Shown in pieces: positions 1-64,000 of a stretch of 64,000 nucleotides of DNA. Source of the stretch: Brachynemurus nebulosus. Its lineage: Eukaryota; Arthropoda; Insecta; Neuroptera; Myrmeleontidae. The stretch is taken from positions 3,732,482 through 3,796,481 of the forward strand of contig JAPWDM010000017.1 in NCBI GenBank assembly GCA_035578155.1. The letters are read 5' to 3'. The position numbers were made by a program, and so were the translations under genes. The first letter of the stretch is position 1; every line of letters starts with the position of its first letter. The notes beneath the pieces were generated by a model, which saw nothing but the letters and a program-made list of their open reading frames with translations, did no database searches and was not told the origin of the DNA.

Positions 1-258
1 GTGCCACTGCCACAACGGCCAACGGCACCGTCCCGACCGGGCACACCCGAACGCCCGGTCACCCCCCTCTCGAGTCGCTCTATCCAAACACCGATGAGCG
101 ACTCGGAAAGTGCGACCGCGTCGGTACGTACGGGTACAAAGCGCCCGACGTCCGACGCCTATACTAACACCTCGGCCACCGAATCTGACAATTCGGATGC
201 CGAGGTGAAAGTAATAAAAAGAAAAAAAGGCTGGCCAAAGGGGAAACCTAGGAAGTAG
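1..258 (+). CDS. LINE ORF1 protein, C-terminal fragment
   Basis: The frame is open from the first base of the window to a TAG at 256-258, 37 bp before the ORF2 start. About 85 residues are visible: a Pro/Ser/Thr-rich, presumably disordered stretch followed by a very basic end containing KRKKGWPKGKPRK, which could bind nucleic acid or act as a nuclear localisation signal. LINE ORF1 proteins are RNA-binding chaperones that form the retrotransposition RNP. No zinc knuckle or RRM lies in the visible part; these would be upstream. The assignment rests on position directly before ORF2 in the same element, not on a recognised domain. The first visible codon, GTG, is an artefact of the window edge. 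Confidence 0.75.
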   Translation: MPLPQRPTAPSRPGTPERPVTPLSSRSIQTPMSDSESATASVRTGTKRPTSDAYTNTSATESDNSDAEVKVIKRKKGWPKGKPRK

Positions 259-295
259 CCACACTTCCTAGGGAGCAACCCAAGTAGTAACAGAA

Positions 296-3200
296 ATGGC
301 TATCATACAGTGGAACTGTAATGGTGTTAAGCACCATTACTGTGAATTGCAGATGCTTCTGGCTGAGCACACGCCTATGTGCGTGTGCCTCCAAGAGACA
401 CACTTAAAGCCGGCGGAACAATTTTCAATAAAAAATTATCATGTCCGCCGGCACGACGTACAGCCAGACATCAGGGCGAGGGGGGGTGTTGCCATCATCA
501 TTAAAGATGGCGTTCCTTTCCGGGACCACCCGTTAAACACCCCCCTACAAGCTATTGCAGTACAATTTTTAAAACCGCCCCAATTCACAGTATGCTCGGT
601 CTATTTACCAAACTTCGACTGGAACGTCGAAGACTTGACCGAGCTTACAATACAGTTACCACGACCATTTTTGTTACTAGGAGATTTTAATGCTCACAGC
701 CCCATGTGGGGCTGTAGCACAAGAGACGCCCGTGGAAGACTCATAGAACGGTTTCTAGATGAGTCTGAAGCGGTCTTGTTGAATTCCGGTCAAGGTACTT
801 TCATTAACGCAAGAACCGGTGAGCTGTCGGCTATCGACTTATCACTTGGCTCACCGGTCATGGCGCACCGTTATGAGTGGACGCTGGCGTCAGACTCATA
901 CGGTAGCGACCATATACCCATTATTTTGAATAGTACCACGCCGATGACTCCACAATCATCTTCGCCGAGATGGCGTCTCCGTCAAGCTGACTGGGACATG
1001 TACGTCGATTCATTCCGTACACCCGAGCTGACTGGAGACGTAGAAGATGATGTGGAGCAAATGTCCTCCAGTGTCATTGAAGCAGCACATAAGAGTATAC
1101 CTATGTCGTCCAACATTCCACCTAAACGTCGCTTACCATGGTGGAATGAAGTCGTGAGAGTAGCAGTTGCCGAGAAAAAGCGGGCGTACCACGAACTCAG
1201 GCGTCGCCCCACGCAGGAAAAGGTGATAGCCTACAAGCGTGCGCAAGCACGCTGTAAACGCACTATAAAAGAACAGAAGAGGCTATCATGGGAGCAATAT
1301 GTTTCGGCCATAAATACCTCCACCACCACCTCAGAGGTATGGAGAAGAGTGAGGGCCATTACAGGGAAATCCTCCCGTTCACCTATGCCCTCCCTTCTCA
1401 TCGTCGACGGTCGGAACATCACTGACCGCGCAGAAATAGCTAATTGTTTAGCTAAACACTTTGAGCGCGTCAGTGGCTCCCAAAACTATGACCCGGACTT
1501 CCTGCGGATCAAGATCGAACACGAACAAAACGATCTTGATTTTTTCTCAGATGAATCACTCCAGTATAACCAACCGTTTTCTATGCAAGAATTACTGGAG
1601 GCGCTTCGGGGATCTGGGGACACATCCCCTGGACCTGATGAGATCCCCTACGCCATGATCCGGAACCTGCCTTATCCTGGTAAGTGTAGGTTACTGGATC
1701 TGTACAACGAAATTTTTAGGCAAGGCGTTTACCCTCCGCAGTGGCGGGAAGCTACCATCATTCCGCTGCTAAAAGAGGGTAAAGATTCGTCGCAACTATC
1801 TAGCTACCGTCCAATATCCTTGACTTGCTGTTTCAGCAAGGTATTGGAAAAAATGGTGAACAACCGTCTCGTCTGGTGGCTGGAATCCCACAATCTCATT
1901 CCTAAACATCAATGTGGGTTCCGCCGATACCATTGGACTACGGACCATCTTGTTCGCCTCGAGAATGCCATTCAAGACGCCTTTCTCCAACGAAAACACC
2001 TTGTGGCCGTGTTTTTCGACTTGGAGAAAGCTTATGATATGACCTGGAGGTATGGCATTCTCAAGAAGCTGCACGACTGGGGTTTAAGAGGTAACCTCCC
2101 TCAGTTCGTAAAAAGTTTTCTGACTGACCGTTCTTTTCGTGTCCGGGTAGGTGACACTGAGTCTGAGGCCCACTCCCAGGAGAATGGTGTTCCTCAAGGC
2201 TCCACCATTAGTGTCACCTTGTTCTCCATCGCAGTCAGTCATATTGCAGCTTCAGCCCCAATTCGTCGTTGCTTGTACGTTGATGACCTCACAATTTTCT
2301 ATGCAGCCGATTCCATTGAGGATATCCAACAACGGCTGCAACAAGGCATCAACGAAGTGGTGACTTCTGCAGAAGCTCTTGGTTTTCGTTTCTCACCACA
2401 AAAAACATCGGTGGTTCACTTCTGCAGAAAGCGCAACGCACATGCGGATCCTGTTCTCACATTGAAAGGATCCAACCTTCAGTGCGTTGAAAGCGTCAGG
2501 TTTCTAGGACTCATATTCGACAAACAACTTACGTGGCGCCCACACCTCCAAGCCTTAGCTGCGAGTTGTCGCAGGACAATCAACATGCTTAAGTGCTTGG
2601 CTGGTGCATCGTGGGGTGCGGGCCGGGAGTCGTTGCTTCGCCTGTATCAATCGCTAGTTCTGACTAGGATTGATTACGGCAGCATTGCTTACTCCTCCGC
2701 CCGGGCGTCTGCGCTTCTACTCCTAGATCCTGTTCACCATGCAGGCATACGACTGGCTACGGGAGCATTTCGAACGAGCCCTTCTATGAGCCTCTGCGTA
2801 GAGTCGGGTCTGCCTCCGCTGCGACTGAGACGTGAGCGTCTCTTGCTCAATTATGCAGCGGGGGTATATGCAACACCTACGCATATCAATCACCCGACTC
2901 TATTTAGATACCGTTTACAGGGGCTCTACGGTCGACGTCCCACCATAAGTCGACCAGTGGCCGTTCGAACGCAGGAGTTATTAGAGAGTCTGCACTTACA
3001 GTTCGCCAAGGTACTTCCCAAACGTCCTATGGAAGTACCTCCTTGGCTGATCCCTAACGTAAGGTGTCGTTTCGACCTGACTGGTCTCAACAAGGAGGAG
3101 ACCAGTTCAATCGAATATCGATCCCGCTTTTATGAGATCATTAGCGAACTTGACTCTCTCTGCATATACACAGATGGTTCCAAAACAGCTACGGGTGTTG

Positions 3201-3958
3201 GAAGTGCCATCGTCATTCGTGACGATCCTCACGCTTGGTCACTTCCTCCCCAGGCCTCTGTGTATACTGCAGAATTATTTGCTATTCTGCAAGCCCTGCG
3301 ATTTTGTCAAACATCTGAAGACAGCGCATTCCTCATTTGTTCCGACTCGTTGAGCGCGTTGCAAGCGATCTGCCACTCTCATACCATCGATCCGCTGGTG
3401 CAGAACATCCGAACGTGTCTCTACATGCTCCGCCAAAAGTCTATCACCTTCTTTTGGATTCCCGGACATGTAGGGATACCTGGCAATGAACTCGCCGACC
3501 AGGCAGCACGTCATGCAGCCGAATTCGGTGAGCCACAGGACATTGCCATTCGCCCAGAGGATCTGAGAGTGTGCATACGATCCGCGATCGAACATAAATG
3601 GCAACGTGAGTGGAACAACCTCACGGCTAAGCTCAGACAGGTGAAACCTGAGGTCCGAAGAACTCCGGCACCTGTAAATCTGAGCCGGCGAGAGAGTGTG
3701 GCCCTGACGCGTTTACGCTTGGGCCACACGGCGTTAACACATCGTCATCTTCTCGCCGGTGAGGATCAGCCAAGGTGCGCCGCCTGCGGGACGGCGCTGA
3801 CCGTGAGGCATATAGTTGAGGAATGTGTAACCTTTGCGCCTTTGCGCCAGAGGTTGCAGCTCCCAGGTAGTGTAGCCGAAGCTTTAGCTTATGATGCAGT
3901 CTCTGAAAGAAAGATGCTTGAATTTCTCCGAAATTCGCATCTTCTTCAGAGGCTTTAG
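296..3958 (+). CDS. LINE ORF2 polyprotein: endonuclease, reverse transcriptase, RNase H
   Basis: A 1220-residue ORF that nicks target DNA, primes reverse transcription from the nick and degrades the RNA strand. APE endonuclease, residues about 1-215: WNCNG near residue 6, QETH at 33-36, GDFNAHS at 129-135, SDHIPI at 204-209. RT, about 430-740: YRPISL near 504, FDLEKAYD at 574-581 (motif A), GVPQGS at 631-636 (motif B), YVDD at 661-664 (motif C). RNase H, about 953-1080: D960 in YTDGS, E993, D1017 in CSDS, and a last acidic residue in LADQA near 1068. After it comes a C-X2-C-X7-H-X4-C cluster (C1161, C1164, H1172, C1177), as in other I-group LINEs. All catalytic acids I looked for are present and there are no internal stops, so the protein could be active. 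The ATG at 296 is chosen because the endonuclease fold starts at once after it. Confidence 0.95.
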   Translation: MAIIQWNCNGVKHHYCELQMLLAEHTPMCVCLQETHLKPAEQFSIKNYHVRRHDVQPDIRARGGVAIIIKDGVPFRDHPLNTPLQAIAVQFLKPPQFTVCSVYLPNFDWNVEDLTELTIQLPRPFLLLGDFNAHSPMWGCSTRDARGRLIERFLDESEAVLLNSGQGTFINARTGELSAIDLSLGSPVMAHRYEWTLASDSYGSDHIPIILNSTTPMTPQSSSPRWRLRQADWDMYVDSFRTPELTGDVEDDVEQMSSSVIEAAHKSIPMSSNIPPKRRLPWWNEVVRVAVAEKKRAYHELRRRPTQEKVIAYKRAQARCKRTIKEQKRLSWEQYVSAINTSTTTSEVWRRVRAITGKSSRSPMPSLLIVDGRNITDRAEIANCLAKHFERVSGSQNYDPDFLRIKIEHEQNDLDFFSDESLQYNQPFSMQELLEALRGSGDTSPGPDEIPYAMIRNLPYPGKCRLLDLYNEIFRQGVYPPQWREATIIPLLKEGKDSSQLSSYRPISLTCCFSKVLEKMVNNRLVWWLESHNLIPKHQCGFRRYHWTTDHLVRLENAIQDAFLQRKHLVAVFFDLEKAYDMTWRYGILKKLHDWGLRGNLPQFVKSFLTDRSFRVRVGDTESEAHSQENGVPQGSTISVTLFSIAVSHIAASAPIRRCLYVDDLTIFYAADSIEDIQQRLQQGINEVVTSAEALGFRFSPQKTSVVHFCRKRNAHADPVLTLKGSNLQCVESVRFLGLIFDKQLTWRPHLQALAASCRRTINMLKCLAGASWGAGRESLLRLYQSLVLTRIDYGSIAYSSARASALLLLDPVHHAGIRLATGAFRTSPSMSLCVESGLPPLRLRRERLLLNYAAGVYATPTHINHPTLFRYRLQGLYGRRPTISRPVAVRTQELLESLHLQFAKVLPKRPMEVPPWLIPNVRCRFDLTGLNKEETSSIEYRSRFYEIISELDSLCIYTDGSKTATGVGSAIVIRDDPHAWSLPPQASVYTAELFAILQALRFCQTSEDSAFLICSDSLSALQAICHSHTIDPLVQNIRTCLYMLRQKSITFFWIPGHVGIPGNELADQAARHAAEFGEPQDIAIRPEDLRVCIRSAIEHKWQREWNNLTAKLRQVKPEVRRTPAPVNLSRRESVALTRLRLGHTALTHRHLLAGEDQPRCAACGTALTVRHIVEECVTFAPLRQRLQLPGSVAEALAYDAVSERKMLEFLRNSHLLQRL

Positions 3959-4750
3959 GGGCATACCATCTCAGATTTTACAAGTCGTCTCGTTTAATCT
4001 CCCCCGATAGAATTTTAACTACAGTCTCGATTTTTATTTTATGTGTTAAAAAAGTATTGTGTTCGTCTTATTTATTACCGATACCCTGTTCCAGCTGGTC
4101 TGGCAGGGTACTTTTAGTGTTTCGTTATGCCACTAAGGGCCTTTTACACCCTTAGTGGTACTGTTGTTATTTATACATGTTTGTTGTTCTTGTTATTGTT
4201 TTTTAACGATGTATCACCGAGGGCTCTTTACACCCGAGGTGGTACATCATTTGTTTTTACTACCTGTGATATTTTGTTATGCCGCTGTAGGCCTGTTGTT
4301 ATGGCTCTACAGCGGTATTGTTTTAACTCCTTATTGCGTCACTGGTTGGCCTGTGGCTCCCCAGTGACGTAATAAGTTTTATCTGTGATAAATTGTGATA
4401 TAAATTTCTAGTCGTTTGTGTGTTTCTAGTCAGGTTCCTCCACCCCGAGGCCCTTTACGCCTCGGGGGGAGTCGCAGCGATGGTCTTCAGGCCTTGGTGA
4501 CCGGACGCTTTGTCTAGTACTTATCGTACCGTCACCAAGGAATGTCCGCTCTTTTTAAGCCCTGGGATGGCAGGGCTCATCGTTGGATTTTATATGTATA
4601 TGTTTGTCCGTTGTCTATTGCATTTATGTGTTCCTGTCTTTACGTGTTGTTTTTATTTTTACTGTGTTTGGCGGCGCATGCCCTTAGTAGGCGATGCCGC
4701 CGGGTGCTGCTGACCGCGCCATCCACCGGCAGCAGTACCCCAATCTTAAT
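3959..4750 (+). promoter_or_regulatory. LINE 3' UTR tiled with about ten hairpins
   Basis: Inverted repeats follow one another along the UTR. Stems I could pair by eye: 4082-4088/4104-4110, 4130-4139/4149-4158 (10 bp perfect), 4208-4213/4243-4248 with a further interrupted stem inside, 4282-4290/4307-4315, 4331-4345/4361-4375 (15 bp, one G-U), 4443-4450/4460-4467, 4492-4501/4531-4540, 4558-4564/4571-4577, 4670-4675/4696-4701 and 4702-4712/4730-4740. Three loops are near-copies (CCTTTTACA, CTCTTTACA, CCCTTTACG). LINE reverse transcriptases often recognise 3' UTR structure in their own RNA, so this is the likely RT or RNP recognition region; that role is inferred. Confidence 0.75.
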
Positions 4751-4777
4751 AAAAAAAAAAAAAAAAAAAAAAAAAAA

Positions 4778-6004
4778 TTACTATTTGATTTTAAAAATGT
4801 AATATATAAATTAACATGAATTATTACCTATTTTTCTCAAATATCAGTCAAATATCAGCACCGAATCTATATGTCAACATTTCAACACAAAGACGAGTTG
4901 ATTTGAAATTCTGATTGTTGAAATATTAGTTTAAATTCAAGCTAATTTGGCAGTATTGTACATATCTGTGGTGCTATCTGGTTAAAAACGCTGACACAAT
5001 AGAATTTTTAAAATAAAAAATTATTAAATATATTTAAAGAATTTGTTTAAATAATTAAATTATTAAAAATATTAATAATTTTAAAAATATTATTATAATT
5101 TTTTAACGTAATGTGTTAAATAAAGAGATTAAAATAATGTGCAGTATTTAGGAAAAAAAAATCAATTCTACTACAATTTGAATTTGAAAGCAAAAATAAA
5201 TTTTCGAAAACAAAATAACAGATCTAATCTACTTATACTAGAGATATTATGTTTACAAATGCATAAGGCTATTTGTGCACTACCAAAAATATAATTTTAA
5301 AATTTTATTTAATCAAAGAAATATTATAGTTTAATTAATTAAATTTAATAATATTACATTTATATAACCGTAGAAATTTATTAAGGCATTATTCTGAATA
5401 TTTATCCAAAGAAATTTGAAATATGATAGGTAGTAGAGTACTAAGTGTAGTAATACCCTTAAAATACGTGTATAATCAAAATAAATAAAAATAGGATTTT
5501 TCCAATACAACAGAAAGAGATAATACGATAAAAAGAGACTCTATATAAAAATTATTTTTGATTTTTCTTGAAAACCAGTTTATACAGAGGAAAAGTTTAA
5601 AAAGCTCGCTAATATAACTTCTTACAATTTTTTTGATAGTATAACAAAATTTTTGAAAAAGTTATAAATTCTGATCAAAAAACACAAAAAAAGACTTTAA
5701 AGCCCAAAATAGTCTACATTTTGAAGATAAAACATATTAGATTCCTTATGGCTACTCTCAATTCTCGCAAAGTGCACCGAGTACGAGAGTGTAAAAGGTC
5801 ATTTCATGGTTCTTCCTGGCTGGTGTTATAACGGTTTTCCGACTTTAGCTAACTTTAGCGCTTACTTCGTCGAGGAACTTCGATCGAGAGTGTAGAGAAG
5901 GCATCAGATTATCATGTAGTAATAAAAAAAAAAAAAAAAAAACATTCAATGATTCATTTATTCATTCAAAATATTTCTTAAAAACGCAATTCAAAAACAA
6001 GTAG
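4778..6004. other. AT-rich intergenic DNA with one poly(A)-ended insertion
   Basis: No coding region is supported. From about 5740 to 5942 the base composition becomes more even and the stretch ends in a 20-base A run at 5923-5942. This is the look of a short, 5'-truncated retrotransposed tail (LINE or SINE) of unknown family. The rest is low-complexity A/T sequence. Confidence 0.4.
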
Positions 6005-6388
6005 GCTGCCGTGTGACACGAATGTCGTGTATCTTTAGATACAGCAATTTCGCGTAACAACGTTTAAAGGATTATACTCAATCCCTAGTATATATATTGA
6101 CAATAAAATTAATTAATTTGTTAATAATAATATAATAATTAATCTATTGTATTTTTAAATTTTTATTTTGATTGTATCACATTCCTTATTTCTTATATTT
6201 TCAAATGGTATATTTATATGTTATTAAATCAATACTGCAACATTGAATCAATAACGCATAATAAAAATCAATTATCTTAGATATTTAATAATATTTGAGC
6301 GAATTAAGATAATACGATATTTTATTCAAATCAAGTTTTCTCAAAACTATAATTTCTGAGATACGTGAGATTAGTGTGACACGGCAGT
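6005..6388. mobile_element. Short TIR element (MITE), about 0.38 kb
   Basis: The left end reads CTGCCGTGTGACACGAAT and the right end, reverse-complemented, CTGCCGTGTCACACTAAT; similarity continues for roughly 30 bp with a small indel. GTAG occurs directly outside both ends and may be the target duplication. The interior is AT-rich and non-coding. The superfamily is not assigned because a 3-4 bp duplication fits several. Confidence 0.6.
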
Positions 6389-6390
6389 AG

Positions 6391-6519
6391 GTACAGTTCA
6401 ACAAATCTGACTTTGCCGCTTCAAGGTCATTTTTTCTGTATATTAAGTACTATCTCACTTCTTTAAGAATGCATTTTTAATGACCTTGAAGAGGTAAAGT
6501 CAGATTTGTTGACCTGTAC
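6391..6519. repeat. Imperfect 45-bp-arm hairpin
   Basis: The arms at 6391-6437 and about 6476-6519 are inverted copies with only a few mismatches, separated by a loop of about 38 nt. It abuts the TIR element just upstream. It could be a small MITE or, if transcribed, a hairpin RNA; nothing in the sequence decides which. Confidence 0.55.
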
Positions 6520-7094
6520 CTGTACATACACGTACCATGAACATCACCAAATATATATGTTCTTATTTTTTTTCAATATGTTCCACCCTTTTGACAAAAA
6601 TAAAATTCAGGGAGATGAGGGAAGTGCTTGCGAGCTTTCTTTTGGTAGTAATAAGAAAGTGGTCACTCTTGTACAAGTAGCTAAAAAAATTTAATGAATT
6701 TTTTTTTCGTATTTTATAAAGGGTATTTAATGTCCATTTTAAATGAAAAAAATATATAATAAAGTACTGGACATAGCAAACAATATGGATTTTGTTTCAT
6801 CGTTTTATCTGTAATAGTTTACGAGAAAAAAAAGTTTGAATAAGACCACTATTTTTTGGTATTTGGTATTATAACTCCGCAAAATGTAAAGATATTGAGG
6901 AAAAATCCATACGTATGGTTTACTCTTTCACTAAGCTACACAATCGCATACATATCGTTGAATTTCATTTCTTGGGCAAATTCACCTATGGTAATGGTTC
7001 CAGACTCTTTTCTAATACTAATAATCTAACCTGAAGTTTTTTTTGTTAACTATTAACAAATATTCGTAGCAAAAATGTCAGTAAACAACGTCTC
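6520..7094. other. Intergenic DNA, no feature seen
   Basis: AT-rich and non-coding. Short open frames here have no recognisable composition or motif. Confidence 0.5.
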
Positions 7095-7098
7095 TTAA

Positions 7099-8019
7099 CC
7101 CTAGAATCATACGTTGGTCTACGAGAAACGTTAATCATACATCGTCTTCAATTTGACGAACGGACTTTTTACAGAGAATTTTAGAGTTTATTTACAAAAA
7201 ACATTTTTTTTTACATAGTAATACTACAAAAGCGAACAAAATATTTAAAAAAATTGGATTTGGAAAAATTTCATAATGTAAATATTTATTAATTTTTTTA
7301 ATCTTTTTATCAAAGCATATTTTTATTACAAAAATTAAAAAATAGATAAATACATCAATTGTATCTGATACATGTCTTTCAAATATTTAATTTATGGACT
7401 ATTATGAGTCGGTGGACATGTGTGACTTTACAGAATGTAAAATTTCTCGGTCACAAATATTCCCGTAGATATGGAGTTATTTCCTCATTAGGCACATTTG
7501 TAAATTTTCTAAAATTTGTTAGCAATTTTTCGAATAACATCTCAAAAAATAATAAAAATTAAAATTTTTTCCACAAAATAAATTGTTAGTCTTTTATTAA
7601 GTCACTTGAAATGCATTCTTTTATTTTTGATTCAATATATTAAAACATCAATATTATGTCGTCTCTATAACTCAAACAGCTGTAATCATCTTTCACATTA
7701 TTATTATCATTGAATAAATTAATTATAATATCCATATCTTTAATAAATTTTAGGAAAATTGGGAAAACCTTTATATGTAAAGTACAAAATCTTTAAAAAA
7801 AAAACACGTCAATCATACATCGTTGTCAAATCGACGCACACTATTTTAATATAAACAAAACGACAGCAACTATAAACAAAATTGATACGTCTTTTGTGTT
7901 ATCATAACAAAGAAATTAGATAACAGAAGTTTCAAAACAGGCAGACAACTGCAAGTTGTAGTACTGGAGCAGGTAGAGAAGTCAGGTCGTCAATTTGACG
8001 AGTACGTATGATTCTAGGG
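7099..8019. mobile_element. piggyBac-like non-autonomous element, copy 1
   Basis: The element starts CCCTAGAATCATACGT and ends ACGTATGATTCTAGGG, exact inverted copies, and is bounded by TTAA at 7095-7098 and 8020-8023. TTAA targets and CCC(T)-type ends are the hallmark of piggyBac transposons. The 921-bp interior is AT-rich with no transposase frame. Subterminal motifs containing AATCATACATCGT followed by a TTGACG-like word occur near 7132 and 7810, with the inverted form at the right end, as expected of transposase binding sites. A second copy lies at 9709-10652. Confidence 0.88.
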
Positions 8020-8023
8020 TTAA

Positions 8024-9448
8024 AAGTACTTTCTTCGCTGAAATATCTATAATGACGTTACAAGCGTATATGTAAAAGTAGTTAGCCGGCTAGAGACTAA
8101 GTAGCTACTAAATCTCAAAAGATCTACCAATTATTCAAGCTGGTTAATTGTACGATTTTGGTGTTTCTTTTATTTTTATTTGAATAATTATAATATGTCT
8201 ATTTTTATTATCTTCCCACCATAAATGATAATTGAATTTTAAGTATTTAATATTTGTAAATTTTAATTTGGAACATGAATCAATAAGGTAAAAAAATGAT
8301 AAAAACTGGTTGGAATCAATAAGATTCGATAAAAAAAAGAAAAATTTCCTTGAAGTTACGCGTTGACTAGGAAGTCGATCGTTGACAAAAATCCATTATA
8401 TGGAAAATTACAGTACTTTTATGGGAGAAAGAGAATTTCTGTTATACATTACAATGAAAAATTCTAATATGTTAATTCTGTAAAAACGTATAGAAAATTT
8501 TGTAATCATTAACAGAACCGTTATTGAAAAAAGTTAATTCTTAGAATAAGTGTATTATTAATTTAAATTTTGACATCAGCAACATCGCATTAAATGAAGT
8601 ATGGCAATAGATTTAAAATTAAAATGAAATCATACATAATTTGTAAAATAGCAAACAGTAAAGATTTTTTCTAATTGTGCGCAAAAATCAGACTGTGTAC
8701 GAACTTGACGTTTTTAAGTGTTGGTTTCAGTATTTTTAGGAGGTTTCCCCATTAACTGCGTGTTAAGAAAGTAATTTTAAAAAATTTTATTTTACAAACT
8801 ATATGTCAGGATCGATTCAAATTTGGACATTTTGTATGTTTTACCTCTATTAAAAATATCATTTTCACAAATCATTCATTAATCTTTAGGATGCTTTAAT
8901 GAGCTAACCATGTTAAGCAAACAGAACAAATTTCGTTGTCAGACGATTTTGAAACGAGCTATCGGTCTGCATTAGCGCAAGTGAAGTCGGGGACAGTCAA
9001 GACACATCAATTTTTACTACTGATACATAGTTATCGACTTTAAATTACAGGCTTTGTCTGTTCGATCATATATTTTTTATTTATATTTTTTATGCATTTT
9101 TAATGGAACACTCAGTACAAATTTCCGCACGTAAGGTCATAGGACTCCGTGGCTGTGTAGTATTTATTTGACGTTATTAAACAAAATTAATTTATCATTA
9201 TTCATTACATTACACATGTATGTAAGTTAATAAAACAAATTTTAACAACTGGCTAGAAGTATGATATAATTAATATGTACGAGAAGTATGTATTGGTTTG
9301 TTCTGATACACAACATGTACTACGTATGTATAACGTCTGATATTTGAACTTGTGTTGAAGGTCATTGTAGTGTATAAAGCGACAGTGAAGCACTGCCAGT
9401 ACTTCTTACTAGATATACAGCAAATTCGCTTAAAATGTATCAAATGTA
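8024..9448. other. Intergenic DNA, no feature seen
   Basis: AT-rich sequence with no supported gene, RNA or element boundary. Confidence 0.5.
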
Positions 9449-9449
9449 A

Positions 9450-9645
9450 TAGTCCAAGCTCCGATAGCACAAAATTATACCTGATAAAACACGTCAAATT
9501 AAAAAACCTAAATCGATAGTAGGTAACTAATGTCGACAATAGAAAATATCCGACAGACCTTTGAATTTTTGTTAAATTCTATGTTTAAAAAATTTTTGAA
9601 ATGGCCAAAAAAACCTCAAACTTACATAACACTTCGTTAAAATTC
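9450..9645 (+). repeat. Dispersed repeat fragment, shared with 18.1-18.8 kb
   Basis: About 195 bp resembles 18128-18325 (direct) and 18600-18765 (inverted). The shared landmarks are ATAGCACAAAAT, AATCGATAGTA and TTTTTGAAATGGCC in the same order. The piggyBac-like copy at 9709 is inserted just downstream. Confidence 0.65.
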
Positions 9646-9708
9646 ACATCAAATATGTTATAGTAAATTATAAATATTTTACTAAGGAATCGGTCTGTCT
9701 TTTAATAA

Positions 9709-10652
9709 CCCTAGAATCATACGTTGGTCTACGAGTCAAGTTAATCATACATCGGCGTCATTTTGACGAATGGAAATACGGGGAGTTTTAGAGTTTATTT
9801 GCAAAAAACATTTTTTTTTACATAACAATACTACAAAAGCGAACAAAATATTTAAAAAAATTGCATTTGGAAAAATTTCTTAATATAAATATTTATTAAT
9901 TTTTTGTATCTTTAAAATAATCTTTTTATTAAAGCATATTTTCATTATAAAATTTAAAAAATAGATAAATACATCAATTGTATCATAAAACATGTCTTTC
10001 ATATAATTAATTTATGAACTATTATGAGTCAGTGAACATGTGTGACTTTACAGAATGTGAAATTTCTCATTCATAAATATTCCTATAGATATGTAGTTAT
10101 TTCCCCATTAGGCACATTTGTAAATTTTTTAAAATTTGTTAGTAATTTTTCGAATAAGATCTCAAAAAATAATAAAAATTAAAATATTTTCCATAAAATA
10201 AATTGTTAATCTTTTATTAAGTCATTCGAAACGCATTCTTTAGTTTTCGATTCAATATATTAAAATTTTAGTATTATGCCGTTCTCTATAAGTGAAACAG
10301 CTGTAATCATCTTTCACATTATCATAATCATTGAATAAATTAATTATAACATCCATATCTTTAATAAATTTTAGAACAATTAGGAAAACTTTTATATGTG
10401 GAGTACAAAATCTTTAAAAAAAATATAGGTTAATCATACATCGTCGTCCTTTTGACGCACACTATTTCAGTATAAAAAAACCACAATAGCTATAAACAAA
10501 ATTTATACGTCTTATGTGGTTATGTGTTATAATAACAAATAAATTAGATAACAGAAGTTTCACAGCAAGCAGGCAACGACAAGTTGTATTGTAGTTTTGG
10601 AGCAGGTAAAGAAGTTCGTTCGTCGTTTTGACGAGCACGTATGATTCTAGGG
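9709..10652. mobile_element. piggyBac-like non-autonomous element, copy 2
   Basis: It has the same ends and interior as copy 1: start CCCTAGAATCATACGT at 9709 and TATGATTCTAGGG at the right end. The right flank is TTAA (10653-10656); the left flank is ATAA (9705-9708), a one-base decay of the TTAA duplication. The element is 944 bp and non-coding. Subterminal AATCATACATCG motifs recur near 9745 and 10431. The two copies share the order and spacing of their interior, so they come from one deletion-derivative family and not from independent deletions. Confidence 0.87.
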
Positions 10653-10656
10653 TTAA

Positions 10657-11950
10657 TTAATATCAGACAGACCCATTTTAATTAGTGAAATTTATAGACA
10701 AACTTGTTTTTAAATGAAACTTTTAGACATTACCAATCTATTAAAATTGGTCAAAGTCTGGCAAATTTTGTTAACTAATGTCTAAAAAAAAAAGAAAAGT
10801 AATACTCCGGAATAATTTAATAATACTCCTAACAAGTATATTGCCATGTGAGTTCTTTGAGAGTTGGCATTTTTATTACAATCAAATTTGTATGATAGAA
10901 ATGGTAGTGGAAATGGTTCTTTTCTTGGATGTAATGGAAATGTAACCAAGCAAAACACTATAGTTCGAAGTAGCCTCAAGTACATATGCATATTTTTACC
11001 GCCTAACTGATAAATTAAAGAAAAATTAAAAAATTAAACTTGGGTAAAAAAATTTTTTTGCTCATTTATGTTGTTAATTAATGCATTAAATCAGTTTTAT
11101 CAAAAATTTAATGTATAGGCTCATTTAAAAATCTATAAGTTTGTATCATAGCTCGAAAACCATAACAGCTATAAAGCTCCAGACTATAACAATCGGTTGC
11201 CCCCATCGATATCTACAATATCTACAATCTACTATGAATTATACCGTATTTCGGAAAATCTGTGACAGATGGCGGCACCTGTACCAGTGAAAATATACAT
11301 ATTACAGCATTTTGAGCCGCCATATTGCAGGACGAGTTAACTTGTCTTAAACATTTAAAGCGTTAAGAAAAAAACTGAACGTATTGTATGTACCTAATAA
11401 GTAGTTCTGAACAGTGTTTAAATTTTTAATGGAAATTTTTACCTTTTGTTTATTAATGATTAAAAACGTTTTTTTTTTTTTTTTAACAGTCCCGATTTTA
11501 CCTCTCCCGTCCCGATTTTTCTCCCATTAAATCCCGAAATATTCATTGGTAAAGTTGGCAACCCTAGACTTGTGGATGCCAATTCATTTTAATACACACA
11601 GTTTTTCATAATTTGTGGCGATGTTGATATTTTCATCATAATTTTTTCTTATTTACTAAATACAGATGTCAAAACTGAATTTAATTTGCTTTTTCTCCTT
11701 CACAGATACTCCTATCATAAGTTCCATTAGTTCCAGTAAAAATATATCTTATACATAAATAAGTTCTAAATTCGGTGACTTTCAGTCTTATTTTTCAAAG
11801 AAGAGTTCCTTGTTTTTTAGAGTCCTTAAAATGAAAATACTGTTGGGCTATAACTTCCTGTTAATAGTCATATTTTAGTTGATTTTGACCTGCAGACAAA
11901 AAAGCTGACCAAAGCAATGTCTGTTTTAAATAATACTTACCTTAAACATA
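10657..11950. other. Intergenic DNA, no feature seen
   Basis: AT-rich and non-coding; it contains a T-run near 11470. No gene or repeat boundary is supported. Confidence 0.45.
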
Positions 11951-11954
11951 CACC

Positions 11955-12146
11955 TGTACCGGCACATAATTACATAGTTTGCCGTGCATAAAATTAATTA
12001 TAAATTAATAATATTAGTATGCTGGGAGAATAATCTTGGTAACAGATAACAGAAAGAAATACATGAGTTTGGACTGACAATCGAATTATTATTTCTCTTA
12101 ATAAATATCGATAAATACGGAGTCAAACACGCACCATAATTATATA
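11955..12146 (+). repeat. 5' LTR of the Mag-lineage element
   Basis: A 192-bp direct repeat of 13838-14028, beginning TGTACCGGCAC. It contains TAATAAATA near its middle-to-end, a possible polyadenylation signal. Confidence 0.88.
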
Positions 12147-12148
12147 AT

Positions 12149-12166
12149 TGGTGACCAACGATGATT
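12149..12166 (+). promoter_or_regulatory. Primer binding site
   Basis: TGGTGACCAACGATG lies 2 nt after the 5' LTR. PBSs of LTR elements start with TGG, complementary to the CCA end of a tRNA. I do not assign the tRNA. Confidence 0.65.
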
Positions 12167-12251
12167 TGGTAATTCGTTTAAATATTTATTTATTATTAAA
12201 ATATTTATAATTATATTTTGACATATTTGTTTTCAAAAGTAAAATATAATT

Positions 12252-12986
12252 ATGCCAAAAAAGAATAATACGAAGATGACTAATGTACCAGTCACCGCAG
12301 AAAACGGTAAATTTTATTTTCGAAAAACCACCGGAATTTGAGAGAGGTGACGTAGAGCTGTGGTTGCACAAATGTGATCTTTTATTTAAATTGAAAAATA
12401 TTGTCAATGAAGACAACAAATATTTTTTAATTACTCTCGCTCTCGATGCGGAGGCTAATCAAGCTGTACGTCACATAATTACTGACGTGGCTATTGAAAA
12501 CAAATATGAAAGAAAAAGGAATGAATTACAGAATAAATATGTTATGTCAAAAATAGAAAAATTTTGTTCTTTATTTAAAACAGAAATTTTCAGAATCTGA
12601 AACCTTCAGAGATCATTAATAAAACGCAATTTTTCGCATATGACTGAATTTGGAAGATTCATTCCTTAAGCAAATATTTTTTAAACATGTACCACAAAAC
12701 ATATATATATATCTTCAAGAAAAGTTGAAATCAATGAAATTAAATTAAAAGATGAAAAACTTGAAGAATTATGTAATGAAATAAATGCCAAGAAAAATAA
12801 ATTGAAGAATTTAAAAAAGAGGCAAAATTTCCATAGAAACAGAAAGAAAAAAGGAAATTTTGACTATAAAAAAATATTTTTAATTCTAAATTCCATTCAG
12901 AAACATGTAAATATCACATAAAATATGGAGAAAATGCAAGAAAGTGCATTAAACCATGTTATTGGTACATTTTATTTAAAAATTAA
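12252..12986 (+). pseudogene. Decayed gag of a Mag-lineage Ty3/gypsy element
   Basis: Gag builds the virus-like particle. The first ATG (12252) opens a frame that stops after 29 codons. The conserved middle region, with PPEFERGDVELWLHK and then ENKYERKRNEL, lies in another frame (12283-12600), and a later piece near 12660-12730 is in a third. The C-terminal signature of this lineage survives in the original frame at 12906-12965: C-K-Y-H, nine residues, C, then KPCYW. At least two frameshifts and several stops are therefore present. The assignment rests on the order of these blocks, which is typical of Mag-like Gag. Confidence 0.75.
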
Positions 12987-13004
12987 ATAATAAATGGAAA
13001 TAAA

Positions 13005-13451
13005 TTGAATCGAAGCAATTACAAAATGACAAAATGTCATAAGGATTCAAAAACGAAGATTTTTTACAATAATTCCTTAAAAAAGAGAAATAATTCAAGG
13101 AACAATCATCATTACGTAAATAATGATAATAAAGTATTTAATTTTCAACCACGACATAACAGAATTAGTACAATTTTTGATAAAAGTTTTCATAATCGGA
13201 AAATGTATCACAAAAAGGATAAATTTTTTTCAAAACCATTTGTGAGTTATCCGAAAAATGGGAATTTTTTCAAAGAAAATATAACGACTCCGAGAATAAT
13301 GCATATTCGCAATGATAGAGTCAATTGTCATTTATTCTCCAAGTACCCTTTTAAAATAATGGAAAAGAATGAGAATTATTTTAAAATTAAATTAAATTAT
13401 AATTTGGACAAAAGTCCCAATAAAAAGCATACAGTAGCTTGCGTAAAATAA
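13005..13451 (+). pseudogene. Remnant of pol: integrase C-terminal (GPY/F-like) tail
   Basis: A 148-residue Lys/Asn-rich frame. Its last third contains YPFKIMEKNENYFKIKL followed by KKHTVACVK, matching the layout of the integrase C-terminal module in this lineage (a GPF/Y-x-I-x-E core, a strand, then a KxTVSIDRLK-type end). The first two thirds are unrecognised. No protease, RT, RNase H or integrase core lies between gag and this point, so a large internal deletion joined gag to the end of pol. Whether the frame is still translated is unknown. Confidence 0.55.
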
Positions 13452-13825
13452 TTATCATAAAGCAATGATAATAATTATTCAATTTATTTCTATTTTTCAA
13501 TGAATTCTCATAGATAAAATTAATTATTTTACTTGGATATTTTTCGGCCGTATGTTTTTATATGTTCTAGATTCGGATATTCTGAATTATAGAAGACATC
13601 CGGATTGGACAAGCAGAAAATTCAAATTATTCATAAGTGAATATACATATTATTATATATTGTAATTTTTTAATACTCTTTGTTCAACAATGACATGTAA
13701 ATATGTAGCATTGTTATACTGGAGGGTTGTTCATTCTCAAGGAACAATTTAATTTGCGTCCTGAAAATTTTTCCCTTCAGCAGGAGTTTTTTTTTTTGAA
13801 AAGTGCCAACATTTTTTCTTTCCGC

Positions 13826-13837
13826 AGGGGGGAGTAA
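13826..13837 (+). promoter_or_regulatory. Polypurine tract
   Basis: AGGGGGGAG at 13826-13834, three bases before the 3' LTR; the expected site for plus-strand priming. Confidence 0.75.
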
Positions 13838-14028
13838 TGTACCGACACATAATTACATAGTTTGCCGTGCATAAAATTAATTATAAATTAATAATATTAG
13901 TATGCTGGGAGAATAATCTTGGTAACAGATAACAGAAAAAATACATGATTTTGGACTGACAATCGGATTATTATTTCTCTTAATAAATATCGATAAATAC
14001 GGAGTCAAACACGCACCATAATTATATA
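13838..14028 (+). repeat. 3' LTR of the Mag-lineage element
   Basis: 191 bp beginning TGTACCGACAC. Compared with the 5' LTR it differs at three positions and lacks one base. Confidence 0.88.
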
Positions 14029-14032
14029 CACC

Positions 14033-16714
14033 TATTTCCCATTTAGTAGTTTTCGGATAAACCTCGTTAGTTTCACTGAAATTTTATTTTATTTAGTGAA
14101 CTTTAGATCTAAATTGATTAAATTTAATTTGTTTATCAAATTTGTGCATTTTTTATACCGAGTGTATTTTTTTTTAAATGGTATCAGAAATTTCTATTGT
14201 TTTCGCCGAATTAATTTTATTTATAAGTACTTACTCCTATCTCTGATAAGATTGTGTTATTTTGACGACAGAATGTCTACTGCTATCAGTGATAATTGTA
14301 ACTATAATATTTTTGAACACTTGAAAAACTTTTTAACTCACTTCATAACAATTGAAAATCCCAAAATTGATTTTACTGACATATCTATGTTAAAAATAAA
14401 CTTATAATTAATATAGATTAATTTCTGATAATAAGTTAATAATCGATAGCAAAATTATTCCCAGAAACTGACAGAAAAATTCTGATGAAATTTTAGTTAC
14501 TAATTAGAATTTTTATTAAAATTATTGAAATTTTCATAAAGAGACATGCGTTGACGGAATTCTGTGAATGAGATGTTTGTAAATTAAAAATAAATAAAAG
14601 AAAAAAAAATGATGAGTGTGAAGTGAACTAAAGTAAAATAAAAATTTAGATACTTAACCGTTTAACTTTTGTTTCGCCCGTATGACGTTATTCAGTCTTT
14701 GCCGTTTTTGCTGGTTCCTTAACTAGAACTCGGCAAAAAAATAAAAACAGTTGCATTTTGTTAACTCAGATTCTCTATCTAAATATATATTCATAAGAGA
14801 CAATATAATTATATTCATCTAATTTATAAATTAATAGATAATTTTTGAGAAAGTTCTTAGTAACAAATATGAAGTAATTTAAAGGGCACTGCCTACATGA
14901 TGAAGATATTTTATTTATATATATATATATATTTATGGGTATGTAAAAATGTTAGTACGCAGAGTCAAGTAGAGTTCAATAACGTATATATACTGTCGAC
15001 AGTCATTACGATAATTGACGGTGAATAATTCATTTTATTAATCTATGAGTCAAATCATACATCATGCTATTTTACGTTAAACGTTTTTCTAGTATCGATA
15101 TTATATTATATAAATCTAAATATGAAAATAAACTAGGATATAATTAACACTTTCAGTCCCAAATTATGAAAACGATATTTGAAAAATAATTTTTCTAGTT
15201 TTTCGATACATAGGTACTGTTCATTTTTAACATAAAAAATGTACTTTTATTAATTTATAATTAATTAAATAATTAATGATAAACTGTTGTTCAGGTACAG
15301 CACTAGGTCTTTACGATCTAACCTTCCTACTAAAACAACTTGTTTTTAGATATTTGAGAGACACCTATTAGCATTTACCGCTAGAAAATAAAGCTAACAT
15401 GTATGTTGTTGCAGAAAATCCATCGGTTAAGAGGGAAAAGTCGATTTTATATTTTCTATGTATTGTGTAAGTTGACGTTGTTTAAAAACAACGCTGATGC
15501 CGAAAGCTCTGATTAACTCATAAGCTCTTTTTTATAAAATTTCAAAATATACTATACCTATATTTAAATATCCTCTGGAGGGCTCTTGTAAATCACTAAT
15601 ATATAGGTACATTGAAGACCATTTATTATTTACATCCTAATGCAGTATAATCCTTATTTAATAGTAGATAATTCTAAAAATATAAACAGAGTTGTGAAAA
15701 TCATTACACTTTGGAATTTTTGAAAAGAAATTCTTTGGAATAATTATCAAAATTGATTAAATTTTAAATTTTTTTTTACATATGTATACACAAAGAAACT
15801 CGTACCTTCTATAAATCTATATAATACTATTATAGATATCATAATTTTCAAATTTGTATTCTGATAGTGACTTTAATAGTTAATAATTTAATACATAATT
15901 TATGGATTAAAAATATTCGCCATAAGAAATACATTAATAAGAATAATAAATATTTAAGCCAACAGAAAAAAGAGAAAACTACAATTAATATTGTGCCAGA
16001 CAGTAAATCAGAAATTTTTGCAAATGAAATTTTAAATATCTTGTTATTAGGTATTTTTTTTTTAAATAAAGTCGAATAATAATATTTGGTTTGTGCAGAG
16101 TGTTTTCCAGTCCTGATAACAATCTATTGATAGTTACAAAAAATAATTAAAACAGCAACAACAAATTACATATTATATAGGTACTCAAAGATATCAGAGT
16201 TACTCAAACAGTAATAATACAATATAGTTGATAATCTAAATGTTATCTATTTAGTACGTGATGTAAGAATTACTAACTGGATAGAAAACAGTTTACCTTC
16301 GGGAATAGACACACAACTAAAACTCATTTATAAGTATAACGTGATACACGCAACACATACGAAAGAGTAGATACCCGTGTGTACGGACGAAAAAGATGTC
16401 GCTAAATATATCAAATGAGTTTCTACGTACGGTATAGAAAACCCGTTAGCTGGCTGTGTTATCGGACTCCAGGGACATAAATAATACCATTTTATATTAT
16501 TAGTAATTAGTTTTTTGCCTTCGTTTTCCATTTTTCTTTTCGTTTGTCTAACGCTATAATGGACATAAATTCCTTTATACACATTTTACATTATCAAAGA
16601 GGCTTAGATAAAAATGTGTTTAAACAATACGTAATTATCTTCATATATTTGACCGTATAAGTGTAAATCTGAATGTGTCATCATCATCACAATGGAATAT
16701 GCTTAGTTGTCACA
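14033..16714. other. AT-rich intergenic DNA
   Basis: No gene is supported; short frames here are compositional. A short TA tract lies near 14918-14931 and a small perfect hairpin (CGTTGTTT/AAACAACG) near 15475. Confidence 0.5.
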
Positions 16715-17583
16715 AACGGGCGTGAATCGGCAGGAATTTAAACTTCATATCATATTTTCTTTTACGATTGCCTGCCTATTCTTTAATATATTAAAAATTT
16801 ACGCAAACACGCGGTTACTTTATTATTAAGCAGTCAAAATGTTTTTGAAGGTATATCTAATTTTTTAAATAACAAAATAAATATAAATAATAAAATTCAT
16901 GGAGACTAAATGATAAATCGGGATCAAAAGGGTGAACTGAGACGATCAGTAAGACTGACCAAAATTGAAATTGAAATGTAATATAATTTAGAATTGTATT
17001 TGTACAACCAAACTCATTCATCATTTTTTGTAGAAATAAGCGTCAGTTTTAAAGACAAGTTTATTAAGTATAGAAATGTCATATTTAATGAGTTTACAAA
17101 AGTCTCGAATAACTTGATGATCTTGAAATTGCTTTGTTTTATATTCAAATATATCCTTCATCCGTTCCCAATCACCCAATATTTATCCCTTTATACATGA
17201 TATTGTGTCCCTATTAACCCATGTAATGTCCCTACTCACCCTATTCTGTTGTAATTAACCTCCAACTTAACCCAAATATCATAACCCCATTAATGATGAA
17301 AGCATATGAAATAAATTATTTTCAGGTAAAATTTTAAGAAACAAAAATAACAATGTCTGAATACGCTCAATTTAAACTGAATTATTTTAACATATATTTT
17401 TTCCCCAACTCCATCCGTGCTTAGTTACTATTGCCACTCAAAAAATAATTTTATTCTAATATAATTTAAGCCTTTAGCCTTTTGTTATAACCTGTACTTA
17501 CGGCTTGTACTTTTACACCGTATTCATAAATAATTATGTTCCTTTAGATCCAATTCACCCTTACGTCCCGATTCACTCCCGTT
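16715..17583. mobile_element. Non-autonomous TIR element, 0.87 kb
   Basis: The ends are AACGGGCGTGAATCGG (left) and, inverted, AACGGGAGTGAATCGG (right). The right flank is TA and the left CA, consistent with a decayed TA duplication. No transposase frame is present. Words such as TCACCC and GGGTGAA recur inside both flanks. It probably belongs to the TA-target group with the other elements listed below. Confidence 0.6.
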
Positions 17584-17990
17584 TATGGTACTAACGTTTT
17601 TGATCCAAAGAGCCTTGAATGAAAAATTTCATTCACCGATGCATCATATTTTACATAAAAAATATTTATTGAAAAATTGATTTTAATATCATTTAAGAGC
17701 TCCGTGCCGTTATTGTTGTGAACGAAACTTGGATGTACGAGTTCGTAGGATCGTACACCGTACATATAATGAAATATAGAGCAGCGTTACAATAAAATGC
17801 ATGATGCATGTTGGACGTAAAAGATATCGCGTATCACTACAACGAAAATATACGTGTAAGTACCTACAAGTTTGTATATTATTTATTTATATGATATTTT
17901 GTTCAAACTCATATTTTATTATAGCTTATTATATGGGAATATATTTTATTTACAGGATGTTTTATTTCAGTCTTTTCTAATGATGTATTA

Positions 17991-19351
17991 CAGGGTGTCA
18001 ATTTGAAAACAAGACAAGCCTTATATTTTACTTTCCTTATATCTTTGGAACTGTACCAGATAACTAAAATTTGTAAGAACAGTTTCTAGAACATAATGAG
18101 AGAACCACTGTGAGTTACGACCCATATTATTCCAAACGCCCATAGCACAAAATCATAGGTACCTGATAAAACACTTCAAATTCAAAAGCTCAATCGATAG
18201 TAACTAATGCCGACAATAGAAAATACCCTGCAGATGTTTGAATTTTTGTTAAGTTTTATTCTTTAATAATTTTTGAAATGGCCGAAAAAAACTCATACTT
18301 GCCTTAAATAACATCTCAATTTTTTTGGTTTTAAGTAAAACTTTTTGATATTATCTACGCACTAAATTGGTCTATCTAATAAAACCGTTTTTTACTATGT
18401 CAGACTTAATTTTTAAAGCTCCGAAACAGTAATTTTCATAAGGTTTGAGGCAGGCCGGGCAGCCGAGGAAGAGGCAGCTTGAAGAGGAGGTCCGGAGAAA
18501 ACTAGATGTATTTATTTCACTCGTCACTTATTTTTTTAGAGAAAACTTGTTAAAAAATGTGGTTTATTCCCGGGGACCGTAATTTCTCTCCACGGCCCTG
18601 GTTTGAGGTTTTTTCGGCCATTTCAAAAATTCATAAAAAATTGAATTTAACAAAAATTTAAAGGTCAATCGGGCATTTTCTGTGCCGACATTAATTACTA
18701 TCGATTAAGCATTTTTAATTTGAGGTGATTATCGGGTATGATTTTGTGCTATGGGAACTGGGGACTATATGAGAATCTTCTGCAACAAGTCCCTAAGGCT
18801 CCAGCCACTTTAACCCTATTTTTTAAATTGTAAGATCCCATTTATCATTGGAAAATCTTTAAAAATGCTATTCATTAGTACCAAACTTAATGTTAATTTA
18901 TCGATTATTATTTGACGACTATCGAAAACAAGTTTCAGTAGGCTAGAGATTAATGGAAGTTATTTTGAGATCTGACCTAGATTAATTTCCGTCATTTTTA
19001 AGGTACCATCACAGTGTGATTTACCGAAAAACAGACAAATTTTCGCGATCTTTTTTCGAATGAACACGATGGGGGAATGTACTTAACAATACAAAAATAT
19101 TTTTTTTATTCATTTTTTATTATATTTTATAATTATTATAATTTTTTGAAAAAAGTGTCTTTAAAAAAGGGCGGAAATCGGTACACACGATTGCGGCCGC
19201 AGTTTTCATCTGAAAAAAAATATCAAATAGATTATCAATTTGTAGGTAAGCCGCTATGTACCCACCTATGGGAGCTTTTTAATTTTTTTTTTAATTATAT
19301 TTTAAAGTACCAAAGATATGGGGTCTGGTTTGTTTTCAACTTGACACCCTG
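17991..19351. mobile_element. TA-flanked TIR element with inner foldback, 1.36 kb
   Basis: The left end is CAGGGTGTCAATTTGAAAAC and the right end, inverted, CAGGGTGTCAAGTTGAAAAC; weaker similarity continues to about 50 bp. TA flanks both sides (17989-17990 and 19352-19353), as in Tc1/mariner-like insertions. Inside, 18128-18325 and 18600-18765 are inverted copies of each other and of 9450-9645, so the interior is itself a foldback. No transposase frame. Confidence 0.72.
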
Positions 19352-19353
19352 TA

Positions 19354-22059
<2,706 letters not shown>

Positions 22060-22745
22060 TTCCGGTCCGTGTTTTCAAAAATTCGTAGTTTCTTAAGCCA
22101 AAAAGATTATATAAATGAGATTTCAATTCAGTCGTAGACATCGGATAAAAATTTCTGTCTGTCTCTCTTACACTTATTAATTTTTCCTACTGTTTACTCT
22201 CAGATATACAACTTCCGGCCCATGTCGTCAGAAATTCGATTAAGGGGTAACTTCTTAAGCTAAAAAGATTATACGTGAACAAAACTTCAGCTCAATCGGA
22301 GGTATATGGTTTTCGAAACTCCAGCCAAAATTTTCCCATTTTCTTAGACATTTGGAAGTTAGTTTTATATTTCCTGCAATATGGAAATATGGAATCTCCT
22401 ATTTGTATAATTTTTTTTTAAATTTTTTGGTTTGGAAACATCGGAGATAACGAGGGGGGAACGGTACTGTTTTGAAATGATATCCCACTTGACCTTGGTA
22501 TTGCACTTTTAAATTTCAACCCCCCCATTTCTAACCTTTTTTCGAATAAAAATAAAAAAATTTCTAAAATTATTTCACTTGGAATAGATGTAGACAAATG
22601 ACATCTACCAGTGTACCAAATTTCAGTTTGCTGGTAGCAAAGATTGTTAAGAAAAAAGGCTGTGACATACGGACGAACAGACGGTCGGACATTGAAATCT
22701 CACCATAAGGGTTCCGTTTTTTATTTGTTTTACGGAACCCTAAAA
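22060..22745. repeat. Dispersed repeat ending in a GGGTTCCGT hairpin
   Basis: The right end carries a perfect 9-bp stem, GGGTTCCGT at 22709-22717 and ACGGAACCC at 22732-22740, preceded by a run of GGACGAACAGACGG type. This arrangement is familiar from many arthropod interspersed repeats. The left part holds two degenerate copies of a unit of about 145 bp beginning ACTTCCGG (22065 and 22210). Class not assigned. Confidence 0.5.
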
Positions 22746-23505
22746 AGCACTGTTTTATTTTCCGGCCACTGAGCCAACTGACCATTTTTTACATTTTTCA
22801 CGTTTCAGCTACAGTTAAACTTTTATTATCCAGTTGCATAAAAAACTTGACTTTACAAAAATACCATACTTTCATTTTGTTAATTTTGCGACATTCTCGA
22901 TCCAAATGATCAAAGTATGTCCTAAGTGCCAGTACAAAAACTGAACTATCTTTAAAGTTTAGAGGATATCGGACAAGTCATAGCTTTAATTTTAAATGAA
23001 AGTTTCCAATAATTATTTTCAAGTAGCAACATTATACATACGTATATTAATTAGTAAACTATTGATTCGTCTTATGCATAACCTTCATACCCTATAATTA
23101 CATTGATGTAACTGCATTATTAACTAACAGCAATTAAAATGGATGTCTTTTGATGTGAACGAGAATAAAAACTACTTTTTTCAAATGAACCAATATTGTT
23201 CTCAGTTCTTCCAATGAATAATTGTAGGTATATAATTAGACTATTTAAATGAAATATCTTTAACTACTCTACCAGTACATCTATAATACTATATTTGCTA
23301 GAACCCTTTGCTTTTGGTCTATTTACAGAGACCTTAGCTATTAAATAGCAGCCTAGTTAATAAAGTATTAAACAACAAACCGATAATAATAATAGGTCTA
23401 GATGCGTGCACAATAAAATGACAACATGAAAGGAATATGTATGTAAATTACATTCATTATATAAACAGATAAATATTGTATATACCAAAACAACTCATAC
23501 ATGAG

Positions 23506-23508
<3 letters not shown>
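22746..23508. other. Intergenic DNA, no feature seen
   Basis: AT-rich and non-coding, up to the (TA)n tract that hosts the errantivirus. Confidence 0.45.

Positions 23509-23584
<76 letters not shown>
23509..23584. repeat. (TA)n tract, left flank of the errantivirus
   Basis: Alternating TA directly abuts the 5' LTR. The same kind of tract continues after the 3' LTR at 28461-28586, so the provirus appears to have landed inside one microsatellite. Confidence 0.93.
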
Positions 23585-23586
<2 letters not shown>

Positions 23587-23984
23587 TTATGAACTACAAT
23601 ATAGCCATATCTTCATATTACACTAAATTCAACATTAGCATACGTGACAAACAACAAGTATAATTTCAAGTGAAAGGAAAGTCCAACTTCTGACCTATAT
23701 TCATTAAGTATATCCGCAGGACACACGACCAATGTCATTCCAGAAAGTAACAAGAAATTCAACCGTATATAAGTCACGATACAAATGGGCCAAGCAGCAG
23801 TTGCTCACCATCCGTCTTACCGAAGTCAACTACATACCAGATGGTTAACTTGAATACCGCGGCGGTGATAAAGTAAATTATTTTATTACAAATTATATTG
23901 TAAAAAATTGTATTCTTGTAAAAATTTGTATTTTGTGAAATAAAATTCTTTTTTTAAACATAAACTTCTGCCGAGTTTATATTT
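23585..23984 (+). repeat. 5' LTR of the errantivirus
   Basis: It begins AGTTATGAAC, as LTRs of this group start with AGT. A TATA box (TATATAA at 23766-23772) and a polyadenylation signal (AATAAA at 23939-23944) mark the promoter and the end of R. The last T may belong to the primer site. Confidence 0.93.
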
Positions 23985-24001
23985 GGCGCAGCCGGTAGGA
24001 T
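23984..24001 (+). promoter_or_regulatory. Primer binding site (17.6/297-like)
   Basis: TGGCGCAGCCGGTAGGAT directly follows the LTR. It is close to the primer site known from the 17.6 and 297 elements, which is assigned to a serine tRNA. Confidence 0.85.
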
Positions 24002-24182
24002 AGTGCAGGAAAATTTCGTAAACCTCCACTATCTAAGCGCTCATCGTAAAGTTAACGCGACAGTTAAACTACGAGTGTCTTTTAAGACTTTGGAGCCGAA
24101 CCTACAAACCAAACAAATAAAATATACAACTCGACTGGAACACCAACAGTGGTTTGGAGCAACATATTCCCGGACAACGACA

Positions 24183-24430
24183 TTCTCGACGGCTTATCGA
24201 GAAGTAGTGGCGATACATCAATTCACGACGGTTTATCGTGAAGAAGGTCGACTTCGCTCAGTCAACGTCTAGAACTGCACGTACGCTGGTTCAACTGGAT
24301 ATGTGGAAATCATCAGTTCTATTGTTGTAAGTCTTTACTTTCCTATATTATTGCATGATTTCCGATGCCTAAACCTTACCCCACTGCTAAAAGTATTAAA
24401 TTCCTGAAGAAAAACGACGGTTTATCGTTT
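24183..24430 (+). promoter_or_regulatory. Three hairpins with a shared CGGYTTA loop (candidate packaging signal)
   Basis: Hairpin 1: TTCTCGA 24183-24189, loop CGGCTTA, TCGAGAA to 24203. Hairpin 2: TTCACGA 24222-24228, loop CGGTTTA, TCGTGAA to 24242. Hairpin 3, inside the first gag codons: AAACGA 24412-24417, loop CGGTTTA, TCGTTT to 24430. The stems differ in sequence but stay perfectly paired, while the loop is kept. Leader and early gag is where retroviral packaging signals usually lie. The function is inferred. Confidence 0.6.
24301..24332 (+). promoter_or_regulatory. Leader mini-exon and splice donor for env
   Basis: An ATG at 24301 is followed by 26 nt to a consensus donor GTAAGT at 24327-24332. 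In unspliced RNA this is a nine-codon upstream frame whose stop lies within the donor. Joined to the acceptor at 26475 (26 + 10 nt = 12 codons before 26486), it would be in frame with env and add a start plus a hydrophobic stretch. Gypsy env is known to be made from a spliced RNA; the exact sites here are my reading. Confidence 0.6.
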
Positions 24431-26464
24431 AATTCAGATTCAAGTACATCAAGTAGTTGTGACTTCGCTAATAATATTGAAATTATTAATAATACTGAAT
24501 CAAACAATTTAAGTGAAAATTTAGAAAATATGGCACAACCTAGACTAGTATCTATCGATCAATCAGCTAACGCAGTAGAAACTTTATTAAAAAACTTTCA
24601 AATCCCTGATATTATTAAAACAATTATTCCTTATGACGGCAATAGAAGTAATTTGTTTAATTTTATCGATAGCGTTGATATGGCTGTTGGTCTATTATTT
24701 AGTTTAGTTGACGATAATTTAAAAAACCTTTATAGTAACGAAATTAGAAAAAAAATAATAGGTCCAGCAAATGACGTACTAAATCAGTATGGTAGAGTGA
24801 GAAATTGGGATAGCATCAAAGAAATTTTAATAGGGCATTATGCAGATAAGAGAGATGAATATAGTTTGGCTCGGGATTTATACTCGCTAACTCAAGGAAA
24901 TCAATCGGTTGAATTATTCTTTAGTAGAGTTAATGAAGTATTAGCCCAACTTATAAATAATATTTCTCTAACGAATACTGACGAGACTGTTAAGAAAGTC
25001 AAAATAGAACTTTATAATCAAGCAGCACTAGATTGTTTTCTAACAGGACTTAATAGGAATATAGGAAACATTGTTCGTGCTTTCCAGCCTAAGACACTTG
25101 GAGAAGCATGGCAATGTGTACAGAGGGAATTAAACGTTTATTACAAACAAACTCAATACGGAAACGTTAGGCCGCAACCAGAAGACACTAACACACCACC
25201 GAAACAAATTATTCGTCACGTATACACACCTACACAACCACAAATTCCACATACACCAAGACAACATTTTAATACGAATATACAACCTGTTCAAAACGTA
25301 TTCGGAAACCATCCTTGTTTAGAATATGTACCCCAAAATCAAAGAGTTTACAATAATTTTAATCAAAATCGACCTCAACAAAATTACCATACAATACAGC
25401 AAAGTCCAGTCCGTCCGCAACAACAAACACAACCTAATAGGTTTACCCCCGAACCTATGGATACAACGTCAGGTAATACTAGACGAATCAATAATAATAA
25501 CCATCCATTTAGACAAACGGAACCACCCAGGGTAATTTCAAAAGAATTGTTCAATACTGAAAATAATTGTTACGAACAGAAATACTATTACGAACCAACA
25601 GAAACAGAAATAGAATCAACAAATCCGTTAGAATATCAATTCAACGAAGAACCCAAATCAGTGGAATTCGACCAAACTGACCTAAACAACATAAACTACG
25701 AATCCGCCGGATACGTAGAATTAAATTTACAACAGACCAAGAACGGGACGTTACCATACATAATAATAAAAAACGGACCACAGAGACTAAAATTCTTAAT
25801 AGATACAGGAGCTGACAATAATTTTATAGACCCAAAGCATGTTGAAAATCTAACTTTAATCCCGACAGACGTAGAAGTAAAAACGGCACTCAAAACACAC
25901 AAAATTAATAATAAAATACGCATCTCATACTTAAACGAATTAGATAACACAGAGCCATTAGAATTTCTCGTATTTAAATTTCATTATTATTTCGATGGCA
26001 TCATAGGAAACCAAACATTGAGACAATTGAAAACAAAAATAAACTACAATAAGCATACAATACAATTCGGGCGAGCTATTAACCGACTATATTACAAATC
26101 GTGCATGACACCGATAGTTTTTACATTAGAATCACAGAAACAAAACATGATTGAAGTATCCACTTTAATAAAAAATGGAGACATACTGACCCCTACTATT
26201 AAACTAAATCCCCAAGTAAAAACTGCTAATAGAATATACACTGCACATAAAAAACAAAAACAAACGTTAATAAAAAACAACAATAAACGAAACGATCCAC
26301 CACAACTAAACATAGGAGACACAGTTTATGTTAAAAATATACAACGTAACACGAAATTATTACCTCCGTACAATGCAAAAAAAGTAACTGACGACAATAA
26401 ATTAACCTTTAAAACAAAGAATTACAAATATCACAAAGCCAAAATAAAACCTAAAAGAAAGTAA
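24365..26464 (+). CDS. gag-pol (deleted): Errantivirus gag-protease fused to the integrase C-terminal tail
   Basis: A 699-residue frame. Residues about 1-60 are Ser/Asn-rich; 65-265 are the Gag capsid-like region; 265-400 are Gln/Pro/Asn-rich and include EPMDTTSGNTR, without a zinc knuckle, as usual for errantivirus Gag. The aspartic protease follows with LIDTGADNNF (D480), ending near 590. A short pre-RT stretch (NGDILTPTIKL) then passes directly, near residue 618 (about base 26219), into the integrase end: DPPQLNIGDTVYVKN and the basic KAKIKPKRK. RT, RNase H and the integrase zinc and DDE domains are absent, and the junction is in frame. Gag and protease share one frame here, whereas related elements use a frameshift. 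It could supply particles and protease but not reverse transcription. Confidence 0.9.
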   Translation: MPKPYPTAKSIKFLKKNDGLSFNSDSSTSSSCDFANNIEIINNTESNNLSENLENMAQPRLVSIDQSANAVETLLKNFQIPDIIKTIIPYDGNRSNLFNFIDSVDMAVGLLFSLVDDNLKNLYSNEIRKKIIGPANDVLNQYGRVRNWDSIKEILIGHYADKRDEYSLARDLYSLTQGNQSVELFFSRVNEVLAQLINNISLTNTDETVKKVKIELYNQAALDCFLTGLNRNIGNIVRAFQPKTLGEAWQCVQRELNVYYKQTQYGNVRPQPEDTNTPPKQIIRHVYTPTQPQIPHTPRQHFNTNIQPVQNVFGNHPCLEYVPQNQRVYNNFNQNRPQQNYHTIQQSPVRPQQQTQPNRFTPEPMDTTSGNTRRINNNNHPFRQTEPPRVISKELFNTENNCYEQKYYYEPTETEIESTNPLEYQFNEEPKSVEFDQTDLNNINYESAGYVELNLQQTKNGTLPYIIIKNGPQRLKFLIDTGADNNFIDPKHVENLTLIPTDVEVKTALKTHKINNKIRISYLNELDNTEPLEFLVFKFHYYFDGIIGNQTLRQLKTKINYNKHTIQFGRAINRLYYKSCMTPIVFTLESQKQNMIEVSTLIKNGDILTPTIKLNPQVKTANRIYTAHKKQKQTLIKNNNKRNDPPQLNIGDTVYVKNIQRNTKLLPPYNAKKVTDDNKLTFKTKNYKYHKAKIKPKRK

Positions 26465-26465
26465 T

Positions 26466-26485
26466 GTTGTTACAGGTTCTTAACA
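26466..26485 (+). promoter_or_regulatory. Splice acceptor for env
   Basis: TTGTTACAG ends at 26475, 11 bases after the gag-pol stop; the exon would start at 26476. Keeping the 3' end of pol in the deletion keeps this site and its context. Confidence 0.6.
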
Positions 26486-28051
26486 ATGACGAACGCGCAA
26501 AGAATAGAATACCACGACATATCGCACACAAAAGGACTTATCGCACTTAATTTAGGTACAACTAGAGTAGTTTCCCATTATAATAATCTAATACATATAA
26601 TTAACATAACTAACATTAGAGACACATTAGGGTACTTAAGAGATAACATTTATAATACTAGTCTTAACGAAACATTATTTTACAATACGAAAAATCTAAA
26701 GGATTTATACAACAAAATAGAGCGAAACTTAGAAAACTTAGAACCGAGGACAATTAGAAGTAAAAGAGGTTTGATAAACGCATTAGGGGCCGTAATAAAA
26801 GCAATATCTGGCAATATGGACAAGAACGACGCGATAGAAATCAACAAACAAATAGAAACCTTCAAAGATAATAGTTTGTTACTAAAGGACAGAATAGACC
26901 AACAACACAGATTAAACACACAGATGATCGAGCGATTTAATAACATCACGGATTTTATAAATACTGAACAAGCTAAACTTAAAATTTTAGCCAATGCTAT
27001 GAAAACATATCCCCAAATAGAACAACAACTGTTTCAGTCACAATACTATTTTTCCTTACAATCACAACTTCAATACTTAAACCAGCACGTTAACGACATT
27101 ATATTATCGATAGAACTAGCTAAGTTAAATGTGATATCTAGGCATATCCTTACAAAGAATGAATTAAAGTTAGTTTATGAAAATTTGAAAAGTAGTATCA
27201 ACATTATTAGTGATGAACACTTATATGAACTACTCAACCTAAAAGCCTACTACAACGGAACCAATATCATATTCGCTGTAATGATTCCACAGTTCAGGAA
27301 TAATATTTTTAATACTATCAAAATAAGACCCATCCCTGAAAACCATCAAATCATAAAACCAAAAACCAATATAATCCTGCATAACAAAACCCATTATCAA
27401 TTCCTAGAAAAGACTTGCAATAAGATAGAACAGGATTTTATCTGCCCACCTGTAATATTAACACCAAAGGAAGCTAACCGATGCGAAATAAAGATATTGG
27501 AAAACAAACCAGCACAATGTACGCTACATCGCACAATAGGAGAAGAATTCATAGAAGAAATAGAAGACAACCACATAATCGTCATAACTAATCATTCAAT
27601 CGACATCACGAACAACTGCGGAAAGAACATTACCAACTTCATTGGCAAACTACATATCATCGTAGACCAATGTCATGTAACGATCAACCAAATAACTTAT
27701 GGGACTCTAGACAATACCATCAACAACATAGTTTTGGAACAAATATTATATAACACTGTTAATATTACTGACATTTCTAAAGATATAAACTTAGATCTGT
27801 TACAGCTGAAACATCTAGAAAATACGGATACCATTCAATTTATCAAATATCAACATTACACCCACATGACCGTCACAGTCACCACCATTGGAATCTTAAT
27901 AGTAATCGGTACGAGTTACGTTACATGCAGAAGATGCAAGAGAGCAAAAACAACACAAGAATCAGTCCAATACATGATGGCACCTACGGCACCACCAATC
28001 GACAGGTCGTCAGTCGTTCAATTCCCCTTCAAAATTGAACTTCCATCTTAG
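26486..28051 (+). CDS. env: Errantivirus envelope glycoprotein (baculovirus F-like)
   Basis: A 521-residue membrane fusion protein, intact. A furin-type site RSKR at residues 91-94 is followed at once by a Gly/Ala-rich candidate fusion peptide starting GLINALG. A long Gln/Asn-rich helical stretch (about 110-210) and many N-X-S/T sites follow. A transmembrane segment lies near 462-480, with CRRCKR after it and a cytoplasmic tail of about 37 residues containing APTAPPI. The order is that of insect errantivirus and baculovirus F proteins. No signal peptide follows the ATG at 26486; it is probably supplied by the leader mini-exon at 24301. The frame is unbroken even though the polymerase is lost. 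Confidence 0.88.
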   Translation: MTNAQRIEYHDISHTKGLIALNLGTTRVVSHYNNLIHIINITNIRDTLGYLRDNIYNTSLNETLFYNTKNLKDLYNKIERNLENLEPRTIRSKRGLINALGAVIKAISGNMDKNDAIEINKQIETFKDNSLLLKDRIDQQHRLNTQMIERFNNITDFINTEQAKLKILANAMKTYPQIEQQLFQSQYYFSLQSQLQYLNQHVNDIILSIELAKLNVISRHILTKNELKLVYENLKSSINIISDEHLYELLNLKAYYNGTNIIFAVMIPQFRNNIFNTIKIRPIPENHQIIKPKTNIILHNKTHYQFLEKTCNKIEQDFICPPVILTPKEANRCEIKILENKPAQCTLHRTIGEEFIEEIEDNHIIVITNHSIDITNNCGKNITNFIGKLHIIVDQCHVTINQITYGTLDNTINNIVLEQILYNTVNITDISKDINLDLLQLKHLENTDTIQFIKYQHYTHMTVTVTTIGILIVIGTSYVTCRRCKRAKTTQESVQYMMAPTAPPIDRSSVVQFPFKIELPS

Positions 28052-28060
28052 GGAGGGAAG
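28051..28060 (+). promoter_or_regulatory. Polypurine tract
   Basis: GGGAGGGAAG sits directly before the 3' LTR and overlaps the last base of the env stop codon. Confidence 0.8.
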
Positions 28061-28460
28061 AGTTATGAACTACAATATAGCCATATCTTCATATTACACT
28101 AAATTCAACATTAGCATACGTGACAAACAACAAGTATAATTTCAAGTGAAAGGAAAGTCCAACTTCTGACCTATATTCATTAAGTATATCCGCAGGACAC
28201 ACGACCAATGTCATTCCAGAAAGTAACAAGAAATTCAACCGTATATAAGTCACGATACAAATGGGCCAAGCAGCAGTTGCTCACCATCCGTCTTACCGAA
28301 GTCAACTACATACCAGATGGTTAACTTGAATACCGCGGCGGTGATAAAGTAAATTATTTTATTACAAATTATATTGTAAAAAATTGTATTCTTGTAAAAA
28401 TTTGTATTTTGTGAAATAAAATTCTTTTTTTAAACATAAACTTCTGCCGAGTTTATATTT
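28061..28460 (+). repeat. 3' LTR of the errantivirus
   Basis: I found no difference from the 5' LTR on reading the two through. TATATAA is at 28242-28248 and AATAAA at 28415-28420. Confidence 0.93.
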
Positions 28461-29034
<574 letters not shown>

Positions 29035-29564
29035 TAGGGTAGGGTCGTGTAAGATGGTGCGATTGGTTAAGAGTGCGCACTCCTATTTTCTCGAAACGGG
29101 AACCAAATTTGGAACCAACTTTAATCGTGTTTTGAAGTGTTCGGGTATCTGTATTTAATCACCAAAAAATATTGCTTTACGACATAATTCCGATATTCTA
29201 GATAAGTTTAAAATTTTTAGTACTATTTGATATCATTTTTCTCGAATTTGAATGTGTTACTACGGTTTATATCGAAACAGGTTAAAAGTTATAAATGTTC
29301 CTGAGGCTAGTAAAGTTAGTCAGGAACTAGCTTTGATCACTTTAATTCGTGCCAGTATGCGTGAATGGTTCCCACAGCATGATTTTGTTGGTAATAGACG
29401 GGTGTGTAAGATGGCGCACTACAAAGGCGTGTAAGACGGCGCACACATTCTTACACGACAGTTTCTTTTATTATGTTTTTCGTTAACTTTTCTAAGGAAT
29501 TCTATATACAGCAAACTTTCGTACAACGTCAATTCGTGTAACTCAAATTCCTACGTCAAAAGTT

Positions 29565-30300
29565 TACGATTACGAAAACTAACGATAACGAAATGTAGTT
29601 TTTTTTTTAAATATTCTATTGCTAATAAAATCAGTGGGATATTATTAACAACAGAATTAGTGGAGCCTAAAATTAACCAATTATAATCAATTTATAAGAA
29701 GTAATTCGATATCGATGATTCTCGATAACGAAAACTACATTTTGTCGCAAAATATATGGAATACCCACAACTTTCTTTGTTTAAGCCTTCAAAAATTTCG
29801 TTATTTTTTCACTACGGTGCATCGCTTACGAGATATTTACGATCAAAAGTTTACGATTACGAAAAGTAACGACAATTGCTGACCTAATCAGTCGCACTAA
29901 TGGAGCCTAAATTAACCAGTTATAATCAATTTATGATAAGTAATTGGGAATCGATAAGTTTCGATAGCGAAAAGTAGGATTTAACAATCGCAGTACGTTT
30001 GAGTGAAAAAGCTATGACATTACGGCGGCACACTACGTCGTCAAAAATATGGACACACCCTGACCCAAAGTGTACCCACATTTTTGACACGGTAGTGTAC
30101 CATAGTATTAAGTACAGTACGGTGTTAAAAGTGTGGGCACACCTTGGTCAGGGTGTTCCAAATGACGTAGTACGCCGCTGTACTGTCATATTTCTCTACT
30201 CGTTTGGAATACCCATAACTTGTTTCACTTAATCCTTCAAAAATTTCGTTATTTTTTTGCTACGTTACTTTCGACCAAAGTTTAGAATACCGAAAAATAT
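29565..30300. repeat. Tandem duplication inside the TIR element
   Basis: Unit A (about 29565-29847) and unit B (about 29848-30300) share AAAAGTTTACGATTACGAAAA, a TATAATCAATTTAT block and CCTTCAAAAATTTCGTTATT in the same order. Unit B is longer because of the insertion at about 30012-30195. Confidence 0.65.
30012..30195. mobile_element. Nested hairpin MITE, about 0.18 kb
   Basis: The two halves are imperfect inverted copies: ACATTACGGCGGCACACTAC on the left pairs with GTAGTACGCCGCTGTACTGT on the right, with CACACCCTGACC and GGTCAGGGTGTT further in. Unit A of the surrounding duplication lacks this segment, giving a local empty-site comparison. Confidence 0.65.
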
Positions 30301-30611
30301 GGAGAAGTGAACATAAGAAATTCACCTACTACGTAGGTTCCGGATTGTTTAAATGTGATTTAAACTTTTTAATAAGTGCGTCATCTTATCGACGTCTTAC
30401 ACGACCGGTCGTGTCAGAGTGCTCATTTCCCATTTTGTGAATTTTTTTTAATAATTCGATTGATATTGAGTTTATAATAAAAATCCATTATCACAGAATT
30501 AACTAATCATTAAGGCACTAGATAAAATACAATTTACTTCTATACCATTTTCCATTATTTATTTATAGGCATCTAAATGTTAAGTGCGCCGTCTTACACG
30601 ACATTACCCTA

Positions 30612-33600
30612 TATTAAAACGTGCTGACAATAAGTACATAATATAGTGTCGAAAATGTCAAACTTTACAAAAGATCTATCAGTTGCCTCCTAGTCACTCT
30701 GGTGTTCTCTGTTACCAAAACATAAATAACAGCCCTCCTGTGGGTCCTCTCAGTTTATAGTAATAATAAAAAATTTGTCAATTGCGTGTTAGCCCCGTAT
30801 TAGGAATGATTTTGTAGTTCAGTAATTAGAATTTTTCAAAATTCTCGGGCTAAAATGTTTATTGTTTGTATTTAATATTAAAATTAGATTTTAATTTAAT
30901 TACAATATGATTATCTAAATCTTTTACTTTCTATATGATTTAAAAAAAAATTATAATAGTAGCTTTTAAATAATAAACAAATTTAAACTTGTAAATAAAG
31001 ACCAACAATTATTTTGCATTGTCTAAATTATTTAATTTGTCCACAGTATACTTGATGTCATATTACCTTGTACAGTTAAAATAACATTTAAATAATATTC
31101 TCCCTCCAACCACCAGGGCTATAAGATAGCATATTTTATGTTTAACTTTCAATAAATTTAAATAATGAACCACCTGATCTATTAACGGCATTCCTAGATC
31201 CTATTCCAAATACTATGGAATAAAAAAATCAGTCACCGTGTAAGAAATTGTTGTTGTTTTAATATCTAATGCATATTAATTTTTTTTTTTTTTTTGAATG
31301 CGAGCCCTCTGGTTTGGAACGGTGCAAAATCCATTAGCTAACGTTAGGCTACCACTAGGAAATCACTAGTCAAATAAATCGGAGCTTATCACATTTATCT
31401 GAGATTAGCGAGGCACATTATGCGGTGGAAGGCGCAAAGAATTGTTCGAATCAAAAAAAAAAACCGCTGGGGCCGTGTTCGCCACTGGAACTTTGTTTTT
31501 ATTTGGGTTTAACATCTTCAGCAGTAGGCGACCACGTGTGGAAGTAAGTGGCCACTGAAACTATTCTGAAAGAGAAATTAATAGATTGTATGTAATTTCG
31601 AAATTGTGATGTGTTTTGACTTTTCGATGAATCCTTAAGTTCGCCAAGTAATTAATCAAAAGAGCAAACACTCAAAAGTAGTCGAAAAATTTTATTATTT
31701 TCTTCAGGTCTTCAAAGAGTGTGTTAATAAATAATCCTACTTTCTATTTCCTCTGATTTATCGAATTAACTTTAATCACAATTCTTACTTGTATGATGTT
31801 GCAAATCAAATGAAGATATTCAGTTTACAACGGCAAAAACCATGCAAGGTGAAAGCAACAATATAACGGCAAAAAGGCGTACGGTTTTTTACCGTACGGC
31901 GAAAACCGTACAATTTGAAAGGAGCGTTAATCCTTGAGAAGTGAGTGAGGTTAAATTGCTGTAATTTTACTTACGTTTTTTTTTTTTTTTTTTTTTTTTT
32001 GTTATCATTGTAAACCCTAGTTAAGTTAGATTCGCTAGAGCATTTATGATTTTAAGGTCATGCAGTTTACGGCATAGTACCAGTTCACGTTGTGTCCAGA
32101 TAATCTTGTCGTTTTCTTCGTTTAGGTATATAAAACATGTTTTGTTTTCTTTTGTTTTGATTTTTAGTAACCTAACTTTTACTGAACTTCACTGAAGTGA
32201 GAAGTCAGTTGTGTATCATTAACCAGAGTAGGTATGGAAAATGAAGTTAACTGCAACGCGATACATCACTTAACCCGTTGAAGGCAAGTTTCTTGTAATA
32301 TTCTTAACCCGTCTAGGACGATTCGTGTTTACATTTAAACTGAAGTGCAGTTTCCAATTTTTTTCTTTTGGTACCGTTCGACCTCTCGTTAGTCGTAAAT
32401 ATTGTGTTAGTTAACAACCAGAAAAATAGGTGACGCCCAGCTTTAGATTATTTAGGCATTAAGTATTATTTATTAGAGATTAGAAATATTGTCGTGTTAT
32501 TAACTAGGAGTAATTTTTACCCCCTCCCCCGCCTTCTCTGCGTGCTAGTTCTGTTCTGTATGTTTACAACAAAAGTACAAATATTTTACTTGTTATTTCT
32601 GCGACGGCTTTAAAATGAATAAACTGTTATTATGCATACCTGACCTCTATAACAAAAATTGGTTGCCAGATTTTCTTATTAGTGAGTTTATTTAAATTCA
32701 TTAATTCACAACTAAGCACAGAGTACAGAGGCAACGTTGCTATTTCTATACTACTGAAACCAGCGTAACCAAACAAAGATGGAAAATACCCCACCAATAT
32801 GTTATATATGTGCACTCGGTTTAGTTTGTGTTTGTGTGATCTATGTTGTGTGTGTGAGTGAGGTAACCTATGTTGGAGAGAGATAGAAGCGATAGTAGCA
32901 TTCCTGCTGATATATTCTGTGTACTAAGCATTAATAATCGCTGCTTGCACTTGCCACTAAACACAAAAAGTGTTCACACGAACTGACAAGTGAAACTGTA
33001 AATAAGTGGCAGTAGTATTTAGTCAACCAATCGTAACAGTGAAGTATCGCCGCCTTAACGGAAAAATAATATTAAAGCGTGCTCTCTAAACTCTATTCAG
33101 ATGTAATTATTTCTTAAAACTCTATTCAGATGTAATTATTTCATCATTAATAGAAGAAACTGAAAATGAAATAAGAAAAGGTAAGCGAACGTGAACAAAA
33201 AAATGGTTAGTTCGAAGAGATAATCGTGAGAATTCAATTGTACTTTTAAACGAGCTCGCAGTTGAAGATCAACAGGAATAAAGTACCAACTTGATTTTTT
33301 TTAAATATTTTATAAAAACACGAAAAACACCAAATATATATGTACCCAAGAACACGCCTTCAATATAAAATTTAAAATAAACCTTAAAATAATCACTTGT
33401 CTCATTTGTGTTCATATGTACGATATGTACGGTATGTTAAAAATGCCGTACCATGCCGTACAATATGAACGCCGTCAGCAAAATCGCGAACAGTTCAAAT
33501 AAAAATGTCTATATAGACTATAATAGACTAGCCGCGATAACCCTTTTAGGTTATTCTTGATTTATTTATCAGTTAAATTTTTTCCATTTTCTGACCTCAA

Positions 33601-34127
33601 GGTATTCTTGGCGATAACATTCTGGTCACGAAAAAAAATATCTAAAATCGGTGAAAGAATGACAGAGTTATGTCCGCAATAACAAGTTCATTTGAATCGC
33701 TCCGTGGAGAGTTTCACTTGCTTTGCTCACTCAGTTTAATAAATATGATACAAAGGTAAGAGAACAACAAACCTACACTCTCTTCTCTTACCACAACTTC
33801 TCGGCGAATCCACCATTTGAATACAGTTTAAAGCTAATTAACAAATTTTGATTTTAATAAAATAGTTACAAATATATTCGGATATTGAAACTATGATTTC
33901 TGGAAAATATCGACAGAACATGCGTAAGTACATATATCAGTATTAAATTGAGAGTTCGTTTTCAAGTAAATATAGATATCAATCAATTAAATTTTTTTAC
34001 ACTAATAATGTAAAACGGAGCTCATCAAACGAGGTATACAGTAATACACATGGGAATATACAGACCAAGAGCCAGCGTCCGCTTTATTCAAAGATTTGCT
34101 ATCGGATATAATTTGGTATAAAGAGTT
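30612..34127. other. Intergenic DNA with small repeats
   Basis: No gene could be supported in 3.5 kb, although 32.2-33.1 kb is less AT-rich and could hold untranslated exon or promoter sequence. Visible items: a palindrome CGTACGGT-loop-ACCGTACG near 31890, a related CCGTACAAT motif near 33460, a T-run near 31980-32000, and a tandem pair of a unit of about 29 bp (CTCTATTCAGATGTAATT) at 33090-33145. Confidence 0.4.
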
Positions 34128-34420
34128 AAATGCCCCTGTCACAGCATCCTGCATAACATAGCGAATTTCCGTTTACAAAAATTAGTTTTTCTGAGAAACT
34201 AATTTACGCGTACAGAGACTAATGGTTTGATTTTTTCTCCTCTTTCTAATAGTATAAAACAAATGACGCAAAAACTTTTGAACTGGGGAAAATTTTGGCA
34301 AAAAACTAATTTTTTCACGGAAAATGTCCAAAAAACCATATTCCGACCATCGGATATGTCTGACTAACGAACTTGTCCAACGATTTGGAACCTCTAACAT
34401 TTTTATAATACATATATGTA
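34128..34420 (+). repeat. Dispersed repeat end (CATCCTGCATAACATAGCG family)
   Basis: It begins with CCCCTGTCACAGCATCC and CTGCATAACATAGCGAATTT, and shares TTTTGGCAAAAAACTAATTT further in with 51274-51600. Related ends lie near 37669-37700 and 61504-61541 in opposite orientation. Confidence 0.6.
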
Positions 34421-34424
34421 CATA

Positions 34425-36182
34425 GCAGAAAAAATTAAAGGATAAAAAAAATTCTAAATTTTTAGCGATTTTTCGAATGGCTGTATCTTCGTGAAAAATG
34501 GTCTTATTGGAGTCGTAAGCAAAGCAATTTAAAGCTGGAAGCTTCTAGTTTTGAGATCTTCCGATAAAAAAAATTTTCAAAGCATCGTGTTTCGCTCAAT
34601 CCTAATTAATACAATAAAAAAAAAAAATTTTCTAAAATTTTTCGGTTCCTTTTTTTGGTCCACGGAATTGGAAAAAAGTTTTCCGATTTAACCACTATAT
34701 GGATCGGAAAACTTGTTCATTTAGCTTTAATTTGCTTTTCCTTAGACCTTTATACGACCACTTCTTGCTGAGATATCGGACTTTGAATGGAAAAGGATCA
34801 TTTCGTCTTTGACCATCGATATCCTAGCAACCAATGATCACACAGAAAATTGAATGTGTGTTCTAAAGACTCAAACAAATTCTCTATAAGGATTAGCCAT
34901 TGCTCTTTCAGGAAAAATTTTATTGCATACTCTACATAAATTTGAGAAATCAAGAAAAAAAGAACTTTTGGTGGCTTTTTGGAAAATCAAGCGCTGAATT
35001 AAAAATTTCGAGAAAACCATTAATGTTAAATGTGCCTTTTACAGTTCAATATATCCACAAAAACCTCACCGAGTTTCAATTTAATCCATCCAGCCGTTTT
35101 TTTGTTTCATTCGATTGAATTTTTGAAAAAATTAAAGGATCATTTTTTTGGTCTTAAACTTTCATAATTTTGAACAAAATGAAAAAAAAAATTTCACAGC
35201 TTTTTTCACATTTTTATCAACAACAGTATTTAAATTTATAAAAAAAGAAAATTTCTTAAAAAATTTTCAAAAAAAAATTTTTTTTAAAGAATTTTTTGAA
35301 AAAATTTTTTAAAAATTTTTTTGAAAATTTTAGAAAGAAATTTTTTTTTTTTTAAATTTTCTAAGAAATTTTCTTTTTTTTATAAACTTAAATAAGCTGC
35401 TATTGATAAAAATGCGAAAGAAGCTGAAAAAACTTTTTATTTCAGTTTGTTCAAGATTATAAAAGTTTAAGACCAAAAAAATGATCCTTTATTTTTTTCA
35501 AAAATTCAATCGAATGAAACAAAAAGGCGGCTGGATGGATTAAATTGAAACTCGGTGAGGTTTTTATGGGTTTATTGAAATGTAAAAGGCACACTTTAAC
35601 GGTTTTCTCGAAACTTTTAATTCAGCGCTTGATTTTTCAAAAAACCACCAAAAGCTCTTTTTTTCTTGATTTTTCAAATTCATTTAGAATATGCAAAAAA
35701 AACTTTTTTCTGAAACCAGAATAGCTAATCCTTGTAGAGAATTTATTCGAGTTTTAAAACACACCTTCAATTTTCTGTGTGATCATTGGTTGTTGAGATA
35801 TCGATGGTCAAAGACGAAATGATACTTTTCCATTCAAAGTCAGATATCCCAGCGAAAAGTGGTCGTGTGAAGGTCTGAAAAAAGCAAATTAAAGCTGAAC
35901 GAACAAGTTATCCGGTCCATATGGTGGATAAGTCGGAAAATTTTTTTCCAAGTCCGTGGACCAAAAAAAAAGTAACCGAAAATTTTCGAAAATTTTTTTT
36001 CAGTGTATACATATGTTAGGATTGAGCGATACACGTCTCAAAACTAGAAACCAGGTCTCAAGACTAGAAACTTTCAGCTTTAAATTGCTTTGCTTACGAC
36101 TCCGATACGACCATTTTTCACGAAGATACAGCTATTCGAAAAATCGCTAAGAGTTTTTTTTTGTTCCATCAATTTTTTCCGC

Positions 36183-36184
<2 letters not shown>
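34425..36184. mobile_element. Kilobase foldback (palindrome), 1.76 kb
   Basis: The left arm (34425-about 35300) and right arm (about 35310-36184) are inverted copies over their whole length with almost no spacer. Checkpoints: AGCGATTTTTCGAATGGCTG (left, near 34464) against its inverse near 36130; CCATCGATATC; CACACAGAAAATTGAA; CTCACCGAGTTTCAATTTAA. The arms are diverged, roughly 85-90% by eye. No coding frame. The right end abuts a (TA)n tract. Confidence 0.85.

Positions 36185-36186
<2 letters not shown>

Positions 36187-36252
<66 letters not shown>
36187..36252. repeat. (TA)n microsatellite
   Basis: Alternating TA at the right edge of the foldback. Confidence 0.93.
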
Positions 36253-36256
<4 letters not shown>

Positions 36257-36560
36257 ACGTGCCCTACAATTATTTTGTTTTAATTAAAATAGAAATCACT
36301 AATTTTAAAATAAAAAGTTTCTAAATTTTTAAATTGTAAAACTTTTTAAATACTGTGTGGGTTGGTATCTTTTTAAATACCCAGTACATTGGACAGTGGA
36401 CTGTATCTATTATATATTACAGACGTCGTGTTAGTGGTTGTTCTTTATGCTTTATAGTACACATGTTTTGGTGGGCTTTGACGTATATAAATAAGTTCGC
36501 CTGTCAGTTGAGAATTTCTTTTTAAGTTTTTGTGTTTGCAGGCTCTAGGTTTTAACTGGC
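36253..36560 (+). promoter_or_regulatory. Possible solo LTR or LTR fragment with promoter
   Basis: It starts TGTTACGTGCCC right after the TA tract. TATATAAATA (36485-36494) is followed by CCTGTCAGTTGAG, a TATA-plus-initiator arrangement common in Ty3/gypsy LTRs. No partner LTR or clear right end is visible, so this remains tentative. Confidence 0.25.
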
Positions 36561-39072
<2,512 letters not shown>

Positions 39073-39316
39073 TATGCAATCATTTTCAAATGAATATGTG
39101 TAGAAAAAATTTGAAATATTATATTCTAATCATATTCACTACTATATATTGTGATAATAATAATAATGTACAAATAAACAGTATGCAGATAAAGAGAGCT
39201 TATAAAGATACATACTTCATCATAAAAATGAAAATATTTTTTTCTCTTAAGACGGTGTAAGAATATGTTCAAGAACTACGGAAAATAATTACGGTAAGAA
39301 AATGTTAAAAAACTAT

Positions 39317-40001
39317 GGTAAATTTTATCATAAAATTAGGTCAGACAAAAATTGTAGATCATATAATTATCTATACAAAATGTCTGAATACTTTTTTTCT
39401 AAGAGCCACTGTTTCTGAGATGTAACTATTACAAAAGTTGTAATCTTCATAATATGCACACGTTCCCACGCCACCTGTGAGGTAGTGTACTTAGCGGATT
39501 TTTTTAAAGGATTTACTCAATAGGCCTATTCCACGGTCTATGGTGATCCTGTTTAATTGAAAACTATTGAATAATAAAAAATATTAGTATTGGGAATGAT
39601 GAAAGCGGTATAGATTTAAAAAAGTAAGGGAAATTATTCGTCAGATTCATAATCATCTAATATTTCAGCTTCCTCTTCTTCTTGTTCTGCTCCTTCTCCT
39701 TCTTGTTCTTGTTCTTCTTCTTCTTCTTGTTGGGTGCAAGTAAACTGCCTCAATAGCGATGCATTACATGTCTCCTCGTTGGTATCATACGAATCCTCTT
39801 CTGTTGGTGATTCAACATTAGAGCACGACTGGCCTTGACAACTGGTACATGCAAGAGGACAAAACAATCCAACTTTTTTACAACCCCATTTTGCACTACA
39901 TCCCTTTTTACAATTACAAAAAATTGTGTTGAGGAGTTTTTCTAGATAATTATATCATCTACAATTTTTGTCTGACCTAATTTTATGATAAAACTTACCG
40001 T
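39317..40001. mobile_element. Inverted-repeat unit enclosing a CXC-gene remnant
   Basis: 39317-39374 and 39945-40001 are inverted copies of about 57 bp, nearly identical; both contain TTAGGTCAGACAAAAATTGT. The 570 bp between them hold the cysteine-rich remnant on the minus strand. I see no clear flanking duplication, so this may be a decayed element or an inverted duplication. Confidence 0.55.
39634..39947 (-). pseudogene. CXC-type cysteine-rich C-terminus, frameshifted
   Basis: Read on the minus strand, one frame gives LEKLLNTIFCNCKKGC (39947-39900). A two-base duplication (TGTG at about 39899-39902) then shifts the frame, which continues with CSAKWGCKKVGLFCPLACTS, CQGQSCSN, a Glu-rich tail and a stop at 39634. 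The spacing of cysteines (C-X-C-X3-C, then C-X6-C-X3-C-X2-C) resembles tesmin/TSO1-like CXC domains, which bind DNA; similar tails end some transposon-linked insect proteins. ATTATCTAG just upstream could be a splice acceptor. Only this last part exists here, so I call it a remnant. Confidence 0.6.
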
Positions 40002-41422
40002 TTGCTGAAAAACGCGAAAAACCCATTTTTGACACCTTTGACCTTGAATAAAATTTTTTCCACGTACAGGATCGATGAGGACTTTTCAACCCTTATTTAT
40101 ACTGATGTTCCGAACATTCGTACCAATTTTCAGCTCTCCCCTAATTTTTGTATCTTTACTACTATTTTTAGGGCTAAATTGATCGGATTATATCGAAAAA
40201 TAACAAAATGGTGGACTTCGAAAAATTTCAAATTCAATTTTTTTTTTCGAAGCCCGCCATTTTGTTATTTTTCGATAAAATTTCATAATTCTAGTTCCTA
40301 CCAGAATGACATATCTAAAGATTAAAACTAATTAACAATTTTTGATTTCAAATGTACCCAAGAGTCAAAATCACCCGGGCAATCAGGTGCCCCTAAAAGT
40401 AGGTATGAAAAACATAATGCCCCTAAAAGTAGGTATGAAAAACAGCGCGAGTTACGAGACTACTACCTTAAACACCAATATTTTTCGGGATATTAGACAC
40501 GGGAGAAAGCGTACGGAGAAAGTATCTTCACACAAAATTTTAACTGGTAAAAAATTCTTTGAATGAAGTGCGTACTGGCTCTTGTTGGACAGCTATACTA
40601 TAACGTTTATATACAATATGACTGTATGCTATGCAATCAAAAATATAGAGGCGATTTACTTCTTGAAGGTTTTATAAAATTTGCCATTGAATAAGAAACA
40701 TAGAAATTAGGATCAACTACAAAACGTGCTTCTCAAGTATTAATAGTGTCTTATAATACGTTTGACTTCGATGGAAAAGGAGTCAAAGGTTTGGTCGAAG
40801 CCGAATTTGATATCCTATCATCTTGTGCTTTATCATAACGTAATTTTAACTTTTATGATTCTGTGTAAACCAAATTCAAGGCTATATTTTGATAGGTTTT
40901 ATGTATTGTTACTTACCTATATAACAATTTAAAATACTGTTTCAAAATAACTACAACTTCATAAAATTTTTTGGAATTATCAACCAAATGGTTGTATGTA
41001 GAGAGAAGGAGTAAATGTAGCGTTATTTGTGTACTATTGTGTTCGAATTTAGGATTTACACACTTATATTTAGTCGAGTAAATAAGTCGGAAAAAATTGT
41101 CAATTATGGATAAGTGCTGGAACAGCACCGATTTGAAAAAGTCAATTACGAGTTCCCCTTATACAGCTGAACTTTTTTTTATGTGGTCTTTTTTGTGCGA
41201 TTTTTTTTATACGATTTTTTTTATACGATTTTTTTTATGTGGTTTTTAAAAAATGACCATTAAATTGCATAATATAAATCAAAATCAAGAGACAGTAAGA
41301 AACTTAAGCATTTACTATAATAACTTTCTTTGATAAAAATACTTTTTAACAGCTTTTAAGCATTTAATTAATACATTACATAAGAACATAAGTTATTGCA
41401 TCATTTAATATTGTTAAAGATG
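40002..41422. other. Intergenic DNA with small repeats
   Basis: No gene supported. Three local structures: a 27-bp-arm hairpin (about 40194-40220 with 40249-40275, CGAAAAATAACAAAATGG against its inverse); a tandem pair of TGCCCCTAAAAGTAGGTATG at about 40389 and 40418; and three copies of a TTTATACGATTTTT-type unit at 41195-41240. Confidence 0.5.
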
Positions 41423-41424
41423 TA

Positions 41425-42773
41425 AGGTACCTAAGGCAATTAAGGCCCACCTAAGCAAAATATGCTTATTATTTATATATCTTATAAAATATCAAAAATA
41501 CAGTATTTAATTATAAAAATTTACTTATTTTTTGATAAATATTCCTAAAAAAATTAATGAATTTGTAATTATACAAGTCAAAAATTTGATTCTAAAAAGT
41601 GTCTGCAATTGGGCCTTATTTCCGACTGGTGTAGAAAATAAGGCCCACCTATTACAACTGCCTGAAATAGTACATTTATTATTTTCTTTTTTAATTAATT
41701 GGGGGATTTTAATTACTTTAAGAATAACTTGAACTTGAAAATACTTTAAGAATAACTTGAACTTATATATCAAAATATTTTGTTATTTTTACACGTTCAA
41801 AAAAGTTTCGAAAATCCTTGAATTCCGCTTGACTGCCTGACTGTTATTGAAAACAACAATAAAAAAATTTACCTGTCATTATTTTTAATTTTTAATTTTT
41901 TTATCATATTTTTCGAATAAGTCAAGTACTAGGTGTTTGAATATATTAAGTCGAAATAAATAAATATTAAATCTAAGAATTCTTCTTAGAATTCCGAATC
42001 TCCTTGCAACCTCTCTTTGATTGCCATGTCAAGTGACATAGCTTAAGGCTGATGCCAGTGCTTCCTCAGACCACAACGCTCTCTTCTTTTTATCAACCAT
42101 ACTTCCAAACACTAAGGAATAAAAATAAAAATTCGACCAAACCAACTAAAACTGATCTGGCATCATTAAACAAATGCAACAAATAAATCAAAATTAAATG
42201 TACTTAGTTTTTTGTCCTTTTTCCTTTTTGTTATTTTTATATTAGAGTAACTATAGTAACTTAAGGTTGTGCGTCTAATTTTGCTTCATTTGTTAATGAC
42301 TTCAGACCTGTTTTAATTGATTTGACTTTGTAGTGTTTGATTTTAATTGTGTTGGTAATAAAGCCCAAACAAAATTTGCATGGGCCTTATTATCAACATG
42401 TCAATATTTATGCTTATATACATTTTATATAAATACTTTAGAAATAAACTAAATTAATTGATATAAAACTTAAAAAGTATTAATTTTTTTCAATTTTGAT
42501 AACAATTTGAAAGAAACATACCTTTAAAAAATCATTAATATAACACTCACAATGTGCACAATTTTTATATCAACGAACGAAAATGTACCCTCTAAATTTG
42601 TTTGTTGAAATATGACATGAGTTTGTTACTCTGAGTAGCTCAAGTTTTGTATCTGGTTTTAAAATGATTGAAAGTTCATTTTAAACTTGTTGATAAGTTA
42701 GAGAACTTTTCTTGGTAAGAAATATTGCTAATGGGCCTTATTACCCGCTGGGCCTTAAATGCCTTAAGTACCT
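41425..42773. mobile_element. TA-flanked non-autonomous TIR element, 1.35 kb
   Basis: The left end is AGGTACCTAAGGCAATTAAG and the right end, inverted, AGGTACTTAAGGCATTTAAG; both continue into GGCCCA. TA lies outside each end (41423-41424 and 42774-42775). The word AATAAGGCCCA or its inverse recurs at about 41607, 41638, 42388 and 42733. No transposase frame. Confidence 0.75.
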
Positions 42774-42775
42774 TA

Positions 42776-44675
42776 TTTTTCAAAATTTTCATAATGTTAT
42801 ACAATTGATATAAAATATTTCTGCGTGTAAATTAATGCTTTATCTTGTTTATAGAAGCAATTTATAAGGAAATTTCTAAGTTTTGAGCGCTTTGAGTTAT
42901 GTTTTCTCGATGAAACTTTTTTTTATGCGGTTAGTCGAGACCTATATCTGGATACTTACAATCTGGATCGAACTATACCTTTTATGGCTGTTTATGATAT
43001 TTTTGAATATATTTTTTTTGTGCGATTTTTTTTATGCGCCTCCTATCCACCACACAAAAAATGATCAACTGTATTGTCTTATTGGAGCAACTAATGGAGT
43101 CTATTTCCCAAGTCAAAATGGCCAACTAACTGGGTATTTGTAAATAATAAACAAATATTTTACTTTGCAAAATACCACTTTTATTTTGAAACTGTGGCAA
43201 TATTGTTTCGAACCGTTAGTTCGAAACAATATTGTCACAGTTTCAAAATAAAAGTGGTATTTTGCAAAGTAAAATATTTGTTTGTTATTTACAAATATGG
43301 AATACCACAAAGTAACGCTCAAATTTATTAATATTAACTGGGTATTCATACAGAAATTACAATTTTACATAGTGTTTTAGCAGTAATCCTAGAAGTATAA
43401 ATACCCTAATTATTAAAAAAAATTTAACAGATAATACGTCACCGAATGCGTCAAATATTAATCATACTATGATATAATGCGTATTGTTGCATTTGAAAAG
43501 TATTTTAGATTGGTGAAGAGTTTTCAAAAATATTTAAGATCGGCCGGTTACCGAAATAACCACTTCTTGCCGATAACATGTATCTAGGCCATCCTGTACA
43601 TGTTTTATGCACACACATAAGCACGTCCGAACCCGTATATGTACATAATGACACATACTATAATACTATGTACGGCTCTGCACTGTGTACACATAAATTC
43701 ATTTCATATTTCGTATTAATTAAAAATTTACGTATCGCTGGAAATCAATGATGAACACAGTAAATATGCTTCTTCTGTATTCAGTTAATGAGATAAACCC
43801 GCCGTGTCTGCATATTTTTATTGTATTATGATTCTGGGGTACATGTATTTGTATTTACATGATATAATGAAGAAGCGAAAATGCTCTGCATTGCCGTTAA
43901 ATACATTTTAATTATTGGTAAATAATAATGATTCAGTTCCATTGTTAATGTTCATTTATGTATGTTCAATACTTACAATCTGTGTGATCTTTGGAAAATT
44001 TCTATTTGATTTTTGTCGCCTACGTATTATTTTATATTAATATTTCTAGAATTATTAAAAATAACAGGCACTGTTAAATCAATAATTCTGGCGCTGTTGT
44101 TTCAATTTTCATTTATTTGTTTGTTTTTTCTCTTTTCCTTTTTGTATTTTTTCTTTTTTTTCCTTTTTTTGTAATTTTTTCAATTCTTCTGTAAAAATAA
44201 GTATACGCAACTCGGCCCCCGAAGCGGATTATTTAAAAACTAGATTAACGGTATAGTGAGGCTGTAAGTAGTTGGTACCAATAACCTCTCCGGCCAAAAC
44301 TGACAACGAAATGCACCCAGAGTGAAATTCGAAATTTTGATGAAACTTCGCTGGTGTGTAGAATAAGCAAAAATAAGAGACCCGTATTTTTTTTTATCGG
44401 CGGCGATCTTCGACGTTGAGGGGGTGAAACCAGCCCCTAATTTATTATAAAGCACCTGAACAGTAAGCGAAAGAGATTATTGCTTCTTGTCGAGCATTCA
44501 TTAACACAAGTACACCAGAGAACTTCAACTTCCGCAAAATAGGTATTAAAAATATCGAAATGAGTAACCAAATGTACATATGCCAAAATTACCAATAAAG
44601 TTAGTACTGAAAAATATATGAATCATTATCGGAAAGTAAAAATTTACATTTTCATAATCAAAATCCACATAAAAA
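42776..44675. other. AT-rich intergenic DNA
   Basis: No gene supported. GCGATTTTTTTTATG-type words near 43023 echo the tandem unit at 41195-41240. A palindrome (next entry) is the only clear structure. Confidence 0.45.
43135..43297. repeat. Near-perfect 163-bp palindrome
   Basis: The arms of about 77 bp (43135-43212 and 43219-43297) match with about two mismatches around a loop of a few bases (CGTTA). AACTGGGTATT occurs just left (about 43128) and again at about 43337, which might reflect a duplicated flank. It is non-coding and could form a cruciform or, if transcribed, a long hairpin RNA. Confidence 0.85.
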
Positions 44676-44679
44676 TTAA

Positions 44680-46926
44680 AAAACGCCGTGAGCAGCGGGT
44701 CCCCATCACGGAAGTCGAATTTTTCCCTTCATCTTTGGTATTGAATGTCTACAAGCGAAATGTGATTGAAAGTCTACAAGCGATTTGTCATTTTGGTGGT
44801 TTCAAAACTGATGATGAATGTCCGGCTGATCGGGGCTTTAAAAAAAGGTGTTAAGTTTTTAAGGGCTGAATCTCAGTTAATTTCAATTTTGTGCCGATAG
44901 CAGTTAGCAGGAAAAAGCCAACACAATTCGTACGATGGCATTCCTACCCATGCTTAGCCGCCAATTGCCTTTGTGTTTTATTTATAAATATTAAAAAAGG
45001 ACCTTAAATAGTAAACTGGAAGGCCCTTATGAAGATATTATTTTTTTTCAAAAAATTCCAAAATTTATATTTTATAAATAATAAAAATCCAAAATTCCTA
45101 ATTTATAAATAAACAGTGACTTTAATAAAATTTCAAAATTAGTGACTTTAATAAAATTTCAAAATTACTTAATATGTATGTATTTCATTTGTTATAAAAG
45201 TAAATCCACTTTTTTTTAAATTTTTTAAAATTACTATTCCCCTACTTGTATTTAGAATAAAAATAATGCATTTAAAACACATTTAACGATAGCATTCAAT
45301 TCCGATGTAAAAATGGAAGAAGTGGGGGGGAAAAGTAATGTGGACTCCCTAAAAGGTACTAGCTGGAAACTAACTGAATACACGTACAAAATTTCAGCCC
45401 TCTAGGTTTCCTTAGAGAGTCTCTAGACGTGTTAGAAAACAAGCAAAAAAATTAAGGAAATATTGGCGTAAAAATCGTGGGGGTAAGGGTTAAAAGTTGA
45501 AACCTCCAAAAAACAGTGTCTGGCTGTTAGCTTAACCTGTACACAAAATTTCAGCCCTCTAAGTTTATTTGGGGAGATTTTGACCCGAACGAAACTGTTA
45601 AAAAACAAGAAAAGTCAAGTTCTTTTGGGTATAAAAATGGTGGGGGTAGGGGTTAAAAGTCGAGACCCCCAAAAGGCACCCCCTTGATACTATCTCAATC
45701 CGAATACAAGCAAAATTCAGTTTCCTAGGATGAATTGGAGGGATTAGGGGGGAAAACGATTTTCGCTGGATCTAACATGCCCCCTCCAGAATTAACGTAG
45801 AGGGTTTAAATTTGGTGCGTTGATAGAGTTCATATCTGGGTTGTGCTTTTTGAAGGTTTTAATATTTTACCCCCACCCCCCTCATTTTTAAGCTACAATT
45901 TCGTGCTTTTTTGACGTTTTCGAAGTTTGTACCACTCGCACAGGTTACCCGAATAAACCTAGCGGGCTGAAATTTTGTATTCGGATTGAGTTAGTATCAA
46001 GGGGGTGCCTTTTGGGGGTCTCCACTTTTAACCCCTACCCCCACCATTTTTATACCCAAAAGAACATGATTTTTCTTGTTTTTTAACAGTTTCGTTCTTG
46101 TCAAAATCTCCCCAAATAAACCTAGAGGGCTGAAATTTTGTGTACAGGTTAAGCTAATAGCCAGACACGGTTTTTGGAGGCTTCAACTCTTAATCCTTAC
46201 CTCCACGATTTTTACGCCAATATTTCCTTAATTTTTTTGCTTGTTTTCTAACACGTCTAGAGACTCTCTAAGGAAACCTAGAGGGCTGAAATTTTGTACG
46301 TGTATTCAGTTAGTATCCAGATAGTACCTTTTAGGGAGTTCACATTACTTTTCCCCCCCACTTCTCCCGTTTTTACATCGGAATTGAATGCTATTGTTAA
46401 ATGTGTTTTAAATGCATTATTTATATTCTAAATACAAGTAGGCGAATAGTAATTTTAAAAAATTAAAAAAAAAGTGAATTTACTTTTATAACAAATGAAA
46501 TACATACATATTAAGTAATTTTAAAATGTTATTAAAGTCACTGTTTATTTATAAATTAGAAATTTTGGATTTTTATTATTTATAAAATAGAAATTTTGGA
46601 ATTTTTTGAAAAAAAATAATATCTTCATAAAGGCCTTCCAGTTTACTATTTAAGGTCCTTTTTTAATATTTATAAATAAAACACAAAGGCAATTGGCGGC
46701 TAAGCATGGGTAGGAATGCCATCGTACGAATTGTGTTGCCTTTTTCCTGCTAACTACTTTTTTTAAAGCCCCGATCAACCGGACCCTCATCATCAGTTTT
46801 GAAACCACCAAAATGACAAATCGCTTGTAGAGTTTCAATCACATTTCGCTTGTAGACATTCAATACCGAAGATGAAGGGAAAAATTCGACTTCCGTGATG
46901 GGGCCCCGCTGCTCACGGCGTTTTTT
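44680..46926. mobile_element. Kilobase foldback with monomer-built arms, 2.25 kb
   Basis: The ends are AAAACGCCGTGAGCAGCGGG and its inverse. The arms run 44680-about 45725 and about 45965-46926, around a spacer of about 240 bp. TTAA lies next to both ends (44676-44679 and 46927-46930). Inside each arm, three units of about 165 bp repeat: an AAATTTCAGCCCTCTA block, a GGGTTAAAAGT block and a run of C or G. Frames here (such as one containing ADRGFKKRC) appear mirrored in the other arm and are not genes. Confidence 0.87.
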
Positions 46927-46930
46927 TTAA

Positions 46931-47282
46931 CATGTATTATAAAATATAATACTCGTTGGATTTTAATATTTTACTTGTTAAAAAAGCTCATTAGCGGATT
47001 CGCTAATTATATGTATCCCGAAAATTTCATATAATTTGCAACCTCATCATGTAAAGTAATTCATCACTTCGACAAAACAAATTCAAGTTAACCCATTATG
47101 CGTCATCACAATTTGGTCATCACCATTTGCATTTGTGTTAACCCATTACCCACCAGCACTAATGTAGTTTTTGAATGCAAACCTAACGCATGAGCAGACT
47201 GAATTTTAGTACACGACGCATGCGCAGACTGAATTTTAGACTACAAATTGATAGCTGGGGTACACTACCGCGTTAAAAATGT
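46931..47282. other. Spacer between the foldback and the long-TIR element
   Basis: Non-coding. A short tandem duplication of GCAGACTGAATTTTAG occurs at about 47191 and 47224. Confidence 0.5.
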
Positions 47283-47900
47283 GGGGAATACCCTAAATCG
47301 GTGAAATGTCTTGTTGCTTAAAAGTTTTACGTTTAACGATCACAGGTTTCGAATGTCCTTTGCTATGTTGGCTAGCAGTGGACTGCTCTGAATTGTAAAT
47401 TAACATTGTTCGAAATGCAATTGTTTTACCACGAAAGTATAATTTTCAGCGAAAGAGATGTTAACTCTTTGACAACCAGGTAAATGGATAATATTTTGTG
47501 TAAGTTCAACTATTTTATACCCTTTAACCATGATAAGGTGTATGAGCTGGAGTATAACTTGCGGGTTGTATTGCGGTTGTGGTGGTTGTGTAGTAATTGT
47601 GTGGTGGCTCTGTGGTGGTTGTGTGGCGATTATGGCGTTTGTATGGCGGTTGTGAAGGCTGTGTTGCGATGGCAGTGGTGCTTGTGTGGCGATGGCGGCT
47701 GAAGTGAACAACTTTATCATTAATTCTATTGAAGTAGCAACTTACTGTAGGCAATGAATCGGTGGTGACATCTCGCGGTGTTTGTTGAACGCAATATCTA
47801 AATTACTCAATTTGGTGGGGTTCCTGTTCCCTGCTCTTATTATGGAAGATTATTAATTTAATATCGATTTTAGATAAAATATTGGAAAATTTGTTTTCAG
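47283..47900 (+). repeat. Left long terminal inverted repeat
   Basis: Inverse of 49953-50665. Shared landmarks in order are TTTGCTATGTTGGCTAGC, TTCGAAATGCAATTGTTTTA, TTAACTCTTTGACAACC, ATACCCTTTAACCATGAT, then the GGTTGTGGTGG minisatellite (about 47568-47700) and finally the 3' coding end of the zinc-finger gene. Confidence 0.8.
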
Positions 47901-48567
47901 TCAAAATATTGAGTACTTTTTCACCAGTCTCTGAAGTCTCGTATAAACGTTGTAATTCATCTATTAAAACATTAGGATTATGCCAGTATTTTATTTTTTT
48001 CGATTGCACATCAGCACTTTCAAAATCTTCCGAGCCGTTGTATTTGATACGCTTAGCAAGTAGTTCTTGGTCCGTTGAATTGACTGGACGTTTCATTGCT
48101 ATTCGTTCATTAGAATTCTCACCTTTATTTTGAGAGTCGGTGATTAATAAAATATCTAAAACAGTTTGCAGAGCTGTAGTTAACTTGGGAATGTTAACAT
48201 TTCCACTATCAGAAATGGTTAAAACCCTGTTATTAGATTCATCGCTTGGTGTGTAAATATTATTTTGATTTCTTAAATTATTAAATTTAGTTTGAATTGC
48301 TTTAGATGCAACTTTAGTTCTTTGTTCAAGCGGATTGGGCCTTTCTTCAGCTTTATTGTTTCGAAATTTATCATCAATATCATTCCTCCTCGTATCATAA
48401 CTAGGTAAGTCATCAGCCGTGTCTAATGCTTGTCTTTTTAGCAGATCAAGAGAGTAACTATTTTCAAACCTTTTTGGTGAAAATCCTCGCATATGTGTAG
48501 TTCTTATATGACGTGAAAGATAATCTTTCCGCGAGAAGCTTTTATAGCACTGCGTACACTCGAACAT
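47803..48567 (-). CDS. C2H2 zinc-finger protein of the long-TIR element
   Basis: A 254-residue intact frame. One N-terminal C2H2 finger: C4, C7, H20, H25 (C-X2-C-X12-H-X4-H) in CTQCYKSFSRKDYLSRHI, suggesting DNA binding. The middle is polar and rich in Asn, Arg and Ser, with KR/KK clusters (about 160-200) that could serve nuclear import. The C-terminal 50 residues are predicted helical (VLIDELQRLYETSETGEK) and end with REQEPHQIE. The final codons lie within the left inverted repeat, and the right repeat holds a plus-strand copy of them ending at about 50050. The family is not recognised. The ATG is chosen because the finger starts three residues later. Confidence 0.75.
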   Translation of the reverse strand: MFECTQCYKSFSRKDYLSRHIRTTHMRGFSPKRFENSYSLDLLKRQALDTADDLPSYDTRRNDIDDKFRNNKAEERPNPLEQRTKVASKAIQTKFNNLRNQNNIYTPSDESNNRVLTISDSGNVNIPKLTTALQTVLDILLITDSQNKGENSNERIAMKRPVNSTDQELLAKRIKYNGSEDFESADVQSKKIKYWHNPNVLIDELQRLYETSETGEKVLNILTENKFSNILSKIDIKLIIFHNKSREQEPHQIE

Positions 48568-49110
48568 TATAATAGATGTGTAAAGCTCAACTAGTCTTAC
48601 AAGATTAATTCAGAATGATGTTAACGATTACTTATATACTCCGGCACCACAAGTTACCCACCGCTACACCACCACCACCACCACCACATCTGAGTTGCTC
48701 ATTTTACCCCCTGAAGTAGCGGTTGGCATCCGGCTTACAAATTTTTACTCATTTTGCTCCCATTATGCTGTTTCGGTTAACTGAAATTAGTTCAGAAAAA
48801 TGAATGAAAAGCTATATGCAAGTGCCAGGTGACCGCATACCTACTGAACACCAACATTAAAATATTTGCTCCTGAATATAGGCAATTATATTGCGGTTCC
48901 AAGTGGCCCCATACCTACTGGTTGATAGAGAAGAGTTTTATCAAAATTCAAAATATAATTTGGTGGGAGGGGTTAATGGGTTGTAAAATAAGACTAACAT
49001 AAGAATTTATATGTAAAATAATTTATTTTTTAATACAATATACGTTATAATATTAAAATTAACACCTGATAGTTTCCTTAAGCTTAGATCAAACATCATA
49101 CATGTGATAG
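48568..49110 (-). other. Spacer between the two genes of the long-TIR element
   Basis: It holds the probable promoter of the zinc-finger gene, including a CACCACCACC run near 48672-48690 and TTATATACT near 48632. Nothing else is recognised. Confidence 0.4.
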
Positions 49111-49590
49111 CTATTTGCTAAATTCCACACTATGTAAAAAACCACTAGAATCATTTCCTTTATATGTAATAAAATACTGTCCTGTACGTAAACATTCCAT
49201 GGTGTGCTCATCCAAATCGATGAATCGTTTTGGAAGGAAGACTTGAGCATCTGCAAGTTCCACCGCAACTGCTAACCCATATCGAGTTTCCATGCGTCGT
49301 ACGTCGAGAATTTTCTACGCTTCATACAACTTGAGTGTAGATAGTGATTTGAATTGTTTACCAGCACCAAGTTTATTTAACTTCTCCAAAACCGGATCCA
49401 TTGTTTCAACAGTGGCAGTAACAGTGGCCCACAAATCACTTATACTTAACACCGTGTTGTTCAGACATTTTGCCAATACACTGCTAATTTCTGTTTCAGC
49501 ACATTGCTTAAATAATTTATGAGTTGCCACCACAAAGAACCACCGCAACCACCACCACCACGATTTTATCAAGAATCGATATTTAATCAA
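49111..49590 (-). pseudogene. Small second protein of the element, broken by one in-frame stop
   Basis: One continuous minus-strand frame from 49590 to 49111 is interrupted only by TAG at 49315-49317. The likely start is the Met at 49401 (MDPVLEKLNKL); codons before it run through GGTGGT repeats (WWWW) and look untranslated. After the stop the frame reads KILDVRRMETRYGLAVAVEL, then AQVFLPKRFIDLD, ending YITYKG-like (YFITYKG) and a short tail. The pattern of alternating strands with FLPKRF reminds me of small OB-fold proteins, which bind single-stranded DNA, but I cannot confirm that. A replication-linked role would fit a virus-like element. Confidence 0.5.
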
Positions 49591-49952
49591 TATTGACCAA
49601 TTCCACTATTACTCAAAATATCCATTATGCCTAATTACGCCGCTGGTCATTGCGTTATAAATAAGTGCTAATGTTGGTTTGACAACTGTGTAATTGGTCA
49701 ACACCTACACGTGGTACAGTTTATATAATTGCAAACACAGTTTGGAAATGGCATCATACATCGTTTACAATACATGCAAATTCGTTTTCGTTTCGACACC
49801 TATCACAATACTCGTAGAAGGAACACTTACTGTGGCGGTTGAAATTTACAAATACCACAAATCGGCATGTCGTGTTCTTGTTGTTTACCTTCTGGAACTC
49901 AACCAGCAAATGATATCCGGTTAAAAATTCAGTTGTGTTTATAGTATTTTGA
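49591..49952. other. Core segment of the long-TIR element without a supported gene
   Basis: A 76-codon plus-strand frame (49694-49924) with hydrophobic stretches is open but matches nothing I know; its status is undecided. Confidence 0.3.
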
Positions 49953-50665
49953 ATGAAATCAAATTTTCCAATACTTTATCTAAAATCGATATTAAATTAT
50001 TAATCTTCCATGATAAGAACAGGGAACAGGAACCTCACCAAATTGAGTAATTTAGATATTGCGTTCAACAAAGACCGCGAGATGTCACCACTGATTCATT
50101 GTCTACAGTAAATCGCTGCTTCAATAGAATTAATGATAAAGTTGTTCACTTCAGCCGCCACCACCACACAACCACCACCACCGCCACACAAACACCACCG
50201 CTGCTACACAAACACCGCCACCGCCAAACAAACACCACCGCCACCACCACACAACCACCACTACCGCCACACAACCACCACACGGCCACCACGCAACCGC
50301 CACAACCGCAACACAACCATCACATTTATGTGTTACGTCACCACCGCTATATAATTTGCTGAGTTATACTCCAAATCATACACCTTATCATGGTTAAAGG
50401 GTATAAAATAGTTGAACTTACACAAAATATTATCTATTTACCGGTGGTTGTCAAAGAGTTAACATCTTTTTCGCTGAAAATTATACTTTCGTGGTAAAAC
50501 AATTGCATTTCGAACCATGTTAATTTACAATTCAGAGCAGTCTACCGCTAGCCAACATAGCAAAGGATATTCGAAACTTGTGACCATTAAGCGTAAAACT
50601 CTTAAGCAACAACACATTTCACCCGAAAATTTAGTATTCCTTAAATCACTAGGTCACCCGAAAAT
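49953..50665 (-). repeat. Right long terminal inverted repeat
   Basis: Inverse of the left repeat, with a larger CCACCACACAACC-type minisatellite (about 50155-50325) and a 34-bp outer duplication (TCACCCGAAAATTTAG at about 50620 and 50654). Confidence 0.8.
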
Positions 50666-51273
50666 TTAGCATTCCTTAAATCACTAAGTGAAAAGAATAT
50701 GGTACTCACCAATGTGCTGAATATTATTAACAGTTTGTAATTTGATGGTAAACTAGCAATAGCTATTAGTAGCCATTTTCGAATACATTACACAAATTAA
50801 CTAACTGTCCCTACCACTTTTAATTATTCTATATAAAGTTGTGGATTGTGTGAATAATTTAAGTTCTACGGCGGCGGTAAAAAATGGCGTTTCTTGACAT
50901 ACAAGGCTATCAAAGAGCTAACAGCCAATTTTATTTTGTTAAGACCTTTTCTGTAGAGAATCGAATTCTCTACAATAAAGTCCGCGAGAGCACCAGTCTA
51001 TCTTGTACAGGTGAAAAGATACAGCGCTCCAAACGCGCACTCAAAAATCCACTTTTTTAAGCGTTCCGGCAGGGTGTGCCGTCCGGAATTATAAAAAATA
51101 AGACTAAAAAAAATAATATAAAATAATAAATTATAAAATAAATTATAAAAAATAAGATTGAAAAAAAACTTCCGTCAATAAAATACTTAATTATAAAAAT
51201 TAAAAAACCCGACTGAGTAAAAAGTAAACTAAAACGGTGAAAGCAAGATGAAAGAGAGGAAAAGAAAAATGAA
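50666..51273. other. Intergenic DNA, no feature seen
   Basis: Non-coding. A small palindrome AGAGAATTCGATTCTCT-like (GTAGAGAATCGAATTCTCTAC) lies at about 50954. Confidence 0.4.
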
Positions 51274-51600
51274 TAAATACCCCTGTCACAACTATGTTAT
51301 GTATCCTGCATAACATAGCGAATTTCCGTTTATAAAGATTAGTTTTTCTCGGAAACTAGTTGAGATAGAAAAAAAGTTTAAAGACCGTTTTTATGTAATT
51401 TTTTCTTCTTTTTTAAATGGTGTTTTAAATCTCTTTTAAATAAGTGGAAATTTTGGCAAAAAACTAATTTTTTGCAAGAACAAAAACCATGTTCCTGGCA
51501 TCCGACGTGTCTGGCTGAAGAACTCATCCAAGAGTTTAGGACTTCCAACATTTTCACCAAATTTTGTAATAGTAGGACATTTCGTTCGAGGGTTATCGTG
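51274..51600 (+). repeat. Dispersed repeat, second copy of the 34.1-kb family
   Basis: It shares CTGCATAACATAGCGAATTT, GTTTTTCT-GAAACTA and TTTTGGCAAAAAACTAATTT with 34128-34420 in the same order. Both copies lie near TA-rich microsatellites. Confidence 0.65.
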
Positions 51601-51603
51601 CGG

Positions 51604-51679
<76 letters not shown>

Positions 51680-51687
51680 CTAAGTTG

Positions 51688-51762
<75 letters not shown>
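51601..51762. repeat. (CA)n then two (TA)n tracts
   Basis: ACACAC passes into TA repeats; a short unique piece (TTGCTAAGTTGCAC) splits them, and TTGCTAAGTT recurs after the second tract. Confidence 0.93.
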
Positions 51763-51769
51763 CTAAGTT

Positions 51770-52400
51770 ACTAAAAAAACCTTTGTGCAAAATTTCACGT
51801 TAATAAACCTAACGATTTTGTCTATAAATTTTCATCCTCTATTTTAACCCCTTAGGAAGCTAAATTCTAAAAATCCACTCTTAGTGCTTGCATGCGTCAT
51901 TAAAGAAACATTTGTACAAAATTTTACGTTTCTAAACCCAGCGGTTTCCTATATAAATTTTCATTCCCTATTTGACACCTTTAATGGATAAATTTTCACA
52001 AAAATTCTCCCGCTCAATACTCATCTACATTACTAAAGGATCCCTGTGGCCCTGTGCAAAATTTTACCTTTTATAAATTTTCATCCCTTACTTTATAACT
52101 TGATGGGATGAATTTCCAAAAATCTTTTCTTGGTGCTCCCCTACGTTACATAAGGAACTCGTCAGCAAAATTTCACGTTTCTAGATCCAACAGTTTGCTA
52201 TATAAATTTTTCATCCCCTATTTAGGGGATGAATTTTGAAATTTCATGTAACCTATACCACTCCCCAGATAAAGGCGAATCCAGCGACACCTTCTTTACC
52301 AAAATCCGTCAAGCCGTTTAGGCTGCAAACTGCGCTAAAGAAATAGACATACATACACAAAGGATACATACAAACTTTCGAAAAACATTACCCTTCTTCT
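51770..52400 (+). repeat. Array of about four diverged monomers, about 130-145 bp each
   Basis: Each unit has a TGTGCAAAATTTCACGTT-type block, a TATAAATTTTCATCCC block and a CTTAGTGCT block. It ends near AAAATCCGTCAAGCCGTTTA and a CATACATACA run. Such arrays are common interspersed repeats in arthropods. An inverted unit lies at about 52850-53000. Confidence 0.6.
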
Positions 52401-52527
52401 GATGCAGTTGGGTAAATATGTATTCAATTTTGTATACATTTTTTATATTTAAAAGTTATTTAAAAATTTTATTACCTATTGAGTTTTTACGTTAAAAAGA
52501 TGCCAGTAACACTCTTGAAAACTAATT

Positions 52528-53530
52528 AAAAAATTTGGAGAGACAGGTCTACCCACACTGTCAACTTCCCATCGGATGCCCTTAAAGACTAGAAAGTATT
52601 GCACATTAATAATTATTTTTAATTCAGGGGACACCGCCCTTGAGCCCGCGATAGAGACTTTGCCCCTTGCACCAAACCAGGGGCTTCGCGTTTTATACCA
52701 GGGGCTCCACCCTTTTCAAACAAATGATAACATCATTTGTTCTCAAGATATGCAAAACTAAAAATATTTCACAAAAAGCTTCTTATTCCGTTTTTTTCTT
52801 TTAAATTTTTTTTTTAAATTACTTAATAAATCCCTAACACTGACTGGCAGACAACAAACAGCCTAAACCGTTGGGTTTAGAAAAAATGAAATTTTGCATA
52901 GGAATTTCCTATGTTACGTAGGTAAGCACTAAGAAAGGATTTTTAAAAATTCGCCCCCTAAGTGAATGAAATACGGGATGAAAATTTGTTGAAAGTTAGA
53001 GATAAATTTAAAATATTTCACTACGGCTATTAAAATAAATAATATCTGATTTTCTTTAACACTTATCTGACATCCTGAAATGAAGCCGATGATAAATCCA
53101 CCGGGTGGGTATACGGCTAGTTTTATAATAATTTACTGGCGTTTTAACATCAAGGAAGGTTCTTAGGCCATTATATAACAAAGACATGGTTAAAAATCTG
53201 TATCATCAATGCTGTGTTAATATAGCTAATTCCGTTTTTTTATCTCAAAAAACAAACCACTAATCCGAATTTGCTGAAAACTTTATGCAATCTTCATTTT
53301 TTATTTAATTATCTAATGAAATTAGTCCGGAGTCGATATCATCATTTGTTTTCGAGATATGCGAGACGAAAAACAATTCATGAACGAACGAACGAACTAA
53401 TAAACGCACACACAAACATCACGCTAAAAACCACGGATTCGGATTCTAGTGACCTTAAAACGTGACGATATGTCCAAATTAGCGATTCGTAAAACCAGAC
53501 CCATTACAATAATTTCCAATGGGAAGTTAA
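52528..53530 (+). repeat. Dispersed repeat family X, copy 1 (about 1.0 kb)
   Basis: It begins near AATTTGGAGAGACAGGTCTA and ends CCAATGGGAAGTT. Internal landmarks are AACTTCCCATCGG, GGGGCTTCGCG, a GAACGAACGAACGA run and GCGATTCGTAAAACC. A copy with the same landmarks lies inverted at 56897-59285. The ends hold short inverted AACTTCCCAT words, but the class is not assigned. Confidence 0.65.
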
Positions 53531-55487
53531 AATTTCGAATATTTCAGAAAACGACAGTGAACAAACCACGATGACCTCTGTGGATGAAATATTTACTAAA
53601 TGTCTACTATCTTTGCGACATTGTCTAATTGTCATCTAACTAAATAGAACTAAGCGAGAGAGAAAATAAAATAAATTAATATTATATTACCTTTGGATAT
53701 TTAGGACTTCAGGTTTGATCAGTGACTTATTATATAACATTTAAACAATAAAAATCTCACTGTTCATTTAAAACTCTACCTCATAAAAGCAAATCTAAAC
53801 TGGTAAGGTTCCGTTACTTTCATAATGGCAAAAACAGAAAGTCGACAAACTTTGTCAGTTACGCCATTAACTGATTCAAAAACTTATTTTTATATACAAA
53901 CTAGAGTATCCACTAATTGATGTTTGAGAAATTTATTCTAGTAGTAAACATTTGTTAAAATTGTACCTTTTTGTACTGGGATATATGGGTTGTTCTTCAA
54001 ACTATGGAATTTTGAACGGCCCAACGCATTTTGTATATTAATATTTTGAAAAATACATTTTTTCTAGATGGAAACTGTAAACCATTACTGCATCTAACTG
54101 GTCACTTAAAATAAACCGGTTTCGAAATATATTTTTTATAAAAAATGACACTTAAAATGTAAAATTCTCAGTCTCCTGGTATGTCTCCTCTCCAAAGTAA
54201 AACATAGCAGACTAAATAATTATTTTTTCTGAATGTATAAAAAAAAATTACACTGCAGTATTAATCTATAATATTGGTACTTTTTTATTGTATAAATAAT
54301 TTTTGAATTTCTTTATGTTTTCTTTAAGAAATATTCTATTGAATTTTGTTTCCCGAACTTAGCATCATTCTCCTATCAAACCAAAACACTTAAAAAATAT
54401 AAAGAATTATATTCCGATTAAATCGTTGTTTGTCATAGTAACTAACTCAAATATAATAAATAAAATAAAGTACATGTTTTATTTAATTTGGGGTTGTATC
54501 AATTAATTCAGTTAACATTGTAAGTGAGATCGTACTCGGTCCAGTCAATTTCTCAGTATCCTGGTCAGCATTTTAGTGAACAATACTGTGGATATAAGAA
54601 ATTTTTCAGTTGTATGAGTTGTAAATATGCTGTATTGGAATAGCGGACCTGTCTTTTTTTTTATAAAACGTTATTTAGCCGATTTTTAAAGAATATTGAA
54701 GAATTCTCAGTCTCCTGGTTTCAGTCTCCTGACAGCTCCGAAAACGGGGATTTAACTTAAATAATGTAAATAAATTAGGTAAATATCATTAGAATACTGT
54801 AATAAATGACTCCGTATATTTTTTAATAAAAAATAAATTCCCATTTTTTTTTTTTTTTTTTTTTGTAAAATACCTATATACTATATAATTAATATAACTA
54901 CTGATACATATTATATACTACTAATATAAACGTTTTTTAGCCGATTTTTAAAGAATATTGAAGAATTTTCAGTCCCCTGGCGGCTCCGAAAACGGGGATT
55001 TAACTTAAATAATGTAAATAAATTAGGTAAATGTCATTAGAATACTGTAGTTGTAGAAATGTAAATAAAAATGTAATAAATGACTCCGTATATTTTTTAA
55101 TAAAAAATAAATTCCCTTATACTACTAATATAATATATAATATCTATTAAACAAATAATAAATTGTTTAATAATTAAAAATTTAATAATAAAAATTGTTT
55201 AATAATAAAAATTAATAAATTGTTTAATAGTTTAATAAAATTGTGCTTAATAATAAAAATGAATATAAGAAATTCTCTTTTGTTAATTTTAGTTTTTTAC
55301 TCATTTTTTCACTTTCCTGGATGTCTTTTTTTTATAATTTATATAATTTTTAATATTTTGACTGGCCACTTTGAAATAGTGTGAAAAATGTCATCAACTT
55401 GAAATAAAACTACTTGCCAAAGCTTACGCATGAAAAAAATATCGGGCCGGAATTACATCCATTTTCTTCTTTCGTTTGGAGAACTAC

Positions 55488-55489
<2 letters not shown>
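53531..55489. other. AT-rich DNA with a direct duplication
   Basis: 54667-54843 and 54929-55118 are direct copies (CCGATTTTTAAAGAATATTG, GGCTCCGAAAACGGGG type, TGACTCCGTATATTTTTTAA). The word TCAGTCTCCTGG recurs at about 54169, 54707 and 54720. No gene. Confidence 0.5.

Positions 55490-55570
<81 letters not shown>
55490..55570. repeat. (TA)n microsatellite
   Basis: Alternating TA, about 80 bp. Confidence 0.93.
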
Positions 55571-55572
<2 letters not shown>

Positions 55573-56896
55573 AAAAGATAAAGAATTACAAAATTCTGAA
55601 TATAAAACTTTTCAACTTTTTCTAATATCTAATATAATTATAGAACTTCAAAGGAAACTTAAAATAACCATAATTGAATTGTTTGTTATTCATTTGAATT
55701 TAATATAGCTAATATACTAAAGTACATTCATTTGAAGCATTAATTTTACAAAAGCTGAATGTACAAGATACGAAACAGACACTGTCACCGCTTATGAATC
55801 TCTCTATTAGGTTTTGTTTTGTATATTTCCTTTGAGAATTTTCTCCGTACATGGGAACCACAGTTTACTTCAATGCTTTGACAATCAAAATATTTGGTAC
55901 ATAACTATGCACTACCCGCATACCGCGTTATAAATAGAAACGATTATTGTGGTTAACCGGACAAGTAATTTTGAAATTTTTATATTTAAATATGTCTAGA
56001 CTGAAGTAAATATTAAAAAAATGATTGTAGACTATGGGTAGTGTCATTCCGATTACAAAACATATCGGAACATGTCGAAACATTACAAATTATCAAATTG
56101 AAATAAAATCTACCTACCTATCGGAGTAAATTTCGAAACGTAGGAGCGACATACCGTAAAACCCCCTATCTTTACCTATTAACCTATTTTTGCATTCGAA
56201 CCATTTTTTAGTATAGGTACTCAGCTACTCGACAGTATAGCTTTAACAAAAAATTGTAATACATCAAAGATAAGTATTTTAAACAAAAGTAGTTTACTTA
56301 CATATTTTATTTTTATTTACATATTACAAACATTATATTTTAATATTAAATTTTATAATTTTCCTTAGTGTGATATTTGAAGTAAAGAATAGAATGGTGC
56401 CTGAGAGGCGCTTTTCGAGTGCGAAGCGTATTTATTGTGTCGCCGTGGCGGCGCCTATCGAGTGCAAATGATTAAACCTAACTTTACCATACCACAAGGG
56501 GTCAAACTAGATTGTCTATGTCTCTGTTCCACTTGTAATGAGTTTATGACGTAAATCTCCCCACTCTGTTTGTGTAGATACACACTGTTTGCAGTGTATT
56601 AGTTTGGTGTTTTTTAGTAGTGTGCGTATTTACGCACACTACTGCAACACACGTATTACCAGAGAGAGCTGTTCAACGTGCTCAACTAACAATGGTAACA
56701 ATGTACATATAATGCACTGTGAGTTCGACGACGGACACGGACTGACTAATGCCTTAAGCTGTGACACGTCTCCAAATGACTCCAAACCAATTACACTTTT
56801 TTGATATTAGTTGGCTTCTAGTGTTCTATGACCATACCACAATTTATGTTAAAAAAAATTAAAATTTCTTGACTTATGACGCCTATAGTATTTTTA
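55571..56896. other. Intergenic DNA, one perfect hairpin
   Basis: No gene. AGTAGTGTGCGTA at 56616-56628 pairs perfectly with 56631-56643 around two bases. GC-richer sequence near 56395-56465 has no recognised motif. Confidence 0.45.
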
Positions 56897-59285
56897 ACTT
56901 CCCATTGGAAGTTATTGTAATGGGTCCGATTTTACGAATCGCTAATTTGGATATATTTTCACGTTTCAAGATCATTAGAGTCCGAATCCATCGTTTTTAG
57001 CGTGATGTCTGTGTTAGTTCGTTTGTTTGTTCGTTCGTTCATGATAGCTGGGAGGCGGTAATAAGAAAGTGTGTACCCATTGTATTAATTAAATTTCATT
57101 TTTCATTTAATAGTTTACCATTCGAAGTTACTAAAATACTTTGTCGGCTAGACCATCTCTTCTCCGGTTGCGCGGGCTGACCTCGAAAAGTGGTCAAAGA
57201 TGATTTGAAGGTCAGAAATATTTAATCAATTAGCTCTATCTATAACTTTTATTTGAAACATTTTGGCGAAACATTTAAGAAATTATGGTAAAAAAAGTCA
57301 ACTAGCCAAAGCGTAAGAAATTTTCAACCCATATAACTTTTCTATTTTGCATCCAAATAGAAACATGCTTCTTAGCTTTTTTATAGAGCATTTTCTAATA
57401 AAAAATTTCACTTAGTTAGTTTTTTAATTCGGTATCTGTTTGCCGATTTTAAACACAGTGAAAGTGGACAAGTAAGGTATGAAGCCATAGAAAATATTGC
57501 AAAATCGTTAAATTTTCACTTTGAAAAAATACTGGTCTGATAGTATATTAGCGTAGACCTTTACATTACTATAAAAATCATATAAAAAAATAGTTGATTA
57601 AAACAGTTATTCGAGATCGAAAACCCCGAATAATTATGCTTCTTTTGTAAATATTTCCTTTTCTGTTGGTCGTCCAACAATTATTATAATTTAACAAAAT
57701 TTATAAATTAACTAAATTTTTACGAAAAAGTTTCTTTGAACTATTTACGTAAGAGCCTTAACCTCAGAGATATTTACGGTTTCATATCAATGGGTGTTGT
57801 TACTTTTAGTGCATAAGTCCTTTATATGGTGTATTTAATATGTACCTACACATGTATGTACGTATTGTTCACATTGGAACTTTAAACGTTAAAAATGTCC
57901 GTGTATACAACACAATGCGCCTTTATATGAAATTGTAAATATCTCTGAAGTTATAGCTCTTACGTAAATAGTCCAAAGGACCTTTCTGGTAAAAAATTAG
58001 TTAATCACAAATTTTGATAATAAAATAATTATTGTGGACGATCAACAGAAAATAAATATTTGCAAAAAGGCATATTCCGGGTTTTTGATTTCGAGTAACT
58101 GTTTTAATCTACATTTTTTTTATATGATTTTTTTGTTTATTAATTTTAACAGTAATGTAAAGGTATACACTAATATACTATCAGACTGGTATTTTTCCAA
58201 AGTGAAAATTTAACGATATTTTGCAATATTTTCTGTGGCTTCATACCTTACTTGTCCACTTTCGCTGAGTTTAAAATCGGCAGATACCGAATTAAAAAAA
58301 AAATTAACTAGGTGAAATTATTTATTAGAAAATTCTCTGTAAAAAAGCTAAGAAGCACGTTTTCATTTGCATACAAAATAGAAAAGTTATATGGGGGATG
58401 AAAGTTTCTTACGCTTTGGCTAGTTAGCTTTTTTTACCATAATTTCTTAAGTATTAATTTTTCGCCAAATTGTTTCAAATAAAAGTTATAGATAATTATA
58501 TGATCTAGAAAAAAGTTTCTTCCAAAATTTTTGTCGGACTCGCGGTTACAGGGAAAATTGATTAAATATTTTTGACCTTCAAATCATCTTTGACCACTTT
58601 TCGAGGTCGGCCCGCGCAACCGGACAAGAGATGGTCTGGCCGACAAAGCATCTTAGTAGCTTCGAATGGTAGACTATTAGATGAAAAATAAAATTCTCGT
58701 TAAATCAATGGGTAAGGGGGCCTCGAAATATTGACGACTTTTCGAGGTCGGCCTGCGTAACCGGACAAGAGATTTTCTGGTCGACAAAGCATTTTAGTAA
58801 CTTCGAATGGTAAAATATTAGATGAAAAATGAAATTTTCTTTAAATCGATGGGTAAACACTTTCTTATTACCGCCTCCCGGTCTATGAATTTTTTTTCGT
58901 TTCGCATATCTCGAGAAAAAATGATGGTATCGACTCCGAACTAATGTGTAATTAAAAAATGAAGACCGGATAAAGTTTTTAGCAAATTCGGATTAACAGT
59001 TTGTTTTTTATAATAAAAAAACGAAATTAAAAACTTTTTGTGAAATATTTAAACATATCCCAAGAAAAAATGATGCTATCATTTGTCCAATGAGGGGTGG
59101 GGTCCCCATGAGATACGGGGCACGAAGCCCCCCAGGGGGCCCAAGGGACAAAGCTCCTGTCGGGGGTTCAGGGGGAGGAGCCCCTTGAAGCGAGAAAGGA
59201 ATTATTTATTTACAATAGTTTCTAGTCTTTAAGGACACCCAATGGGAAGTTGACAGTGCAGGTAGACCTGTCCCCCAAATTTTTT
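56897..59285 (-). repeat. Dispersed repeat family X, copy 2, split by a foldback
   Basis: Reverse orientation to copy 1 with the same landmarks. It is interrupted between ATGA and ATGAATTTT by the 57045-58884 foldback; copy 1 shows the uninterrupted site (TTCATGAACG on the plus strand at 53388). Confidence 0.7.
57045..58884. mobile_element. Kilobase foldback with 4-bp duplication, 1.84 kb
   Basis: The ends are TAGCTGGGAGGCGGTAATAA and, inverted, AGACCGGGAGGCGGTAATAA. ATGA lies on both sides (57041-57044 and 58885-58888). The arms are inverted copies nearly to the centre at about 57870; checkpoints are TTTCACTTTG(A/G)AAAAA, GTATATTAGCGTAGACC-type, and CGAGGTCGGCC. The right outer portion is duplicated (about 58560-58720 and 58735-58880). 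No coding frame. Confidence 0.85.
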
Positions 59286-59547
59286 GTTTAGTGATATAGC
59301 TATTTCTAACAAACTACTAGTGTTGTATAAAATTTTCTGACATTGCCAGTCGCCATTTCTTTAAATCATTAGCTTTTTTCAGTTTACATGGTACATTCAT
59401 GTTTTCAAGAAGTGCGCAAACTTTAGTTGATATTTCAGAAACCATAAAAGTTAGGTAGATAATTCTACCATATGAATAATTATTAAGTATTTATAAATCA
59501 TTTTTACATTTATTTATTGGCGCATTATCGAATAATTCGTTTAAGTA
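59286..59547. other. Intergenic DNA, no feature seen
   Basis: Non-coding spacer. Confidence 0.4.
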
Positions 59548-61137
59548 GGGTAGACCGGGAGTTCAGTTGAAACATTTTTGACAAAATCGCTGTCAACAAC
59601 TAGGCTTTTATCTTGGTCTACCTATTTAAGAATATGCTTTAACTGAACATTAATTATCAGAATACAAATGGATGAGGTTATAATGGCATTATCCACATTA
59701 CAAAAGTAACTGGAAACAATTTTACAAAACCAGGGAAAATGTTTGAATTGACCCCAAACCCGGGGCGGTTGTAACAGTGATTGGGGTCAGTTGTAACAGT
59801 AGCAAAATAAAGAGAATATGTTATTTTATACATTTATTACAATATCACAGAATATAGTCATATGAATATTACATAAAGTACGAAATAAACGCTTTACTTA
59901 TATTTATGAATCAGTCTCATTTATTATACCAAGCATTTATCTCAATGAAAACAAATAATAATCATCTGAAAACAAACAACAGTCATGCGAATTAAAAATT
60001 ATACAAATTATGTAAAACAAAAATAATAATCTATCCATATTAAAAACAACAACAACCTTTAAGTAACGTAAAACAAGATATCCTAAAACGAATAAGTTAA
60101 ATCAGAAATAACATCTTTGCTACCCTTTTCAAGTATTATTTACTCTATAGTAGCAGAAGTTTAAATAAAACTTCAAAACTAAATATAAAACTAACAATTA
60201 AATTCTCTATCACAAAACAAACCAACTGTTATAGAACAAAATTTAACACTTATTTAATGAAAAAAGTAACAAAATAGCTTTTCTGCAACAATTCAGATAA
60301 AAATAATAACCAAAATCTATTAAGTTAGTTAGATTCACAATTATGACACAAATAAAATGGGTCACTAACTGTTTAAGCCTCATGGGCCCACATTTGATAA
60401 ATAGCACATTGCACCCAATCGTCCCCCGGCCTACTAGAACCATAACTTTGGGTTCAGACCAGTAGAAACACTCCTACTTTTAAGTGTGATTTAACTTATT
60501 CGTTTTAGAATATCTTGTTTTAGGTTATTTAAGAATTGTTGTTGTTTCTAATATGGATAAATTATTATTTTTGTTTTACATATTTTGTATAATTTTTAAT
60601 ACATTTCTTAAGTTTTCGTGTGCTTGTAAGAACTAAGATATATTGCTTTGCTCTCTAAATATTTTCCTAACACGATTTCTCGGCATCTAGGAAACAAAAC
60701 AACACTTTAATCGGTTTGAAATGCATAGGGGTAGGTTGAAACAGGATCAGTTGAAACGTTTCATCCGACCCCGTGAAAAATGTTGCAACCGTCCCCGGCA
60801 CATATTTTAAAAATTTTGTCGTTGTAACTTCCAAAACATGGAATTTAGATATTTAGTGGTCGAATAGAATAGACTTTAGTGGTCGAAACCAGTGTAGTTT
60901 TCAATTAAAAAACAAATAAACAACAATAAACATACTTACTTCTCCAAGAAAAAATACAATAAACCTTCTCATAGACGTGTGGTTTGCCCGAAGCGACATC
61001 AAACATTAACGTATAGGTTCTAACACAAATACTACGTTTTTCTTGTCTTACAGGGCCCTTTCTATTGTTAATAGTTTCTGAATTATTAGCTTTGTTTCAA
61101 CCGCCCCGTGTTACAATTGACACCTGTCTACCTACCC
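59548..61137. mobile_element. TA-flanked non-autonomous element, 1.59 kb
   Basis: The left end is GGGTAGACCGGGAGTTCAGT and the right end, inverted, GGGTAGGTAGACAGGTGTCA, both leading to GTTGAAACA. TA lies outside both ends (59546-59547 and 61138-61139). The words GTTGAAAC and GTTGTAAC recur many times near each end, for example about 59768-59800, 60735-60755 and 61095. No transposase frame. It shares the GGGTA start with the 29037-30609 element. Confidence 0.7.
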
Positions 61138-61139
61138 TA

Positions 61140-62475
61140 ACGGTTTACATAGTTTTGGTCAAGTTAGGTCACGTTAACAATTTCCAACTTTACCAACGGA
61201 CGCCTAGGACAGACGGTAAAAACACTAGCATTTGATATTAATATGTAGTAATCTGAACACCTGTCAAAAATTTGAAATCTATTACATTTCATTGTTAGAT
61301 ATTTCTTGGAATTAACAACAGTGTCAATAATAGTGAAATATTTAAAAAATAGGTAACCCTGGTAAAAATAGAGCAGCGTTGCCATCTTAACCCATAACTG
61401 TTTTTTAGCGAATTTCCAGAATGGAATTCAGCTATTATAGCCACTGTCATGACGCGACTTGAGCCCGGGACTATGACAGAAATTTGTTTTGAGGTCTCTA
61501 GACACCGCTATGTTATGCAGGATGCTGCGACAGAGGTATTTTTATTTTTGACTAATAATATTTAAGTTTCTGGAAAATTTATCTGAGCCAAATTAAAGAT
61601 TTTTATCAGCTGATTTTATTAAAACGGTTTATTATAACTAAATTAATTTCGTTTTAATTTTATTCAAATTTGAATCGGAAATTATAGTAAAGATACGTGA
61701 GTCTACGGTATTCTATATTTTCTGTATTCAGCGATATAATATTTTTCTTTAATAAACATACTTGCATATAATCTCTGTGCTATAAAAGTATAAAGGAATA
61801 TTGTCGTTAAAACTACTTACAAATTATTAAGCCGCACCCACTTTTATTGGTCCACTTATTAAGGACGCAGTTTCAACTAATACAAACGCTCGAATCACAG
61901 TTCCTGTCGCAGAATTGAATTTCTTGGGACTTACTTTTAAAAGAATCACTCGTTATCACATAGAACAGATACGGACCTTAATTATACCAATGCAATTTTC
62001 AAAATACTTTGACGAGAGTAAAATTCTTTACCAAAAAATATCTATAGCATAAACTTGTTTCACCATTTCGTTGAAGTTGTAATGTTACTTGTTGACAAGT
62101 AAGGAGCAGTTATTGAAAACTTTGAAAATCTTCTTCATAACTGAACCCTACTTTCGTCTCGTATTACTCCAGTTTTAAATTTTTATAGGGTAATAAGAGA
62201 CTTGGGCCTTTGCAGGCCCTCTGGCAACAAATTTCACATTCGAGATTAAAATTCACACTTTAGTCTCTTTGTGTATAACATACTATTCTATAGATTTCAA
62301 ATTTTTTTGTCAAGTATCACGTTTGTCTCTTTTAAAAACCTATTAAGTATTTCTTTTCTTGAATTTTTAATTCATTGTGCTCAAGATAATTATAGAGTTC
62401 TAGTATTGATTTATATAAGTTTGTAATAAGAAAATATAATAAATGCAAAGATACAATAATTGGGATAACTATATG
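61140..62475. other. Intergenic DNA
   Basis: No gene. An inverted copy of the CTGCATAACATAGCG repeat end lies at 61504-61541. Confidence 0.45.
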
Positions 62476-62477
62476 TA

Positions 62478-62837
62478 GGGTTGACCAGGGTAATTGTGAA
62501 TTGGGGCAATTATGAACGGCGCCTGTAATTTCTAAAATAACATTAATATTGTTAAAAATCAACCTTTAATGTTTTTCTGTCCTTTCTTAATATGCTATTA
62601 AAATTTCATAACAATTCTCCAAGTATTAGTATTATTTTTTATTTTGAAAAAACCCTTGCAAAATTTTATGTCTTACTTCGACCAATCCTCAAAAAAAAAT
62701 TTTTTTAAACACATTTTCTTTTTTTAGAAGGTAAGAAATGGTTAAAAGTACTTTCAAAGAAGTGGTGTAAGCCCTGAGAGGGTTCCTTATTAATTGCTAA
62801 AGAAATTTGACAATTTATCACCAATTCACAATTACCC
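62478..62837. mobile_element. Possible truncated TA-type element
   Basis: TA then GGGTTGACCAGGGTAATTGT at 62478 looks like the left end of the GGGTA-class elements. CCAATTCACAATTACCCC at 62821-62838 is inverted to part of it, and AATTGTGAA words recur. No clean right end was found. Confidence 0.4.
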
Positions 62838-62975
62838 CATGATATTAAAATTGTGCGATAATTGTGAACGTCATTCATAAATGCCCCCATTCGATCAAAA
62901 ATTTCAGTAGTGTCCTTTTCAGAGTTGAAAATGTTGATGATGATGTAGAATGACAATTAGCGATATTCTAAAGGA

Positions 62976-63058
62976 TGCTCATGCTCATGCTCATACTCAT
63001 GCTCATGCTCATGCTCATGCTCATGCTCATGCTCATACTCATACTCCTACTCATACTC
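62976..63058. repeat. GCTCAT hexamer repeat
   Basis: About 14 units, with some ACTCAT variants. Open frames across it (Ala-His or Met-Leu repeats) are artefacts. Confidence 0.95.
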
Positions 63059-63728
63059 TACTTGTTCATACTTACTTTGCTTCATTTGCTTATAATAATT
63101 TTCGTATATCTTTTCCAAATAATTTTTGGGATGACTTTTCGAGAGGGTGTTATTAGTGACCATAAACTTTCAAGATGTTAAATTATTTTTTATTACTCAT
63201 GCGGGAGAAGTACTAACTTAGCGCACACATTTCTGTACTTAACTTTAGTCTAACTAACTAAAAAAGTTTAGTCTGATATAGACTCTATATAAGGATTTTA
63301 TATTTATATAAATTCATATTAAAAATAAGAAAATAACAATCATCATAAATATCTATTTAGAACAATTTCTTAAAAATTTACCTGTTTTTATTAAATAAAA
63401 GAAATTAATTTGTACAAATATGTACCTTCACTAGTCCAAGTTGTAAAAAATATAACAAAAGATGACCCTTCATAAAACTATTGACAATAATTGTGAATAC
63501 ATTTCAACGCAGACTTTGAAAAAATGTAGGTATATAATTTATGTACGTAAGTATAGTTTTTCAATATTTAAATGAGATGACTTTTCAAGTACGGCAATAA
63601 TCAGCAGTATTGTTCGCAGCATGTTACCTATTTATCTGTATGAATGCAAAAAGAAACCGTTGCTTGTGAAACAGGTAACAAATTTAAATACAATTGGAGT
63701 GAACATAGAGTGGTATTTGTTGTAAGCA

Positions 63729-63865
63729 ATAATAGTATATTGTGCAATAAGTGTGGGAAATTGTCGATTGCCCACGAAAGCGAAGTTGAGCGCACGAACG
63801 TAGTGAGTGCGCTCATTCGCTTGAGTGGGGCAATCGACAATCCCGCTCGAGTTGCACATACTATT
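63729..63865. repeat. Hairpin of about 60-bp arms
   Basis: ATTGTCGATTGCCCAC and GCGAAGTTGAGCGCAC pair with GTGCGCTCATTCGC and GGGGCAATCGACAAT; outer AATAGTAT...TTGTGCAA pairs with TTGCACATACTATT. The loop is about 63796-63806. A small MITE or a hairpin-RNA source; open frames on both strands here mirror one another. Confidence 0.75.
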
Positions 63866-64000
63866 TTTTATTACGAATTTCACATACTTTTTTCTATTAT
63901 TATCACCTATTTTTGACATTTTTATTACTTTTTAAAATAATATTTTTAAGTGTTTGTCTTTTTTTTCTGAATTAATTATCGTTTAAATTACTTTGTTGGT

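What the first reader, a model, noticed from the sequence alone, without database searches (positions are those of the whole stretch)
23585..28460. Very young errantivirus that lost its polymerase but kept gag-protease and env intact
Seen: LTRs that read as identical, TATA on both sides, a 699-codon gag-protease frame fused in frame to the integrase tail, and an unbroken 521-codon env. Missing: RT, RNase H and the integrase core. Inference: a defective provirus recently mobilised by a helper, possibly a stable subviral lineage that contributes particles and envelope. Intact env with no polymerase suggests selection on env, or too little time for decay.
Basis: partly seen in the sequence, partly recalled or inferred. 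Interest (0 to 1): 0.85.

Follow-up and report, generated by a model that had tools for sequence, protein, structure and literature searches.

The report
Recent insect retrovirus missing its polymerase
A recently inserted copy of what looks like an insect endogenous retrovirus has lost its polymerase genes but keeps its particle and envelope genes open; deleted copies of this sort are a known kind, and whether this one multiplies as a lineage could not be tested here.

Summary
Window 23585-28460 is a 4,876-bp provirus with two 400-bp LTRs identical at 400 of 400 positions, an open gag-protease frame (699 codons) and an open F-type env (521 codons); no reverse transcriptase, RNase H or integrase core was found.

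Env lacks a hydrophobic start of its own. A leader ATG (24301), a GTAAGT donor and an acceptor ending at 26475 are in phase, the layout published for ZAM/Beagle-type elements. The deletion spared it.

Selection on env is not needed: at the oldest age the LTRs allow, under one stop codon is expected in both frames (arithmetic). Recent ZAM insertions with internal deletions and vertebrate ERV precedents make this an ordinary kind of deletion derivative. Whether the junction marks a replicating lineage is untested: the genome search did not complete in 14 calls. One oddity stays open: gag and protease share one frame, unlike the closest Gag relative.

The parts
23507..23584 (.). (TA)n array, 5' insertion flank
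23585..23984 (+). 5' LTR, 400 bp, TATATAA at 23766, AATAAA at 23939
   Evidence: identical to the 3' LTR over 400 bp
23984..23999 (+). Primer-binding-site-like sequence TGGCGCAGCCGGTAGG
   Evidence: read; resemblance to the tRNA-Ser type PBS of known errantiviruses is recalled, not tested
24301..24326 (+). Predicted env leader exon: 26 coding nt from the ATG; donor GTAAGT follows
   Evidence: in phase with the env acceptor; layout as described for ZAM/Beagle subclades (PMC12992720)
24365..26461 (+). gag-protease-integrase-tail ORF, 699 codons from first ATG (stop-to-stop 24359-26464)
24608..25165 (+). Capsid region (Ty3_capsid / Retrotrans_gag, aa 84-269 of P0002)
   Evidence: E 4.5e-8 and 4.2e-7
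25754..26041 (+). Retroviral aspartyl protease region (aa 466-561, DTGAD at aa 482-486)
   Evidence: (E 2e-4 to 5e-3, below Pfam cut-offs); 55% identity to P0038 over 159 aa
26237..26249 (+). Deletion junction: pol N-terminal region joined in frame to the integrase C-terminal tail
   Evidence: left side collinear with P0038/P0039 to Y627, right side matches P0040/P0041 tails from about K631
26249..26461 (+). Integrase C-terminal tail remnant
   Evidence: 39.7 and 37.0 bits; 31.2 bits, E 0.010
26465..26475 (+). Predicted env splice acceptor, TTACAG ending 26475
26486..28051 (+). env (F-type, Pfam Gypsy PF07253), 521 codons plus stop; RSKR cleavage-type motif and one C-terminal hydrophobic segment kept
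28050..28060 (+). Polypurine tract AGGGAGGGAAG abutting the 3' LTR
28061..28460 (+). 3' LTR, 400 bp
28461..28588 (.). AT-rich 3' flank with (AT)n array

Best explanation
This is a young, internally deleted copy of an env-carrying Ty3/gypsy element (errantivirus type, with the split-env leader layout published for the ZAM and Beagle subclades), in an insect, perhaps a fly (a guess). A full-length parent of about 7.6 kb lost about 2.75 kb, from just after the protease to the integrase tail. The likeliest route is a template jump during reverse transcription, in the cycle that made this insertion or in a recent ancestor. Polymerase and integrase made by a full-length relative then copied and inserted it. 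What remains (promoter LTR, PBS-like site, polypurine tract, gag-protease frame, env splice signals, env) could still be transcribed, packaged and spliced to give envelope, but this copy cannot move without help. Shown: structure, identical LTRs, open frames, missing domains, splice-site phase. Inferred: helper supply, template jump, expression.
For: Identical 400-bp LTRs and clear element ends. No RT, RNase H or integrase core found. Relatives with RT, RNase H and integrase domains (P0040, P0041) show what lies between the two sides of the junction: 916 aa in P0040. Env keeps 49 of 50 columns that are at least 90% conserved in 29 relatives; seven relatives scored the same way keep 47-49 of 49, or 48 of 50. 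Precedent in ZAM: of 17 new insertions in one Drosophila line, four had large internal coding deletions and four shared a pol C-terminal deletion (PMC10541861, passages).
Against: No full-length parent, RNA or second copy was seen, so the timing of the deletion is unknown. The single gag-protease frame is not explained by one pol deletion. The target-site duplication is ambiguous inside an AT array. The integrase-tail match that fixes the right side of the junction is modest.
Confidence: 0.72

Rival explanations
1. A replicating deletion lineage: many copies with this junction, spread for many cycles by a full-length helper, supplying Gag and Env to particles. (Overlaps in part with the best explanation, which allows the deletion to sit in a recent ancestor.)
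For: In-frame junction, and cis signals, env splice sites, gag and env kept. Precedents: 32 rhesus SERV-K/MER11 proviruses share a pro-pol deletion (PMC11379458, passage); [quoted passage not shown] ZAM-v2.
Against: An in-frame join happens by chance one time in three. The precedents are not close in make-up: 31 of the 32 SERV-K proviruses also carry a pol-env deletion, and the cattle D-type elements lack intact gag, pro, pol and env ORFs. No second copy could be looked for; none of 34 Env hits is above 60% identity and none of 4 protease-side hits carries this junction, so the database seems not to hold this species' family.
Confidence: 0.17
2. The deletion happened in the chromosome after a full-length provirus had inserted.
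For: Identical LTRs date the insertion, not the deletion; nothing at the junction excludes repair-mediated loss.
Against: Needs a second rare event within the short life of the insertion, whereas large internal deletions are seen in brand-new ZAM insertions (when in the cycle they arose is not stated in what I read).
Confidence: 0.1
3. Assembly collapse or chimera: the real provirus has pol.
For: The junction lies in A-rich sequence and the provirus sits between long AT arrays that are hard to assemble.
Against: The two sides join in frame, and the repeat finder shows no direct repeat of 20 bp or more in the element besides the LTRs. No reads were available.
Confidence: 0.07
4. Env (or gag) is kept by selection for the host, as a domesticated envelope or restriction gene.
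For: Open env with conserved motifs.
Against: Expected number of stops since insertion is below one even at the LTR age limit, so openness is uninformative; the LTRs are identical and gag is open too. Selection itself (dN/dS) was not tested.
Confidence: 0.03

Closest known systems
Errantivirus (Metaviridae), ZAM/Beagle subclade layout
   Same: LTR-gag-protease-env order, F-type env with furin-type site, env joined to a short peptide-coding exon upstream of gag (PMC12992720, passages); genus and species list in the taxonomy
   Different: This copy lacks RT, RNase H and integrase core; gag and protease in one frame; no RT to place on a tree
ZAM-v2 and other internally deleted ZAM insertions (PMC10541861, passages)
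   Same: Recent errantivirus insertions with pol or coding deletions; one deletion shared by several copies
   Different: ZAM-v2 loses positions 5494-6120 at the pol end, a part with no known domain; here the polymerase domains are gone
rover LTR-315 variant (PMC12992720, passages and section 13 part 1)
   Same: Structurally defective errantivirus variant with intact env, 19 insertions
   Different: The nature of its structural defect is not stated in the text I read; it is grouped with the generally older variants and its reporter was not expressed
SERV-K/MER11 shared pro-pol deletion (PMC11379458, passage)
   Same: Pol-region deletion shared by 32 proviruses
   Different: Primate HML-2-related ERV; 31 of the 32 also carry a pol-env deletion

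Membership tests
Errantivirus (env-carrying Ty3/gypsy) | LTRs with PBS and polypurine tract | tested here: met
   tRNA identity of the PBS recalled only
Errantivirus (env-carrying Ty3/gypsy) | Ty3/gypsy-type capsid | tested here: met
   Ty3_capsid 33.2 bits against a cut-off of 29.1
Errantivirus (env-carrying Ty3/gypsy) | Gypsy-type F-like envelope | tested here: met
   (PF07253, E 5e-20)
Errantivirus (env-carrying Ty3/gypsy) | RT, RNase H, integrase core, and an RT phylogeny within the genus | tested here: not met
   not found. It is therefore filed as a deletion derivative, not as an autonomous member
Errantivirus, ZAM/Beagle subclade | env spliced from a short peptide-coding exon upstream of gag | tested here: inconclusive
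   Sites present and in phase; no RNA, no tree
Trans-mobilised replicating deletion lineage | Several insertions sharing one junction | not tested
Domesticated env | Age beyond neutral decay time, with loss of LTRs or gag | tested here: not met
   LTRs identical, gag open
Domesticated env | Purifying selection on env in the host | not tested
   no DNA of relatives was fetched

The most novel reading that the evidence does not exclude
A stable subviral errantivirus lineage whose single-frame Gag-protease-integrase-tail protein and split-leader Env are its own, and which lives off the polymerase of a full-length relative: a Gag-and-Env-donating parasite rather than a bare RNA passenger.
Probability: 0.12. 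Interest if true: 0.55.

Novelty: new member of a known kind. Interest (0 to 1): 0.27.

Why it matters
If it is one of many copies with the same junction, it would give a natural insect system for how defective retroviruses spread on a helper while still giving Gag and Env back; the helper-dependent cases named in the passages I saw are mammalian. If it is a single copy, it only shows that a deleted genome was integrated.

Tried and rejected
Frameshift signal at the gag-protease boundary: AAATTTA at 25723-25729 is in frame, but the ORF holds 10 such in-frame heptamers, so its position carries no weight. Splicing as the origin of the deletion: the junction interval holds no AG, the commonest exon end (read), but without the parental DNA the intron borders cannot be read, so this is open rather than rejected. 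Other copies of the element in the window: none by blastn; further errantivirus-type pol: none by tblastn at E up to 0.01. Relatives in viral contigs by protein: none confirmed for three queries. Solved structures by sequence: none for the gag-protease and env frames. NCBIfam: nothing for those two frames. Host identity was not settled: the named Env hits are from Teleopsis, Harmonia and Condylostylus, so a fly is a guess. Relatives with gag and pol fused in one ORF would exceed the protein search's length limit (about 1,227 aa), so their absence means nothing; only the 7,994 best candidates were scored.

Full report
What is there. The element spans 23585-28460 (4,876 bp). Its two LTRs are 400 bp each and identical. 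The 5' flank is a pure (TA)39 array and the 3' flank is AT-rich. A PBS-like sequence follows the 5' LTR and an 11-base purine tract abuts the 3' LTR. Two long frames fill the interior: 24359-26464 and 26465-28051. They are in the same reading frame, parted by one TAA.

Proteins. The first frame holds a Ty3/gypsy capsid (above Pfam's cut-off) and an aspartyl protease region (below cut-off in Pfam) that is 55% and 49% identical to two related Pol fragments, P0038 and P0039. The second is a Gypsy-type envelope (E 5e-20); the four closest of 34 hits are 55-60% identical. No RT, RNase H or integrase domain is found in either frame, and four related Pol proteins find no further piece in the window at E up to 0.01.

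The junction. The first frame is collinear with P0038/P0039 up to tyrosine 627, and from about lysine 631 it matches the integrase C-terminal tails of P0040 and P0041. In P0040, 916 residues lie between the matching points, so about 2.75 kb is missing and the parent was about 7.6 kb. The tail match is modest (39.7 and 37.0 bits; E 0.010 for P0040), and no tail of a close relative was found.

Env expression. In the alignment of the window's Env with six relatives, five (P0004, P0006-P0009) start within a few residues of the window's first Met and one (P0005) starts later. The window's frame has no strongly hydrophobic start (best 19-residue mean near the N-terminus 0.58, against 1.83 at the C-terminal segment). 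Upstream of gag, an ATG at 24301 opens 26 coding nucleotides that end at a GTAAGT donor (after 24326). The exon after the acceptor ending at 26475 supplies the one nucleotide that completes the codon, so the two are in phase (chance one in three). This is the layout described for the ZAM and Beagle subclades, where env is spliced from a short peptide-coding exon upstream of gag (PMC12992720, passages). The deletion leaves donor, acceptor and about 225 bp before the acceptor in place, so Env expression may survive. No RNA evidence was available.

Is env under selection? Env keeps 49 of 50 columns that are at least 90% conserved in 29 relatives (the five weakest of the 34 hits, P0033-P0037, were left out). 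But zero differences in 400 bp bounds pairwise LTR divergence at about 0.75% (rule of three). At that bound about 0.7 stop-making changes are expected in both frames (my arithmetic, substitutions only). Open frames are what one expects with or without selection. Gene conversion between LTRs could hide age and was not tested.

Helper or lineage? An element with no polymerase and identical LTRs was almost certainly copied and inserted by enzymes made elsewhere, unless the deletion came later. That does not need a lineage: the deletion may have arisen in the same reverse-transcription cycle (inference). In one Drosophila line, four of 17 new ZAM insertions had large internal coding deletions, and four others shared a pol C-terminal deletion (the paper also speaks of five identical copies of that variant; PMC10541861, passages). 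A pro-pol deletion is shared by 32 rhesus SERV-K/MER11 proviruses, but 31 of these also carry a pol-env deletion (PMC11379458, passage). Trans-complemented defective elements are described in cattle, where the defective type lacks intact ORFs of all genes (PMC10924933, passages), and complementation is inferred in dogs (PMC6407205, passages). So deleted, helped copies are a known kind, while a gag-and-env-keeping, pol-less lineage is less closely matched by these. On re-checking I noticed the 31-of-32 figure and lowered the lineage rival from 0.20 to 0.17; the confidences overlap, since the best explanation allows a recent ancestor, and so do not sum to one.

What stays odd. Gag and protease share one frame here. 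Three related Gag proteins (P0042-P0044) are 465-508 aa long, and the closest, P0042, ends before the protease; the four Pol relatives begin at the protease, though such entries may simply start at a first Met or a contig end. The pol deletion cannot cause this. Either the family reads gag-pol as one frame, or a separate small change joined them. Fused relatives would have been too long for the protein search, so I leave it open. If the frame is real, every Gag made would carry the protease and integrase tail, which could hamper particle assembly and weakens the claim that this copy supplies good particles (inference).

Literature. Ten searches showed, in titles and abstract starts listed, no report of a pol-less, gag-and-env-intact errantivirus lineage; most lists were capped and only open-access papers are held. 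rover LTR-315 may be close, but its defect is not described in the text I read.

Verdict: observation confirmed with a small coordinate shift; interpretation partly supported; a new member of a known kind.

Noticed in passing
window 44678-46926, 47300-50623, 34456-36156, 57092-58695: Four long foldback structures with nested inverted arms (77-97% complementary; the 44.7-46.9 kb one 95-97% with a loop of about 265 nt), perhaps foldback-type transposons (25 longest pairs shown).
   Followed up: no
window 47803-48609 (-): 268-codon open frame with a single C2H2 zinc finger inside the 47.3-50.6 kb foldback.
   Followed up: no
window 272-3958 (+): Unbroken 1,228-codon LINE-type ORF with endonuclease, RT and RNase H domains.
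   Followed up: partly
window 24359-26464: Gag and protease in one reading frame, unlike the closest Gag relative, which ends before the protease; not explained by the pol deletion.
   Followed up: partly
window 23492-23507 and 28466-28489: AACTCATA...TATGAGTT-like palindromes beside the AT arrays on both flanks of the insertion; AT arrays of at least 20 bp occur nine times in the window.
   Followed up: no
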